This document shows positions 1 through 56,575 of a stretch of 56,575 bases of DNA, in pieces. Under the pieces are notes generated by a model that saw only the letters and a program-made list of their open reading frames with translations, was not told where the DNA came from and searched no databases. The stretch comes from a virus: the IMG/VR virus record IMGVR_UViG_3300002835_013445, positions 1 through 56,575 of that record. One strand, 5' to 3'. Within the stretch, counting starts at the first letter, position 1, and every line of letters starts with the position of its first letter. Both the position numbers and the translations under genes were made by a program.

Positions 1-324
1 AAGATAGAAATTTTAAATATAAAATCTATAAACTTTATCGAACAATCATTATCAAAAATAACCAACTTTAAAACATTGTTCTGGATAGACTCTCATATAC
101 AACCGCCATATACAGAAAATGCCTCGAACGATTTATATAAAGAAATTTTACTTATATATAGTTTAATGGAAAAAAATCAATATATTTTACTCATTGACGA
201 CTATAGGCTTTGGTCAAATTTTTGTAATAAAAATTCTTTAATAGATTTATTAGAAAAAAAATCTATCGAATTAATAGAAAGTTCAGATATGGTAATTTCA
301 GTTCCATCAAACTATATATACTAG
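1..324 (+). CDS. 3' end of an unrecognised gene (5' end outside window)
   Basis: The frame is open from the first base and ends at TAG 322-324; a TTG at 76 could serve as a start, but the reading frame continues upstream without a stop, so I treat the gene as cut by the window edge. The visible part has about 107 residues, is rich in Ile, Leu, Asn and Tyr, and shows no motif I recognise. It ends one base before the next gene, so it belongs to the same operon as the glycosyltransferase that follows. It may be the C-terminal part of a nucleotide-sugar or glycosyltransferase gene, but this is only context. Confidence 0.6.
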   Translation, partial: KIEILNIKSINFIEQSLSKITNFKTLFWIDSHIQPPYTENASNDLYKEILLIYSLMEKNQYILLIDDYRLWSNFCNKNSLIDLLEKKSIELIESSDMVISVPSNYIY

Positions 325-325
325 T

Positions 326-1393
326 ATGAAAATAGCATTTTGTAAATTTGCCGGAATGGGTAATGGAGGAATAGAGAAGTATTTACAAACAATAGCCTTA
401 ATATATCACAAAGAACACAATGTAGATTATTACTACACAAATGCAGCCCCATTTCCTTGTCAATCTTGGCAGCACCCCGACAATGATGAACAACGAATTA
501 AATTATTTGAAGACAACGGTATCAATCTTATAAAGATACAGGTTGGATATAGAATTAAAAATGATTGGTATAATACAAATTTTACCGACCTGTTTGATGA
601 AAATAAATACGATTATTTAATTACTGCGGGGAATGGAGAGACAGAATATCCATATAAAACACTTAAAAAAATACCTATCATACATACTGTTCATGGCGAT
701 CATGTTTTTGATCAATCTAATGTTAAGTATTATGTTTTATTATGTGATTGGCAAGCAAAAAGATGGATTCAAAATGGTGGCGATGCGTCACGACTTATAA
801 TTGTTCCTCCCGTCGTTTATGTTCCAAAATTATGGAATAAAAATTTTAGAGAAACAATAGGAATTCCAAATGATGCTTTTGTATATGGATTACATCAAAG
901 AGGAGATAATTCTATAAGTTCAACAATCAGTCTAGAAGCATTTAGCCAGATACAATCTCCTAAAACTTATTATGTGATAATGGGTGGTGGAGAAGCACAC
1001 AGAAATTATGTCAGAGACAATAATATTAAAAATGTGATCTTTATTGATCAGTCATCTTGTATTTATACCATACATTCATTTCTGGATTCAATAGATGTTT
1101 ATGCTCATTGTAGATTAGATGGAGAGGTTTGTTCCGCTTCTATAATAGAGGCAATGTCTCATAATACTCCAATAATATCTTATCCAGGAATAAATATGGG
1201 ACACGAAGAACAATTACATGGATGTGGAAAGATGGCTTTTTCTGTGGAAGAGTATAAAAATGAAATGATTGCCTTACAGGACTCCAATTACTATAATAGT
1301 ATGTCTCAAAAAATAAACGAAAAGTATAATAGTGTTTACAATTACCAAATAGTCGAAGCAAAAATAAAAAATTTAATCAATGGCAACAATTAA
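326..1393 (+). CDS. Glycosyltransferase, GT4-like (GT-B fold)
   Basis: A 355-residue protein, a usual length for GT-B retaining glycosyltransferases. The N-terminus (KIAFCKFAGMGNGGIEKYL) has the glycine-rich acceptor-side loop, and the C-terminal half has the donor-binding pattern EVCSASIIEAMSHNTPIISY (residues near 270-290), with the conserved Glu and the EAM-x-x-x-TPII segment. It would transfer a nucleotide-activated sugar in the cytoplasm. The last 14 bases overlap the sugar isomerase gene that opens the heptose pathway, so it probably uses the sugar made by those genes. Donor and acceptor cannot be told from sequence. Confidence 0.85.
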   Translation: MKIAFCKFAGMGNGGIEKYLQTIALIYHKEHNVDYYYTNAAPFPCQSWQHPDNDEQRIKLFEDNGINLIKIQVGYRIKNDWYNTNFTDLFDENKYDYLITAGNGETEYPYKTLKKIPIIHTVHGDHVFDQSNVKYYVLLCDWQAKRWIQNGGDASRLIIVPPVVYVPKLWNKNFRETIGIPNDAFVYGLHQRGDNSISSTISLEAFSQIQSPKTYYVIMGGGEAHRNYVRDNNIKNVIFIDQSSCIYTIHSFLDSIDVYAHCRLDGEVCSASIIEAMSHNTPIISYPGINMGHEEQLHGCGKMAFSVEEYKNEMIALQDSNYYNSMSQKINEKYNSVYNYQIVEAKIKNLINGNN

Positions 1394-1940
1394 CCAATAT
1401 TTAGACGACATAAAGTTTATTTGTGATTCTCTCGATAAAACACAAATACAGAAATTTATAGATACTATAAAAAATATCTCACCAAAAGGCAGACTATTTA
1501 TTGTTGGTGTTGGCGGTAGTGCCGCTAACGCCTCTCATGCTGTCAATGATTTTCGAAAAATTTTGAGTATAGAAACATATACTCCAACAGACAATGTTTC
1601 TGAATTAACAGCAAGAATTAATGATGAGTCCTGGGAAGATGCCTATAAAAACTGGCTTAAGATTAGTAAACTCTGTAAAGAAGATATTTTAATTATTCTT
1701 TCTGTTGGTGGTGGCTCTATAAAAACTTCCTATAATTTAGTCAAGTCTATACAATACGCCTGGGAACAAGGATGCAAAATTTTATCAATAGTCAGTAGAG
1801 ACGGCGGATACTCTCTTCCAAACTCTCATGCCTGCATAAAAATACCATGTATTGATGATGATACGATAACCCCTCACGCAGAAGAATGGCAGGGAATCAT
1901 TCTTCATATGGTAGTACATATTTTAAGTCAAACAAAATGA
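1380..1940 (+). CDS. gmhA-like: Phosphoheptose isomerase-like SIS protein (GmhA type)
   Basis: A 186-residue single SIS-domain protein, the length of GmhA. The phosphosugar-binding loop GVGGSAANASHAV (residues 43-55) matches the GmhA G-x-GGSA-x-x-A-x-H pattern. A second glycine-rich stretch, LSVGGGS, lies in the middle, and the HAEEWQGIILHMVVH end fits the GmhA C-terminal helix with its His and Glu. GmhA converts sedoheptulose 7-phosphate to D-glycero-D-manno-heptose 7-phosphate. Upstream overlap is 14 bases and the stop overlaps the transaldolase start (ATGA). The next genes supply the following steps, which supports heptose rather than hexosamine chemistry. It could act on another ketose phosphate. 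Confidence 0.85.
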   Translation: MATINQYLDDIKFICDSLDKTQIQKFIDTIKNISPKGRLFIVGVGGSAANASHAVNDFRKILSIETYTPTDNVSELTARINDESWEDAYKNWLKISKLCKEDILIILSVGGGSIKTSYNLVKSIQYAWEQGCKILSIVSRDGGYSLPNSHACIKIPCIDDDTITPHAEEWQGIILHMVVHILSQTK

Positions 1941-2632
1941 AAATATCTATATATTATGATGGTTCAAATGAACTAGAAATATTAAGTTATAACAACACTA
2001 ATATAATTTCTGGTTTTACTACAAATCCATCTCTTATGAGACAAGCAGGGGTCGTAGAATATTCGGAATTCATACAATCTGTTACAAAATATGTCAAAGA
2101 TAAGCCAATATCTTTTGAGGTTTGCGCAGACGATATAGATGAAATGTATAGGCAGGCAAAAATTATTGCGTCGTATGGTAAAAATATATATGTAAAAATT
2201 CCTGTTGTAAATACAAAAAATCAATCTACCAAAAATTTGATTAAAAAATTATTAGATGACAATATTATGATAAATATAACTGCTGTTATGACACAAAATC
2301 AAATAGAATCTTTATTACCTTATATACAAAATACAACTAATGTTATTGTTTCCATTTTTGCTGGCAGAATGTGCGATACTGGCTATCATCCGAAAAGCAT
2401 AACTAAGTTTGCTAAAGAAAATTTACCACAAAATGCTAAAATTTTATGGGCAAGCACAAGAGAAGTATACAATATCTATGAAGCAAGTGAGCTTGGTTAT
2501 GATATAATAACGGTCACAGAACCTATACTTAAAAAATTTATGACTTTACAAAATAAAAATCTTGACGAATTTTCATTGGAAACTGTAAAAATGTTCTATA
2601 ACGACGCTATTGCGTCTAACTATACTTTATGA
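1937..2632 (+). CDS. tal: Transaldolase (TalC/F6P-aldolase-like, small subfamily)
   Basis: A 231-residue TIM-barrel aldolase of the short transaldolase group. The N-terminal motif GFTTNPSLM (26-34) and the Schiff-base lysine in IYVKIPVV (Lys87) are both present, followed by NITAVMT and SIFAGRMCD. I chose ATG 1937 because it forms an ATGA overlap with the upstream isomerase stop; an in-frame ATG at 1886 would overlap that gene by 55 bases. Transaldolases interconvert sedoheptulose 7-phosphate and hexose/tetrose/triose phosphates. Small transaldolases are known auxiliary genes in cyanophages. Here the neighbour is GmhA, so its job is probably to provide sedoheptulose 7-phosphate for the heptose route. 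Confidence 0.9.
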   Translation: MKISIYYDGSNELEILSYNNTNIISGFTTNPSLMRQAGVVEYSEFIQSVTKYVKDKPISFEVCADDIDEMYRQAKIIASYGKNIYVKIPVVNTKNQSTKNLIKKLLDDNIMINITAVMTQNQIESLLPYIQNTTNVIVSIFAGRMCDTGYHPKSITKFAKENLPQNAKILWASTREVYNIYEASELGYDIITVTEPILKKFMTLQNKNLDEFSLETVKMFYNDAIASNYTL

Positions 2633-3603
2633 TAATATCTCGCACACCACTTAGAGTTACGTTGGCTGGCGGAGGAACAGACCTTCCAGAATTTTATTCA
2701 CGATTTGGTGGTTCGGTAGTTTCTATGGCCATAGATAAATATATCTATATTCATTTTAAAAGAAATATACTAGATAATTTTGTCAGATTAAGGTATTTAC
2801 AAAATGAAGAAGTTACTAATTCAAATAAATTATCTAATGAAAGAGCAAGATGTGTATTACAAAAATTTAAAATCTATAATAAATGCGAAATCATAAGTGT
2901 CGGAGATCTTCCTTCTAATACGGGACTAGGATCTTCTGGTAGTTATTTAGTTGGCTTAATTAATGCTATACAAAAATATTCTAATCTAAATATGTCTAAA
3001 CAAGAGATTGCCGAATTAGCTTGTGATTTAGAAATAAATACTTTGGGAGAACCAGTCGGCAAACAAGACCAGTATATTGCATCTTATGGACATGTTTATA
3101 AATTTGATATAGATACTAGTGGAAATGTGTTCCCATCTAAAGTAAATATTTCAAATATTGATGAATTAATAGAAAATACAAGAATATACTATACCGGTAT
3201 ACAAAGAAGCGCTTCAGAAATTTTACACGATCAAAAAAAAGACCATCAAAAATTTAATTCTAATTTACAAAAAATACATGATATTGGTCTTGAAATGCTT
3301 GACACATTAATAAACAATAATTTTGATGACTATGGGTTTTTATTAAATGATTATTGGAGATACAAAAAATCTTTGTCGGCTAGTGTTTCCAATAATGTTG
3401 TAGATAGTATATATGATGATCTTATCGAAAGAAAACTAATCTTAGGAGGAAAGATAATTGGGGCTGGCGGAGGAGGATTTCTGCTCGTATATGCTCCAAA
3501 AAATAGACATAAGTTTTTAGATAAACAAATGGAAAGCATAGGATATCCAAGACTGGATTATGGAATAGATATTTATGGGACAAGTATCGTATATGAACAA
3601 TAA
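2629..3603 (+). CDS. hddA-like: GHMP-family sugar kinase, HddA type (heptose 7-phosphate kinase)
   Basis: 324 residues, the usual size for GHMP kinases of the HddA/fucokinase-like group. The N-terminus RTPLRVTLAGGGTDLPEFY is the signature of this group. The ATP-binding motif LPSNTGLGSSGSY is at residues 94-106, EPVGKQDQYIASYG is conserved, and the C-terminal motif KIIGAGGGGFLLV is intact. HddA phosphorylates D-glycero-D-manno-heptose 7-phosphate at C1, and this gene directly follows the isomerase and transaldolase. The start overlaps the transaldolase stop by four bases (ATGA). All expected catalytic motifs are present, so it should be active. Specificity is inferred from neighbours. Confidence 0.9.
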   Translation: MIISRTPLRVTLAGGGTDLPEFYSRFGGSVVSMAIDKYIYIHFKRNILDNFVRLRYLQNEEVTNSNKLSNERARCVLQKFKIYNKCEIISVGDLPSNTGLGSSGSYLVGLINAIQKYSNLNMSKQEIAELACDLEINTLGEPVGKQDQYIASYGHVYKFDIDTSGNVFPSKVNISNIDELIENTRIYYTGIQRSASEILHDQKKDHQKFNSNLQKIHDIGLEMLDTLINNNFDDYGFLLNDYWRYKKSLSASVSNNVVDSIYDDLIERKLILGGKIIGAGGGGFLLVYAPKNRHKFLDKQMESIGYPRLDYGIDIYGTSIVYEQ

Positions 3604-4312
3604 GGTTTATTGTTTTGATTTAGATGGCACATTATGCTCTCTATCATCTAAAGATTATTCTACAGCAATACCAATTTTGGAAGCTATAAAAGAAGTTAAT
3701 AGATTATACGATCTTGGTAACACTATAAAAATTTTTACGGCAAGAGGAACAACGTCGAAAATAGATTATACGATGTTGACTCAAGAACAACTTAAAACCT
3801 GGAAACTAAAATATCATGAATTAATAATGAACACAAAACCATCATTTGATATTTTCATAGACGATAGAGCTATTAATGCTTATGATTGGAGAAAAAATAT
3901 CACATCGGTCAAAGGTTTTATTTCTGGTAATTTCGATATTATACATCCTGGATACATATTACTATTTATGGAAGCAAAACAACATTGTAATCATCTTATT
4001 ATTGGACTTCATGAAGACCCATCTATAGAAAGACCACATAAGGATAAACCAGTACAATCGTTGGAAGAAAGAAAATTAATTTTATCTTCCATCAAATACA
4101 TAGACGATGTAGTAGTATATAAAACAGAAGAAGATCTTAAAGATATATTAATTGATCATAAAATTAATCTTATGGTATTAAGCGACGAGTATAAAAATAC
4201 TAAATATACAGGACACGATTTAGCTATACCAGTACATTTTCATAAAAGAGATCATGAATATAGCTCATCCAAACTTAAAAAACAAATAGCGGAGTCTATA
4301 AAATGCAAATAA
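3593..4312 (+). CDS. Fusion: HAD phosphatase domain plus cytidylyltransferase-like nucleotidyltransferase
   Basis: 239 residues in two domains. Residues 1-105 form a small HAD-like domain: YCFDLDGTLC (nucleophile Asp9, Asp11), FTARGT, and FIDDRA (acid pair). Residues about 110-239 form an HldE/TagD-like nucleotidyltransferase with GNFDIIHPGY, a conserved middle KPVQSLEERKLIL, and the YSSSKLK end. Together they could remove the 7-phosphate of heptose 1,7-bisphosphate and attach a nucleotide to heptose 1-phosphate, the two steps missing between the kinase and an NDP-heptose. The first loop reads HPGY instead of HxGH; I believe relatives with this variant exist. ATG 3593 was chosen because it overlaps the kinase stop by 11 bases; an ATG at 3575 is less compact. 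Confidence 0.8.
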   Translation: MNNKVYCFDLDGTLCSLSSKDYSTAIPILEAIKEVNRLYDLGNTIKIFTARGTTSKIDYTMLTQEQLKTWKLKYHELIMNTKPSFDIFIDDRAINAYDWRKNITSVKGFISGNFDIIHPGYILLFMEAKQHCNHLIIGLHEDPSIERPHKDKPVQSLEERKLILSSIKYIDDVVVYKTEEDLKDILIDHKINLMVLSDEYKNTKYTGHDLAIPVHFHKRDHEYSSSKLKKQIAESIKCK

Positions 4313-5220
4313 AAACAGCGATTGTTACTGGTGGTTGTGGTTTTATTGGAAGCCATCTTGTTGATAGGCTTGTTTCTATGAATATTGAAACAACTGTAAT
4401 AGATAATCTATCCGCAACATCAAATGAGAGATTTTACTATAACGATTTTGCAAAATATCATAATATAGATATTTGTGATCATGACAGTTTAGAGCCAATA
4501 TTCGAAAGAAATATCGATATTGTTTTTCATCTAGCCGCCGAATCAAGAATAGGCCCGACAATAATAAATCCAAGCAAAGCCGTAAAAACAAACATTCTTG
4601 GAACCCAAAACATTCTAGAGTTGTCAAAAAAATATAATATCAAAAAAATAATTTATTCGTCAACATCAGCATATTATGGATTAAAAAATACTCCACCTCT
4701 ATCAGAAGATATGGAACGAGACTGTTTAAATCCATATACTCTCACCAAGATAGCCGGTGAAGATTTGTGTGTATTATACAATAATTTTTATGAGTTGCCA
4801 ACAATATCTCTAAGATATTTTAATGTTTACGGAGACAGATCGCCCACTAGCGGACCATATGCTCCGGTTCTAGGGTTGTTTATTGATGCGTTTAATAATA
4901 AAAAACCAATGACTATAGTTGGAGATGGATCTCAAAGTAGAGATTTTATACACGTAAATGATGTTGTTGAGGCAAATATCTTCGCAGCAATAACAGAAAA
5001 TAAAAAAACTTTTGGACAAACATTCAATGTTGGTTCTGGAAAAAATTATTCGATCATTAGTATTGCCAAAATGATAGGCGGTGACTATAATTTTATTGAC
5101 CCAAGAGCCGGTGAAGCAAAAGACACACTATCAAACAACGAAAAAATATACAACCTTTTAGGATGGAAGCCTTCTAAAGATATAATAGACTATATTAAGG
5201 AAAAAATTAATGTCAATTGA
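4303..5220 (+). CDS. NAD-dependent sugar epimerase/dehydratase (extended SDR)
   Basis: 305 residues with the extended SDR layout. The NAD-binding GGCGFIG is at residues 10-16, the acidic end of beta-2 follows (VIDNLSA), and the catalytic Ser/Tyr/Lys are in YSSTSAYYG and NPYTLTK (Tyr145, Lys149). The substrate side carries SLRYFNVYGDRS and the RDFIHVNDV segment typical of NDP-sugar 4- or 6-epimerases. It probably epimerises or oxidises the nucleotide-heptose made by the preceding enzymes. It overlaps the fusion gene by ten bases and the methyltransferase by eleven. An NDP-hexose substrate cannot be excluded. Confidence 0.9.
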   Translation: MQIKTAIVTGGCGFIGSHLVDRLVSMNIETTVIDNLSATSNERFYYNDFAKYHNIDICDHDSLEPIFERNIDIVFHLAAESRIGPTIINPSKAVKTNILGTQNILELSKKYNIKKIIYSSTSAYYGLKNTPPLSEDMERDCLNPYTLTKIAGEDLCVLYNNFYELPTISLRYFNVYGDRSPTSGPYAPVLGLFIDAFNNKKPMTIVGDGSQSRDFIHVNDVVEANIFAAITENKKTFGQTFNVGSGKNYSIISIAKMIGGDYNFIDPRAGEAKDTLSNNEKIYNLLGWKPSKDIIDYIKEKINVN

Positions 5221-5902
5221 ATTAGAAAAAAAAATAGACGAAATCTTATTCGAAGTTAAAAATACTGCCAAAAGAGTAGGTGTTATAGATTATCACAAAA
5301 CATACCTCACACACTGTTGCAAAGAGATTAGTGTTGATGGATTATGGCTAGAATTTGGTGTTTATAGGGGTCGGAGTATAACTGCCATTTCTGAATTTAC
5401 CAAAAATATTGTTTATGGATTTGATAGTTTTGAGGGATTACCAGAGTTTTGGGATCAACAAAATCCTAAAGGAGTTTTTAATCTTGGTGGTATTATTCCA
5501 GAAGGAGCTATTTGCGGAAATAATGATGACAATCCTGGAATGTATAATTCTAGTCCTACAAAAACAACACAGCCTTGGAGACCAAATATAAAATTAATCA
5601 AGGGTTATTTCGAGAATACTCTTCCAGAATTTCTTAATGATCATACAGAAAAAGTCGCTTTTGTTCATATAGATAGCGATATATATAGTTCAGCTAGAAC
5701 CGTACTAACTCTTCTTAAAGATAGATTTCAAAATAATACTATATTGGCTTTTGATGAACTAACAGATTATCCTGATTTTAGAAACCATGAAATAAAAGCT
5801 TTTGCAGAATTTTTGCTTGAGACCGGTTATAAATATGAGGCAATATTTCACCAGTGCCTAGGTCAATACACACAATCCTGCTTTAAGATATTGTTGTCAT
5901 AA
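5210..5902 (+). CDS. TylF/MycF-type sugar O-methyltransferase
   Basis: 230 residues. The SAM-binding start LWLEFGVYRGRSITAI is followed by YGFDSFEGLPEFW, then by the metal-site pattern HIDSDIYSSARTVL and FDEL. This is the TylF/macrocin O-methyltransferase layout (class I Rossmann fold, Mg-dependent), which methylates sugar hydroxyls. Sitting after the SDR and before a GT2 enzyme, it likely methylates the heptose or the glycan. Methylated heptoses occur in Campylobacter capsule, where a comparable gene set (gmhA, hddA, nucleotidyltransferase, SDR, methyltransferase) is known. The role in a phage is inference. Confidence 0.85.
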   Translation: MSIELEKKIDEILFEVKNTAKRVGVIDYHKTYLTHCCKEISVDGLWLEFGVYRGRSITAISEFTKNIVYGFDSFEGLPEFWDQQNPKGVFNLGGIIPEGAICGNNDDNPGMYNSSPTKTTQPWRPNIKLIKGYFENTLPEFLNDHTEKVAFVHIDSDIYSSARTVLTLLKDRFQNNTILAFDELTDYPDFRNHEIKAFAEFLLETGYKYEAIFHQCLGQYTQSCFKILLS

Positions 5903-5910
5903 AATTAATA

Positions 5911-6651
5911 ATGAAAAATTATAAATGTTCAATATTTTGTAGCTTCTATAAAGGTGAAAAATTTATAGAAGGATATCTTGAGGATGTTCTGAAACAAACA
6001 GTCTTCAATGACGTAGAATTTGTCTTTTTGGATTGTGATTCGCCAGAAAACGAAAAAGAATACATACTTCCATTAATAAAAAAATATGATAATATCCTTT
6101 ATCACAAACTAGAAAAAGACCCAGGGTTATATCAAGCTTGGAATATAGCAATAAAACTATGTTCATCTCCAATCATAGGAAACTGGAACATTGATGATAG
6201 AAAGTCAATTAATAGTATAGATATATTACTAAAAAAATTCGATAAAAAACCAAGTCTAGATGTCTGCTATGGAATTACTTACGTTTCACGAATAGCAAAT
6301 GAAAAATATGAAGATAATGAATATAATCTTATTTACCCCTGTACTCAACATTCTCTTATTAATCTATTAAATAATAATTCGCCACACTGTATGCCATTGT
6401 GGAAAAAAAGTCTTCATGATCGGTTTGGATATTTTGATGAATCATATATTTCTGCGGCAGATGGAGAATTTTGGTTAAGGTGTGCATTTGGTGGAGCAAA
6501 ATTAGAAATGATTAATCACCCAATAGGTTTGTACTACGAAAACCCAACGGGTAGATCTACGAATCCAGAACATTTAGCCAAATGTCTTGAAGAGGTTAGA
6601 CGCAGTAGAGAACCATATATTAAATTATTATATAATAATAATGTTCAATAG
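5911..6651 (+). CDS. Glycosyltransferase family 2
   Basis: 246 residues, GT-A fold. The N-terminus KCSIFCSFYKGEKFIEGYL starts the GT2 nucleotide-binding beta strand, FVFLDCDSPEN follows, PGLYQAWNIAI is a typical GT2 segment, and NWNIDDRKS holds the DxD-equivalent acidic pair. AADGEFWLRCAF is the usual acceptor-side acidic motif. It follows the methyltransferase by eight bases and probably transfers the operon's sugar to an unknown acceptor. The final 11 bases overlap the next gene. No membrane segment, so it works in the cytoplasm. Confidence 0.88.
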   Translation: MKNYKCSIFCSFYKGEKFIEGYLEDVLKQTVFNDVEFVFLDCDSPENEKEYILPLIKKYDNILYHKLEKDPGLYQAWNIAIKLCSSPIIGNWNIDDRKSINSIDILLKKFDKKPSLDVCYGITYVSRIANEKYEDNEYNLIYPCTQHSLINLLNNNSPHCMPLWKKSLHDRFGYFDESYISAADGEFWLRCAFGGAKLEMINHPIGLYYENPTGRSTNPEHLAKCLEEVRRSREPYIKLLYNNNVQ

Positions 6652-7183
6652 ACTAAATAATCAAAGAGTGTATTTAGCCGGTGCTATGGATAGAGTTGTA
6701 GATAGAGGCAACGGTTGGAGAAATAATATAACTCCATTCCTAGAAGATTTAGGAATAGTAGTTTTTAATCCAATAAAAAAACCGACAATAGTTGGCCAAG
6801 AGGATGAGCAAACTCATAAGTATAAGTTAAAACTTAAACAAGAAATGAATTACGATGAACTTTCTAGTGTTATGAAAGTAATTCGTTCTGTTGATCTTAG
6901 ATTAGTAGATATCAGTGATTTTTTAATTGTTAATCTGGATTTGGATATTCATCCTTGTGGTACATATGAAGAAATTTTTTGGGCAAACCGTCAGAAAAAA
7001 CCTATTATAGTACATATGGTTCAAGGTAAACAAAAAGCTCCGGATTGGTTGTTCGGAACTATACCACATCAAATGATATTCTCATCATGGGATGATGTTA
7101 AAATTTATTTATTACAAATACATAACGACAAAGAAATTAAAACCTACAACAGATGGTACTTTTTCAATGCAAAAAATAATTAA
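6641..7183 (+). CDS. Nucleoside 2-deoxyribosyltransferase-like protein
   Basis: 180 residues. RVYLAGAMDR and the following Arg/Asn/Trp segment resemble the nucleoside-binding start of the deoxyribosyltransferase superfamily, VDISDFLIVNL is the conserved Asp strand, and PCGTYEEIFWANRQKKPII contains the GT-x-E catalytic Glu pattern. Enzymes of this fold swap or hydrolyse bases on 2'-deoxynucleosides. I chose ATG 6641, which overlaps the GT2 stop; an upstream in-frame ATG at 6587 would overlap by 65 bases. It precedes GMP reductase, so purine nucleotide handling is a sensible guess. It may instead be a hydrolase of deoxynucleotides. Confidence 0.7.
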   Translation: MFNRLNNQRVYLAGAMDRVVDRGNGWRNNITPFLEDLGIVVFNPIKKPTIVGQEDEQTHKYKLKLKQEMNYDELSSVMKVIRSVDLRLVDISDFLIVNLDLDIHPCGTYEEIFWANRQKKPIIVHMVQGKQKAPDWLFGTIPHQMIFSSWDDVKIYLLQIHNDKEIKTYNRWYFFNAKNN

Positions 7184-8279
7184 CGAAACTAAATTAGATT
7201 TTGATGATGTTCTGATTCGTCCTAAACGATCAACATTAAATAGCAGATCCGAAGTAAATTTGATTAGAACTTTTAAATTTGCTCACAGCCCTAGAGAACT
7301 AAATTGTGTACCACTAATGGTAGCAAATATGGACACTGTTGGAACGATACCTATGGGTAGATCGTTATCTATACATCAGTCTATTACTTGTTTACATAAA
7401 CACTATGACGAGGATGTACTAGTCAATCTGTTTGTTAAACCCACCGACTATTTTTGGTATTCGACTGGCACATCTAAAAAAGATATCGAGAAACTAGAGC
7501 GTGTTTTTAATACTATAAAACATAGTCAAGGATATATTCCAAACGTTTGTCTAGATGTAGCCAACGGATACACTGAACAATTTGTAAAAACAGCATCTCA
7601 TATTCGTAAACTATATCCAGAAATTATTCTAATGGCTGGAAATGTCGTAACTCCAGAAATGACAGAAGAATTAATTATTCATGGCAAAGTTGATATAGTC
7701 AAGGTTGGTGTAGGATCAGGCAGTGTTTGTACTACTCGTTTAAAAACTGGCGTGGGATACCCTCAATTGAGTGCGGTAATGGAATGTGCGGACGCTGCTC
7801 ATGGTCTTGGTGGACACATTTGTTCTGACGGAGGCTGTAAAGTAGTCGGAGACATTTGTAAGGCTTTTGGTGGTAATGCTGATTTTGTAATGTTGGGTAG
7901 TATGTTTGCTGGTGCTGATGAGTGCGAAGGAGAATGGAAATATGAATGGAAAATGAGAAGTGGTGGATGGCAACCTTTCGATCCACAATCTCCTGATGTT
8001 GAAAAACGCAAAGTATCATTACAATACTATGGCATGAGTAGCAAAAATGCTATGGATAAACACCATGATGGAGTGGCAAACTACAGAACAGCAGAAGGCA
8101 AATGTGTTACTGTTTCATATAAGGGTCATGCAATAGATATTTTGCAAGATGTCTATGGAGGTCTACGCAGTGCCTGCACATATGTTGGAGCAAATAAAAT
8201 CAAAGACTTTGGTAAAAAAACAACATTCATACAAGTTAATAATACTCACAATAAGGTATACGAAAATGCAAAAACTTAA
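7167..8279 (+). CDS. guaC: GMP reductase
   Basis: 370 residues of the IMP dehydrogenase/GMP reductase TIM barrel without CBS domains. The active-site loop GVGSGSVCTTRLKTGVGYP carries the catalytic Cys188, and CSDGGCKVVGD, FGGNADFVMLGSMFAG and YGMSSKNAM are all as in bacterial GuaC, as is the end RSACTYVGANKIKDFGKKT. GMP reductase turns GMP into IMP with NADPH and releases ammonia. Start ATG 7167 overlaps the preceding stop by 17 bases. A full, intact copy in a phage is uncommon; it may redirect host guanine nucleotides to adenine or dATP. Confidence 0.93.
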   Translation: MQKIINETKLDFDDVLIRPKRSTLNSRSEVNLIRTFKFAHSPRELNCVPLMVANMDTVGTIPMGRSLSIHQSITCLHKHYDEDVLVNLFVKPTDYFWYSTGTSKKDIEKLERVFNTIKHSQGYIPNVCLDVANGYTEQFVKTASHIRKLYPEIILMAGNVVTPEMTEELIIHGKVDIVKVGVGSGSVCTTRLKTGVGYPQLSAVMECADAAHGLGGHICSDGGCKVVGDICKAFGGNADFVMLGSMFAGADECEGEWKYEWKMRSGGWQPFDPQSPDVEKRKVSLQYYGMSSKNAMDKHHDGVANYRTAEGKCVTVSYKGHAIDILQDVYGGLRSACTYVGANKIKDFGKKTTFIQVNNTHNKVYENAKT

Positions 8280-9336
8280 TTTAAATTGTCCAATAAATTT
8301 TACTGGCTATGGTATAACATCATTTAATATATACAAATGTTTAAGAGAAAAACTTGATATCTGTTTATTCCCAATAGGTGGCGCACAAGTAGATTCTCAA
8401 GAATATGCTGCTATGTTATCTCACGACATGGGGAAACAAGACACTTTTAATAATGAGGATACGTGTCTAAAGATATGGCATCAATTTGATTTGGCGAACA
8501 GAATAGGCAATAAAAAATATGGAGCCCTAACATTTTTTGAAACCGACAAACTCAAACCAAAAGAAGTTAGGATGATAAACAACCTAGACACCATCTTTGT
8601 CGCGTCAAATTGGGCAAAAGATATTTTAATAAATAACGGCATCAATATTCCTATTATTGTTAGCCCATTAGGAGTAGATCCCAATATTTTTAATGATTCA
8701 GTAAATAACTTAGTAAAGAAAGATACTGATAAATATATTTTTCTAAATATAGGCAAGTGGGAGATTAGAAAAGGACACGATGTTTTACTCGATATTTTTA
8801 ATGAAGCGTTTGATGAAAAAGATAACGTTGAACTATGGATGTTAAATCACAATCCATTTTTATCTCAAGAAGATAATAACACATGGATAACTCTATATAA
8901 AAATAGCAAACTAGGATCCAAAATTAAAATTTTACCAAGAATTAATCTTCATTCAGATGTTGCTAAGTTAATAGCATTATCTGATTGTGGTATTTTTCCC
9001 GCAAGGGCAGAAGGATGGAACAATGAGATACCAGAGTTCTTTGCCTTAAATAAGCCAGTAATCTGCACAAATTATTCAGCACATACAGAATATTGCGATA
9101 AAAATAATTCTTTCCTCATTGATATAGACGGGCTTACTCCTGCTATAGACAATAAATTTTTCGACGGATTTGGTAATTGGGCTGATTTTGGCGATAATCA
9201 AATCGAACAAACCATAGAACACATGAGATATGTGTATAAAAATAATGTTAAAACTAATCAAGCTGGTTTGGAAAAATCCAAAACATTAGCTTGGTCTAAT
9301 ACAGCCAATATTATATACAATCATCTATTCGGATAA
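8266..9336 (+). CDS. Glycosyltransferase, GT4-like (GT-B fold)
   Basis: 356 residues. FINLGKW-like donor strand (FLNIGKWEIRKGHDVLLDIF) in the middle and, near residue 245, ALSDCGIFPARAEGWNNEIP with EFFALNKPVICTNYSAHTE, the typical E-x7-E donor site of GT4 enzymes. The N-terminus has GYGITSFN as the acceptor-side loop. Start ATG 8266 overlaps the GMP reductase stop by 14 bases. It belongs to the sugar operon that starts at the window edge and probably adds a further residue to the same glycan. Donor unknown. Confidence 0.87.
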   Translation: MQKLNLNCPINFTGYGITSFNIYKCLREKLDICLFPIGGAQVDSQEYAAMLSHDMGKQDTFNNEDTCLKIWHQFDLANRIGNKKYGALTFFETDKLKPKEVRMINNLDTIFVASNWAKDILINNGINIPIIVSPLGVDPNIFNDSVNNLVKKDTDKYIFLNIGKWEIRKGHDVLLDIFNEAFDEKDNVELWMLNHNPFLSQEDNNTWITLYKNSKLGSKIKILPRINLHSDVAKLIALSDCGIFPARAEGWNNEIPEFFALNKPVICTNYSAHTEYCDKNNSFLIDIDGLTPAIDNKFFDGFGNWADFGDNQIEQTIEHMRYVYKNNVKTNQAGLEKSKTLAWSNTANIIYNHLFG

Positions 9337-9340
9337 TACT

Positions 9341-10000
9341 ATGCCAATACCATCAAGAAAACAAAACGAAGATAGAAACGTATACATATCTCGCTGCATG
9401 GGTAACGAGACAATGAAAAAAGAATATCCAGATCAAAAACAAAGAGTCGCTATTTGTCTTGGTCAGACACGAACCAAAAAAAGCTCTGGAGGAATTTTTA
9501 GTCAAGCACTAGAAATTTTAGGCTTTACATTGGGTTGTGAAGAATGTGATGGTTATGAAGAAACTCTTGATCACTCAAATATTGTAATACCAGCAAAAGA
9601 AGACTATGTTGATTTTGGAGAAGCAACAGAAGAATACGATCTTTCAACATTAGCCGCTTATATGTATAAAAACCCAAGAACCGGAGAGATGTATTACTAT
9701 GATATGCGTGGTGCCTATACAAAAGACGGTAAATCTTTAGTCTATGTTGGTAAGGCTAGTGAATATCAAGGACGAAAAGTTACTTTAAATAAACCTTTCA
9801 GAACACCAAGCGGTCCAAAAAAAATGAGTGTTTATGTTAAAAATGAAAAAGGTAATGTAGTTAAAGTAAATTTTGGCGACCCAAATATGAAAATTAAGAA
9901 AAATATTCCCGAAAGAAGAAAAAGTTTTAGAGCAAGACATAACTGTGAGAATCCTGGACCAAAGTGGAAAGCAAGATATTGGTCTTGCAAAGCTTGGTAA
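9341..10000 (+). CDS. Phage structural-type protein with conserved N- and C-terminal motifs
   Basis: 219 residues. The N-terminus MPIPSRKQNEDRNVYISRCM followed by a KEYPDQKQRVAIC stretch is a motif I know from many tailed-phage virion or head-maturation proteins. The C-terminus, with RRKSFRARHNCENPGPKWKA and YWSCKAW, is another frequent phage end motif. The middle (about 60-150) is acidic and then Lys/Gly-rich. I infer a virion or morphogenesis role but cannot name it. It starts four bases after the glycosyltransferase. A promoter-like site lies at its 3' end. Confidence 0.7.
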   Translation: MPIPSRKQNEDRNVYISRCMGNETMKKEYPDQKQRVAICLGQTRTKKSSGGIFSQALEILGFTLGCEECDGYEETLDHSNIVIPAKEDYVDFGEATEEYDLSTLAAYMYKNPRTGEMYYYDMRGAYTKDGKSLVYVGKASEYQGRKVTLNKPFRTPSGPKKMSVYVKNEKGNVVKVNFGDPNMKIKKNIPERRKSFRARHNCENPGPKWKARYWSCKAW

Positions 10001-10012
10001 TACCCCTATAAT
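9985..10012 (+). promoter_or_regulatory. Sigma-70-like promoter (TTGCAA-16-TATAAT)
   Basis: A perfect -10 box TATAAT at 10007-10012 lies 16 bases after TTGCAA at 9985-9990. The same 16-base spacing is seen at two better matches (20613-20640 and 37073-37100). Transcription would start about 10019 and give a short leader before the gene at 10031. It lies partly inside the preceding gene. Confidence 0.5.
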
Positions 10013-10030
10013 ATACGGAGAATAATTATT

Positions 10031-10513
10031 ATGAATGATCGCATCAAAGATATACTTAGTTCTATTAACAAAACTCTTTCAGAAACAACCAAGGCAGAAG
10101 ATATAGACTTTACAAAAGTTGAAGATATGGAAGTAGAAAGTCCAGAAATGGAATTGATGGAATATAAGTATGATTTCTATCAAATGAGCCTAGGCTCGAT
10201 AAAGTCTATTGCAAAACATGCTCAGGCAATAGTAGACGCTCTAGAAAATCCTTCTGTAAAGGAAGGCTTGACAGAAAGTTGGTTACAAGGTAAAATCGCT
10301 GTGACAGAAGATTATATGATTACTATCCACAATTTCCTCATGTTCGGTGAAACAGAAACCGATACAGAAGGAGCGGAAGCAGCAAAGAATCTTCCTGGCC
10401 TGTGGGAAAACATTCGTAAGAAAAGAGAACGCATGGGTAAAAAATATAAACCAGCAAAACCAGGAGACAAAGATAGACCAGATCCAGAGCAGTGGAAAAA
10501 ATTAACTAAATAA
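10031..10513 (+). CDS. Conserved phage protein, probably virion-associated
   Basis: 160 residues, mostly helical and charged. The middle (MEYKYDFYQMSLGSIKSIAK onward) and the C-terminal GLWENIRKKRERMGKKYKPA, which ends in a Lys/Pro/Asp-rich tail, resemble short proteins next to head genes in many large phages, where the end motif is common. A clear ribosome site GGAG sits about ten bases before the ATG. Function unknown; a structural or assembly role is inferred from the motif and the gene before it. Confidence 0.65.
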   Translation: MNDRIKDILSSINKTLSETTKAEDIDFTKVEDMEVESPEMELMEYKYDFYQMSLGSIKSIAKHAQAIVDALENPSVKEGLTESWLQGKIAVTEDYMITIHNFLMFGETETDTEGAEAAKNLPGLWENIRKKRERMGKKYKPAKPGDKDRPDPEQWKKLTK

Positions 10514-10566
10514 GTAAAAAGTTAATTTAAAAAGAGTTTAGGACAACTTCTTAATAAAGGAAATAT

Positions 10567-11223
10567 ATGATACCATCCGTTGGTAAACCGAAGATTTTAT
10601 ATCAAGACCATAAAAATATTAAATTCGAATCTCTAGATTTTTATATTAACTTAGCCAAAAAGATTATATCTAAAATGGCTCCAACATTTTTTTCTGGACT
10701 TTCCAAAGAAATGTTAAAAAATGAGGACGCAATATCGTTTGTTGCTAATGCAATAATGATGGGTGATTGGAGATGGAAAAAAGATACAATTAAAGATAAT
10801 TCCAATGAAGAGAAACAATATAAGACACTCTATTCATATAGGAATCAATGCGGCATATGGGCTATACAAACATATGTAACCAAAAGATATAAACAAAATA
10901 ATAGTTCTAAAAAAATAAAAGAGAAGTACTCAATTAATTATACAGACGATAATGATGTTTCGCTAGAAAGCGTTATTGCTGATCATTCTCAAATTGAGCC
11001 AGTAGACAAAATTATTGAGGAAGAAAAAAATAATAATATCAAATCTTTGATAGAGCAACTGTTTAATACAGATATTCTATCTGATAAACAAAAAGACCAA
11101 GTTAAGATGTACTATTATGATAATATGACATTAGAACAAATTGGCAGAGTTCAAGGAGTAACTAGAGAGGCAGTTAGGCAAAGTATTAAAACAGCCATAT
11201 CTAAAATTAGGACTCTTATATGA
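10567..11223 (+). CDS. Sigma-70 family RNA polymerase sigma factor (phage late type)
   Basis: 218 residues. The last 45 form a sigma region 4 helix-turn-helix: LSDKQKDQVKMYYYDNMTLE, then IGRVQGVTREAVRQSIKTA, which has the sigma-type recognition helix. Residues 40-110 (NEDAISFVANAIMMGDWRWK and the aromatic stretch after it) look like a divergent region 2. It would direct host RNA polymerase to phage promoters, perhaps late ones. The ribosome site AAAGGA is close to the ATG. It leads an operon of four small unknown genes with ATGA-type overlaps. I cannot see its promoter consensus directly. Confidence 0.8.
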   Translation: MIPSVGKPKILYQDHKNIKFESLDFYINLAKKIISKMAPTFFSGLSKEMLKNEDAISFVANAIMMGDWRWKKDTIKDNSNEEKQYKTLYSYRNQCGIWAIQTYVTKRYKQNNSSKKIKEKYSINYTDDNDVSLESVIADHSQIEPVDKIIEEEKNNNIKSLIEQLFNTDILSDKQKDQVKMYYYDNMTLEQIGRVQGVTREAVRQSIKTAISKIRTLI

Positions 11224-11651
11224 AACAAATAAAAATTCTTCACCTGATTTTTTCATATGATTTAAAAAATAAAAATACCTATATATTATCTACCAATAGT
11301 GATGATATTATTGTTCCATATTCAATTATAGATAAGCCTATTTTTATTCAAGAGCAAATAAAAACAACAATATTAGGTTTTTTTCAAGATCCAACTATAA
11401 AAAATATAATTGATATAGATGTCTGTATGTTGGAAATTCAGAATGATCTTTTAATGAGATACATTGAAGACAATAATGACAAATACTCATATGATCAAAA
11501 TGAAGATTTATGTATGTTGTCCAGCACTATTATGTTAGATAAAAACTTCTCTATGTTAAATTGGCTACCAATAGAATTTGAAACAGATCTATCAAAAAAG
11601 AAATCGGTAGACTTTTTAATTGATGATACGCTAAAAAGAATTTCTTTATAA
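11220..11651 (+). CDS. Unrecognised 143-residue protein
   Basis: I do not recognise this gene. It starts in an ATGA overlap with the sigma factor stop. The protein is soluble, acidic and rich in Ile, Asp and Asn, with a predicted mixed alpha/beta pattern and no Cys cluster or membrane segment. The coupling to the sigma factor suggests a shared expression time; an accessory or anti-sigma role is possible but nothing in the sequence proves it. Confidence 0.6.
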   Translation: MKQIKILHLIFSYDLKNKNTYILSTNSDDIIVPYSIIDKPIFIQEQIKTTILGFFQDPTIKNIIDIDVCMLEIQNDLLMRYIEDNNDKYSYDQNEDLCMLSSTIMLDKNFSMLNWLPIEFETDLSKKKSVDFLIDDTLKRISL

Positions 11652-11652
11652 T

Positions 11653-12054
11653 ATGCTAAAAAATATCTTTAATCTTTTTTCAAAAACTAAAAAAGAAGAC
11701 CATTCAAAAGATAATCAAGACCTATATAATAAAAACGATCTTTTTAATATCTTAATTTCTTTGAATGAAAAATTTGAAATAGATCTTGTTGTTTATATAA
11801 AAGACACTCAACATAATTCTCTTACAGAGATAGAACACGCTGTGGTTTGTTCTGAATTTTTGAATAGTTCTTTTACTAATAAAATAAAAGACCAAATTCT
11901 TGAAATAATCAATAAGCAAATAAAAAACGAAGACAATTCATCTCTTATAGAAAACATATGTTTGGTAGACCAAATTACTCACAACACCAAAGATAATAGT
12001 AATGATGACGTATTTATACAACCGTCCCAAGTTTTTAGTAAGTATTTAACATGA
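11653..12054 (+). CDS. Unrecognised 133-residue protein
   Basis: No family recognised. A short Lys-rich, hydrophobic N-terminus (MLKNIFNLFSKTKKED) precedes a charged, mainly helical body, with DLFNILISLNEKFEIDLVVY as the best-ordered part. It follows the previous gene by one base and overlaps the next by four (ATGA). The two proteins at 11220 and here have similar size and composition and might act together. Confidence 0.6.
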   Translation: MLKNIFNLFSKTKKEDHSKDNQDLYNKNDLFNILISLNEKFEIDLVVYIKDTQHNSLTEIEHAVVCSEFLNSSFTNKIKDQILEIINKQIKNEDNSSLIENICLVDQITHNTKDNSNDDVFIQPSQVFSKYLT

Positions 12055-12461
12055 AAGATATTCCAACTATAATGTGGGAAAAATGGAAAGATCCTTTCGG
12101 TATTGATGATCAATTAGATTCAGATACAGATGATGACTATATAGATAGTTTTGAGGAAGAAAATTACGAGACGCAAAATAAAAAAATTAAGTGTCAAATA
12201 ATAGCGACACCATTTGGCATTATTCCTATTAACGAAAATACGGCTTCAGGATCTATATTTAATTTTTGGAATGGACATACAAATTTTGCTATAACAAAAG
12301 GTGTTGCCAAAATAATTGAAAATACAATTGGTGTAGAAACCATAAATATTTTTACAAAATATAGATTTAGAATAGCTATTGGTAAAGCATTTAGCGACTC
12401 TAAAGTAATGAGACAAATTAATAATAATGTTTATAATTACATAGAAAATAGTCATGTCTAA
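12051..12461 (+). CDS. Unrecognised acidic 136-residue protein
   Basis: The N-terminus TIMWEKWKDPFG is followed by a very acidic stretch (residues 20-45, many Asp and Glu). The rest (IIATPFGIIPINENTASG, then an aromatic and Ile-rich part) looks like a compact beta/alpha domain. A start of the form W-x-DPFG is something I have seen in small phage proteins next to tail or head genes, but I cannot name the family. Its last 8 bases overlap the ClpP-like gene. Confidence 0.6.
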   Translation: MKDIPTIMWEKWKDPFGIDDQLDSDTDDDYIDSFEEENYETQNKKIKCQIIATPFGIIPINENTASGSIFNFWNGHTNFAITKGVAKIIENTIGVETINIFTKYRFRIAIGKAFSDSKVMRQINNNVYNYIENSHV

Positions 12462-13137
12462 CTCAACATCCAATAAAGAAAACGAATTCGAACTCAGCAA
12501 TATTCATAATTATAATATTGATACAAAACATAGAGAACTGTATTTGCATTCATATTTAGATGTAGAAGAAGAGGGTGGAGTAGACTTTAGATCGGCTATT
12601 CTTTTTGAAAAAAATATTAGATATTTAAATTCCTTATCTATAGAACCTATATTGGTTCATATGCACCTTCCTGGCGGTGTTTGGGGTGATTGCATGGGCA
12701 TCTACGATTGCATAAAACTTTCTAAATCAAAGATTATTATATTAGCCTATGGTAGTGTGGAATCGGCCAGTAGTGTTATATTACAGTCGGCGGATTTGAG
12801 AATTTTAATGCCAAATACCAATGTATTAATTCACTACGGATCTATTAGTGTTGATAACGAACATAAGGCCGCTTTGAGTTGGGTTCAATGGAGTGAAAAA
12901 GAAAGCGAAAAAATGATAGATATTTTTACAGAAAAATATATTGATAGCGATTTAGCCAAAGCAAAAAACTTAAAAAAAATGATGGCAAAAAAACATATAA
13001 TAGCCCAATTAGCTAATAAATGCGACTGGATACTCACAGCACAAGAAGCTGTCAACTATAATTTTGCCGACGGTGTACTTGGTAGTAAGAGATATACAAG
13101 TATAGAGTCGTTAAAAGATATAGTGAAGAAAAAATAA
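12454..13137 (+). CDS. clpP-like: ClpP-like serine protease (S14 family)
   Basis: 227 residues. HMHLPGGVWGDCMGIYD matches the ClpP substrate strand, AYGSVESASSVILQSADLRI contains the catalytic Ser (probably Ser104), MPNTNVLIHYGS has the catalytic His127, and AVNYNFADGVLG has an Asp near residue 207 where ClpP has its Asp. All three are therefore present. Phage ClpP-like enzymes often mature capsids or digest scaffold, but those are usually fused or adjacent to capsid genes, and none is seen here. It overlaps the next gene by a single base (TAATG). Confidence 0.85.
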   Translation: MSNSTSNKENEFELSNIHNYNIDTKHRELYLHSYLDVEEEGGVDFRSAILFEKNIRYLNSLSIEPILVHMHLPGGVWGDCMGIYDCIKLSKSKIIILAYGSVESASSVILQSADLRILMPNTNVLIHYGSISVDNEHKAALSWVQWSEKESEKMIDIFTEKYIDSDLAKAKNLKKMMAKKHIIAQLANKCDWILTAQEAVNYNFADGVLGSKRYTSIESLKDIVKKK

Positions 13138-13784
13138 TGAATATAGAATACAATCTATATAATATAGACTATAATGAAATAGAGCTTAAGGCAAAAATAG
13201 AAGAAGCTATTAAATATAGCGTCTCCTCGATATCAGTACCATTTGCTTATACTAAACTATGCAAGTCTCTAGTCAAAGATACCGGAATTAAGATAGCGAA
13301 CCCAATAGACTATCCATTAGGTATTATGGATACTAATTCGAGAGGATTTGCTATAAAAAACGCTATAGATAACGGCGCACAAAAAATTAATATAGTTATT
13401 CAAAATAATCTATTATGTTCAAAAAAATATGATAAAATAAAACAAGATATACAAAACAATAATAACATTTGCACAGAAAAAAATGTAGACCTGAACTATT
13501 ATGTAGAGTATAGAACTTTTACCCACCAGTCTCTGATCAAAGCCTGTGCAATATTATTAGAAAACAATATACAAAAAGCATATGTTTCTACTGGTTTTAT
13601 GCTAGATAATCCAGAAGATAATCTTATCGCGACAGTTTTATTGAAAGATAAATCAAAAATACAAACAATTTTTACAGGAAACATCTGGACGGTTAAGCAT
13701 GTGGAAAATTTAAGAAAAAATAATATTTCTTATGTATGCACCAATAGTATTGAAAGTATAAAACTAATTCATAAATATCTATAA
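13137..13784 (+). CDS. DeoC-fold protein, probably catalytically dead
   Basis: 215 residues resembling deoxyribose-phosphate aldolase: SSISVPFAYTKLCKSL, KIANPIDYPLGI, GAQKINIVIQNN, AYVSTGFMLDNP and TGNIWTVKHVENL line up with the DeoC barrel strands. The residues that make DeoC an enzyme are replaced: the Asp of VD-x-V is Asn85, the Schiff-base Lys of KTSTG is Tyr149, and the second Lys before GG is absent. So I infer a binding or structural role, not an aldolase. It is coupled to the ClpP-like gene by TAATG. An alignment would settle the substitutions. Confidence 0.65.
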   Translation: MNIEYNLYNIDYNEIELKAKIEEAIKYSVSSISVPFAYTKLCKSLVKDTGIKIANPIDYPLGIMDTNSRGFAIKNAIDNGAQKINIVIQNNLLCSKKYDKIKQDIQNNNNICTEKNVDLNYYVEYRTFTHQSLIKACAILLENNIQKAYVSTGFMLDNPEDNLIATVLLKDKSKIQTIFTGNIWTVKHVENLRKNNISYVCTNSIESIKLIHKYL

Positions 13785-13790
13785 TTTATA

Positions 13791-15071
13791 ATGTCAATTT
13801 TCATCAGTATAGCGTCATATAGAGATCCTGAGACTATCCCAACTATTATTGACGCATATAATAAATCTAAATATAAAGATCAACTAAAATTTGGGGTTCT
13901 TCTTCAAGAAGATCAAGGTTTTTCCAAAAAAGAACTACTGTCGTCTGGTATTAATATAGAATTTTTAGATTATGATTGGAGAGAAAGCCAAGGAACTTGT
14001 TGGGCAAGAAATACTATTCAAAAATTGTTGTTCAATAACGAAGAATATTATTTACAACTTGATTCACATCATAGATTTTGTGAAAATTGGGACGAAAAAT
14101 TAATTGAAATGTTTGAAGAAACACAAAAGACATACTCTAAGCCAATTATTGGAGGATATTGTCCGGGCTATGTTCCAAAAAATGATAAAAATTTGGAACA
14201 AAAACCTATGAGAATTGCTTCTTTTGCAGACTTTACCGATCTTGGCGACCTAATGTTTATTCCCAAAGTTATTAAAGATTATCAAAAACTACAAAATAAA
14301 AAGATAAAACTAATAAAAGCACGATTCTTATCCGGGCACTTTATATTTGCTGGACAAACTTTTGTTAAAGAATGTATATATGATCCAAATATGTATTTTA
14401 GAGGAGAAGAAATAAGTCTATCTGCTAGAGCATATACTAATGGTTACGATTTTTTTCATCCAACAACACCAATAGTTTGGCATGAATATCTTAGAACGGA
14501 ACAAATCAAGCATTGGGACGACCACACAAAAGAAAATGGTTTTATAGTAACGTCTGAAAATAGATCTAATATAGGTAAACAAAGAGCTAGACATTTATTA
14601 GGAATGGAAAAAAACTCTACCAAGTTTGGCAAATATGGTCTTGGAGACAAAAGGACTTTGCATGAATATGAATTATATGCTGGATTAAATTTTGGACAAA
14701 GACTTATTCATAAGGATACCTACGATATTAATGACACATGTAAAGAGCCATATCCCATGACAGAAGAGGAGTGGTCATCTGGCATGCTCAGTAAATATTC
14801 TGTAGAATTTGATATGCCAAATAACTATATGTTAAATCTGATAGATAAAAATGTGAATTCACTAGCTATAATTTTACACGATAGCAAAGACAATATTTCT
14901 TATAGAAAAGATATTAGAAAAAATGATTTTAAAAATTTTAATACCAATATTTTAAGATTGATAGGAAGTATGGAGTCGAAACCACATAGAGTAACACTGA
15001 TACCATTTTTAGAAAACAAATCATCACTACAAACACAAGTAATAAGATCAATAAGGATAGCAAATGAATAA
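13791..15071 (+). CDS. GlcNAc-type glycosyltransferase (GT-A, PF11397-like)
   Basis: 426 residues. IFISIASYRDPETIPTIIDA is the start motif of the glycosyltransferase (GlcNAc) family known from eukaryotes, bacteria and large viruses. YYLQLDSHHRFCENWDEKLI carries the metal-binding D-x-H, SGHFIFAGQTFVKE and FRGEEISLSARAY follow as in the family, and IVWHEYLR supplies a conserved His. It would transfer GlcNAc or a related sugar to a protein or glycan. About 150 C-terminal residues extend past the catalytic domain. The stop overlaps the next gene by eight bases. Confidence 0.85.
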   Translation: MSIFISIASYRDPETIPTIIDAYNKSKYKDQLKFGVLLQEDQGFSKKELLSSGINIEFLDYDWRESQGTCWARNTIQKLLFNNEEYYLQLDSHHRFCENWDEKLIEMFEETQKTYSKPIIGGYCPGYVPKNDKNLEQKPMRIASFADFTDLGDLMFIPKVIKDYQKLQNKKIKLIKARFLSGHFIFAGQTFVKECIYDPNMYFRGEEISLSARAYTNGYDFFHPTTPIVWHEYLRTEQIKHWDDHTKENGFIVTSENRSNIGKQRARHLLGMEKNSTKFGKYGLGDKRTLHEYELYAGLNFGQRLIHKDTYDINDTCKEPYPMTEEEWSSGMLSKYSVEFDMPNNYMLNLIDKNVNSLAIILHDSKDNISYRKDIRKNDFKNFNTNILRLIGSMESKPHRVTLIPFLENKSSLQTQVIRSIRIANE

Positions 15072-15783
15072 AGTACTTTTTATTGCAAAATTTAACGAAG
15101 CGAATAGTTACAACTCTGTTTCCATGTCTAAACAGATACCAAAAAATAAACTTTTGTGTTTTTTTAATGATTATAAATCATATGAGTTATTTAGTAAGAT
15201 TATTCTTAGCGATAATAATCTTGCTAAAATAATAGATCTTAACTTAAACATAACAAATATGATAAACGAATATAAAAATACTTATTCTCATTTTATTTTT
15301 ATTCATTATTCAGACATAGTGTTTGACGAAGAAAAAATAGTTGCAATAGCTAATGGTGTTAAAAATGAACCTGTTGGTATTTATATAGAAGATAAACATA
15401 TGGCTACAATAGCAAGATACGAAGATCTTATAGAACTAAATAGAAAACATTGTCAGTATAAAAACTTGTTCAAAGAGATAAAAAATATAACGCCTAAAAA
15501 ACACATTGTGGGACACGATATTATTGATCATAAAAATATTCCAGATATAATAAATTATGAAAACGATAAATGTCTATTTGCTTTTTTTAACGAACGCAAA
15601 GATCTTGGATTAGTTCAAAGTTATTGCTTTTTTAATAAAAATAACCAAAAAATATATAATATTGACAATAATGTTCTGGGAACCGTTATACAACATACTG
15701 ATAATGACATAACTATTGAATGGAATTTGGATAGTAGCGATACGTCTTGTGTGTATGCTAACGAAAATGGTTGTTTTATTTAA
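15064..15783 (+). CDS. Unrecognised 239-residue protein
   Basis: Not recognised. It has an alternating hydrophobic pattern (KVLFIAKFNEANSYN; then HFIFIHYSDIVFDEE) that suggests an alpha/beta domain similar to glycosyltransferase-type Rossmann or GT-A folds, but no DxD or donor motif is convincing. It overlaps the GlcNAc-type glycosyltransferase and ends a long operon. It could be an accessory glycosyltransferase subunit. Confidence 0.55.
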   Translation: MNKVLFIAKFNEANSYNSVSMSKQIPKNKLLCFFNDYKSYELFSKIILSDNNLAKIIDLNLNITNMINEYKNTYSHFIFIHYSDIVFDEEKIVAIANGVKNEPVGIYIEDKHMATIARYEDLIELNRKHCQYKNLFKEIKNITPKKHIVGHDIIDHKNIPDIINYENDKCLFAFFNERKDLGLVQSYCFFNKNNQKIYNIDNNVLGTVIQHTDNDITIEWNLDSSDTSCVYANENGCFI

Positions 15784-15808
15784 AATGGCTAAATTACTAA
15801 TGAAAAGT

Positions 15809-15838
15809 TTTCAAATATTTTAACTTAATGTGTATACT
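15809..15838 (+). promoter_or_regulatory. Possible promoter before the monocistronic gene
   Basis: A good -10 box TATACT lies at 15833-15838 in a 95-base gap between operons. The -35 region is poor (TTTCAA at 15809, 18 bases upstream), unlike the TTGACT boxes elsewhere, so this may be a late promoter read by another sigma factor. The leader ends in a strong AAGGAG ribosome site 13 bases before the ATG at 15879. Confidence 0.4.
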
Positions 15839-15878
15839 AAAATAGTAAAAGCCAAATATTACAAGGAGCATTCTCATT

Positions 15879-16403
15879 ATGGCAACACAACAAGTAAATG
15901 GTAGCGCAGTAACAGCGACATCAACCAACAACAGGGGTGGTGCGGTTGTTAATGGCGGCACAACCACAATTTTAGATCAAGTTAGTTTAGGCTATTCCAA
16001 TGTTGGTGTTTTTGGTTCTTCTGTTGCAGACGGCACTGATACAGATAAGGCCTTAAGTGCTGGTACTTTCTCTTTTAACAACAGAGGTCCAATCGCTAAA
16101 AGAGTAACAGAATCTTTATCTGGCGTAACAAATACTGTATTGCGAAGTGGTGCTGATCAACCACAATTAATTAGAAGTATTCACAAGCTAGAAGTTGTTA
16201 GAACACGTAGATTAACAACAGCTATTCGTGCTGGTTCCTGGAATATCTACAGTGGTACTTTCACTAGTACTCCAACAGTCGCTGTAGACACCTTTGCGTC
16301 AGACGATGCGGCTAATCCAAGTAGAAGTTCTCCTGGTGAACTAACATATATGACCGGTTCACCAAATCCAGTAAATGATGATTACAAAGCCAAAACAGGC
16401 TGA
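15879..16403 (+). CDS. Probable abundant virion protein (174 residues)
   Basis: The protein is rich in Thr, Ser, Gly, Ala and Val with very few charged residues in its first half (ATQQVNGSAVTATSTNNRGG), low in Ile and Lys compared with all neighbours, and beta-rich. This composition, the separate promoter-like region, a near-perfect ribosome site and a strong terminator all suggest a highly made structural protein, such as a decoration, tail or fibre-associated protein. I recognise no family. No signal peptide or membrane segment. Confidence 0.65.
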   Translation: MATQQVNGSAVTATSTNNRGGAVVNGGTTTILDQVSLGYSNVGVFGSSVADGTDTDKALSAGTFSFNNRGPIAKRVTESLSGVTNTVLRSGADQPQLIRSIHKLEVVRTRRLTTAIRAGSWNIYSGTFTSTPTVAVDTFASDDAANPSRSSPGELTYMTGSPNPVNDDYKAKTG

Positions 16404-16430
16404 GTTTATCATAAATATATTATTTTATAG

Positions 16431-16468
16431 AAATAGGCCATAGAGTAATTCTATGGCTTATTTTTTTT
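16431..16468 (+). terminator. Strong rho-independent terminator
   Basis: An 8-base perfect stem GCCATAGA (16437-16444) pairs with TCTATGGC (16450-16457) over a 5-base loop, extended outward by AAATAG against TTATTT with one G-T pair, and is followed by a run of T (16461-16468). It ends the transcript of the preceding gene and isolates it from the membrane-protein operon downstream. Confidence 0.9.
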
Positions 16469-16510
16469 AGTGTATTATTATACGTGTCGCCACCATTATG
16501 GATCACCAAT

Positions 16511-16834
16511 ATGAATGAACAGATACTCCATTTTTGGCAATCTTTAGCCACAGCGTCTATCGGTATCATAGTAACATTAATTGGGTTTTGGGTAAGTATC
16601 GGGAAAAAAATTGTTACTAAAGAAGAAATTACAAAAATGATTCAAAATGAAACCCCATACTGTAAAGATAGAGAATTTATTATGGAGAGGTTGGCTACTA
16701 ATAAAGAAACACAAGTGGCACTATCTATAACGCTTCAAAAAGTTATAGAAGTAATGCATGAATTAAAAATTCAAATAGCAACACTAGGTAAAACACTTGA
16801 AGCTCTAGAAGAAAGAATAGAAAGAAAAACTTAG
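16511..16834 (+). CDS. Small membrane protein with N-terminal TM and coiled coil
   Basis: 107 residues if started at ATG 16511; a GTG at 16484 is in frame but has no better ribosome site. Residues about 10-30 (LATASIGIIVTLIGFWVSIG) form one membrane segment. The C-terminal half (VALSITLQKVIEVMHELKIQ and the Leu/Glu heptad stretch to the end) is a coiled coil. This layout is common among phage lysis accessory or membrane-anchored proteins. It is the first gene of a run of membrane proteins. No enzymatic motif. Confidence 0.65.
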   Translation: MNEQILHFWQSLATASIGIIVTLIGFWVSIGKKIVTKEEITKMIQNETPYCKDREFIMERLATNKETQVALSITLQKVIEVMHELKIQIATLGKTLEALEERIERKT

Positions 16835-16844
16835 GAGATAAATT

Positions 16845-17042
16845 ATGGCAAATGATATACAAGCAGCAGTTAGTGGTGTTGTTGTTAAAAACGGAACAGT
16901 AGTAGTTTCATGTACCGAAACTGGTGAGTATTCAACCATAGATACTTATGTTAAAAACACACCGACAATAAGCGATATCGAAGCAAAGTATGATAGTAGA
17001 TTTGACGAGCCAAGATACTATAGTGGAGATAATGATTCATGA
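16845..17042 (+). CDS. Small unrecognised 65-residue protein
   Basis: A clear AGGAG ribosome site precedes the ATG by seven bases. The sequence is Val/Thr rich at the N-terminus (AAVSGVVVKNGTVVVSC) and acidic at the end, with no membrane segment. The stop overlaps the next gene by four bases (ATGA). Its position inside the membrane-gene block is the only hint to a role. Confidence 0.6.
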   Translation: MANDIQAAVSGVVVKNGTVVVSCTETGEYSTIDTYVKNTPTISDIEAKYDSRFDEPRYYSGDNDS

Positions 17043-17401
17043 AATTAAAACCAGGATATAAAACTAGTGAATTTTGGTTCACAGTAGTTAGTTTTATTTT
17101 TAGTGGTTTATATTTAACTGGTCTTATTTCAGAAAATGACCAAAAAGAGGAACTTATAACGATAGTTACTCATGCTGTAGAATCGTGTATATTAATTGGT
17201 GGACAGTTGATTATTCTTTATAAATATGTAAATGGTAGAACAAAAATTAAACAACAATTCGAAACGAAAGAAGTAGCTCATGAGCCAGATCAAAGTAGTA
17301 AAACCACTAGTCAGCCAAGACCTAATAAAAACAGAAGTAGAAAACCTAATACTAAACGTAAAAAACAGCCTAGCAACAGTAAAAAGATTAGCGGTAAATG
17401 A
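17039..17401 (+). CDS. Holin-like membrane protein with basic tail
   Basis: 120 residues with two likely membrane segments: about 12-30 (FWFTVVSFIFSGLYLTGLI) and 45-65 (VESCILIGGQLIILYKYV), joined by a short polar turn, followed by a 48-residue Lys/Arg/Ser/Pro-rich tail. Two membrane helices plus a basic cytoplasmic tail is the class II/III holin style, and the GYKTSEFW start resembles phage holins I have seen. The tail is encoded by bases that also encode the next protein's N-terminus, so it may be a late addition. Holin is inference. Confidence 0.65.
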   Translation: MKLKPGYKTSEFWFTVVSFIFSGLYLTGLISENDQKEELITIVTHAVESCILIGGQLIILYKYVNGRTKIKQQFETKEVAHEPDQSSKTTSQPRPNKNRSRKPNTKRKKQPSNSKKISGK

Positions 17402-17696
17402 GGCTTGGAAGATTCTGCAACTAGCAACAGCTAGTGTTATTCAAATTATAGAAAAATTAGGCCACGATATTAGTAGTCCAGATAAAAAAGCCCTGGCTAT
17501 GGAACTACTTAATAAGTTTTATGATAGTGTTTTTGTTGTTGTTGACATTCCTGTTGTTCCAAATTTTTTAGAACCTATTATACATAAGTACGTCAAAGCG
17601 TTTTTGATGATACTAGTAAGCGCAACAATAGATGCTCTTGTTACAACGTTTAGAAACACGGGCGTATTTATTAAAAAAATGAATGAGGGGACTTGA
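17280..17696 (+). CDS. Helical protein overlapping the holin-like gene by 122 bases
   Basis: 138 residues. The N-terminus (MSQIKVVKPLVSQDLIKTEV) reads into a regular amphipathic helical sequence, and the C-terminal region KYVKAFLMILVSATIDALVT is hydrophobic enough for a membrane segment. The start ATG 17280 lies deep inside the preceding gene, but the protein composition does not change across the overlap end at 17401, so I believe the long form. No family recognised. It overlaps the MRGLD-type alternative start of the next gene. Confidence 0.6.
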   Translation: MSQIKVVKPLVSQDLIKTEVENLILNVKNSLATVKRLAVNEAWKILQLATASVIQIIEKLGHDISSPDKKALAMELLNKFYDSVFVVVDIPVVPNFLEPIIHKYVKAFLMILVSATIDALVTTFRNTGVFIKKMNEGT

Positions 17697-17697
17697 T

Positions 17698-18114
17698 ATG
17701 AATTTTACTCAAAGTTTTGAGGAGTTTAGTAAGGGCTTAGGACCAACAGATCTTATGCTGTATGCTGGTATTGGCTTGGTTATATGGGTGTTATTCAAAG
17801 ATAAACTTGCTCCAATGAATGGACTATATAGTTTTGTATTAGAAAATATAAAAAATCTTTTTCTAAAAAAACAACCAATGTTACCAAATGTCGTAACTGT
17901 TAGTACCAATACTGCTCCAGTTATTCTAGCAAATACTATTTCAGAGCATTCCAAAGTAGAACCAGAAGATTTATTTTTTAAACTTGTGGTATCATGGAAA
18001 GAAACTCGTGATTTGGCTCTTAAGTGTGGCTGCGAAAAAGCTGTAGATGTGGCTGATGAAATGTTTCCATATCTAAGTCCCAATGTTTGCGGAAAGGATC
18101 GTGTCGATGAATAA
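17698..18114 (+). CDS. Small membrane protein
   Basis: 138 residues; one N-terminal membrane segment at about 17-37 (PTDLMLYAGIGLVIWVLF), then a soluble C-terminal domain with FFKLVVSWKETRDLALKCGC. Start ATG 17698 was preferred over 17683 because GAGGGG lies seven bases before it, and it follows the upstream stop by one base. Function unknown; part of the membrane/lysis block. The C-terminal eight bases overlap the next gene. Confidence 0.6.
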   Translation: MNFTQSFEEFSKGLGPTDLMLYAGIGLVIWVLFKDKLAPMNGLYSFVLENIKNLFLKKQPMLPNVVTVSTNTAPVILANTISEHSKVEPEDLFFKLVVSWKETRDLALKCGCEKAVDVADEMFPYLSPNVCGKDRVDE

Positions 18115-18601
18115 TAAATTTTTATTACTTGTAGCAGTAGTTCTTGTAGTATTCGGAATTACAAAACCAAATTTTAATTTTCCAATAAATCGTCCAGTCG
18201 ATGTGGTCGATAGCATAGTTATTATAACTCCACCATCTGATCCAGAACTTAAAAAGTTGTGCGAACCAGTTATAGATGCCTTTAATGTAGATGTTGGAAA
18301 TAAAAAACAAGATGCAAAAAGATTATCTGATTTGTATATGGATTTAGCAACTCTAGTTGAACTAGATGGCGAAAACGAAGTTGTTAAGACAACAGAAGAG
18401 ATTCGTCAGGCAAACTCTTTAAGTGGAGTAATGCTAAGGCTTAATCTTAAGGGTGCCTATCCAAATCTTAGTGCCGCTTGTCAGTCTTTAATTTCATCGC
18501 AGATAGGTGATGACATGGTTCCTCTAGATACTAATTTAAGATCAAAGTCTGCTAACGCATTTAGAGCATTAGCATGGGCTTGTAATGAAAGTCGTAAATA
18601 A
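18107..18601 (+). CDS. Membrane-anchored or secreted small protein
   Basis: 164 residues. The first 20 (NNKFLLLVAVVLVVFGITKP) form a signal peptide or membrane anchor without a clear lipobox Cys. The rest is a mixed alpha/beta soluble domain with a Cys pair (near LKKLCEPV and the C-terminal ACNES). I chose ATG 18107, which overlaps the previous stop; an upstream ATG at 18083 would overlap more. It directly precedes, and overlaps by one base, the papain-like peptidase, so the two may be partners in the envelope. Confidence 0.6.
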   Translation: MNNKFLLLVAVVLVVFGITKPNFNFPINRPVDVVDSIVIITPPSDPELKKLCEPVIDAFNVDVGNKKQDAKRLSDLYMDLATLVELDGENEVVKTTEEIRQANSLSGVMLRLNLKGAYPNLSAACQSLISSQIGDDMVPLDTNLRSKSANAFRALAWACNESRK

Positions 18602-19527
18602 TGTCTAAGTTTTCTCCTAATGATTTATATCTAAACTATCGTAAGGGCTACCAGGGTTGCCTTTGGGAACAACACGTATTTGATGAGTTACTCGAAACTT
18701 CTAAATACGCATATTTTGCCGATGGTTCAAAAAGGATAAAAAATAGTGGCAAGAGTAAGCTCAGTACTCCATATAAAAGCGTATTGAAGTTTGATAAAAA
18801 TCCTTATAATGAAAGACAAACTACTGGAGATTGTGTTAGTCATGCAACACGAAATGCCGTAGATGTTAGTCGAGCAGTAGAGATAGATGTGCATAGAGAT
18901 AAGGAGTCTTGGGTAGCAAGAGGTGCTACTGAAGCAATTTACGGAGCCAGAGGTCATGGTGGTCAAGGGATGAGTTGTTCAAGAGCGGCGACATTTGTTA
19001 GTCAAAGCGGCGGCGTTGTTGTTAGAAAAAATTATAAGGGCGTGGCCGACTTTAGCAAGTATAATGGTGGTCTTGGTGCTGGCTGGGGTAGTAGAGGATT
19101 ACCAGACCCCGTTATAGATCTTGCTAATGACCATCAAATTACAACCGTTAGTCTTGTTAGAACAATAGAAGAGGCAAGAGACGCATTAGCTAATGGTTAT
19201 GGTTTATCTGTATGTTCTAGTTATGGATTCAGTAATAAACGCGATAGTAAAGGATTCGCAAAAGTAAGTGGTAGTTGGGCTCATGCTATGGCATGGATAG
19301 CGTGTGATGATACTGGTAGTGAGCCAGCATTTCTTGTCCAAAATAGTTGGGGCAAGTGGAATGATGGTGGTCATCCTGCGTGGGGTAAAATACCAGACGG
19401 TTCATTTTTAATTCATGCCGAAACAGCAGCAGGGATGCTTAGTCAAAGCGGAGCATACGCATTTAGTAATTTCGATGGCTTTCCTGTTCAAAAACTTCCG
19501 TCTTATGGTTTTGAGGATTATTTATGA
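18601..19527 (+). CDS. Papain-like cysteine peptidase (C1 fold)
   Basis: 308 residues. TTGDCVSHATRNAV contains the nucleophile Cys78 with a Gln/Thr oxyanion-side context, GSWAHAMAWIA contains His228, and VQNSWGKWNDGG contains Asn248 in the signature N-S-W-G of the papain family. FLVQNSWGKWNDGGHPAWG is close to classical C1A peptidases. It has no signal peptide. It sits inside a row of membrane proteins that includes a holin-like gene, where a muramidase would be expected, so it could cut cross-bridge or S-layer-type protein, or be a virion peptidase. Catalytic residues are all present. Confidence 0.88.
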   Translation: MSKFSPNDLYLNYRKGYQGCLWEQHVFDELLETSKYAYFADGSKRIKNSGKSKLSTPYKSVLKFDKNPYNERQTTGDCVSHATRNAVDVSRAVEIDVHRDKESWVARGATEAIYGARGHGGQGMSCSRAATFVSQSGGVVVRKNYKGVADFSKYNGGLGAGWGSRGLPDPVIDLANDHQITTVSLVRTIEEARDALANGYGLSVCSSYGFSNKRDSKGFAKVSGSWAHAMAWIACDDTGSEPAFLVQNSWGKWNDGGHPAWGKIPDGSFLIHAETAAGMLSQSGAYAFSNFDGFPVQKLPSYGFEDYL

Positions 19528-19685
19528 AAATAATAGATAAAGTAATTCTTAATAGATTACTAAGTATTATAGCAAGTTTTATATTAAGTATTATTAAGAT
19601 ACTATCACCAAAAAGTGTCGAAGAAATTGATACCCCAAAGCCAGATAAAAGATGGCGCCCCAGATGGAGAAAGCAAGATGAATAA
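19524..19685 (+). CDS. Small 53-residue membrane peptide
   Basis: ATG 19524 overlaps the stop of the peptidase gene (ATGA) and follows GAGG, six bases upstream. Residues 8-28 (NRLLSIIASFILSIIKIL part) form a single hydrophobic helix. The C-terminus is strongly basic with a Trp/Arg cluster (KRWRPRWRKQDE). The stop at 19683-19685 overlaps the next gene start. The compact overlap on both sides supports a real gene. It resembles small phage holins or antiholins only in layout. Confidence 0.6.
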   Translation: MKIIDKVILNRLLSIIASFILSIIKILSPKSVEEIDTPKPDKRWRPRWRKQDE

Positions 19686-19986
19686 AGCTATTGGTTTATT
19701 TTTAGTAGCGTCTATTTTTTTATCGTCAGACTATGGCTATCACGGTTCCACAACAGGGGTTGTGACTCTTGTTGGCTCTGTTATCAAAACATCTCATATA
19801 GATAAAGAAAAAAAGTATCCTAGAAAAGAATGTCCTGTTTGTAAAGGAACAGGAAAATATCTAAGTGGAGATGGTATTAAAATGGTTGACTGTGGATATT
19901 GTGAGCCAGAAAACAAAGAGTCGGAAGTTACTCATCCTCCAGCTATTTTAAAACCAGATTGTAAAACTAAGGTTCATAAAAAATGA
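19678..19986 (+). CDS. Secreted or membrane zinc-finger protein (DnaJ-type CxxCxG motif)
   Basis: 102 residues. The N-terminus KAIGLFLVASIFLSS is a signal-like or membrane segment. The middle has CPVCKGTGKYLSGDGIKMVD followed by CGYC, which is one DnaJ-type zinc unit (C-x2-C-x-GTG ... C-x2-C). I chose ATG 19678 with GGAG upstream rather than an earlier GTG. A single zinc unit on an exported small protein is a common small-phage-protein pattern, but the function is unknown. It is coupled to both neighbours. Confidence 0.6.
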   Translation: MNKAIGLFLVASIFLSSDYGYHGSTTGVVTLVGSVIKTSHIDKEKKYPRKECPVCKGTGKYLSGDGIKMVDCGYCEPENKESEVTHPPAILKPDCKTKVHKK

Positions 19987-20372
19987 ATGATAAATTAAAC
20001 AGCATAGCAGAAAAAATTAGAGCTGAATCTGATATACCAGAAGAAGAAAAATTTGGTAGTGTAATTGCTATACTTATGATTATTAGTATAATATTAACAC
20101 TAGTTAGAGTGTTACAAGAATGTAATAAAAATAAAACTTCAGAACTTCACTCATCAGAAGACAAGTACACATTCTACGGTTCTGAAATACACAACTATTC
20201 CCTTAAAAGGGGATGGTTTACAAAACTAAGAATTAAAAAAGCTATTAGAAAACAAATGTCTAAAGAGCAATACGCAAAATACGGTTCATCATTAATGAAT
20301 TCAATTCTAAATACAGGAGAAAATATCAAGGATGATGAAGTTATAACTTTAGTGGAGGCAGCAAATGTTTAA
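19983..20372 (+). CDS. Small membrane protein
   Basis: 129 residues. Residues about 26-43 (SVIAILMIISIILTLVRVL) are a membrane segment, flanked by an acidic N-terminus and a Lys/Arg-rich soluble part (KLRIKKAIRKQMSKEQYAKY). The start forms an ATGA overlap with the upstream stop, and eight final bases overlap the GlsB-like gene. No family recognised. Part of the membrane block. Confidence 0.6.
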   Translation: MNDKLNSIAEKIRAESDIPEEEKFGSVIAILMIISIILTLVRVLQECNKNKTSELHSSEDKYTFYGSEIHNYSLKRGWFTKLRIKKAIRKQMSKEQYAKYGSSLMNSILNTGENIKDDEVITLVEAANV

Positions 20373-20616
20373 TATAATTGTCTGGTGTGTATATGGCTTG
20401 TTTGTTGGCAGTATAGCCAAAGCCCTAGTTCCTGGTGAAGAAAGAATGGGATTTGCTCAAACAATAGCGGTTGGTGTTGCCGGATCATATATGGGCGGCG
20501 CCGTATTATATTTGCTTGGAACTTATGAAAGTATCAGTCCATCTGGAATATTTATGGGTGTTGCTGGCGGCGTACTAAGTCTTGTTTTGTATAATAAGTT
20601 AACACAAAAATCTTGA
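20365..20616 (+). CDS. GlsB/YeaQ/YmgE family small membrane protein
   Basis: 83 residues with three membrane segments and the family's glycine-rich pattern: FVGSIAKALVPGEERMG, AVGVAGSYMGGAVLYLLG and MGVAGGVLSLVLYN. The family (transglycosylase-associated proteins) is of uncertain function and is common in bacteria. Here it closes the membrane-protein operon. The start overlaps the previous stop by eight bases. Confidence 0.82.
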   Translation: MFNIIVWCVYGLFVGSIAKALVPGEERMGFAQTIAVGVAGSYMGGAVLYLLGTYESISPSGIFMGVAGGVLSLVLYNKLTQKS

Positions 20617-20640
20617 CTAGCACACTGATCGCACTATAAT
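20613..20640 (+). promoter_or_regulatory. Consensus promoter TTGACT-16-TATAAT
   Basis: TTGACT (20613-20618), a 16-base spacer and perfect TATAAT (20635-20640) are present. The ATG of the deaminase is only seven bases further on (20647), so transcription should begin at or within a base or two of the start codon. No ribosome site is visible. This is a very good sigma-70-type promoter, partly inside the end of the preceding gene. Confidence 0.85.
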
Positions 20641-20646
20641 ATCCTT

Positions 20647-21117
20647 ATGGAACGACCAAACTGGACAGATTATTTTTTAGGATTGGCTACAGTAGTTTCT
20701 CAACGTAGCCATGATATTCAAACACAACATGGTTGTGTAATAACAGACAAAAATAACAGGATACTAGGACTAGGATATAATGGTTTCCCTAGGGGTCTTG
20801 ATGATAAATTATTACCAAATACTAGACCAGAAAAATATCCTTGGATGATACACGCCGAAAGAAACGCTCTGTCAAACTGTATAATTAGACCAGAAAATGG
20901 AATAGCGTATGTTACGGGACAATCTTGCAATGATTGTGCTATGGCATTGTGGCAAGAAGGTGTGACCACAATTGTAATGTCAAAAAATCACGGAACACAC
21001 CTTTTCGACGAATCTGCAAAACAAAGATTCTCAACTTTTGTTGCTATGAGTGGCATCAAAATTATATATGCTGAACCAAATCTTTCATGGCTGAAACAAT
21101 TGGTCGGTGTATTATGA
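20647..21117 (+). CDS. dCMP (deoxycytidylate) deaminase
   Basis: 156 residues of the zinc-dependent cytidine/deoxycytidylate deaminase family. Zinc ligands are His69 in the HAE motif (IHAERNAL) and Cys94/Cys97 (SCNDCAMAL); the catalytic Glu is Glu71. The N-terminal GLGYNGFPRG is the dCMP deaminase substrate loop. It forms dUMP for thymidylate synthesis. It seems to be translated from a leaderless transcript (promoter only seven bases upstream). Its stop overlaps a small downstream gene by four bases. Confidence 0.93.
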   Translation: MERPNWTDYFLGLATVVSQRSHDIQTQHGCVITDKNNRILGLGYNGFPRGLDDKLLPNTRPEKYPWMIHAERNALSNCIIRPENGIAYVTGQSCNDCAMALWQEGVTTIVMSKNHGTHLFDESAKQRFSTFVAMSGIKIIYAEPNLSWLKQLVGVL

Positions 21118-21251
21118 TATACCATATTGGTTTTTTCATAGTATTATTTTTTTATTTTTATTTCAATATTACCTCCAATACTATAATGATAGAAAACTCT
21201 TTTAAAGGATTGGTAATATTAGGTCTTTTAACATTAATCGATAGGAGATAA
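21114..21251 (+). CDS. Small 45-residue membrane peptide
   Basis: Start ATGA overlaps the deaminase stop. Residues 3-19 (YHIGFFIVLFFYFYFNI) and 30-41 (FKGLVILGLLTL) are hydrophobic, separated by a polar turn. It stops one base before the ribonucleotide reductase start, and its final codons hold the AGGAGA ribosome site of that gene. So it fills the gap exactly. No relative recognised; very AT-rich hydrophobic codons make a chance frame possible. Confidence 0.4.
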   Translation: MIYHIGFFIVLFFYFYFNITSNTIMIENSFKGLVILGLLTLIDRR

Positions 21252-21252
21252 T

Positions 21253-23445
21253 ATGTCTGCTCTTCAAGAATTACAGAATTATACCTTTGTAAGCAAGTAT
21301 GCTAGATGGCTAGAAGATAAAAACAGAAGAGAGACGTGGAAAGAAGCTGTCGAGAGAGTCAAAAACATGATGCACACAATGTATGTTGATAAAAATATAT
21401 CAGAAGATATTAATTGGGCGTACGACATGATGTACAAAAAAAAGGTTTTAGGAAGCCAAAGAGGTTTGCAATTTGGTGGAGATCCTATCCTAAAAAGACA
21501 TGCTAAAATATATAATTGCACAAGTTCATATTGTGATAGACTAAGATTTTTTCAGGAATGTTTTTGGTTATTGCTTTGTGGTAGTGGCACTGGTTTTAGT
21601 GTACAAAAGCACCATGTTGCCAAATTACCAACACTAGAACATGATCCACCACAAGATAAAGGTACTGTCTATGTTATAGAAGATAGTATCGAAGGTTGGG
21701 CGGATGCTCTCGGAGTTCTACTTAGTAGTTATTTTAGTAAACCAATAGATGAATATAAGCAATATAAAAATTGTCATATTTTATTTGACTATAGTAATAT
21801 TAGACCTCAAGGATCTAATCTCAGTTCTGGCGTAGGCAAAGCCCCAGGATTTGAACCATTAGCCAAGGGGCTAGAAAAAATTAGAACTTTACTAGATCGT
21901 TGTGTTGCTAATGGTCAGAAAAAACTTCGTCCAATTGATGCGTATGATATTGTTATGCACAGTAGCGATGCTGTATTAAGTGGCGGAGTAAGACGTTCTG
22001 CAAGTTTGGCTTTATTTAGTCCAGACGATGAAGAAATGGCTAAAGCAAAAACTGGAAATTGGTATATAGACAATCCACAAAGAGCGCGTAGTAATAATTC
22101 TGCACTATTGTTAAAAGATGAAACAACATACGAACAATTTGAGTCTCTTATGGAATCTGTTAAAGAATTTGGAGAACCCGGCTTTATTTGGAGCGATTCT
22201 ACAGAAATGACATTCAATCCTTGTGTAGAAGTTGGAATGTGGCCTGTTGATGAAGAAAGTGGCAAAAGCGGATGGCAAGGATGTAATTTATCTACCATTA
22301 ATTGTTCTTCTATCGAAGATGAAAACGATTTTTATGATAGATGCAAAGCAGCAGCTATTATTGGTACTTTACAAGCTGGTTTTACAAAATTAGATTATTT
22401 GGGAGAAATTAGTTGTAAGATTTTTCAAAGAGAATCTTTACTGGGTGTTTCTTTGACCGGAATTATGGAAAAATATGATTTAATTTTGTCCGAAAAAGTA
22501 CTCAAAGCCGGAGCAAAAATTGCTGTAGAAACTAATAAAGAAATGGCTAAAAAAATCGGAATCAATCAAGCAGCCAGAGTTACCTGTTTAAAGCCAGAAG
22601 GAACATCATCAAGTATGTTGGGAACTAGTTCAGGTATCCATCCACATCACGCCAAGCGTTATATAAGGCATGTACAAGCCAATATTTTGGAGGCACCATA
22701 CCAACACTTTAAAAATTATAACCCGCAGGCTTGTGAAAAATCAAGTTGGTCGGCCAATAATACTGATGAGGTTGTCAAATTTCCAATCGAAGTTCCAGAC
22801 GGGTCAAAATTAAAAAATCAATTGCCTGCTGTTGAAATGTTGTCAATTGTAAAAGATACTCAAAAAAATTGGGTATACTCTGGCAAGAACAAGGCTATTT
22901 GTACACAAGAATATTTAAATCATAATGTTAGCAATACAGTTACAGTCAAGCCAGATGAATGGGTCGATGTTACCAAATATATTTATGATAATCGTAAATA
23001 TTTTGCTGGTATCAGCCTTATTCCTCAAAGTGGAGATAAAGATTATCCACAAGCACCATTTACTACGGTTTATACTAGTAGAGAAATAGTAAAGGAATAT
23101 GGTGATGCTGCATTATGGTGTTCTGGTCTTATTGAACTAGCACTAAATGCTTTTGATAATAATCTTTGGGCGGCTTGTGATTATGTAACACTCAATCAAG
23201 CCCAAAAAGATCATCATGAGTCCAAACTAAAGTTTGTTACTAAAATGAAAAATTTTGCCGGTAAATACTTTAATGGAGATATAAGACGATTAACATACTG
23301 TATGAAAGATGTTTATAATTGGAAAATATATTGTGATCTTTACAATACTTTCAAGCGAGTTGATTACACACAACTTCTAGAAACAGAGGACAATACACTA
23401 GGAATAGAAGAGATTAGTTGTGCTGGCGGCGCGTGTCTAATTTAA
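21253..23445 (+). CDS. nrdJ: Adenosylcobalamin-dependent ribonucleotide reductase (class II, RTPR-like)
   Basis: 730 residues, the length of monomeric class II enzymes. Conserved points: YNCTSS (Cys89, radical-site partner), CGSGTGFSV, a GGVRRSASLALFSPDD stretch, FNPCVEV (Cys324, Glu326), WQGCNLSTINCSS (Cys344), CLKPEGTSSSMLGTSSGIHP, and a C-terminal CAGGAC (Cys723/Cys728) for re-reduction. It reduces ribonucleotides using vitamin B12 instead of oxygen-dependent iron, so it works with or without oxygen. The loop between the two active Cys is longer than I expect. A ribosome site AGGAG lies just before. No intein or intron break is visible. Confidence 0.95.
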   Translation: MSALQELQNYTFVSKYARWLEDKNRRETWKEAVERVKNMMHTMYVDKNISEDINWAYDMMYKKKVLGSQRGLQFGGDPILKRHAKIYNCTSSYCDRLRFFQECFWLLLCGSGTGFSVQKHHVAKLPTLEHDPPQDKGTVYVIEDSIEGWADALGVLLSSYFSKPIDEYKQYKNCHILFDYSNIRPQGSNLSSGVGKAPGFEPLAKGLEKIRTLLDRCVANGQKKLRPIDAYDIVMHSSDAVLSGGVRRSASLALFSPDDEEMAKAKTGNWYIDNPQRARSNNSALLLKDETTYEQFESLMESVKEFGEPGFIWSDSTEMTFNPCVEVGMWPVDEESGKSGWQGCNLSTINCSSIEDENDFYDRCKAAAIIGTLQAGFTKLDYLGEISCKIFQRESLLGVSLTGIMEKYDLILSEKVLKAGAKIAVETNKEMAKKIGINQAARVTCLKPEGTSSSMLGTSSGIHPHHAKRYIRHVQANILEAPYQHFKNYNPQACEKSSWSANNTDEVVKFPIEVPDGSKLKNQLPAVEMLSIVKDTQKNWVYSGKNKAICTQEYLNHNVSNTVTVKPDEWVDVTKYIYDNRKYFAGISLIPQSGDKDYPQAPFTTVYTSREIVKEYGDAALWCSGLIELALNAFDNNLWAACDYVTLNQAQKDHHESKLKFVTKMKNFAGKYFNGDIRRLTYCMKDVYNWKIYCDLYNTFKRVDYTQLLETEDNTLGIEEISCAGGACLI

Positions 23446-23467
23446 CTATTACCAGTGGAGATAACCA

Positions 23468-24199
23468 TTGAGAAAAAATAATAAAAATAATAAAAAAAGA
23501 CCAAAAGTACTAGACGCTACAAATGATATCCAACCAAATGGTATGATCTATAGAAATAGATTAAAACCAAGAACAGATAATCAAAAAGAATATATCAGAA
23601 CAGTAGCAGAAAACACCATAACATTTTGTCAGGGTGTTGCTGGTAGTGGTAAAACACATATTGCTGTTGGAATGGCTTTAGAACATCTTTTGGAAGAAAA
23701 AGTAAAAAAGATTGTTATTACCAGACCGGTAGTAGAAAGCGGAGAAAAAATTGGATATTTGCCGGGAACAGCAGAAGAAAAGTTACACCCATACTTATTG
23801 CCTATACTGGATGAAATTTGTCATTTTATACCAATGAGTCATTACGCAAGTCTGAAATTAAATAATAAGATTGAAATAGTACCTCTTGGATTAATGAGAG
23901 GACGTAATTTTCATAACTCCTTTATAGTAGCAGATGAGTGTCAAAACGCTTCGTATGATCAACTAAAAATGTTGTTGACACGTATTGGAAATGAAAGTAA
24001 AATGGTATTGACCGGCGACGTTAGCCAGTCAGATCTTCACAGAAGTATGCGTGGTGGCTTTATAGATTTAATTGGAGCCCTATACGGTGTCGATCAAATC
24101 GGAATTAGTGAATTATTCAATCAAGATATAATTAGAAATCCTATTATTGGTAAAATTTTAACACGGCTAGATTCGTATGAAAACAGAAAACCGGAATAG
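23468..24199 (+). CDS. phoH: PhoH-like ATPase
   Basis: 243 residues. P-loop GVAGSGKT (56-63), then ITRPVVESGEKIGYLPGT, a Walker B-like FIVADECQNAS, and TGDVSQSDL, all typical of PhoH. The start is TTG 23468, nine bases after GGAG; the first internal ATG (Met26) would remove a basic N-terminal tail. PhoH is a common phage gene of unclear role; RNA helicase-type activity has been proposed for relatives. Its end overlaps the HNH gene by 23 bases. Confidence 0.92.
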   Translation: MRKNNKNNKKRPKVLDATNDIQPNGMIYRNRLKPRTDNQKEYIRTVAENTITFCQGVAGSGKTHIAVGMALEHLLEEKVKKIVITRPVVESGEKIGYLPGTAEEKLHPYLLPILDEICHFIPMSHYASLKLNNKIEIVPLGLMRGRNFHNSFIVADECQNASYDQLKMLLTRIGNESKMVLTGDVSQSDLHRSMRGGFIDLIGALYGVDQIGISELFNQDIIRNPIIGKILTRLDSYENRKPE

Positions 24200-24794
24200 T
24201 AAATGTTTATTGCTAAACTCTGACTATTCTCCATTGTCTATCATTTCGTGGAAAAAGGCTATTGTATGGTCTTTTAGATCAGAATGTGATATAACATATG
24301 GAATAGAGATAATTGATTTTTTTAAAAACGACCACATCAATGGTGTTAATAAAAAATATCCTATACCAGCAGTAGCAAGAACAAAAAGATTTTTTAGAAT
24401 CAATAATTCTTCTATCACATTTTCTCGTAAAAATATCTATATAAGAGATAATTATACTTGTCAGTATTGTGATATTATTTATTCTTTTAAAGATTTAACA
24501 TATGATCATGTTATTCCCAAATCAAAATGGTTAGATAATAATGGCTCTCCAACAAATTGGACAAATATAGTAACAGCCTGTATCGAATGTAATAGAAAAA
24601 AGGGTAATAGAACACCAACACAAGCAAATATGCCACTTAAAAAATTGCCAAGCAAGCCACAAAAAAATATAAAGTTCTTGCCGATATCGTCATATTTATC
24701 TACTATAAAGGACAGAGTACCACAAGAGTGGCTTATCTATATACCAGAATCTTATAAAGAAATAACATGCCAACATACTCATACGAATGTCTAA
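24177..24794 (+). CDS. HNH endonuclease
   Basis: 205 residues. CQYC and CIECNRKKGNR give the two zinc pairs around the HNH core TYDHVIPKSKWLDNNGSP and WTNIVTAC. The N-terminal 90 residues (LLLNSDYSPLSIISWKKAIV, then a conserved Tyr/Arg-rich part) are the same as in bacterial and phage HNH proteins of the short type. Such enzymes may serve DNA packaging or act as free-standing mobile endonucleases; the 23-base overlap with phoH and 28-base overlap with the next gene point to long residence. Confidence 0.9.
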   Translation: MKTENRNSKCLLLNSDYSPLSIISWKKAIVWSFRSECDITYGIEIIDFFKNDHINGVNKKYPIPAVARTKRFFRINNSSITFSRKNIYIRDNYTCQYCDIIYSFKDLTYDHVIPKSKWLDNNGSPTNWTNIVTACIECNRKKGNRTPTQANMPLKKLPSKPQKNIKFLPISSYLSTIKDRVPQEWLIYIPESYKEITCQHTHTNV

Positions 24795-25153
24795 ACTGTA
24801 AAAAAAATTTTGAATTATTTTTCTATATCAAAGACTATAACGATAAACCATCGTGTATACACTGTAATAAAGCCAATACCCAGCGTCTCTATGCTTTAGA
24901 TGTTGCCACACAATCAGCATCTGTTAAAAAAAGCGATACGGAGTTGAAAACAATTGGGGATTTGGCCTTGAGAAACGCAGAAAAAATGAGCGACGATGAG
25001 AAGATGAGCCTGCACAAGAAACATAACTCGTATAGAGATGAACAAATAGAAAAAGATTTGCCTTCTGGAATGGGCAGAATTAAAAAACCAGAAAAACCAA
25101 AGTGGCCAGGAATAAGCAACACAAAGAAAAGAAGGAAACTAAAAAATGGATGA
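24767..25153 (+). CDS. FmdB-type zinc ribbon protein
   Basis: 128 residues. MPTYSYECLNCKKNFELFF with CIHC later is the FmdB zinc ribbon (C-x2-C ... C-x2-C), residues 8-36. The rest is Lys/Glu/Pro rich and ends in a basic tail (KPKWPGISNTKKRRKLK). FmdB-like ribbons in phages are thought to bind nucleic acid or proteins; the biochemical role is not known. It overlaps the HNH gene by 28 bases and the next by eight. Confidence 0.8.
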   Translation: MPTYSYECLNCKKNFELFFYIKDYNDKPSCIHCNKANTQRLYALDVATQSASVKKSDTELKTIGDLALRNAEKMSDDEKMSLHKKHNSYRDEQIEKDLPSGMGRIKKPEKPKWPGISNTKKRRKLKNG

Positions 25154-25520
25154 TATGTTTAAAGTAGATAAGTCTAAGACGCCAGAAGAATATAACTATA
25201 CATACTATACAATATTTGGTTCTCACGAAGACTTGGACAACGATGGAAATCCATTGATCCAAGATAAGAAAAAATGCCTAGCTTATATTAGACATGGTAA
25301 TGAGGATGAACATTTTTATTTGAAAGTTGGTACTTATGGGAAAATTTTCAATCCTATTGGACTATACTCAGAAGGAAGACAAAATAAGTTTTTATCAAAA
25401 ATTGGTAAGGAAGAATACTCATTTACAAGAGTCAACAATAAGGTGTTTAGTATGTATCTAAATTTTTTACGAACAAAAAATATGGCATGGTTAAACAATG
25501 CGGAAAGGGAACTATCATGA
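25146..25520 (+). CDS. Conserved-looking hypothetical protein (124 residues)
   Basis: A soluble protein with a compact pattern DKKKCLAYIRHGNEDEHFYL and KVGTYGKIFNPIGLYSEG, suggesting a small alpha/beta fold. I have a sense of seeing this type in phage replication neighbourhoods but cannot name it. It sits in the string of short genes before the recombinase, all linked by overlaps. Confidence 0.6.
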   Translation: MDDMFKVDKSKTPEEYNYTYYTIFGSHEDLDNDGNPLIQDKKKCLAYIRHGNEDEHFYLKVGTYGKIFNPIGLYSEGRQNKFLSKIGKEEYSFTRVNNKVFSMYLNFLRTKNMAWLNNAERELS

Positions 25521-25879
25521 ATAAATCAGAAAAAAATCAAGAAGTAAACGAAACACAAATATTTGCTATATATCATCTAGCAGATACGGGTTTGTCTGCT
25601 GCTGACATAGGCAAGAAAATCAAAATTTCTACTAAAGAAGTAAGGGATGTCTTATCTAAAAGAGACTCTGAAAGATCTGATGCTATTAAAACAACATCAT
25701 CAAAAGTTAACAGCAAGGATTTAATGATTACACAAACAGCAGCAAAAGGAATAAATAATGTTGCTATTATGACTAAAGCCGCATCAGAAATAAATGATGC
25801 TCACCGACAAACTATGGAAACAGATAGCACTTCTCGAACAACCAGAAATGCTATCTATAGGCCCAACAACAATAAATGA
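25517..25879 (+). CDS. Helix-turn-helix small protein
   Basis: 120 residues if started at ATG 25517, which forms an ATGA overlap with the previous gene; an earlier in-frame start at 25487 adds ten residues. Residues about 15-45 (IYHLADTGLSAADIGKKIKI followed by STKEVRDVL) are a helix-turn-helix. The C-terminal half is Thr/Ser/Asn/Arg-rich and probably disordered. It may bind DNA near the replication genes or regulate them. No dimer domain seen. Confidence 0.6.
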   Translation: MNKSEKNQEVNETQIFAIYHLADTGLSAADIGKKIKISTKEVRDVLSKRDSERSDAIKTTSSKVNSKDLMITQTAAKGINNVAIMTKAASEINDAHRQTMETDSTSRTTRNAIYRPNNNK

Positions 25880-26280
25880 AATATTCATCAAGATATTCTA
25901 ACGGAAAAACCGTAACTGCTCAACAATATATTACAGAAATTATATGTGAGAATAAAGCTAAAATAGATAAAAAAGATCTATATTTTAGATTTTGGACAAA
26001 TAAGGAATGGTCAAAATTTTATAGAGATCAAATAGCAACGGCCAATAAACTTGTTAAGAAATATTCAGAACAAGCAATTATCAAAGCGCTACAGAATCCA
26101 AAAGCATCTAGAATCTTTTCTTTGCGTGCGCCACATCTAATACCTATCATAGAATACGAGCAGGAACAGCTTTCTAACCAGAATACTATTTTATCAAAAG
26201 AGTATGATAGGTCAGATAAAAAGTTCGAACAAAGAAAAAATAAGTCATCAGTACTGTCTAAATTAAAGGAACTTGAATGA
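25876..26280 (+). CDS. Unrecognised helical 134-residue protein
   Basis: A basic, helical protein (KTVTAQQYITEIICENKAKI and AKIDKKDLYFRFWTNKEWSK) with no motif I know. The C-terminal third is a charged coil. It overlaps its neighbours by four bases on each side, immediately upstream of the recombinase. A DNA-related role is inferred only from position. Confidence 0.6.
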   Translation: MKYSSRYSNGKTVTAQQYITEIICENKAKIDKKDLYFRFWTNKEWSKFYRDQIATANKLVKKYSEQAIIKALQNPKASRIFSLRAPHLIPIIEYEQEQLSNQNTILSKEYDRSDKKFEQRKNKSSVLSKLKELE

Positions 26281-27290
26281 GTGTTAAACTAAAGGATGAT
26301 GTTACTAAACAATTTGGTTCCGACATTATTCTAAATGGTAATGCTATTGTTGATAAAAAAACATTAATTATACCAATAAGTCCATCGTTAGATATAGTCT
26401 TGAATGGCGGAATCCCAGAAGGAAGTTTTGTTGTATTGACCGGACAACCTAAGTGTGGCAAGACCACAACAAGCCTAGACTTTGCAGCAACAGCACAACA
26501 AAAACAATATGCTCACGGATCTTTTAAAGAAGGTCGGGAAGTGTACTACCTAAATATCGAAGGTAGATTAAAAAAGCGTGACCTAGAAGGGATACCCGGA
26601 TTGGATCTTTCTAGGTTTCATGTGATAGGTAGTCAACAAGGGAAAATATTACACGCAGAAGAATACTTACAAATAGCTGAAAGAATCATTAATGAGATTC
26701 CTGGAAGTGTTGTAATAATTGACTCATATTCTGCTCTGTGTACTGAAGCAGAAATTACAAGCGATATGGATAAGATGCAAAGAGCAGACGGAGCAAAATT
26801 ACTTGCAAAGTTTTGTCGTAAGGTTGCTAATGTTATTCCAGTAAATAAAAATATAGTTATTGGCATTACTCATTTAATGGGTAATCCAACAGGATATGGT
26901 GCAGAATTTAAAGAAAAGAGTGGTCAGGCTATTGCTTATCAGACAGATATTAAACTTAGGGCAAAAACATTCAAGCCTTGGACATTAAGTGCCGATAGTA
27001 CACAAATAGGTCAAGAGATAGAGTGGCAAGTTCTATGTTCTGCTTTGGGACCGCCGGGAGGCTCTATAACGTCATATATCAGATATGGTCAGGGAATCGA
27101 CAAGCACACAGAACTTATAAGTTTTGCTGTCGATGTAGGATTAATAAATAAGGGTGGAGCTTGGTATACTTATGAGTCAGAAAAATTTCAAGGCATGGAA
27201 AAACTACGTCAATATTTCGTAGACAATCCTGAAAAATATTCCTCATTAGAAAAATCAGTTAAAGAAACAATGGGTGTTAAGTGCAAGTAA
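26277..27290 (+). CDS. uvsX-like: RecA/UvsX-like recombinase
   Basis: 337 residues, the RecA/UvsX core. Walker A GQPKCGKTTTSLDF (about 60-70), a Tyr-rich strand (VYYLNIEGRLKKRDL), Walker B VVIIDSYSALCTEAEI, and VNKNIVIGITHLMGNPTGYG with a following Lys/Ser/Gly loop for ssDNA binding. It would pair homologous DNA during recombination-dependent replication. It lacks a long C-terminal acidic tail. It starts four bases inside the preceding gene and overlaps the next by ten. Confidence 0.9.
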   Translation: MSVKLKDDVTKQFGSDIILNGNAIVDKKTLIIPISPSLDIVLNGGIPEGSFVVLTGQPKCGKTTTSLDFAATAQQKQYAHGSFKEGREVYYLNIEGRLKKRDLEGIPGLDLSRFHVIGSQQGKILHAEEYLQIAERIINEIPGSVVIIDSYSALCTEAEITSDMDKMQRADGAKLLAKFCRKVANVIPVNKNIVIGITHLMGNPTGYGAEFKEKSGQAIAYQTDIKLRAKTFKPWTLSADSTQIGQEIEWQVLCSALGPPGGSITSYIRYGQGIDKHTELISFAVDVGLINKGGAWYTYESEKFQGMEKLRQYFVDNPEKYSSLEKSVKETMGVKCK

Positions 27291-27697
27291 AGACCTTAGA
27301 TGGACAGATACAAAATTGGCAGTTGACAGGACATTTCGCTCATGCTAAACTAGAGAACAAGTCGTCTTTACATATCTCGGCAAGACAAATTTTGAAAAAT
27401 AAATTTCCAACACTGCAAATACTAGAGGAAATACCCATACCTGTTAAAAAATCAGAAAGTTATTTTCTGGACTTTTATATACCTATGTTGAAAACAGCGA
27501 TTGAAGTTCATGGTGAACAACACTATAAATTTGTGGCCTTTTATCATAACAACCAATTGGGTTTTATAAAGTCTCAAAAAAGAGACAGAGAGAAAAAAGA
27601 ATGGTGCGAAATTAACAATATTCAGTATATAGAACTACCTCATCACGAATCAGAGGAACAATGGGTCGAAAGGATATCAAGTGACAACAGAAACTAA
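27281..27697 (+). CDS. Small PD-(D/E)XK or Vsr-like nuclease (GTG start)
   Basis: 138 residues starting at GTG 27281 inside the recombinase end. The core YFLDFYIPMLKTAIEVHGEQ fits the D-x(n)-E-x-H/K strand pair of Vsr/DUF559-like endonucleases, followed by KRDREKKEWCEINNIQYIEL, the usual end helix and strand. It may repair or nick DNA, or be a free-standing homing endonuclease. The Asp, Glu and His/Gln residues needed are visible. Start choice: no ATG fits. Confidence 0.75.
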   Translation: MQVKTLDGQIQNWQLTGHFAHAKLENKSSLHISARQILKNKFPTLQILEEIPIPVKKSESYFLDFYIPMLKTAIEVHGEQHYKFVAFYHNNQLGFIKSQKRDREKKEWCEINNIQYIELPHHESEEQWVERISSDNRN

Positions 27698-28181
27698 AAG
27701 CACATCTTCAGATCAAATAAATTATTGGGACAAAGTATTAGATGAATATGAAACCACTCTAGGACTGCCACAATATAATCCAAAGGTTTTGCCAGAAGAA
27801 GAACTTAATCAATACCTAACAATGGATAGAAACGTATTAGAAAAATTAACTCCGGAAGACTGTGCTCAAATATCTTATAGGCTAGGCCAGTTTTCTTTCC
27901 ACATTCAAAGAACTATAAATAGAGAATTGGCTAGATTCAATTGGGCTGATGAGACACTTAAAGAAACCATAGCCGATGAGATTAATAATTATAAAGGTTA
28001 TGGCTATATAGAAAAGGCTCCACAGGCTATTAAGCATAACGAAAAAGCATCAGCATTAAACAAAATAAAAAAATACGCTAAACAAAGATCAGATAGGCTG
28101 ACATATATTTCCTCTTCGATTAAAAATTTATCCGATATTATATTATCAATTCAAAGAATGAAGGTTAAACATGGATCTTAA
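27681..28181 (+). CDS. Conserved-looking hypothetical protein (GTG start)
   Basis: 166 residues from GTG 27681, overlapping the nuclease by 17 bases. The body is helical with LTPEDCAQISYRLGQFSFHI and a Lys/Glu-rich middle; it reads as a real coding sequence with typical codon use. I do not recognise the family; similar helical proteins occur between phage recombinase and helicase genes. Overlaps the next gene by 11 bases. Confidence 0.6.
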   Translation: MTTETKSTSSDQINYWDKVLDEYETTLGLPQYNPKVLPEEELNQYLTMDRNVLEKLTPEDCAQISYRLGQFSFHIQRTINRELARFNWADETLKETIADEINNYKGYGYIEKAPQAIKHNEKASALNKIKKYAKQRSDRLTYISSSIKNLSDIILSIQRMKVKHGS

Positions 28182-28536
28182 TTTTAAAGACCCCGAACAA
28201 ATTAAACAATTAATATCTTTATTAGAAAGTCTATTACCCCAAGAAAAAACAACAGAAGACTTTTCTCCAAATATAAAAACAAAAACACGATCTAGTAAAA
28301 GCACACAAAGCAACAATAAGTTTTTAAGTATGCCAGAATCTAAGATGCACAAAGAAGATATTGAAATAGATAAAAAGCTTTCTGTCAATGCTCCAACACC
28401 GAGAACTAGAAAATTTGAGGCTGTTGAAACAACGTGTCGCGTGTGTGGTAAAAAAGAGAAGGTTAGTCCAAATCTGATAGTTGATTCCATAGACAGATAT
28501 AAATGTAACAAATGTTCTGGCTCCGCTGGAGGTTAA
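28171..28536 (+). CDS. Zinc-ribbon protein upstream of the helicase
   Basis: 121 residues. A low-complexity Lys/Ser/Thr-rich N-terminal two-thirds is followed by a C-terminal zinc ribbon TTCRVCGKKEKVSP ... RYKCNKCSG (two C-x2-C pairs). Such a disordered tail plus ribbon could tether a partner on DNA. The GGAGG near its end is the ribosome site of the helicase gene. Confidence 0.65.
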   Translation: MDLNFKDPEQIKQLISLLESLLPQEKTTEDFSPNIKTKTRSSKSTQSNNKFLSMPESKMHKEDIEIDKKLSVNAPTPRTRKFEAVETTCRVCGKKEKVSPNLIVDSIDRYKCNKCSGSAGG

Positions 28537-28542
28537 TTGAAA

Positions 28543-30009
28543 ATGATTTTGGCTGATCCATCCGCAGAAAGGGCTGTTCTTTCTGGAATTTGTAGATATG
28601 GTGAGTCTGTATATCTAGACGTAGCAGATATTTTACAAGACTCATCATTTACTATTGATAGTAATAAGATAATATATAGTTGTATAAAGCATATATGTGA
28701 TAAGCAAGAATCTTCTTCCATTGATATAGCTTCTATATATTCGGCCGCACAAGAAATAGGCGTTTCTCACGTTCTTTTGAAAAAAGAAGAAAGCCAACAC
28801 TTAAAAGCTATTCTAGACTTTCCAGTAAACAGAGAAAATATACCTAAGTTTGCTGCAAAAATCAAAAAACTACAAATAGCCAGACTATTACATGAACAAC
28901 TTGAAGCAGCGAAAGAAAAACTCTTAGATGTTAATGGTAGCGAACCTGTGTCTTCTATCTTGGCTATAGCCGAAGATACTGTTTTCGATTTTACTTCATT
29001 AATTAATGATACAGACAACAATCCTGTATTTATGGGCGATGGTATATCCGAATATATACAAAACCTTATTGATAATCCTATTGATCAAGTTGGTATTCCA
29101 ACAGGATTTCCAGTATATGATAGTGCTATAGGTGGAGGATTAAGAAGAAGCACTGTGAATGTTATAGCGGCTAGACCCAAAACAGGAAAAACTCTATTAG
29201 TAGACAATATGGGGTGGCATGTATCGACACTAGGGATACCTGTTCTTAATCTAGATACAGAAATGACCAAAGAAGACCATATTAATAGATTATTAGCTAT
29301 GATAACAGAAACAGAAATAAACTCTATTGAAACTGGAAAATTTGCAAATTCTCAAGATAAAAAATCTAAAATAGATAAAGCTGTTGATATGTTGAAGCAA
29401 TCAAAAATATATTATAAGTCTATTGCTGGTAAACCATTTGAAGAACAATTAGCCTTAATGCGCAGATGGATAGTTAAAGACGTTGGTTTAGAAGATGATG
29501 GATCGGCAAAACCCTGCGTAATATTTTATGACTATCTTAAACTTATGGATACTCAAGGTATGAGCCAGGACTTAAAAGAATATCAAGTCTTAGGCTTCAT
29601 GATGACCGCCTTGCACAATTTTGCCACAAGATATAAGGTTCCTATTGTTGCTTTTGTTCAGCTTAATAGAGACGGTATTACAAAAGAAAGTACAGATACT
29701 GCTAGTGGATCAGATAGAATTATCTGGCTATGTAGTAATTTTACAATTTTTAAACGCAAAAGTGATGACGAAATAGCAGAAGATGGTCCGAATGAAGGTA
29801 ATAGAAAATTGGTTCCAATCATAAGCCGTCATGGCGGCGGTCTTGATGACAATGATTATATTAACTGTCATATGAAGGGTTGGTGTGCAAAAATTACAGA
29901 AGGTAGAACAAAATTAGAAATAGCTAATAATATTGGGAGCAAAAATAATAATGGTAATGACTTTACAATCGAAAATGAACCAGACAGCAAAAACATCCCG
30001 TTCATATGA
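28543..30009 (+). CDS. dnaB: Replicative DNA helicase (DnaB-like)
   Basis: 488 residues from ATG 28543; a TTG at 28537 is also in frame and closer to GGAGG, so the first two residues are uncertain. The N-terminal domain (about 1-120) has AERAVLSGICRYGE. The RecA-like motor has Walker A ARPKTGKTLLVDN (210-222), the following LNLDTEMTKEDHINR, Walker B CVIFYDYLKLMD and VPIVAFVQLNRDG. It unwinds DNA ahead of the polymerase. It overlaps the primase gene by 59 bases if that starts at 29951. Confidence 0.93.
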   Translation: MILADPSAERAVLSGICRYGESVYLDVADILQDSSFTIDSNKIIYSCIKHICDKQESSSIDIASIYSAAQEIGVSHVLLKKEESQHLKAILDFPVNRENIPKFAAKIKKLQIARLLHEQLEAAKEKLLDVNGSEPVSSILAIAEDTVFDFTSLINDTDNNPVFMGDGISEYIQNLIDNPIDQVGIPTGFPVYDSAIGGGLRRSTVNVIAARPKTGKTLLVDNMGWHVSTLGIPVLNLDTEMTKEDHINRLLAMITETEINSIETGKFANSQDKKSKIDKAVDMLKQSKIYYKSIAGKPFEEQLALMRRWIVKDVGLEDDGSAKPCVIFYDYLKLMDTQGMSQDLKEYQVLGFMMTALHNFATRYKVPIVAFVQLNRDGITKESTDTASGSDRIIWLCSNFTIFKRKSDDEIAEDGPNEGNRKLVPIISRHGGGLDDNDYINCHMKGWCAKITEGRTKLEIANNIGSKNNNGNDFTIENEPDSKNIPFI

Positions 30010-31120
30010 TCAGGACCAATTAAAGGTTATATGCGATAGCTTATGTGATAAGATAGAATCTTTATTTGAGGTCTTATCTATAGACGATGTACATCATAAT
30101 GGTAAGATGTATGTTGGATGTTGTCCAATACATAATGGAGACAATAAGAGCGCTTTTAATCTATATCCAGATGGAGATACGTATAGAGGCAATTGGAAGT
30201 GTAGAACACACAATTGTGAAAGATATTTCAAAGCATCTATAATTGGATTTATTCGTGGTGTTTTGTCGAATAAAAAACATAATTGGGAAAATAACACAAA
30301 TAAAAGCGTAGGTTTTCAAGAAACTATGGAATTCATAGAAAAATTTCTTGGAGACGATTTAAAGAACATAAAAATATCTAAAACCCAAAAAGAGAAAAAT
30401 AGATTCTCTTCTGCAATAAGTCATATTACACAAAAAGATATTGATTATGTTTCACAAATTAGTCGAAGCAGTATAAGAAAATCATTAATAATTCCTGCTC
30501 AGTATTTTATAAACAGGGGATTTAGTTCAAAAATTTTAGATAAATACGACGTAGGACTCTGTGACAAAAAAGAAAAAGAAATGTATAATCGTGCTGTCGC
30601 ACCTATCTACGACATTGATCATAAATATATGGTTGGTTGTACTGGTCGTAGCATTTTTAACAAATGCTCTTTATGTGAATCATATCATGACGAAAATAAT
30701 TCCTGTCCATCTGAAGAAGATAGATGGAAATTTCCAAAATGGAAACACAACTACCAATTCAAAAGTCAAAACCATTTATACAACATATGGTTTGCAAAAA
30801 CCAAAATTCTTGAAACCACAAAAGTAATCTTAGTAGAAAGTCCAGGCAATGTTTGGCGTCTAGAAGAATGTGGAATACAAAACTCTGTTGCTCTGTTTGG
30901 GGCAAATTTGAGCGATAGACAAAAAATGTTATTGGATGGTTCTGGCGCTATGACTATTATTACCATAATGGATAATGATGATGCTGGTCAAAAAGCCGCA
31001 TCTCTTATAAAAGATAAATGCAAAAATACATACAATATTATGAATCTAAATATTAGTAAACCAGATATAGCCGAAATGTCGGAAGAAGAAATTAACAAAG
31101 AAATAAAGGCATACGTATGA
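29951..31120 (+). CDS. dnaG: DNA primase (DnaG-like, CHC2 zinc finger plus Toprim)
   Basis: 389 residues if started at ATG 29951; ATG 29957 and TTG 29933 are alternatives. Zinc site GCCPIHNGD ... WKCRTHNCE (residues 57-89). The Toprim region has VILVESPGNVWRLEECGI (the catalytic Glu) and TIMDNDDAGQKAA (the Asp pair). It makes RNA primers for the polymerase. The overlap with the helicase gene is long for this genome, but the zinc finger needs this N-terminus. It may use either start with little effect on the enzyme. Confidence 0.9.
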   Translation: MVMTLQSKMNQTAKTSRSYDQDQLKVICDSLCDKIESLFEVLSIDDVHHNGKMYVGCCPIHNGDNKSAFNLYPDGDTYRGNWKCRTHNCERYFKASIIGFIRGVLSNKKHNWENNTNKSVGFQETMEFIEKFLGDDLKNIKISKTQKEKNRFSSAISHITQKDIDYVSQISRSSIRKSLIIPAQYFINRGFSSKILDKYDVGLCDKKEKEMYNRAVAPIYDIDHKYMVGCTGRSIFNKCSLCESYHDENNSCPSEEDRWKFPKWKHNYQFKSQNHLYNIWFAKTKILETTKVILVESPGNVWRLEECGIQNSVALFGANLSDRQKMLLDGSGAMTIITIMDNDDAGQKAASLIKDKCKNTYNIMNLNISKPDIAEMSEEEINKEIKAYV

Positions 31121-31704
31121 CTATGATATTAGGTTTTGCCGGAAGAAAACAATCTGGTAAAACTACCTGCTCAGAATTTGTTCTAAGTTATTTTAATGGA
31201 ATACTTAATAGTGCTAAAATATATAATTTTGCGGATCCTCTTAAAAAAGATATCTGCATGAATATACTAGGTTTAACTTATGAACAATGTTATGGGGAAG
31301 ATATAGATAAAAATACTATTACAAATATTCAATGGGATGGCAAAAGTCTCACAGCACGAGAAGTAATGCAATTTATTGGAACAGATATCTTTAGAAAAAT
31401 GAAAACAGATGTTTGGACTAACGCAACAATCAATAGAATTAATCAAGAAAAATCAAAACTAGCCATAATTGCTGATTGTAGATTTCCTAATGAAGTAGAA
31501 TCGATTAAATCTGCTGGTGGATTAGTTATAAAGCTTATGAGAAATCCATATAATTCTGATCATGATAGTGAAACTTCTCTTGATACGCACAACTATGATC
31601 ATGACAATTTTGATTTAGTTTTACACAATAATGTGTTGGGAATAGCTGATCAAAACAATATAATTTTAGAATTTTTAAAACATAAAGGAATAGTACCATT
31701 ATAA
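31117..31704 (+). CDS. Deoxynucleoside monophosphate kinase (T4 gp1-like)
   Basis: 195 residues. P-loop GFAGRKQSGKTTCSEFVL (residues 6-23), SLTAREVMQFIGTDIFRK as in T4-type dNMP kinases, and IADCRFPNEVESIKSAGGLV with the following Lys/Arg-rich loop. It phosphorylates dNMPs to dNDPs from host DNA breakdown or from dCMP deaminase/thymidylate steps. The start is an ATGA overlap with the primase stop. Confidence 0.88.
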   Translation: MTMILGFAGRKQSGKTTCSEFVLSYFNGILNSAKIYNFADPLKKDICMNILGLTYEQCYGEDIDKNTITNIQWDGKSLTAREVMQFIGTDIFRKMKTDVWTNATINRINQEKSKLAIIADCRFPNEVESIKSAGGLVIKLMRNPYNSDHDSETSLDTHNYDHDNFDLVLHNNVLGIADQNNIILEFLKHKGIVPL

Positions 31705-32744
31705 TCACATATTTTAGAAGTAGTTCTTTTAACACACATAATATGTGTGAACAGCAATATTTTATGGAATATGTACTTGGGTGGCGTGGCCCTTCAAATA
31801 AAAAAGCAGACAAAGGTACTATAGTACATAAAGTTTTAGAAGTTTTAGCAGATATTAAACTAGCACAGCAAAATAAAAAAAGTAAAATTGTTGATGATAT
31901 TTTAAAAGAGATTGATACACAGAACTATTCTTTAAACGATATCATAGAACAAGTTTATGATTTTTATACCAAACAATTTGGTCATCACGAATGGTCAAGC
32001 AAAGACTTCTCTGATTGTAAACTATGGTGTCAAAAAGTAATTGATTTTAATGGTGGCATGTTTGATCCAAGAAATAGACAAATTCTTCAACCAGAACAAC
32101 ATTTTGATATAGTTATAGATAAACCTTGGTCAAAATATAGTTATAAAACTGACGAAGGAGATCTGGATGGAAATTTGGCTTTAAAAGGCACTATTGACTT
32201 GATCACCAGGATCGACGATAATACTATAGAAGTCATAGACTGGAAAACAGGCAAAAGGCTGGACTGGGCAACAGGACAAGAAAAAACTCACGCAAAACTA
32301 CAAAACGATCCACAGTTAATGATATATCACTATGCTATAAGTCAAATATTTCCAGAATACGACCATATCATAGTTACAATTTACTTTATCAATGATGGTG
32401 GTCCGTTTTCAATAATGTTTGATAAGAGCGATCTTGCTAGAACAGAAAATATGTTAAGAAATAAGTTTGAGATTATAAAAAAGACAAAAAAGCCAAGACT
32501 ACATAAAACATGGATGTGTAGTAAGCTTTGTCATTTTGGTAAAACCACTTTTGAAGACAACAGTAATATAAAACCCATTGTCGAGTACAGAGATAACCAA
32601 CCCTGTAACATTGGCTATAATATGACAAAATGTGAACAGGTTAAACACGAAATCGAAATCAAAGGGATAGATCAGGTAATATCTGAATATAAAAACCCAC
32701 AACATAACTTTGGTAAATATAAAGCCCCAGGATCAATAGAATGA
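31698..32744 (+). CDS. PD-(D/E)XK nuclease (RecB/Cas4-like), probably non-AUG start
   Basis: About 348 residues. The catalytic core IEVIDWKTGKR is the D-x-K strand, preceded by KGTIDLITRIDDN; C-terminal Cys near MCSKLCHFG and NMTKCEQ could hold an Fe-S cluster. The first ATG is 31743, but the same frame upstream encodes ITYFRSSSFNTHN, which matches the usual N-terminal helix of this family before CEQQYFMEYVLGW. There is no ATG, GTG or TTG upstream, but AAAGGA at 31684-31689 sits eight bases before an ATT at 31698, so ATT (or ATA/ATC next to it) is the likely start. The alternative is ATG 31743. Confidence 0.8.
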   Translation: MIITYFRSSSFNTHNMCEQQYFMEYVLGWRGPSNKKADKGTIVHKVLEVLADIKLAQQNKKSKIVDDILKEIDTQNYSLNDIIEQVYDFYTKQFGHHEWSSKDFSDCKLWCQKVIDFNGGMFDPRNRQILQPEQHFDIVIDKPWSKYSYKTDEGDLDGNLALKGTIDLITRIDDNTIEVIDWKTGKRLDWATGQEKTHAKLQNDPQLMIYHYAISQIFPEYDHIIVTIYFINDGGPFSIMFDKSDLARTENMLRNKFEIIKKTKKPRLHKTWMCSKLCHFGKTTFEDNSNIKPIVEYRDNQPCNIGYNMTKCEQVKHEIEIKGIDQVISEYKNPQHNFGKYKAPGSIE

Positions 32745-34609
32745 AATATAATCCGTTACATTGTCACTCAATGTATTCTTTGCTTGATGGTCTTTCAAAA
32801 CCATCACAGATTGCGTCCCGATGTGTTGATATTGAAGCTAAAGCATGTGCATTAACAGATCACGGAAATATAGCCGGAGCAATTAAATTTCATAAGGCGA
32901 TGACTAAAGTTGGAGTAAAACCAATTCTTGGTTGTGAGATCTATTTGTGTGACAAAGACGCAACAGATCAAACCAAAGACAATAAAAGTCTCACACACTT
33001 TCTTATTTTGGCCAAAAATATAAAAGGTTGGAAAAAATTAATTAGTCTTGTGTCAGAATCTAATAGGCCCGATTTTTTTTATCATAAGCCAAGACTAGAT
33101 TTAAATAATCTGGCAAGATTTATAGATGGTAATCTTATAGGATTTTGTGGACACCTAGGCTCTCTTGTTGCGGATAAAATAATTGATAACGATAAGATTA
33201 ATCCCGATTGGAAAAATATTGGTAGTTCAATTGTTAACAAATTAAAGAATATCTTTGGTAATGATAATTTTTTTCTAGAAGCACAATTAATGGATGTGGT
33301 TAATACTCCAATACAAAAAAACTTAACAGATGTAATAAGAGAACTTGGCAAGATTACAGATACTAAAGTAATATGCACACCAGATGCTCATTATGCGAAA
33401 AAAGAGGATGCCTCTGATCAAAGAATATTGCTTTGTAATAACTTAAAAACAACACTGCCTGATATAAGCAGAAAAATAGCAAATAATCAAGATGTTCCAT
33501 TGGGTTGTTTCTTTAATTCTGACAACTTTCATATTTTATCTCAAGAAGAGATGTCGGATATGCACACAGAAGAAGAGATTGCTAATACTCAATTAATTGC
33601 TGATATGTGTGAAGAATATGATATTACAAGCCGTCCAAAGCTACCTCCTTTTGATTGTAAGCCTAATCCAGACGAATTTTTAAGACAATTATGTAGAGAT
33701 GGCTGGAAAGATAAGATAGCTAATTTCATAACAAAGGAAAAACAAGAAGAATATGTTGATAGAATTAAGTATGAACTAGGAATTTTACAAGGGGCTGGGT
33801 TGAGTAGTTACTTTCTAATAGTACAAGATATTGTGCGATATATTAGAAATAGCAATTGGCTTCCAGGTCCAGGAAGAGGTAGTGCCGCTGGATGTCTTGT
33901 TTCTTACTTAATAGGAATAACTAGTATTGATCCAATAAAATATAGTTTACTTTTTGATAGATTTTACAACTCCGGACGCAACACTAGTGACCGAGTTAGT
34001 ATGCCAGATATTGATGTGGACGTTCCTATAGAAAAAAGAGAAAACATTATAGACTATATCAAAAATAAATATGGGCAAAACCAAGTTTCTCAAATGGTTA
34101 CTTTTAATACCATCAAAGGTAGAGGCGCTATAAAAGATGTATTAAGAGTCTATGGGAATATAGGTTTTGATGAAATGAATAAAATTACAAAAAATATTCC
34201 GGACGAAGCAAAAATTGCTGACGAACTACAAGAAATGAAAGATGAAACTGGAGAAGCTTCTATCATAAGATGGTCGTTAGAAAACGAGTCCGACAAACTT
34301 AAAGATTGGTGCTTTATTGACGATAATAATGAACTACAAGGGCCTCTTGCCAAGCGATTTGAACAGGCTATAAGATTAGAGGGCACCAAGGTGAACCAGT
34401 CAAAACATGCCGCTGGGGTTGCAATAGCTGATGAAAACCTATCAGATATTTGTCCAATGATATATGATACCAAAAGCGAAACAAAAATAGCTGGTATGGA
34501 AATGGAAGATCTAGAAAATATCGGTGTTGTTAAATTCGATATTTTAGGTGTTGCTATGTTAGATAAAATTATGTTTATTTCAGAATACTTAAAAACGGAG
34601 GGACTATAA
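32741..34609 (+). CDS. dnaE (N part): DNA polymerase III alpha, N-terminal half (PHP and catalytic palm)
   Basis: 622 residues. PHP domain LHCHSMYSLLDG (His7, His9) and ALTDHGNIAGAIKFHKA; palm with LPGPGRGSAAGCLVSYLIG (374-392), MPDIDVDVPIEKRENI (catalytic Asp425 and Asp427) and VVKFDILGV (third Asp600). It therefore carries all catalytic aspartates of a C-family polymerase but stops just after the last one, where a normal DnaE would continue into the fingers. The continuation is encoded by the gene at 35479. No intein sequence is seen at the break. The start overlaps the nuclease stop by four bases. Confidence 0.93.
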   Translation: MKYNPLHCHSMYSLLDGLSKPSQIASRCVDIEAKACALTDHGNIAGAIKFHKAMTKVGVKPILGCEIYLCDKDATDQTKDNKSLTHFLILAKNIKGWKKLISLVSESNRPDFFYHKPRLDLNNLARFIDGNLIGFCGHLGSLVADKIIDNDKINPDWKNIGSSIVNKLKNIFGNDNFFLEAQLMDVVNTPIQKNLTDVIRELGKITDTKVICTPDAHYAKKEDASDQRILLCNNLKTTLPDISRKIANNQDVPLGCFFNSDNFHILSQEEMSDMHTEEEIANTQLIADMCEEYDITSRPKLPPFDCKPNPDEFLRQLCRDGWKDKIANFITKEKQEEYVDRIKYELGILQGAGLSSYFLIVQDIVRYIRNSNWLPGPGRGSAAGCLVSYLIGITSIDPIKYSLLFDRFYNSGRNTSDRVSMPDIDVDVPIEKRENIIDYIKNKYGQNQVSQMVTFNTIKGRGAIKDVLRVYGNIGFDEMNKITKNIPDEAKIADELQEMKDETGEASIIRWSLENESDKLKDWCFIDDNNELQGPLAKRFEQAIRLEGTKVNQSKHAAGVAIADENLSDICPMIYDTKSETKIAGMEMEDLENIGVVKFDILGVAMLDKIMFISEYLKTEGL

Positions 34610-34611
34610 TT

Positions 34612-34791
34612 ATGAAGTTTCATGAGCTTGCTGTTGGAGAAAAATTTAAAATGAACAATCTAGAATATCAAAAAATTCCTGAAGTTAAACTTAGTTGTTG
34701 CAAGATTAAAGAGAATGCTCAATCTTCTAGCGACGGATCTAAGATTGTTGTGAAGCCACTGGACGAAGTAGAAAGAATTGCTCAAAACTAA
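34612..34791 (+). CDS. Small 59-residue protein between the polymerase halves
   Basis: Starts two bases after the polymerase half, with GGAGGG seven bases upstream. Sequence KFHELAVGEKFKMNNLEYQK then a Cys pair (LSCCK) and VVKPLDEVERIAQN. Small beta-barrel-like proteins starting with KF-x-L-x-VGxKF are frequent in phages. The function is not known. Good ribosome site and fit between flanking genes make it real. Confidence 0.7.
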   Translation: MKFHELAVGEKFKMNNLEYQKIPEVKLSCCKIKENAQSSSDGSKIVVKPLDEVERIAQN

Positions 34792-34793
34792 AT

Positions 34794-35489
34794 ATGTTAA
34801 CCAAAAAAATTTGCGTATTCGACTTTGAAACCGACGGATCAGATCCGTATGTCTGTAGTCCGGTTCAGTTATCTGCTGTTATTGTAGATCCGATTAAACT
34901 TGATATTATACCAGGATCAGAGTTTAATGTCTTTTTCAAGCCAGAGGTAATAGAAAAAGATCCAGATTATCAATATACAACAGATATTATTGATTTTCAT
35001 TCTAGAGTAAAAGGATGTTCTCAAGAAGAGATATATAAACAATGGCAAGAATATCCTTCTCAAGAAATATCTTGGACATCGTTTATAAACTATTTAGAAA
35101 AATACCATTGCGGTGGCAGGAAAAAGAAAAATATGTTTTCTGCTCCAATAGCCGCTGGATACAATATCAATAGGTTTGATTTAAAAATTATAAACAGACT
35201 ATCAGAAAAATATAAAAATCTAGAGACAAAAGAGAATGTATCTAATCTTTTTTATCCTAGAGACGTAATAGATATTATGAATTTAGTATTTTATTGGTTT
35301 GAAAATTTAGATATAAAAAGCTATTCATTAGATAATGTTCGAGATTTCTTAGGGATAGATAAAGAAGGAGCGCATGATGCTGTGAAGGACGTTATAGATT
35401 CCGCAAATATCCTTATAAGATTTTTAAGACTACATAGAAATTTATCGTCAAAGATTAAGTTCAAAGGATCTTTTACTAATGCTAGCTAA
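34794..35489 (+). CDS. dnaQ-like: 3'-5' exonuclease (DnaQ-like, DEDDh)
   Basis: 231 residues. Exo I: VFDFETDGSDPY (Asp10, Glu12); Exo II: AAGYNINRFDLKII (Asp129); Exo III: EGAHDAVKDV (His194, Asp199). These are the catalytic residues of the DEDDh exonuclease family, the epsilon proofreading type. Being placed between the two polymerase halves, it should supply proofreading to that polymerase. Its last 11 bases overlap the second half's start. No clamp-binding motif was found by eye. Confidence 0.9.
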   Translation: MLTKKICVFDFETDGSDPYVCSPVQLSAVIVDPIKLDIIPGSEFNVFFKPEVIEKDPDYQYTTDIIDFHSRVKGCSQEEIYKQWQEYPSQEISWTSFINYLEKYHCGGRKKKNMFSAPIAAGYNINRFDLKIINRLSEKYKNLETKENVSNLFYPRDVIDIMNLVFYWFENLDIKSYSLDNVRDFLGIDKEGAHDAVKDVIDSANILIRFLRLHRNLSSKIKFKGSFTNAS

Positions 35490-37071
35490 GTATGAGTGTG
35501 GATGTTCTTTTAGAATATCAGATTCCGAAGACCGAAATAAGATCATTTACGACACAAACGATATAAATTTTGATTGTGTAAAAACTTGGGACCTTCTAGC
35601 AGACGGAAATACAAAAGGAGTATTTCAGTTAGAGTCTCGACTTGGACAAAGTATGTCAAAAAAACTAAAACCAGAAAATATAGAACAATTATCTGCGTTG
35701 ATTAGTATTATGAGGCCGGGATGCTTAGAGGCTTTTAGGGAAGGAAAAAGCGTAAGTAATCATTTTATAGACAAAAAAAATGGATCAGAATCTATAGATT
35801 ATTTTAATGAGGCTCTTGAGCCTATACTAAAAAACACTTATGGAGAAATGGTCTATCAGGAACAGGCTATGGAAATAGCTAAAGATATAGCCGGTTTTAA
35901 TTTGCAAGAAGCAGATATGCTTAGAAAAGCCATTGGCAAGAAAAGGCCAGAAGAAATGGCAAAAATCAAAAATAAATTCATTGACGGCTGTAAAAAGATA
36001 AATAAGGTTTCTGTTGATGAGGCAGAGCAGATATTCGGATGGATAGAAAAAAGCCAAAGATATTCTTTTAATAAGAGTCATGCGGTAAGCTATGCTGTTA
36101 ATGCTTATATCTCTGCGTTCGCAAAGGCTCATTTTCCATTAGTCTTTTTCTTATCGTATTTAAGATTAGCAAAAGATAAAATTAAGCCACACGAAGAAAT
36201 ATTAGAGTTGATTATTAACGCAAAAACGATGGGGATCTATGTCTTTGGTCCAGATCTGAGATTAAAGAATAAGGACTTTGTTATTAATGATACAAAGATA
36301 TACTTTGGTTTGACCAATATAAAAGGTCTTGGAGATGCGGTATTTATTAAATTGTTTGATCTAATCAAAGATAAAGATCTTTATCAGTATGCTTGGTTGA
36401 ATATGCTATTTGAGGTTCTACTAAATATTAACAGTACCGCCGCAAAAGCACTAATATCTTCTGGGGCTTTAGACTATTATAAAATATCTAGAAATAAAAT
36501 GTTGCATGAATATATAATGGTTTCCGAATTAACCAATAAAGAAATAGCTATATGTCTACAAAGCGAAATAAAAAATACAGAGCTAAAAAATATTCTGAGA
36601 TTTTTACTAACCCAAAAGGTAAGCAAACCAAGACAACAAAAGGTTTTATCTCTTATTAATCAACTAGAAAACCCATCTTATAGTCTAGAAGATAGTATAG
36701 AATGGCTATCGGATAACGAGAGAGAACTACTAGGAGCATCTATTACCTGTACAAAAACAGATTCTTACGATTCTTCGTATGCTAACACAGATTGTGGTAA
36801 TATACAATCTTTTAATACAGACAAGCAGTTTTTTATTGTAGCCGAAATAGATGGATACAATGTTATAAAAACAAAAAGAGGGAAAAATCCAGGACAGGAA
36901 ATGTGCTTTCTAAAACTATCAGATTCTTATGGAAGCATAGATTGTGTTGTTTTTCCGGATGAATATTCGGAAATGAAAAATTTATTAGAAATTGGAAGAG
37001 TTTTAATGTTTAATGGTCAAAAATCAAAAAAAGACCATACACCAGTTGTAAAAAAATGTTTTGTTGTTTGA
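35479..37071 (+). CDS. dnaE (C part): DNA polymerase III alpha, C-terminal half (fingers, (HhH)2 and OB)
   Basis: 530 residues. After about 50 residues with a CGC pair, DLLADGNTKGVFQLES, IMRPGCLEAFREGKS, NTYGEMVYQEQAMEIAKDIA, ADMLRKAIGKKRPEEMAKIK and FNKSHAVSYAVNAYISAFAK are the classical fingers of DnaE. The end (EMCFLKLSDSYGSIDCVVFP) is an OB fold. It carries no PHP or palm, so it must pair with the product of the gene at 32741. Its start in the alpha sequence follows directly on the other part's end, with little missing. This is a split replicase. Confidence 0.93.
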   Translation: MLAKYECGCSFRISDSEDRNKIIYDTNDINFDCVKTWDLLADGNTKGVFQLESRLGQSMSKKLKPENIEQLSALISIMRPGCLEAFREGKSVSNHFIDKKNGSESIDYFNEALEPILKNTYGEMVYQEQAMEIAKDIAGFNLQEADMLRKAIGKKRPEEMAKIKNKFIDGCKKINKVSVDEAEQIFGWIEKSQRYSFNKSHAVSYAVNAYISAFAKAHFPLVFFLSYLRLAKDKIKPHEEILELIINAKTMGIYVFGPDLRLKNKDFVINDTKIYFGLTNIKGLGDAVFIKLFDLIKDKDLYQYAWLNMLFEVLLNINSTAAKALISSGALDYYKISRNKMLHEYIMVSELTNKEIAICLQSEIKNTELKNILRFLLTQKVSKPRQQKVLSLINQLENPSYSLEDSIEWLSDNERELLGASITCTKTDSYDSSYANTDCGNIQSFNTDKQFFIVAEIDGYNVIKTKRGKNPGQEMCFLKLSDSYGSIDCVVFPDEYSEMKNLLEIGRVLMFNGQKSKKDHTPVVKKCFVV

Positions 37072-37072
37072 C

Positions 37073-37100
37073 TTGACTTTGGCGAATTTTCGTTTATATT
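37073..37100 (+). promoter_or_regulatory. Consensus promoter TTGACT-16-TATATT
   Basis: TTGACT at 37073-37078 and TATATT at 37095-37100 with 16 bases between. Transcription should start near 37107, and the ssb gene follows after a leader of about 37 bases that has an AAGGAG ribosome site. It has the same -35 and spacing as the site at 20613. It begins immediately after the polymerase stop. Confidence 0.8.
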
Positions 37101-37143
37101 AAAGTAATGGTTTTGAATTTTAGCAAAAATAAGGAGTTGATAC

Positions 37144-37509
37144 ATGAATATTGTAATTTTAAGAGGTAATCTAACGCGCGATCCAGAATTAAGAACAGTT
37201 AATAGCGGAGAGAAGCAAACATCTGTTGTTTCATTCACCGTTGCTGTATCAAAGGATTTTACAAGAGCTAATGGAACTAAAGATAAGATTGTTTCATATG
37301 TTCAATGTGAAGCATGGGATACCGGAGCAGAAGTTATTGGTGAGTCCTTTAAGAAGGGCGATCTGGTAATGATCGAAGGTAGTCTGAGGAACGATAATTG
37401 GGAAAAGGATGGTGTCAAGCACTCGACACTTAAAGTTAGAGTAAATAATTTCTCAAAGATTACAAAGTTAAAGAAGCGAGAGTCAGCAGAAGAAACTGTC
37501 GCTTTCTAA
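37144..37509 (+). CDS. ssb: Single-stranded DNA-binding protein
   Basis: 121 residues. NIVILRGNLTRDPELRTVNS and SFTVAVSK, VQCEAWDTGAEVIGESFKKG and MIEGSLRNDNWEKDG are the OB-fold strands of bacterial SSB. The C-terminus ends in EETVAF, a short acidic tail that ends in Phe as in SSB tips that bind partner proteins. It coats single strands for the phage replisome. It has its own promoter and terminator, so it is made independently of the replication operon. Confidence 0.93.
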   Translation: MNIVILRGNLTRDPELRTVNSGEKQTSVVSFTVAVSKDFTRANGTKDKIVSYVQCEAWDTGAEVIGESFKKGDLVMIEGSLRNDNWEKDGVKHSTLKVRVNNFSKITKLKKRESAEETVAF

Positions 37510-37525
37510 ATCCTAAATATTTATT

Positions 37526-37562
37526 AAAGACTTGGGGATGGAAACATCCCCTGTCTTTTTTA
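37526..37562 (+). terminator. Rho-independent terminator after ssb
   Basis: GGGGATG (37534-37540) pairs with CATCCCC (37545-37551) over a GAAA tetraloop, extended by AAAGAC (37526-37531) with GTCTTT (37553-37558), then a T-rich end. It isolates the ssb transcript from the glycosyltransferase operon. Confidence 0.9.
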
Positions 37563-37598
37563 AATGCTATATCAACAATCAACCCTATCTTAATTAGC

Positions 37599-39191
37599 AT
37601 GTCAAAAAAAAGAATTCTAATGTGCGCCGAATTTCATGGTATAAATTCGGGATTCGGTCGATATACAAAAGAGATTTTATCTAGACTACATAAAAATCCG
37701 AACTATGAAATAGCAGAATTCGCGTCTTATTGTAGTGATTCTTATGTCAAAGATGTTCCTTGGAAAGTATATCCCAATATCGTAGCCGAAGGACACAAAG
37801 ACTTTGAAGTATATAAGTCTAATCCAATTAATCAATTTGGCCAATGGAGATTTGAAAAGGTTGTTTTACACTTCAAGCCAGATATAGTTTTTGATATAAG
37901 AGACTATTGGATGTTTTCGTATCAAGAAATGTCTCCACTATTAAGTTATTTTCATTGGGTTGTTGCTCCCACTATAGATTCTATTCCACAAAAAACAGAA
38001 TGGCTTAGAACGTTTAATAACGCAGACACGGTTTTAACACATACCGACTGGGCAGCAAACTATCTGCTTTCTGTTAATAATAAAATTAAGTTTTCTGGGT
38101 GTGTTTCTGATTCTGTGGATAGCGATGTATTTAAACCAGTAACTTGGACCAAATCATATCACAAAGCAAAATACAACATTCCTTCCGATGCTATAATAAT
38201 AGGGTCGGTCATGAGAAATCAAAAAAGAAAGCTAATACCAGAATTATTTGCCTCACTAAGAGATCTAATAAATAAAACAGATCAAAAGATTTTTCTTTAT
38301 TTGCACACTTCGTTTCCGGAAGCCCAAGGATGGAATATACCAGAGCTTTTACAAGAATACGGTGTTTATAATAATGTATTATTTACATATTATAATCCAA
38401 ATAATAAGAAAGCCTATTGTTCTCTATATAAAGGCGCACGAATAAATTGCCCAGATGATGCTGGGCATTGCATATTTCCAAATGTTATTAATGGTTTAGA
38501 CAACAATCAACTTGCAGAAATATATAATTTATTTGATATCTATGTACAATATGCCATATGTGAAGGATTAGGAATTCCACAATTAGAGGCTGTGTCATGC
38601 GGCGTACCTTTGTTTGCCGTAAATTACAGTGGAATGAGCGAAATACTGGCTAAAGTAAATGGAACGCCAATAGATTGTGTTTTAGCAAAAGAACTAGAGA
38701 CTGGGTCGGATAGAGCCACTCCTATAAATTCTGATCTTGTAAACAAGGTCTTATCCTGGATCTCTTTGAGTAAAAAAGAGAAAACAGAACTTTCTAAACA
38801 AACAAGAAAGCTTCTTTTAGAAAATTATAGTTGGGATAAAACGGCAGAAAAACTATGTGATGTTTTTGATAGTCTTGAACCAAAAAATTGTTGGAATAAA
38901 CCAATGATAACTCAAAATTTAAATGTTCCAGATAAACTATCTAATAGAGAGTTTGTTAATTTTATCGTTGAGAATATATTATGTGAACCCAGATTAAAGC
39001 AAACACATTTTGTACAAAATCTTATTAGATATATGGATGAATCTTATGATACCAATAATATTGGAGAAAATAAAGCTCCAAAACAACATGTTGTTAAGTC
39101 TTTAGAGGTATTTCTAAATAATAAAATTTATTGTGAAAAACTTCGTAATGGTGAAATAGACATATCTGGCGAGATCTTTTTAAATAAATAA
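37599..39191 (+). CDS. Glycosyltransferase, GT4-like (GT-B fold), large
   Basis: 530 residues. ILMCAEFHGINSGFGRYTKE at the N-terminus has the acceptor-side loop. The donor site has QYAICEGLGIPQLEAVSCGV followed by PLFAVNYSGMSE with the E-x7-E layout. GSVMRNQKRKLIPELFASLR marks the central strand. About 100 extra C-terminal residues (after the GT-B domain) look helical and could be a partner-binding part. It opens the second sugar block right behind the ssb terminator. No clear promoter was found in the gap at 37562-37598. Confidence 0.85.
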   Translation: MSKKRILMCAEFHGINSGFGRYTKEILSRLHKNPNYEIAEFASYCSDSYVKDVPWKVYPNIVAEGHKDFEVYKSNPINQFGQWRFEKVVLHFKPDIVFDIRDYWMFSYQEMSPLLSYFHWVVAPTIDSIPQKTEWLRTFNNADTVLTHTDWAANYLLSVNNKIKFSGCVSDSVDSDVFKPVTWTKSYHKAKYNIPSDAIIIGSVMRNQKRKLIPELFASLRDLINKTDQKIFLYLHTSFPEAQGWNIPELLQEYGVYNNVLFTYYNPNNKKAYCSLYKGARINCPDDAGHCIFPNVINGLDNNQLAEIYNLFDIYVQYAICEGLGIPQLEAVSCGVPLFAVNYSGMSEILAKVNGTPIDCVLAKELETGSDRATPINSDLVNKVLSWISLSKKEKTELSKQTRKLLLENYSWDKTAEKLCDVFDSLEPKNCWNKPMITQNLNVPDKLSNREFVNFIVENILCEPRLKQTHFVQNLIRYMDESYDTNNIGENKAPKQHVVKSLEVFLNNKIYCEKLRNGEIDISGEIFLNK

Positions 39192-39193
39192 TA

Positions 39194-40297
39194 ATGGATA
39201 ATATACTATATATCGGACCATATAGAGAATTTAGCGGAATAGGAAACGCATCACGATCCTATTTAAAGGCCCTTATCCATAGTGGACATAATATTAGCGT
39301 AAGACCAATATATAATATTTTTAAAGGATGTCCCGAAGAAGAAATTGATCAAGATATTTTGGAACTAGAATCCAATTTTAGTAAAAAATACCATAAGGTT
39401 ATTCAACACTGTTTTCCTCATCAGTTTTGTTTTAACAGCAAATTTGATCAACACATAGGGATCGTTCATCTGGATTCTTTTAATTATAAGAATAATGTCT
39501 TTCAATATTTGGATATCATGGATGATATAATTGTTGGATCCTCTTTTGTTTATAATCAACTTAACAAACAAACATCTGCTAATATACATATTGTGCCAGA
39601 GCCTATAGATCTTGATAGTATTAGAGAATATAGAAATAGTACAAAAAAAACAGAAAAGACAACTTTTAATTTTTATTGCATAGCCGACTTTATAGACAAA
39701 AAAAATATACAAAAAGTTCTTTTGTGTTTTATAGATCTAATAAGACAGTATGAGAACGTGGAACTAGTTATTAAAACCAAGTCTTATTTAGGCGAAGAAA
39801 TTATAATAAAAGATAAAATCGAATACGAATTTTCTAAAATATACGATTTATATAAAACATCAAAAATAAAGAAGAAACCCAAAATAGTTGTTGGAGATGT
39901 TAAAACAGAGGCTATGTACTATATACATAATAATAATGATTGTTTTATCAATGTTTCTAGCGGAGAAAGTTTTGGACACTCAACATTAGAAGCTATGTCT
40001 TTTGAAAATAGTATAATAGTAAACAAAAAAATAGGCAGTCACGACATAGTTAAAAATGGTTGTGGATTTTATGTAGATAGCGTTACTAATAACTGTTTTG
40101 ATGCGGATAGACTATTTCCTATGTATAATACGCCACAACAACTTATTCACGAGCCTGTGATACATAGCATATTTGATCAAATGAGCAATGCTATAAATGA
40201 ATCCTCAGAATCTAAAGAAATAAGAATCAAAAAACAAAAAGAACAAATACTAGATTTTTCTATAGATAAAATTTCTTCATTAATTAGTAACATATGA
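39194..40297 (+). CDS. Glycosyltransferase, GT4-like
   Basis: 367 residues. NILYIGPYREFSGIGNASRS gives the N-terminal loop, and FINVSSGESFGHSTLEAMSF with SIIVNKKIGSHDIVKNGCGF gives the donor-binding E-x7-E site. The middle GT-B linker is normal. It starts two bases after the preceding glycosyltransferase and overlaps the next gene by four bases. Together the two enzymes probably extend a common glycan. Confidence 0.85.
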   Translation: MDNILYIGPYREFSGIGNASRSYLKALIHSGHNISVRPIYNIFKGCPEEEIDQDILELESNFSKKYHKVIQHCFPHQFCFNSKFDQHIGIVHLDSFNYKNNVFQYLDIMDDIIVGSSFVYNQLNKQTSANIHIVPEPIDLDSIREYRNSTKKTEKTTFNFYCIADFIDKKNIQKVLLCFIDLIRQYENVELVIKTKSYLGEEIIIKDKIEYEFSKIYDLYKTSKIKKKPKIVVGDVKTEAMYYIHNNNDCFINVSSGESFGHSTLEAMSFENSIIVNKKIGSHDIVKNGCGFYVDSVTNNCFDADRLFPMYNTPQQLIHEPVIHSIFDQMSNAINESSESKEIRIKKQKEQILDFSIDKISSLISNI

Positions 40298-40767
40298 TAG
40301 CCAATATTATAAATAAAGAAGCTGTGACGGCTGATCCGACAATAAACATATGTATGTCGCGTCATGAGAGTCAATACTGCAAAAACTACTTTAAAGAAAT
40401 ATTTCCAAAATCTTTTGTGGTAGATTTTGAAGATTCTTATTATGGGAATATGGAGCCCACTATTATAATTTGTAATAATAGATTAACACACCTAGAAAAA
40501 AGTATAGAATTAGCTAAATTTTTTCATACTCCACTAATTATTATAGACCACGACACAAAACCAGAGTTGGTAACAAATCAAACCAAAAGTGAGTTTTTAA
40601 TTAGTCCTGTATCTCAAATAGCTTTATCTAAGGATATATATTTTTCTTGGAATAAAATACATGATGATATTATTGATCTAGCATTGGAAAATAAACCAAA
40701 ATGGAAAAACATAATGTATAATATGTGTAAGCAAAGTTTTAAAATTAAAATAAATAAGATAAAATAA
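40294..40767 (+). CDS. Unrecognised protein in the second sugar block (157 residues)
   Basis: No family recognised. The pattern PTIIICNNRLTHLEKSIELA and FHTPLIIIDHDTKPELV reads as alternating strands and helices, like the N-terminal half of a GT-B glycosyltransferase, but no C-terminal donor domain follows. It could be a truncated or accessory GT domain. ATGA start overlap with the preceding gene. Confidence 0.55.
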   Translation: MIANIINKEAVTADPTINICMSRHESQYCKNYFKEIFPKSFVVDFEDSYYGNMEPTIIICNNRLTHLEKSIELAKFFHTPLIIIDHDTKPELVTNQTKSEFLISPVSQIALSKDIYFSWNKIHDDIIDLALENKPKWKNIMYNMCKQSFKIKINKIK

Positions 40768-40768
40768 A

Positions 40769-41242
40769 ATGGCAAAAAAAACTAAATTAAATAAAATATC
40801 AAAATTAATACAAAAAGACACTAATTACTTTATTCATATTTTTGAATCAAATAAAGATCTAGATAATTTTGAGTTTATAGATCTAGAAACATTTTTTAAA
40901 AAACATAAAAAAAATGAATCTTGCAATGATATATTAATATCCGATCTATTAGAATATTTTAGTGAAGCGGATAGTTTAGAGGTTCTTTCCGGCATATTAT
41001 CTAAAATGAAAAAGGGCAGTAGATTGTATGTGCAGGGTACGGATATATTGTCTGTATGCTCTAGTTTAATAAACAACCAGATTACTCCGTCGATGTTTAA
41101 TATGATAGTTTATGGTTTGGGTAAAAAACATATGTTTACTTTTGGAAACATCAAATCTCTTTTAAGTGGACAAAATTTGCAAATTAATCAAATAAAATTT
41201 ATAAATGGCATAAACTATTATATAGAATGTACTAAGCTATGA
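40769..41242 (+). CDS. Degenerate SAM methyltransferase-like protein
   Basis: 157 residues. The segment LLEYFSEADSLEVLSGILSK, MKKGSRLYVQGTDI and FNMIVYGLGKKHMFTF resembles the C-terminal half of small class I methyltransferases, where a helix is followed by a strand with the LK-x-GG turn. The N-terminal SAM-binding Rossmann loop (E/D-x-G-x-G) is missing, so it may be inactive or bind something else. Located among glycan genes. Confidence 0.5.
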   Translation: MAKKTKLNKISKLIQKDTNYFIHIFESNKDLDNFEFIDLETFFKKHKKNESCNDILISDLLEYFSEADSLEVLSGILSKMKKGSRLYVQGTDILSVCSSLINNQITPSMFNMIVYGLGKKHMFTFGNIKSLLSGQNLQINQIKFINGINYYIECTKL

Positions 41243-41916
41243 CTGGTATAACGTATGCTATTATTGCTTGTTATATAGACAAAGGCATGAAATCAAAAGG
41301 CTCAAAATGTTTGATGGAGTTTAATAAAAAAAAATTATTAGACTATCAAATAGGTAATATAATATCTGGACATAATAAAAAAATACCATATGAAATTATT
41401 ATTATAACTAATTTTGAAACTCAAAAAATTCAAAAACACTTCTCAGAAAAAGCAAAGATTATTGAACACAAAGAACTTGTTAATCCAATAGTTCAAATAT
41501 CGGAAGAAGCCAAATATAAAAATATCTTTTTTATAGACTATGGTTGTGTATACTCAAAAGATATCATCAATAATTTAAAATTTGCTGATTCTTTTATCTT
41601 ATCTATTAAAAATAAAGCCAGTAACGAATTAGATGTTGGAATTACAAAAGATAATACTGATATTATAACACATATGTTTTTTGGTTTAGAAGACTGCAAA
41701 TTCACAAATATGTTTTATCTATCAGAATCAGACACAACTAGAATATTAAAAAATATCAGCATCCACAGAAATAACTTATTATATTTTGAAATTATTAATT
41801 TTTTGGTAAATCAAGGTTCGTTAATAGCCACCAGACCGATAAATAAAAACCTATTCATCTTTTTTAATAATGCGAGACAAAAAAATGGAATTACAAAATT
41901 CATCAAAAATAATTGA
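41239..41916 (+). CDS. Nucleotidyltransferase-like protein with incomplete catalytic motif
   Basis: 225 residues. The N-terminus ITYAIIACYIDKGMKSKGSK followed by CLMEFNKKKLLDYQI looks like the sugar-1-phosphate nucleotidyltransferase start (G-x-G-x-R ... K-P-K-P-L-v ... G-k-p-l-i-d-y) but the Gly-rich P-loop and the Arg are replaced. IFFIDYGCVYSKDIINNLK is where the family's metal Asp would be. So it has a GT-A type fold with uncertain activity. Its 3' end is overlapped by the next gene. Function not certain. Confidence 0.55.
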   Translation: MTGITYAIIACYIDKGMKSKGSKCLMEFNKKKLLDYQIGNIISGHNKKIPYEIIIITNFETQKIQKHFSEKAKIIEHKELVNPIVQISEEAKYKNIFFIDYGCVYSKDIINNLKFADSFILSIKNKASNELDVGITKDNTDIITHMFFGLEDCKFTNMFYLSESDTTRILKNISIHRNNLLYFEIINFLVNQGSLIATRPINKNLFIFFNNARQKNGITKFIKNN

Positions 41917-42262
41917 TATAAGTCTATATTATAAAACTATAGACGAAAATATTTTTAAAGAACAAGCATTTGTGGAACTTATAAACATGCTTGTAAAAAA
42001 AGAATTAATTTATAAGTATAAATACGCGTTCTATACTGACGCATATTTACTAAAAACTAATATTTATATACCAAATTTTCATACTATGTATTTGGCTAAT
42101 GGCAGTCATAATGTGGTGATAAAAAATAGTGAGGATCTTTGGCTTTTAGAAATATTTAATAATAATCGTTATTATGTTCTAGACGATCCAAATGATACTT
42201 TCGATTACGAAAGTCATGGGATTATAAAATTACGTCAACTAAAAGATATAGGGATAGAATAA
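41885..42262 (+). CDS. Unrecognised 125-residue protein
   Basis: No recognised family. Start ATG 41885 chosen over 41870; both overlap the previous gene. The sequence is mixed, with IFNNNRYYVLDDPNDTFDYE and IKLRQLKDIGIE at the end. It closes the second sugar block one base before the endonuclease gene. Confidence 0.5.
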   Translation: MELQNSSKIIDISLYYKTIDENIFKEQAFVELINMLVKKELIYKYKYAFYTDAYLLKTNIYIPNFHTMYLANGSHNVVIKNSEDLWLLEIFNNNRYYVLDDPNDTFDYESHGIIKLRQLKDIGIE

Positions 42263-42263
42263 A

Positions 42264-43055
42264 ATGAATTATGAAAATTTATCCGATGAAAAAAAAACAG
42301 AGTTATTAAAAAAGCTATACATCAAAGAACAAAAATCATTTAAGCAAATTGCGGATGATTTAGGCTCCTATTCTAATAAGATTCGGAGAGATGCAAAAAA
42401 ATTAAATATACCAATTAGAACAAAAAGCGAAGCTCAAAAAAATGCTTTAAGCAATGGTACGATAAAGCATCCGACCAAGGGTAAAAAAAGACCAGATGAT
42501 GTCAAAGCTAAAATAGGTTTGTCTGTTATGCAAAGTTGGGAGAATCTGACCGAGCAAGAATTTAAACAAAGGCAAAAAAAAGCCAAAGACACATGGGAGT
42601 CCATGAGCGAAGATCAAAAAGAACGAATGGTAAAACTAGCCAATGAGGCTGTAAGATCGTCTAGTAAGACTGGGTCTAAGTTAGAAAAGTTTTTATTGGA
42701 TAGTTTGATTAAAAATGGATATCGAGTAGAATTTCATAAAGAACAAAACTTACTGAATACAAAACTACAGATAGATATATTTTTACCAGAAATTAATACT
42801 GCTATAGAAGTTGATGGTCCGTCGCATTTCTTGCCAGTTTGGGGAGAAGAATCTTTAAAAAGAAACATCAAGTATGACAATAAAAAAACAGGACTTTTGC
42901 TCGGCAAAGGCTGTGCTATCATAAGAATAAAGCAAACCAAGGATTTCTCACCAGCACGAGCGAGTTTAATAGCACAATCAGTTCTAGACGAGCTTGCAAA
43001 AATAAAAAATAAATTTCCGGAACCCAATAATAGGACTATAGAAATAGGAGACTAA
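42264..43055 (+). CDS. Free-standing homing-type endonuclease (HTH plus Vsr-like nuclease)
   Basis: 263 residues in three parts: residues 15-55 a helix-turn-helix (QKSFKQIADDLGSYSNKIRR), 65-130 a charged NUMOD-like repeat region (KHPTKGKKRPDDVKAKIG and Trp/Glu-rich segments), and 140-245 a Vsr/EDxHD-like nuclease core (KLEKFLLDSLIKNGYRVEFH, QIDIFLPE, AIEVDGPSHF). Homing endonucleases of this design occur in phages and spread their own genes. It lies after the sugar block and before the annealing-like gene. No intron is associated. Confidence 0.8.
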   Translation: MNYENLSDEKKTELLKKLYIKEQKSFKQIADDLGSYSNKIRRDAKKLNIPIRTKSEAQKNALSNGTIKHPTKGKKRPDDVKAKIGLSVMQSWENLTEQEFKQRQKKAKDTWESMSEDQKERMVKLANEAVRSSSKTGSKLEKFLLDSLIKNGYRVEFHKEQNLLNTKLQIDIFLPEINTAIEVDGPSHFLPVWGEESLKRNIKYDNKKTGLLLGKGCAIIRIKQTKDFSPARASLIAQSVLDELAKIKNKFPEPNNRTIEIGD

Positions 43056-43056
43056 A

Positions 43057-43818
43057 ATGATGGCAAGACCAAAAAAGAATTCTACAGAAACTACGGAGGT
43101 AGAGGCGGTGTGTTCGGAATCGACCAAAAACACAAATGATATGAATAAGCCTAATCAAAACGATATTGGTTGGACAGACTATGTTCTAGGATTGTTGTCT
43201 GATGACGAGAAAATAAGCGGCAACCCTACTACGGACGGATTAAGGCGTGTCTTTGAAATAGCATTAAATTGTGCTGTTGTAGAATCTACTAGTAATGTTG
43301 TTCAAACCCCCGATATTAACAACGAAAAACGAGCAACTGTGGTTCATACCATAGGCTATATATTAAATAATTCCGACAGCAACAGCGATCCCATGCTTTT
43401 AAATATGAGGACTGTGAGCGGCGCTGCGGACGTTTATTGGGGTAATTGCGACAAGGTGTTTAGAAATCATCCGGTTGCCGTTGCCGAAACACGAGCCGAA
43501 GGACGAGCATTAAGACGAGCACTTAAACTACGCAAAGTAGTGGCTGCGGAAGAATTGGCCAAAGATATTGAGGACCATCCTGATCATGATACTGTAAATA
43601 AGATTACTAATAATCAGATTAATTTTATTGATGTTCTTAGTAAAAGACTAGATATCAATGTTAATAAGATGCTAGAAAAACTTGGATACGAAAGCAAGAA
43701 TATCTATAATATAGAGCATGCAAATGCTATTGAAATTAGTAAACTATTATCGTCATATCAGCAAGATATTTCCGCAATCACTGAGGATATAAAAGGATAT
43801 GACACAAACTGGAAGTAG
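43057..43818 (+). CDS. Possible single-strand annealing protein (Rad52/Erf-like)
   Basis: 253 residues. The central motif VAVAETRAEGRALRRALKL is like the Rad52/Erf-type annealing core, where an Ala/Arg-rich helix follows a short beta strand (DVYWGNCDKVFRNHP). The C-terminal part (INFIDVLSKRLDINVNKMLE) has the helical tail seen in such proteins. Low-complexity Lys/Thr/Glu N-terminus. Start ATG 43057 (ATG 43060 also fits). The assignment is tentative; a recombination role would suit a genome with a UvsX-like recombinase. Confidence 0.5.
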   Translation: MMARPKKNSTETTEVEAVCSESTKNTNDMNKPNQNDIGWTDYVLGLLSDDEKISGNPTTDGLRRVFEIALNCAVVESTSNVVQTPDINNEKRATVVHTIGYILNNSDSNSDPMLLNMRTVSGAADVYWGNCDKVFRNHPVAVAETRAEGRALRRALKLRKVVAAEELAKDIEDHPDHDTVNKITNNQINFIDVLSKRLDINVNKMLEKLGYESKNIYNIEHANAIEISKLLSSYQQDISAITEDIKGYDTNWK

Positions 43819-43826
43819 GGTGTTAT

Positions 43827-44153
43827 ATGAAATTAAATTACAAGGTTAGTGATAAACTACAATTTGAACTTGAGGGTGCTGGTCAAAAAGAAGTATTTAA
43901 GGAATTAGCTATTATTCAAGAAATTTTTGGCGAGAAAAATTGTGGTTTGTGCGGTAAGGATAGTATCAGATTTGTGGTTCGTAATGTTGAAGATAATGAT
44001 TATTATGAACTACGATGTGATTGTGGTGCTATACTAGCATTTGGTCAGCATAAAAAGGGTGGCACTCTATTTCCAAAACGCAAAGATGATGAGGGTAACT
44101 ATTTGCCAAATAAAGGCTGGCATAAATGGAATAAAGAAGTTAAGGATAGGTGA
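43827..44153 (+). CDS. Zinc-ribbon protein, conserved in phages
   Basis: 108 residues. CGLCGKDSIRFVVRN and YELRCDCGAILAFGQHKKGG form a zinc ribbon (C-x2-C ... C-x-C), followed by FPKRKDDEGNYLPNKGWHKW. I believe this arrangement occurs in many phage genomes next to recombination genes. It may bind DNA. Its last base is shared with the next gene start (TGATG). Confidence 0.7.
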   Translation: MKLNYKVSDKLQFELEGAGQKEVFKELAIIQEIFGEKNCGLCGKDSIRFVVRNVEDNDYYELRCDCGAILAFGQHKKGGTLFPKRKDDEGNYLPNKGWHKWNKEVKDR

Positions 44154-44647
44154 TGAGTCCTCTTTATTTTAATAATGGAAAATTATTAATAGTTAATGGT
44201 AAGTTAGCAACTAACAGCAATTGCTGCTGCGGCGGCGGATGCCCGCCGGGCTCAACGTGCTGTGGCTACTACCAATACAAGGTCGATTACTGCGAACAGG
44301 TTGGCGGCGAGTGGGTGCAAGCGTTCGGTTCAAACCCTGGAGATCCCTGCGAGTGCTGCAATGGCTTTGAAAGCAGAGTTTGGTTTGAGGGCGACCTAGG
44401 CTTTGGACTTATTCGCGTCCTTGAATGCCACCGGTACTGGTGCGGCGAGGAAGTAAGCGGAATCCCCGACTACTGTTGCGGCGACAACGTGACGCAAGAG
44501 CAATCAGACTTTTGCAGCCTGTGGTGGATGCGGCTGTCAGGTCAAATCCCATCGGACTTGGTTGACCCGGACGCCGTGTGTGCCTATGCCTCATCGTACC
44601 CCGCTGATGTCATACAGATTGGGTGCGTCGAGAACCCGTTGCCATGA
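44153..44647 (+). CDS. Cys-rich protein inside the GC-rich patch
   Basis: 164 residues from ATG 44153. The first 20 codons are AT-rich phage-like sequence, and from about 44222 the codons are suddenly G/C-rich. The protein has many cysteines: CCCGGGCPPGSTCCGYY, CECCNGFES, ECHRYWCGEE, DYCCGD. No known enzyme motif. Such Cys-rich proteins of this style are known to me in planctomycetes and phages thought to infect them, but this is not verified. The start was chosen for a 1-base overlap with the preceding stop. It ends with an ATGA overlap on the next gene. Confidence 0.6.
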   Translation: MSPLYFNNGKLLIVNGKLATNSNCCCGGGCPPGSTCCGYYQYKVDYCEQVGGEWVQAFGSNPGDPCECCNGFESRVWFEGDLGFGLIRVLECHRYWCGEEVSGIPDYCCGDNVTQEQSDFCSLWWMRLSGQIPSDLVDPDAVCAYASSYPADVIQIGCVENPLP

Positions 44648-44800
44648 TCCGCTGCCACCTGCACCACCTAGAGGCCCGCTGCCGTCAGCGTGGCTACACG
44701 CTCGACGAGGTGCGGCCGTGCATCGTGAGTCAAGACGGCGACACGATCACGGTTGACGAGACACATCCGGCTTACCCGAGTGTGCCGAAGCCGGGACTAT
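44222..44800 (+). other. GC-rich patch inside the AT-rich genome
   Basis: By eye, base composition switches near 44222 from very AT-rich to clearly GC-rich and back near 44800. Both reading frames in it continue without break across each border, and codon use changes with composition. It covers most of the Cys-rich gene and the first third of the next. It looks like a recently acquired allele or recombination patch from a GC-rich relative, or an assembly join. Confidence 0.7.
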
Positions 44801-45087
44801 CCTCTGAAACAAAGATTTCACCAAATCCACACACCCCTATCTCTGGCGTCGGCACAGAATTAAAAAAACTTTTAGGTAAAATTGGAATCAAAGCAACTCC
44901 TAATTGCTCATGTAATAAAAAAGCATTACTAATGGATACTAATGGTATAGAGTGGTGCGAAAAGAATGTTGATACTATAGTTGGATGGTTAAGAGAAGAA
45001 GCGACCAAAAGAAAACTGCCCTTTATTGATATGGCAGGAAGAATATTAGTTAAACGAGCTATAGGTAATGCTAAGAAGCGGATATAA
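44644..45087 (+). CDS. Mosaic protein of unknown function (GC-rich start, AT-rich end)
   Basis: 147 residues from ATG 44644. The N-terminus IRCHLHHLEARCRQRGYTLD and the VVSQDGDT-like IVSQDGDTITVDETHPAYP is GC-rich; the C-terminus (from about residue 55) with NCSCNKKALLMD and NVDTIVGWLREEATKRKLPF is AT-rich, like the rest of the genome. The two parts still read as one protein whose pieces I associate with one phage/planctomycete family (memory only). The start is an ATGA overlap with the Cys-rich gene. It is the last plus-strand gene before the convergent tail module. Confidence 0.65.
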   Translation: MIRCHLHHLEARCRQRGYTLDEVRPCIVSQDGDTITVDETHPAYPSVPKPGLSSETKISPNPHTPISGVGTELKKLLGKIGIKATPNCSCNKKALLMDTNGIEWCEKNVDTIVGWLREEATKRKLPFIDMAGRILVKRAIGNAKKRI

Positions 45088-45262
45088 ATTTAGAAGCAAA
45101 ACCTTTAGCGGTACATCCTTCTAGGATAGAATACCCAGCACTATTTGAAACTTTGATTGTTCTTCCTATAAGATCAATATCTCCTCCTGTTACTTTTTCT
45201 ACACTAAGCCAAGCAAAACCGCTATTAATTTTGGTGATAGTACCAAAGGATGTGAGATCGAA
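45071..45262 (-). pseudogene. Possible relic of a minus-strand tail gene
   Basis: An open frame without start codon reads on the minus strand with a protein-like pattern (ITKINSGFAWLSVEKVTGGD, IDLIGRTIKVSNSAGYS and ILEGCTAKGFASK), ends at a stop near 45071 and is closed upstream by a stop at 45263-45265. It has the composition of the tail proteins to its right and could be the remains of another member. Chance is possible. Confidence 0.35.
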
Positions 45263-45328
45263 TTAGCAGGATGGCAACCTGACGATTGCCCTGGACATAT
45301 AGCTAGTGTGCAATTAATTAAAAATTAA
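45233..45328 (+). pseudogene. Possible relic of a plus-strand gene end
   Basis: On the plus strand a frame with no start reads GDSTKGCEIELAGWQPDDCP then GHIASVQLIKN and a stop at 45326-45328. It looks like the C-terminus of a protein. It overlaps the minus-strand relic by 30 bases, so at least one of the two is chance. Confidence 0.3.
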
Positions 45329-45358
45329 TTTATAATAATAAATCACAAATAATAGATA

Positions 45359-45378
45359 ATCTATGGTTACACATAGAT
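45359..45378. other. Inverted repeat in the convergent gap
   Basis: ATCTATG (45359-45365) pairs with CATAGAT (45372-45378) over a 6-base loop. It lies between the plus- and minus-strand operons, where terminators are expected, but no T run follows on either side, so function as a terminator is uncertain. Confidence 0.35.
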
Positions 45379-45393
45379 AAAGGATCAGAAAAA

Positions 45394-45438
45394 ATGACAC
45401 CAGCAAGACAGTCTCTTATAGACTATATAGATAAATAA
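45394..45438 (+). pseudogene. Truncated gene start (14 codons)
   Basis: A ribosome-site-like AAAGGA precedes an ATG at 45394 that encodes MTPARQSLIDYIDK and then stops, two bases before the end of the large minus-strand tail gene. A start of the type MTP-x-R-Q-x-x-x-D-x-I-D-K is known to me from the N-terminus of a longer phage protein. I read it as the cut-off 5' end of such a gene after rearrangement. Confidence 0.4.
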
Positions 45439-45440
45439 TA

Positions 45441-48400
45441 TTATGGTGGTGGCGTTTCTTCTGGAGAAGCGCATTCAGTAAGTTCATAAATAGTCAAGCA
45501 TCCATTACTGTCTAAGCCAAGCACTCCAGCACCACCTGATCCTAATCCAGCTAAACATTCTTTAAGACCACAAACGTCCGGACATTCTGTTGGTGGAGTA
45601 GTTTCTGTAGTCGTTTCTGTAGTCGTTTCTGTAGTAGTAGTTGTGGTAGTTGTGGTAGTAGTTGGCGTTGTTTCAGTTGTTGTGGTTGTTGTTGTCGTAG
45701 TAGTAGAGCACAAACACTCATATGGTTCTTGATTAACAGCCGAGCTTTCTAAAACAATATATTTGCCATCATTAAAAGCTGCGTATACAACAGTTCCTTT
45801 ACATAAATTTCTTCCTAGAAAATCTGATATTAAGATTGTAGAGGCAGTAATATCAGTCATTAAATTTTCGCCATTAGGACCATATATTCCATAATTTTCA
45901 TAAAATGGACCGTCGTTACTATGAGGATTTAAAAGAATAGCGTCGGTAGAGCCATATGGTGACAAATCAGATAATAATTGAGCAACGATAATTCTGTCTG
46001 ATGGTGGGCATACCCAAACACCACGATCTCGATCCCATCTTAAATCTATTGGACCAGCTGGCCATGTTTTGGGATTCTCTAACCAGTTGGTCATAAAGTT
46101 ATTTTTGGTACCTTCTGACTTAAATGTTCCAGCCTCGGCCATTGCTGGCGAATCTATAATATTTGGAATTGGTTTATTCTCAGTATCATATCCCCAAGAT
46201 TGTAATACTAATGGACCACGCAAAGCAGCAAACCCATAATCTTCTTCATTTTGTTTTTTAGTCTTGTCTTCTAATTCAGAAACTTTATCTCCAAATGCCA
46301 CATATTGAATATTAAATCCTTCTGCTGAAACTCCCCTACCTCCCCAATCTTGCAGTAATTTCTTAGATAAAATAGGATTTAAAAATTTTTGATTAATAGG
46401 TATTCTTTCCGGATTTCCATTTTTGAAAATGGGAGGCATCGGTGGTCTACTTTTAGTCAATCTATTTTCAGATTCTTTTGTTCTATCTATTGCTGGAGTC
46501 ATTGAACCTTTATACTCATTAGCAGAATCTAGATTATATTTCGAAAATCTGGCCAATCCACCACGAGTTCCACCAAGAGAAATAGGAGTTAAAAGACCAT
46601 CCATAGACATAATAGCGATATTTTTAAAACCCGCGCCATTTACAGCATCCTCTATTTCATGTTTAGCATTTAATCCTATCTCATATAATTTCGATCTACT
46701 TGCGCTACCTGATGATGGACTTGATGTAGAAGGAGTTCCCTGTGTAACTTCACATTTGTCTTTAGCTTTTTTTTCTGTGGCCCAGCCGGTTCTGCTTCCA
46801 TATCCACCACTAGTATTTGTATTAGTGTCTTTATCATAAAATCCACCCATGAGTAAAAATCCAGGACTAGCGGCATGTTGCATACCTTGCTGTGGCAAAT
46901 TTAGTTTATCTAATACTTTAGAAACCGCGGATAAAGCACCATATATACCGCTAATCATCTTTCTTCTTTGGTCTTTAATTTTATCAAGAACCTGACTTCT
47001 TACAGTATTATTTTCTCTTACCAAAGAAGCTATTGCTTGTCCATAATCTGCGTATTTTTTAGAAAAGGTTTTAAATGAATAGCTTGTTGTCACACCTCCA
47101 CTACCATTATAGTTTACATTAATATTATCTACAAAAATTCCAGCTTGTAAAAAGTATTGAACATTATATCCTGGAGGTTCTGCAAGAGTGAATGATCCAT
47201 TTTCCGAGATATTAGATGTTCTAATTCCTTGAGACGCCAGGGCATTGCCCACAGTATATAGTCCTGACCAGCCGCCATAATTCCATGGATTAAGATCAGT
47301 AGCAACACTAACTTTTGTTGAGCCAATTGCTCCTCCACCACCAACAAATGGACCATAAACATAAACATTGCTTTTCATTGGAACTACTGCATTTTCTATC
47401 GCTCCAGCAGCAAAATTCATTTCAAAAATATTAAATGATGTTACATCAGAGAATCCCTTGTCTCTCTTTATTAATTCATCATATTTATCTGTTCCAAAAA
47501 GAACAGCAAAAGCACGAAGTCCTTTATTTAATAAATAATTTTTTTCTTCTCCAAAATAAGGCAAGCATGCTACAGCACTTTCTGTTTGTATTAAAATTTC
47601 TGGAAAAGAAGTATTGGCATTGGTAAAAATAGGATTACCAGCAGCACTACATTTTAAATAAATTCTATCATTTTTTATAATATATGATGTAGAAGTCATT
47701 TCTCTTGGAGCTATTCTGAATTGAGTTTCTTTTCCTGCTATAGTTTTTTTGCTACCTCCAAGACTAGAAAAATCAACAAATCCAGAAATTCTATTATCTG
47801 GCGTTTCAAATAAAACAGTATCTTGACCAACCACAAGACCTCTAATTCCTCCACTAAGTTGACCTTCGCTGGGATATCCTCCATCAGAAGGCACATCAGA
47901 TAAATAATATTGGCCAGTATCACTATAAACAATGCTAGCATTACTTCGTGGATATCTACAAAAATTATTCACAGGTATTATATATTTTTTAGCATAATAT
48001 TCATCAATAAAAGATCTAAACCACTGATATGCCTGATCATATAAAGCATATTTTGCTGCTGAATTAGCTTTTGATGGAATCTTAGATAAACTATTCATTG
48101 CTTGTTTCCAATCTATAGTTTTGGAATCACGCTTGAATAGTACGTTATAAGCATCTATTACACTTTGACCAATACTATCGTTTAAACCAAGAGCCTTAAT
48201 AATAGCTCCAGATAAGCCTTTTTTATTCATTGTTAAACCATACATTAACCACATCTGTTGTGATCCAGAACATATGATTTCTTCTTCAGAAACATAATAA
48301 TCATCAACACCCAAGTTTATTCCTATAGATTTTAGACTTCTAACATCCAAAACAAATGTAAAATTACTGTTATATATCCTTTGTGGATTGCCTTTGGAGT

Positions 48401-49361
48401 CATATCCCATAAACATAGCTATTGGTCTTCTAGAAGCTGACACGTCTGCTAGGTATTGTACTTTATCTCCTATTATAACTTTATTACTAGGTTCGTATAT
48501 TTCTTGAGATCCTTCTTCACTACTAATGAGCGTACCTGTTCCTTTAGCTGTACCTATTATATTTTGTATAACTCCTAAGCTTGGCTCTATAGATCTATCT
48601 ATCAGCCAAACAACTATTGCCGAACCAACAAGCTCTACAAAATAATCACAAGCTACATCTTGACAGGCTTTATCTATTAGTCCAGACAAAGACTCGCTTT
48701 CACCGCTTAGTCTTGACCAAAAAGCTTTGCCTCTCACTGTCGATGCTAGGAGACTCATTTCTATTCTTAATGGATCTCCTGCGGTTGTATATACTGTTTG
48801 TCCTCCTAATGCTTCTAAAACCTTATATGTTTGTACTCCATTCTCTGGACTATATCCCGATAATGCTGAATTACCGAAAGCATTGCAAGATCCAACCCTA
48901 GGCCAATTTTCAGAATCCTCTCCTGGCGGACAAACAGCAACTCCTGGTTCTAAATTATCAAAAACATTTATAAAATTAGCTATTCCATTGATAGGACAGT
49001 AATAGTCTTTATACATAACAGTAACATTTTCAAGAATTCTTTTTGGATCAATAATTTTTATTTTAAAAATAAATCCTGAAGCTGTAATAGAGTATGTTGA
49101 TTCATTAACAATGCCTCCAAAAACAAGAGCATTGCATTGAAATCTAACAGCTTTACCTACTGGTGGTAGAATTGTTGGAATAGTAGATACATTATTGCAT
49201 CCACCGAATAAAAAAGATAATTCTAATGTGGAAGATCCTGATCCAACACCTAAATTAAGAGAAAAGTCTTGTAATGTAACAGAGCCGCTTATGGCTGCTC
49301 CGCCACCATTTACATAAGTAAAACTAAAAGAGGCTGGTGCGGAAGTACATAGTGTTGACAT
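45441..49361 (-). CDS. Large tail/baseplate-type protein with Thr-repeat tail
   Basis: 1306 residues, minus strand. The N-terminal region (FSFTYVNGGGAAISGSVTLQ and following) is beta-rich, and residues 120-400 resemble phage tail hub or adsorption proteins (FKIKIIDPKRILENVTVMYK and similar). The C-terminus is unusual: residues 1220-1257 are nearly all Thr with Glu and Pro, followed by a Cys-containing end (CPDVCGLKECLAGLGSGG). Six Cys in the last 60 residues could bridge. It is the last gene of the tail operon. Function as baseplate, hub or adhesin is inferred from size, composition and neighbours. Confidence 0.65.
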   Translation of the reverse strand: MSTLCTSAPASFSFTYVNGGGAAISGSVTLQDFSLNLGVGSGSSTLELSFLFGGCNNVSTIPTILPPVGKAVRFQCNALVFGGIVNESTYSITASGFIFKIKIIDPKRILENVTVMYKDYYCPINGIANFINVFDNLEPGVAVCPPGEDSENWPRVGSCNAFGNSALSGYSPENGVQTYKVLEALGGQTVYTTAGDPLRIEMSLLASTVRGKAFWSRLSGESESLSGLIDKACQDVACDYFVELVGSAIVVWLIDRSIEPSLGVIQNIIGTAKGTGTLISSEEGSQEIYEPSNKVIIGDKVQYLADVSASRRPIAMFMGYDSKGNPQRIYNSNFTFVLDVRSLKSIGINLGVDDYYVSEEEIICSGSQQMWLMYGLTMNKKGLSGAIIKALGLNDSIGQSVIDAYNVLFKRDSKTIDWKQAMNSLSKIPSKANSAAKYALYDQAYQWFRSFIDEYYAKKYIIPVNNFCRYPRSNASIVYSDTGQYYLSDVPSDGGYPSEGQLSGGIRGLVVGQDTVLFETPDNRISGFVDFSSLGGSKKTIAGKETQFRIAPREMTSTSYIIKNDRIYLKCSAAGNPIFTNANTSFPEILIQTESAVACLPYFGEEKNYLLNKGLRAFAVLFGTDKYDELIKRDKGFSDVTSFNIFEMNFAAGAIENAVVPMKSNVYVYGPFVGGGGAIGSTKVSVATDLNPWNYGGWSGLYTVGNALASQGIRTSNISENGSFTLAEPPGYNVQYFLQAGIFVDNINVNYNGSGGVTTSYSFKTFSKKYADYGQAIASLVRENNTVRSQVLDKIKDQRRKMISGIYGALSAVSKVLDKLNLPQQGMQHAASPGFLLMGGFYDKDTNTNTSGGYGSRTGWATEKKAKDKCEVTQGTPSTSSPSSGSASRSKLYEIGLNAKHEIEDAVNGAGFKNIAIMSMDGLLTPISLGGTRGGLARFSKYNLDSANEYKGSMTPAIDRTKESENRLTKSRPPMPPIFKNGNPERIPINQKFLNPILSKKLLQDWGGRGVSAEGFNIQYVAFGDKVSELEDKTKKQNEEDYGFAALRGPLVLQSWGYDTENKPIPNIIDSPAMAEAGTFKSEGTKNNFMTNWLENPKTWPAGPIDLRWDRDRGVWVCPPSDRIIVAQLLSDLSPYGSTDAILLNPHSNDGPFYENYGIYGPNGENLMTDITASTILISDFLGRNLCKGTVVYAAFNDGKYIVLESSAVNQEPYECLCSTTTTTTTTTTETTPTTTTTTTTTTTETTTETTTETTPPTECPDVCGLKECLAGLGSGGAGVLGLDSNGCLTIYELTECASPEETPPP
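45591..45704 (-). repeat. Thr-rich triplet repeat
   Basis: Codons for residues 1220-1257 of the 1306-residue protein are almost all ACN with some GAA and CCA, giving runs of ten and eleven Thr. On the plus strand it appears as a stretch of gta/gtt/gtg triplets. Triplet repeats can change length in steps of one codon without breaking the frame. It resembles a spacer or stalk before the Cys-rich end. Confidence 0.85.
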
Positions 49362-49363
49362 TA

Positions 49364-51712
49364 TTATTTCCTTATAAATATCTTTTCATTATATGATACA
49401 AAGTCCAGGAAAACCTCCTCACCAGAATTGTTTTCTATAGTAACTTTCGTCTCATTCTGATATAGTCCTAAAGAATTAAGATTATCTTGATCTCCTATAA
49501 TTGTATATACACCCGGAATCAAGTTTGCAAACTTTGTTGACACACTAAAGGATTTTTTATAATTTTTTGGCCCATATATATAACATTTTATATTTTTACT
49601 TAAATTTATACTTATACTAGACGTATTAGTAGTATCTGATGTTTGATCAACGACAACAAATGTTTGATCTAAAATACTTGTGGATAGAACCACCGGTTCT
49701 GATTCAATCAAGGGACTAGAAGGTAATTTTGTTTCTTCAATTATAATAGGATCATAACCCAGGTAAACAAAAATATCTCCATATAAAAATTTATCTAATA
49801 CTTGTGAATTATAGGACTGGATAGTTCTTTTAGCAGTAAGGAAGTGATCGTCGTAGGAAATTTGATTTGAGTTGTATCTTATATTTCTGGGAATATTATT
49901 ATATAAGTCTTTGATTCTAATTATATAGAATCCATTTTGAATATTTTGTACAGATGTGACATTTTTTATAATCTGTTGTCCTTTATATAAGGAGAACAAT
50001 GATTCCGACCCTTGATCTATGTAGAAATAGTCTATATTGTATATATTTTCTGTTATTGTATTGTCTGGATTTTCGAATGCGTTATTACCAATAATATTAA
50101 AATTAATAAGACTCGTATATTCAACATTCTCTTTGTTATATAAAGAAATATTATTTATGTTATTAAAATTATTGATTGTTTTTAAAATATTTTTAATATT
50201 AATAATGTATAAATATTCATCTTTAGATATAGCGCAGTATGTTGCGTTAACGTTGACATTTTCATTCAGAATATTGAACTGTTCTAGAAAATTAATAACT
50301 GTAACGGCACCAATTTCGTAGGTGTTTATTTGAGTAATTTTTTTAATATTCTCAAGATAATATTCTGTATTGTCTAAGTCTATATCTCCAATTATTATAT
50401 TTATATTTCCACCATTATAAAATTCTGGATATTCTAAACCATTAAGAATAAAACTACCTCTAACTAAACTAATATTTTCTGGATCTAGATTACCATGTTT
50501 GTCTAGTCCAAGAGTAACGTCGAAAGATTGATCTTTATCAACAAATTTAATTTCAGAATTCATAAATTCAGGATTATTATTTAGATTGATTGAAGGAGCT
50601 ATATAGAAATAGTAAAACCAATTATCTGAATTATTGTCTAGTCTTAAAATTTCTATTTTTTCATCTCCAATACAATATTTATTTAGCAAGTTTTTAACTA
50701 TGGAATATTCATAAATTTGTCCATCGATAGATAAATTAATACTATCCTTAGTTTTTTTGTCTTTGATTTTTTGCCAAACCTCAGAATTAGAAACGATTAA
50801 TTTGTATGGAACTAGAATAGTATTAAAAATAGGTATTGGTTCTCTATATATATAAATTTGATTATCTTCATTGTTTGCTTCTATCTGAAGATTAACAGAT
50901 ATCTCGTTGATATTTGGTAAAACAATACTAGTTTGAGTGGAACATCCATAATCATTGCTAACCGTTAGGTCGTATGTTCCTGGAGTTAATAAATCATTAA
51001 ATATATATACATAATTATTTTCGTTTATATTATCTAAATATTTAGTTTCTAATGGATGAACATATATCTTTTCTTCTGTAGTAGTATTGGAAAAAATAAA
51101 AGAAAATGGACCATATCCATTAACATTACACTCTAGATAAACATAACTATCTAATAATTTAGGAGGTAATGTTCTAGTAACAGAAAACACAATTCTACTA
51201 TCTTTAATTTCAATTGTTCGTGGCCAACGATAAGAACATCCAGCGCTATCAGATAATAATACTGTATATTCTCCATGAACTATATCGTTAAATCTTATAT
51301 TATTTGTTTCTGTTGTTGTAGATTGAGAATCAATTGAGCAAAAATAGGGTGGGGTTCCACCACTTATTTCAAGATATATATAGCCATTATTATTTTCACA
51401 CGCATATTCTGAATATTTTAATTCTGTTATGGATAACTCTGGAGGAGATGTTATAGTTACAGAGTATACGTCTCCTTCAGCATCTGATGATGTGCTTACA
51501 ACTTTGAATGTGTATGTGCCGTTAGATAAATTTGTTGCTATAAATCCATCATTAGATATAAAAGAGCTTTCAGAAAAATTGCCACCCCATTGTATGACAT
51601 AGTTTTCATAAGCGCTTGTTTCGGACTCATCGAATTCTATATTTTCAATAAATATACTAGCAATATTATTATCAAAACAAGTATTGTTGATTGTCGAATA
51701 TATTATTTCCAT
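49364..51712 (-). CDS. Tail-associated protein with SprB-like repeats
   Basis: 782 residues, minus strand. Residues about 95-290 contain two or three SprB-like or PKD-like repeats, recognisable by GGTPPYFCSIDSQS, VHGEYTVLLSDSAGCSYRW and TPGTYDLTVSNDYGCS (each ends with G-C-S). Such repeats occur in cell-surface adhesins. The rest is beta-rich with many Asn and Ile. It probably forms part of the tail fibre or adsorption apparatus. It starts three bases before the tail gene at 45441 ends upstream, i.e. the two are separated by only two bases. Confidence 0.65.
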   Translation of the reverse strand: MEIIYSTINNTCFDNNIASIFIENIEFDESETSAYENYVIQWGGNFSESSFISNDGFIATNLSNGTYTFKVVSTSSDAEGDVYSVTITSPPELSITELKYSEYACENNNGYIYLEISGGTPPYFCSIDSQSTTTETNNIRFNDIVHGEYTVLLSDSAGCSYRWPRTIEIKDSRIVFSVTRTLPPKLLDSYVYLECNVNGYGPFSFIFSNTTTEEKIYVHPLETKYLDNINENNYVYIFNDLLTPGTYDLTVSNDYGCSTQTSIVLPNINEISVNLQIEANNEDNQIYIYREPIPIFNTILVPYKLIVSNSEVWQKIKDKKTKDSINLSIDGQIYEYSIVKNLLNKYCIGDEKIEILRLDNNSDNWFYYFYIAPSINLNNNPEFMNSEIKFVDKDQSFDVTLGLDKHGNLDPENISLVRGSFILNGLEYPEFYNGGNINIIIGDIDLDNTEYYLENIKKITQINTYEIGAVTVINFLEQFNILNENVNVNATYCAISKDEYLYIINIKNILKTINNFNNINNISLYNKENVEYTSLINFNIIGNNAFENPDNTITENIYNIDYFYIDQGSESLFSLYKGQQIIKNVTSVQNIQNGFYIIRIKDLYNNIPRNIRYNSNQISYDDHFLTAKRTIQSYNSQVLDKFLYGDIFVYLGYDPIIIEETKLPSSPLIESEPVVLSTSILDQTFVVVDQTSDTTNTSSISINLSKNIKCYIYGPKNYKKSFSVSTKFANLIPGVYTIIGDQDNLNSLGLYQNETKVTIENNSGEEVFLDFVSYNEKIFIRK

Positions 51713-51715
51713 ACA

Positions 51716-53203
51716 TTATCCACATTTAATAAAGGTTTTATTCCTACTATATGAATATGTAGAAATAGTTTTATTTTCTTCTTTAACTAACCATCCATTA
51801 TATTTACTGGAAGAAAGTGTAAATTGCCTATCAACACAATTTATAATTTCTGCAATTTTTGATTGATCACATCCTTGTAATGTTCCTCTAACCGTAACAG
51901 TAGCTTCTTGAGGTTTGTCTCCAATATAATGTATTATAGATCGTAAATTATTTGGCACAATAAATTCTTGATGTCTAACAGATGGCAATTTTTCATCTAT
52001 CGTTGTTTCTATTGCTGCTACTCCTAATGTTTTACACGTTGGTATATCCGCATATTCTGCGTTAAATGTAATTTCTCCAGCAACAACAGATGTTGATATA
52101 CTGCTAGATATTCTTTGATAACAAACTTCTTCTGTGTCATCTTCTTCGCAAGTTGAGTTTGGAGTTGGTCTTGGTTTGTTTCGCTCTCCTGTTGGATTTG
52201 GCGATAATTCAGGCCAATTACCATTGATAATTTTTGGTAATATTTTACCCAAAGCAACATTAGCATTAGCTAATCTTTCTCCGGGTCCAATTTTATTGCC
52301 TAAAAAATTCAGAGTTGCCGGAGATAATCCTTTGATCGTTCCGCTAATTGTTCTAGTTTTTTTAGGCGTTTCTGATTCTAAAGACACTTTATCATCTGTA
52401 TTAAGATCCACCCATGCGCTTGGAGCACAGCTCCCAGAGGACATATATAGATCAAATTTCCAAATAGCGGCCCCAGAATCATTTATTTCGAAAGTTTTTG
52501 TATCTATCCATTTTTGCCAACCAGAATAATTAGCTAGCGGATTTGTTGCTGCTTCTGGGCCACTAAATATAAAACTCATTAAATTAGCGGCTCTTTCTTC
52601 TATAAGAGCAATAGCCTGCTTCATGCCATCATATTCGGGAACACCACAGATATTTCTACCATAGCATGTAACGTTGATTTCTCCTTGTGCTTTAACATAT
52701 GATTTTGATAAACCCAATTCGGAATCTACTAGTCCCAAGTTATCAGAATTTCCTTCAAAAGATAATTTTTCAAAATATGCTTTGATAAATCTTGCGTTTT
52801 TTTCACTTAAATTATTTCGAGTTAAAAATTCAGGATCTGGATTAACAGCCGGACCATCGCCTAATGCTTCTATCGCTATAACAATAGAATAAGTTGCTAC
52901 GAATGGCTGGTCAGATTGGGATAATTCTACAGATCGTACTCGGCCAGCTCCTGATAAAAAGTCACTAGTTCCTTGACAGCCTATTGTTACCATTACGCAG
53001 TCCTGGGTGGATTGTAGAGCGCCGATGGTACTCATCTGTGTTACAATATCTTCTCCAACAATAGTTCCATCTAAATTTACAATTAATACTCCACCTATAA
53101 TATATTCTCCGCTTTTATTATATTCGTACGACGTACTTACGAACGGAGCTGGCTTTAAATTTGTATTTCCTATTTTAACCGAACTGGGGGTGATTGTTGC
53201 CAT
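51716..53203 (-). CDS. Tail-module protein, paralogue of the next gene (495 residues)
   Basis: Minus strand; the start was moved to ATG at 53203 because it gives a one-base overlap (TAATG) with the upstream gene, rather than the earlier ATG at 53212. The N-terminal third (a GEYIIGGVLIVNL strand and VTIGCQGTSDFL) and the end (YSRNKTFIKCG) line up with the gene at 53203-54675, whose corresponding stretches are GEIIGGNIIAKI and a final RQNFIECL. So the two are duplicates. The protein is beta-rich and Cys-containing. Role probably in the tail tube, baseplate or fibre base. Confidence 0.65.
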   Translation of the reverse strand: MATITPSSVKIGNTNLKPAPFVSTSYEYNKSGEYIIGGVLIVNLDGTIVGEDIVTQMSTIGALQSTQDCVMVTIGCQGTSDFLSGAGRVRSVELSQSDQPFVATYSIVIAIEALGDGPAVNPDPEFLTRNNLSEKNARFIKAYFEKLSFEGNSDNLGLVDSELGLSKSYVKAQGEINVTCYGRNICGVPEYDGMKQAIALIEERAANLMSFIFSGPEAATNPLANYSGWQKWIDTKTFEINDSGAAIWKFDLYMSSGSCAPSAWVDLNTDDKVSLESETPKKTRTISGTIKGLSPATLNFLGNKIGPGERLANANVALGKILPKIINGNWPELSPNPTGERNKPRPTPNSTCEEDDTEEVCYQRISSSISTSVVAGEITFNAEYADIPTCKTLGVAAIETTIDEKLPSVRHQEFIVPNNLRSIIHYIGDKPQEATVTVRGTLQGCDQSKIAEIINCVDRQFTLSSSKYNGWLVKEENKTISTYSYSRNKTFIKCG

Positions 53204-54675
53204 TATAAGCACTCTATAAAGTTTTGTCGAATAGTATAGCTATTTCTAGTTTCTGTGGTGGTATTTTCTATTAGTAGTGCTTTTGCTGGAACATATTGGT
53301 TTATTGCTATTGCTAGTCCATCGTTTGTTGTGCATTTTGTTTTATTGCCACAATTATCTTCTGGATATGATGTTGCCACAGTAATATTAACTTTTTTTGC
53401 TGATTTACAATTTAAATTTTGTATAAGGGTGCCTCTTCCTGGTAAAATATGCTCGACATATTGAGGTTGTGGTTCGATAATTTCTACTGTTGTTTCTGTT
53501 TTGATTCCATCTTTTATACATGTACCTCCGCTACTATCTTGAGTTGTTGACCATTCAAAATTAAAGTTGATTACTCCATCTGTTCTAGATACTGATATTG
53601 TGCCAGAGGATGGTTTTATATAATTCGAGTCCTCATTACCACCATCTTCTGGTTTGTTTTCGCATCTGCCTATATTAGTGTTGCTTGTTGGTGGACAATT
53701 TGGTTTTTCATTAAGTTCTAATGTTTGACCAGCCCAACTATTTAAATCTTCATATTTTCCCCTTACTTTTGTAAAAGTTCCCATAGCATTAGCCAATTTT
53801 GAAACAGAGCATGTTGATACCAGAGTAACTAAGTCTCCCCAATCTACATTAACAAGACCCGTTACGGTTCCAGATGTAACATATGTTATATCTTTAGATT
53901 CGTATGTTCGATTATATGAAAAAATTAAATCGACCAATGCTGTTCCGGTAGATGTTGGTGGTAATAAAATCATATCACAACTAAAACTTATAGATCCATC
54001 GTTATCTATTTCTATAGATCTAGACTGTAAATATTTTTTATACGCTCCATACAGTGTTATTAATTTTGAATTTGAAATACCGTATTTAACAAGTCTTTTC
54101 AAAACACTGATAGTAGTATTTGTTGATCCGCAATATGTTTCGCACTTTAAACTAATACTATTAGAAAATCTTATAAATGCTTTTGACACTCCATTAACTT
54201 CATCATAAACATATCCGTGAGAATCTTCCCCTATGGTAATTGATTCTTTTCTACTAAGTTCAACCACACCATCAGCGGCTGTTATTCCAAAGCTATTTGA
54301 TGGTATAGAAGATATTAATCCTCTTAGTTCTATACTATAAGCGCCCTGGTTTACCCATGATGGATCAGGACCTTGGTCTATGGTAACATTTGTAATCCTC
54401 GCTTTGTCACCTAGTGGATTAAAATTTGGTATACCAGTAGTAACCACACACTTTGGTGACGATCCTAATTTTCTGATTAATGCTAGTCTGGACATGACTA
54501 CGCTTCCGGTTTTCGAGCCGTCTTGATCCGAAACAGATACAATTCCTGTTATTTTAGCAATTATATTTCCTCCGATGATTTCTCCGGAGTCTGATGTATA
54601 GTATTCAAATGATATATTAGATGTTGGAGCATATTGTTCCTCATCTAATACCAATGATCCTATTGTAATTGACAT
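53203..54675 (-). CDS. Tail-module protein, paralogue of the preceding gene (490 residues)
   Basis: 490 residues, minus strand. SITIGSLVLDEEQYAPTSNI starts the protein; the region around residues 20-130 and the C-terminus are similar in order and pattern to the protein encoded at 51716-53203. Beta-rich, many Thr/Ser, with conserved Cys. It sits two bases after the fibre gene stop and is coupled to its duplicate by TAATG. A structural role in the tail is inferred. Confidence 0.65.
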   Translation of the reverse strand: MSITIGSLVLDEEQYAPTSNISFEYYTSDSGEIIGGNIIAKITGIVSVSDQDGSKTGSVVMSRLALIRKLGSSPKCVVTTGIPNFNPLGDKARITNVTIDQGPDPSWVNQGAYSIELRGLISSIPSNSFGITAADGVVELSRKESITIGEDSHGYVYDEVNGVSKAFIRFSNSISLKCETYCGSTNTTISVLKRLVKYGISNSKLITLYGAYKKYLQSRSIEIDNDGSISFSCDMILLPPTSTGTALVDLIFSYNRTYESKDITYVTSGTVTGLVNVDWGDLVTLVSTCSVSKLANAMGTFTKVRGKYEDLNSWAGQTLELNEKPNCPPTSNTNIGRCENKPEDGGNEDSNYIKPSSGTISVSRTDGVINFNFEWSTTQDSSGGTCIKDGIKTETTVEIIEPQPQYVEHILPGRGTLIQNLNCKSAKKVNITVATSYPEDNCGNKTKCTTNDGLAIAINQYVPAKALLIENTTTETRNSYTIRQNFIECL

Positions 54676-54677
54676 AA

Positions 54678-56575
54678 TTATGTATTAAGTGTTGATGCTG
54701 TAATTTTAATCCAATTATCATTGCCGCCATGAGCTAGTGTTATGTTATATAGAGAGGATAACGTTTCAAATGCGGATCCTGCTCCTGATTTTCTAATTTC
54801 TATAGTATTAACAGATGACATATTAGCTATAGTAAATTTTTTACCTAAATATAAGCCCGTGCCATTTGGTAGATAAACAATAGAAGATCCTGTTGGATAT
54901 AAAAATTGATACTCGGCGTCTGTGTGTGTTAACTGTCTGGGTGATACAAAAGTTCCGGACGATGCTAAATTATTATATTCTACTTGATTATTTTGATACA
55001 ATAATGATTGAACACTTCCACTACCAGAAACGGAAATCATAGAGGGTAATATTAATTGATCGGTACTAAAAGATGTAAAGTCACCGGTTGCATATGTTCC
55101 ATCAAAATCTATATCTATTACTTTTGAGATGCTATTACGAACAATAAAATCTCCCTCATCACTAACTTCCATTGTGCCGCTGTTCCAAACGCCTGTTCCA
55201 ATACTAACTACATCATTAATAACAAAAAGTTTCGCGTTATTTCCGGAAGTCCCACTACCAACAACGATCTTATCTAGATATCCAGTTTTAGCTATAAGAT
55301 CTTCAACATATGTTGTATTTGGTTGAATTCCAGTTATATTTTGTCCAAAAATAAATACATTATCATATCCTCCATCGTTATTATACCCACCAAAGATTAC
55401 ATTAAAATCCCCACTTGAAACATTAGCAAAACCATTTATTGTGGTATAATCGCCGGTCGAGTTATTTACTGCTCCAGCTATAATAGAACTATGTATTCCA
55501 CTAATACTATTATTTGCTCCACCTAATATACAGCTCCATGTGCCACTACTACCTATAGTATTAGATTGACCACCACCAATAAAACTTTCTTGAGCATTAT
55601 TAATATTTTGGCTTCCACCAATTATGGAAGAGAAAGATCCCGCTGTTCTATTGTTATATCCGCCACCTAAAAAGCTATAAGTTCCTGATGCTACACTAAG
55701 AGCAGATGATCGTCCTCTTTGTAGATCAACCGCATAAGATCCTCTAAGATTACCAGAAGGATCTAATTGAAAAGCATTAGTTCCACTAGGAACTAGTATT
55801 AGGTTACCGCTTGTGGAACTTAATGTATTTCCATCCAATTTTAGATTATCCACAGATATACTACCATAAACTATCAATCCAGAATCCACAACAAAATCTG
55901 ATGATGTTTTAACAACAACTCCGGTGTTGCTAACATTGATATAATTACTAGCATCAGTATAAAGGCTTATAATATTATTACCAGAAAAAGATGCTAAACT
56001 ATTATTAGAAAGTAGTATATTGTTAATTCCAGAAACTTTTGTATTAGCGCCGATAACAATATTATTATTGCCAGACGATACTATGTTATTGCCAAAAACT
56101 AATCCGCCAGATCCGTATATTTGATTGAGGTATCCGGCCATAAATCCGGTGTTAGAAATTGAGCCATAGTTTCCTATACCAAAAGCCACAAGAGAACCAT
56201 CGTTCGCGGTTGCTAACAAAGAATTATTTTTACCAACAGCAACAGAGTTGTTTGCTGTAACGAGATTAGATTCTCCTAAACCAACAGAGTAGTCACCGTG
56301 CGCTCCGTTAAGATAACCACAAGTAACCGAGTACAAACCACTATTAGCATTACCGATACCTATTGCGGTAACATAATCTTCATTGACTTCGTTATTATTG
56401 CCAATTATAACTACTCCAAAATTACCACTACTTAAGCATGTGTTATTTATACCAAATATGCTCATGTTCGATCCTGAACATACTATGTCATCTCCAAAAA
56501 GAATATTATTTGTACCACTAGTAACTATTGATTTTCCAAAAATAAAGTTTCCAGAACTTATAACAGTATTATCGT
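54678..56575 (-). CDS. Tail fibre with YadA-like beta-roll repeats (5' end outside window)
   Basis: Minus strand. An internal ATG lies at 56463-56465, but the frame continues to the window edge with the same repeat pattern (GNFIFGKSIVTSGTNNILFG), so the gene starts outside. Two sets of head-type repeats are seen: one with G-x-x-N-x-V/A-x-x-x-x-S-V-A-x-G (for example SNLVTANNSVAVGKNNS), and a second with SFLGGGYNNRTAGSFSSIIG and similar units. These are the YadA-like left-handed beta-roll repeats of trimeric adhesins, so a trimeric fibre is likely. The C-terminal 150 residues form a non-repeat domain, probably host binding. Confidence 0.8.
   Translation of the reverse strand, partial: DNTVISSGNFIFGKSIVTSGTNNILFGDDIVCSGSNMSIFGINNTCLSSGNFGVVIIGNNNEVNEDYVTAIGIGNANSGLYSVTCGYLNGAHGDYSVGLGESNLVTANNSVAVGKNNSLLATANDGSLVAFGIGNYGSISNTGFMAGYLNQIYGSGGLVFGNNIVSSGNNNIVIGANTKVSGINNILLSNNSLASFSGNNIISLYTDASNYINVSNTGVVVKTSSDFVVDSGLIVYGSISVDNLKLDGNTLSSTSGNLILVPSGTNAFQLDPSGNLRGSYAVDLQRGRSSALSVASGTYSFLGGGYNNRTAGSFSSIIGGSQNINNAQESFIGGGQSNTIGSSGTWSCILGGANNSISGIHSSIIAGAVNNSTGDYTTINGFANVSSGDFNVIFGGYNNDGGYDNVFIFGQNITGIQPNTTYVEDLIAKTGYLDKIVVGSGTSGNNAKLFVINDVVSIGTGVWNSGTMEVSDEGDFIVRNSISKVIDIDFDGTYATGDFTSFSTDQLILPSMISVSGSGSVQSLLYQNNQVEYNNLASSGTFVSPRQLTHTDAEYQFLYPTGSSIVYLPNGTGLYLGKKFTIANMSSVNTIEIRKSGAGSAFETLSSLYNITLAHGGNDNWIKITASTLNT

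Follow-up and report, generated by a model that had tools for sequence, protein, structure and literature searches.

A putative nucleotide-heptose cassette with its own transaldolase in a phage and its viral and bacterial relatives

A compact set of sugar-phosphate and nucleotide-sugar enzymes encoded in a viral genome raises the question of which activated sugar these enzymes would produce and what it would serve. A sequence-only reading of the locus proposed a complete nucleotide-heptose pathway. Here, profile, structure and gene-neighborhood comparisons were applied to this locus and its relatives. With a probability of roughly two in three, we consider it a nucleotide-heptose cassette, adapted to phages, that also provides for its own sedoheptulose 7-phosphate, the enzyme activities being predicted from protein sequences and models. 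Evidence for this reading comes from the tight operon, the conserved gene trio and its partners in bacteria, the exchange of pathway parts, the WcbL-like kinase residues, the GmhA fold of the isomerase, the AfhF-like HAD domain, and bacterial genomes in which the operon transaldolase is the sole one of its family.

The locus and its viral context

All open reading frames named in the earlier reading were found in place, with intact frames and overlaps, in the window, which is the whole 56,575-nt stretch of IMGVR_UViG_3300002835_013445 (Table 1). The record is viral, since it matches part of a 159,255-bp phage contig with terminase and tail genes at 99.9-100% identity and contains phage replication genes of its own; the proposed phage location of the operon is supported. 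A cyanobacterial host is unsupported, the photosystem gene PF00124 being missing from six contigs, and the DnaB-type helicase is uninformative on the host because it shows only ~27% identity, to diverse phages. A Pfam search for a prolyl hydroxylase (PF13640) that could act on the collagen-like fibre gave no match.

Table 1. Genes of the cassette and its flanks, with positions in the window and profile matches
Predicted product	Position	Strand	Profile match
GT4-family glycosyltransferase	326..1393	+	Pfam Glycos_transf_1 / Glyco_trans_1_4
GmhA-like SIS sugar-phosphate isomerase, metal site H53-D57-E168-H176	1380..1940	+	Pfam SIS_2 3e-7
Transaldolase (TAL), TIGR02134 type	1937..2632 (ORF as listed 1886-2632)	+	Pfam TAL_FSA 1.3e-29
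HddA/WcbL-like GHMP kinase	2629..3603	+	Pfam GHMP_kinases_N 8.9e-14
HAD-nucleotidyltransferase (HAD-NT) fusion	3575..4312 (likelier start 3593)	+	Pfam CTP_transf_like 6.2e-13
Extended SDR, nucleotide-sugar epimerase/dehydratase type	4303..5220	+	Pfam Epimerase 2.8e-57; phrog_540 8.8e-83
TylF-type methyltransferase	5210..5902	+	Pfam TylF 5.7e-10
GT2-family glycosyltransferase	5911..6651	+	Pfam Glycos_transf_2 5.5e-13

Viral relatives of the cassette were reached via the kinase, the HAD-NT fusion and IMG/VR scans; a tblastn search with the SIS protein against isolated phages gave no match. Counted without redundancy, 58 viral loci carry the SIS-TAL-HddA core, as do 52 bacterial ones. Its proteins share roughly 45-60% identity with their counterparts on numerous other viral contigs and are less similar to those of bacterial genomes, and this conservation rules out a chance association. 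All but one of the bacterial loci (51) also encode GmhB- and HddC-type proteins, so that the GDP-heptose route would be complete there. In the viral loci, the phosphatase alternates between GmhB and an EcbF/AfhF-type HAD protein, and the nucleotidyltransferase between the HddC and cytidylyltransferase types; 45 loci carry one phosphatase type and one nucleotidyltransferase type, and none of those scored has two types of either. This non-orthologous exchange supports the role assigned to the HAD-NT fusion, and the occurrence of GmhB in its place elsewhere points to a GmhB-like action of the HAD half. The HAD domain is fused to the nucleotidyltransferase in the study locus but to the isomerase in two others (L105 and L118). 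In most viral loci of the study-locus type, the GT4 gene adjoins the cassette and a TylF methyltransferase gene lies near it. As judged from gene content, the predicted pathway is real and widespread across viruses and bacteria.

Predicted steps of the pathway

The nearest NCBIfam models of the cassette enzymes are gmhA, transald_staph, HddA, g3p_cytidyltrns/rfaE_dom_II and galE; none of the enzymes reaches an equivalog cut-off in this profile comparison, which counts against the heptose reading. The proposed order of steps (sedoheptulose 7-phosphate supply, isomerase, 1-kinase, phosphatase, nucleotidyl transfer, SDR) is supported; the WcbL residues are kept in the kinase, and the SIS model matches GmhA.

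The transaldolase would convert fructose 6-phosphate and erythrose 4-phosphate to sedoheptulose 7-phosphate. Its likelier start is the conserved ATG at position 1937, which gives a 4-nt ATGA overlap with the SIS gene, and its score against TIGR02134 is 257.6 bits (cut-off 281.95). A Schiff-base lysine together with glutamate and phenylalanine positions separates transaldolase from fructose-6-phosphate aldolase. When aligned to the Thermoplasma transaldolase, K104, E78 and F158 (numbered from the ORF start at 1886) occupy the transaldolase positions, and they are invariant in four viral relatives; this active-site pattern assigns the protein to the transaldolase class. To our knowledge, classical heptose clusters such as that of C. 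jejuni contain no transaldolase, and this counts against a heptose product.

The SIS protein, whose fold and metal site were computed, would convert sedoheptulose 7-phosphate to heptose 7-phosphate. The best Foldseek matches of its AlphaFold model (pLDDT 97.6) are GmhA crystal structures (E down to 4.5e-12, TM about 0.82-0.87), and it is GmhA-like, not KdsD/GutQ-like; its score against the GmhA equivalog TIGR00441, 41 bits, lies below the cut-off of 209.45 bits. The zinc ligands of BpGmhA (H64, E68, Q175 and H183) were reported to be completely conserved among orthologues (PMC5705639). At these positions the phage protein has H53, D57, E168 and H176; two of the four differ (E to D, Q to E), and the H-D-E-H residues are invariant across 37 SIS relatives. 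B. pseudomallei GmhA was inactivated by Q175E, a change at a zinc ligand (PMC5705639), and a replacement of this type in the SIS metal site is counted against the heptose reading. The earlier label "GmhA-type" is borne out by the fold and overstated in the strict sense. As for the key isomerase residues, whose absence was named in advance as evidence against the pathway, H-E-Q-H has given way to H-D-E-H with both histidines kept.

The HddA-like kinase is predicted to place a phosphate onto C1 of heptose 7-phosphate, and its catalytic residues are present: R9, D18, Q146 and D147 correspond to R13, D22, Q162 and D163, whose essential role in the heptokinase WcbL has been demonstrated. HddA is the best model (5.8e-42, 144.3 bits, below the NF049969 cut-off of 600 bits), and the nearest solved chains are WcbL and other heptose kinases (3.4e-33). 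Nucleotidyltransferases of the HldE type use the beta anomer. In contrast, GHMP heptokinases are thought to use the alpha anomer (PMC4691232), and the pairing of kinase and nucleotidyltransferase is therefore counted against the heptose reading.

The HAD-nucleotidyltransferase fusion described earlier is present, but it is not of the HldE, GmhB or HddC type: its N-terminal half is an EcbF/AfhF-type HAD phosphatase and its C-terminal half a glycerol-3-phosphate-cytidylyltransferase-like domain. The former would remove the C7 phosphate and the latter would form NDP-heptose, and non-orthologous exchange argues for both steps. In the HAD half, D15, D17, T55, K88, D96 and D97 are invariant; no NCBIfam match to the GmhB (HisB/GmhB-type HAD-IIIA) model was obtained, EcbF-BcbF and AfhF being nearest, and the solved phage HY126 phosphatase AfhF is its nearest structural relative. 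In the nucleotidyltransferase half, H124, G126, R225 and S230 are invariant, and a tyrosine replaces the second histidine of the HxGH motif, which again counts against the heptose reading. This domain has no HddC match in NCBIfam, stays below the cut-offs of rfaE_dom_II (61.5 of 181.5 bits) and g3p_cytidyltrns (63.2 of 165.4 bits), and has cytidylyltransferases as its nearest solved structures. Since it resembles CTP enzymes, the product would most likely be CDP-heptose rather than ADP- or GDP-heptose; we know of no description of CDP-heptose. ADP-beta-heptose is not expected from a CTP-type-like nucleotidyltransferase and a kinase family that gives the alpha anomer, and the idea of a link to eukaryotic innate immunity was dropped, there being no tie between the study phage and animals.

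The SDR and the TylF methyltransferase may plausibly modify the heptose. The SDR falls below the cut-offs of the NCBIfam galE, LegB, RmlB and HldD models, scoring 116.5 bits against TIGR02197 (HldD, ADP-heptose 6-epimerase; cut-off 274.6) and higher against galE-type models. The neighboring GT4 and GT2 enzymes could transfer the sugar, perhaps to a cytoplasmic phage protein. Three predicted steps appear non-canonical: the H-D-E-H isomerase (H-E-Q-H in GmhA), the non-GmhB phosphatase, and the CTP-type-like nucleotidyltransferase. The more specific proposal of a phage-evolved CDP-heptose (less likely octose) route that has its own transaldolase, the H-D-E-H isomerase and a HAD-cytidylyltransferase fusion replacing GmhB/HddC, and that glycosylates phage proteins, is tentative and, taken as a whole, rather doubtful.

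Alternative products

The main rival to the heptose reading is an octose route as in lincomycin biosynthesis, where LmbR, LmbN, LmbP, LmbK, LmbO and LmbM represent the transaldolase, SIS, GHMP kinase, HAD, NT and SDR classes. With ribose 5-phosphate as acceptor, the transaldolase would yield octulose 8-phosphate, and the remaining enzymes would lead to NDP-octose. The classes correspond one to one, and a transaldolase, tightly linked to the trio in viral as well as bacterial loci but unusual in heptose clusters, is part of the octose pathway. We nevertheless regard this route as unlikely: TAL is close to TIGR02134, a family built on a transaldolase of staphylococci with a presumed function in the pentose phosphate pathway; it is the sole TAL-family match in 6 of the 12 bacterial genomes checked, which fits an ordinary transaldolase; and phage SynMITS9220M01 has the kinase, the isomerase, the HAD-NT fusion and the SDR but no transaldolase nearby.

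A pentose for DNA hypermodification is less probable still. Here the SIS protein would give arabinose 5-phosphate, the kinase and the HAD domain arabinose 1-phosphate, and the nucleotidyltransferase would activate it. AfhF is a D-arabinose 1,5-diphosphate phosphatase, and arabinosylated phage DNA is known, a KdsD/GutQ-like isomerase having been proposed for RB69 (PMC6024577). However, this leaves the transaldolase unexplained and disagrees with the GmhA-like character of the isomerase and with GmhB and HddC in the bacterial operons. This route and the earlier suggestion of DNA decoration are also disfavored, as neither a thymidylate-synthase-type hydroxymethylase (PF00303) nor a Tet/JBP oxygenase (PF12851) was matched in the 159-kb sister contig, which may be incomplete. 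Least credible is auxiliary pentose-phosphate metabolism, in which TAL would redirect host carbon during infection beside incidental sugar-nucleotide genes: talC is an auxiliary metabolic gene of cyanophages, but their TalC is only about 30% identical, and in dozens of divergent loci the cassette TAL travels with the isomerase and kinase, usually together with a nucleotidyltransferase and a phosphatase.

Comparison with known systems

Under the preferred heptose reading, a complete nucleotide-heptose pathway including precursor supply would form a module, found in viruses and bacteria alike, in which the phosphatase and the nucleotidyltransferase can be swapped. This small set of apparently soluble enzymes could show which higher sugar phages make, and its target; it also suggests a role for many phage HAD and cytidylyltransferase genes that are currently annotated as "phosphoheptose isomerase" or as hypothetical. 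In the literature searched, no description of a phage heptose cassette linked to a transaldolase was found; one paper briefly mentions gmhA among viral auxiliary genes (PMC12694929), and LPS-related genes were noted in pelagimyophages (PMC7029224).

The lincomycin octose pathway, which belongs to antibiotic biosynthesis in Streptomyces, has the same enzyme classes. The arabinosyl-hydroxymethylcytosine pathway of phage HY126 shares the HAD homolog AfhF and the logic of isomerase, phosphatase and nucleotidyltransferase, but involves a pentose and a DNA acceptor, with no transaldolase reported. Two phage isolates, the Synechococcus phage SynMITS9220M01 and the Caulobacter phage Cr30, encode an HddA-like kinase and an annotated phosphoheptose isomerase, likewise H-D-E-H, and the HAD-NT fusion of the former is 52% identical to that of the study locus; however, their isomerases are much diverged, and no transaldolase was found near the heptose-type genes of either. 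In C. jejuni capsule heptose synthesis (PMC10680097), the isomerase and kinase belong to the same broad families and the chemical steps follow the same order, whereas the phage cassette has a transaldolase, an H-D-E-H isomerase, and a HAD-cytidylyltransferase fusion replacing GmhB/HddC.

The likeness to bacterial heptose loci noted from the sequence alone holds, but Campylobacter is not the closest case. Closer is the TAL-containing operon of Lachnospiraceae, Melainabacteria, Ignavibacteria and others, for which no experimental description was found and which has the order SDR - HddA-like - HddC/GmhB fusion - SIS - TAL (Lachnospiraceae and others, loci L018-L097). Its SIS, TAL and kinase genes are adjacent and homologous to those of the phage (about 55%, 42% and 36% identity), and its isomerase has the same invariant metal-site residues, whereas its phosphatase and nucleotidyltransferase come from unrelated families and are fused in the opposite order.

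The cassette and its distribution

The sequence-only reading had placed a set of heptose-type genes at about 1380-6651, and the ORFs were borne out at those positions, every one on the plus strand and closely packed. Pfam and NCBIfam searches assigned SIS (GmhA-like isomerase), TAL/FSA, GHMP kinase (HddA-like), extended SDR and TylF methyltransferase families, and in one ORF a CTP_transf_like domain downstream of a HAD domain; a GT4 gene precedes the cassette and a GT2 gene succeeds it.

Coordinates of the cassette genes and neighboring or related features
Feature	Position	Remark
SIS	1380-1940	plus strand
TAL	from 1937	plus strand; most likely start from N-termini of relatives, ATGA overlap
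HddA-like kinase	2629-3603	plus strand
HAD-nucleotidyltransferase fusion	from 3593	plus strand; most likely start from N-termini of relatives
Nucleoside 2-deoxyribosyltransferase-like ORF, then GMP reductase	6587-8279	PRK05096, 464 bits, above cut-off
Deoxyribose-phosphate aldolase-like ORF	13137-13784	judged by eye
(GlcNAc) glycosyltransferase	13791-15071	PF11397, 2.2e-59
DNA polymerase III alpha-like protein	32741-37071	seemingly divided between ORFs 32741-34609 and 35479-37071, an exonuclease-like ORF between them
Exostosin/GT47-like and alpha-1,3-fucosyltransferase/GT10-like genes	L217:11792-14865	directly upstream of window start, same gene run
Tail fibre protein, 1700 aa	L222:402-5504	sister contig; 113 collagen-like GXX triplets
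HAD-SIS fusion, 297 aa	L105:7662-8555	phosphatase type of the window, here with the isomerase as partner in place of the nucleotidyltransferase

The source of the window is a phage. IMG/VR contig 3300020556_000002 (159,255 bp; the sister contig) matches it at 99.9-100% identity over approximately 35,100-91,670 and carries genes for terminase, tail fibre, RuvB and DNA ligase. The deoxyribosyltransferase-like/GMP reductase pair likewise adjoins the cassette in L006/L007, and GMP reductase is present in Caulobacter phage Cr30 too.

Other viral contigs carry the SIS-TAL-HddA trio at approximately 45-60% identity. In phylogenetic trees, the window SIS falls within a virus-only clade of 22 proteins (support 0.99) and the kinase within one of 19 (support 1.0), which argues that the cassette is long established in phages. 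When bacterial genomes were searched with the SIS alignment, 80 loci emerged, mostly from Lachnospiraceae, plus Melainabacteria, Ignavibacteria and others; 74 of them contain the TAL cluster and 57 the HddA-like kinase cluster. The usual bacterial operon contains SDR, HddA-like kinase, an HddC-like/GmhB-like fusion (HddC part first), SIS and TAL.

Predicted enzymes and exchange of parts

Lys104, Glu78 and Phe158 of TAL, at positions that discriminate transaldolase from fructose-6-phosphate aldolase, follow the transaldolase pattern. Twelve bacterial genomes were checked for TAL-family proteins, and in six of them the copy in the operon was the sole one detected, which favors an ordinary enzyme producing sedoheptulose 7-phosphate. 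The solved folds closest to the AlphaFold model of SIS (pLDDT 97.6) are GmhA. The canonical zinc ligands H-E-Q-H have been reported to be completely conserved and important for activity (PMC5705639, PMC5387315), and the Q175E mutant of Burkholderia pseudomallei GmhA was described as inactive (PMC5705639). SIS departs from this strict definition of GmhA: the aligned positions hold H-D-E-H (H53, D57, E168, H176), invariant across 37 relatives and shared with the isomerases of SynMITS9220M01 and Cr30; it is thus GmhA-like with a consistent variant site, and we infer sedoheptulose 7-phosphate isomerase activity. The kinase retains the equivalents of WcbL R13, D22, Q162 and D163, mutation of which abolishes WcbL activity.

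In the fusion (model of moderate quality, pLDDT 85.7, low across part of HAD), the catalytic residues D15, D17, T55, K88, D96 and D97 of the HAD half are invariant, as are H124, G126, R225 and S230 of the nucleotidyltransferase half; at the second His of HxGH the window has Tyr, and relatives have either Tyr or His. Since the nucleotidyltransferase half best matches glycerol-3-phosphate (GCT) and ethanolamine-phosphate cytidylyltransferases and retains the Arg of the GCT motif RTEGISTT, CTP would be the likeliest nucleotide.

Profiles made in this analysis were scanned across all loci, and partners were counted within 8 kb of the trio in 58 non-redundant viral loci. One phosphatase type plus one nucleotidyltransferase type occurred in 45: GmhB with GCT (22), EcbF-type HAD with GCT (16), GmhB with HddC (4) and EcbF-type HAD with HddC (3). 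Two types of either enzyme never co-occurred within 8 kb in the 58 loci, with the caveat that an HddC-like ORF lies farther downstream in L106/L141; 13 loci lacked one or both partners, partly owing to contig ends. Bacterial trio loci paired GmhB with HddC in 51 of 52. EcbF-type HAD is joined to the nucleotidyltransferase in window-type cassettes; in L105 and L118 its fusion partner is the isomerase. The proposed roles of the HAD half in dephosphorylation and of the nucleotidyltransferase half in activation are supported most strongly by this exchange of parts, together with the fusions. A second phage cassette type (L158 and the similar L157-L209) comprises GCT-like nucleotidyltransferase, SIS, GmhB, TAL, one glycosyltransferase-like ORF and HddA.

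Predicted product and acceptor

Every pathway step is assigned by homology, and a C7 product is favored by the GmhA-like and heptokinase-like families, the bacterial GmhB/HddC partners and the TAL type. A lincomycin-like octose (C8) is the main rival, on account of the very tight linkage of TAL to the cassette. A pentose is suggested only by the HAD half, which matches AfhF of phage HY126 (9IQW), a D-arabinose 1,5-diphosphate phosphatase, and would leave TAL and the GmhA-like SIS without explanation.

The cassette lies within a same-strand gene run (approximately 28.3 to 44.4 kb of the sister contig) encoding GT47-like, GT10-like, GT4 and GT2 enzymes; PF11397, detected farther downstream in the window, is better known from eukaryotes. 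By hydropathy, no ORF of the sister contig has more than three predicted membrane spans, so the contig shows no evident flippase, polymerase or export system. The simplest idea is that phage proteins may be glycosylated in the cytoplasm, the collagen-like tail fibre being a possible acceptor. Neither a hydroxymethylase nor a Tet/JBP gene was detected on the sister contig; the L158 phage carries a Tet/JBP oxygenase gene, which makes sugar modification of DNA possible in L158-type phages.

Relation to known phage genes

Heptose-type genes were already annotated in isolated phages such as SynMITS9220M01, Cr30, P-SSM2 and S-CAM3, and the homologous AfhF is an earlier example of a sugar-bisphosphate phosphatase encoded by a phage. 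The TAL-linked form of the cassette, the HAD-cytidylyltransferase fusion replacing GmhB and HddC, and the pattern of phosphatase and nucleotidyltransferase exchange appear to be new.
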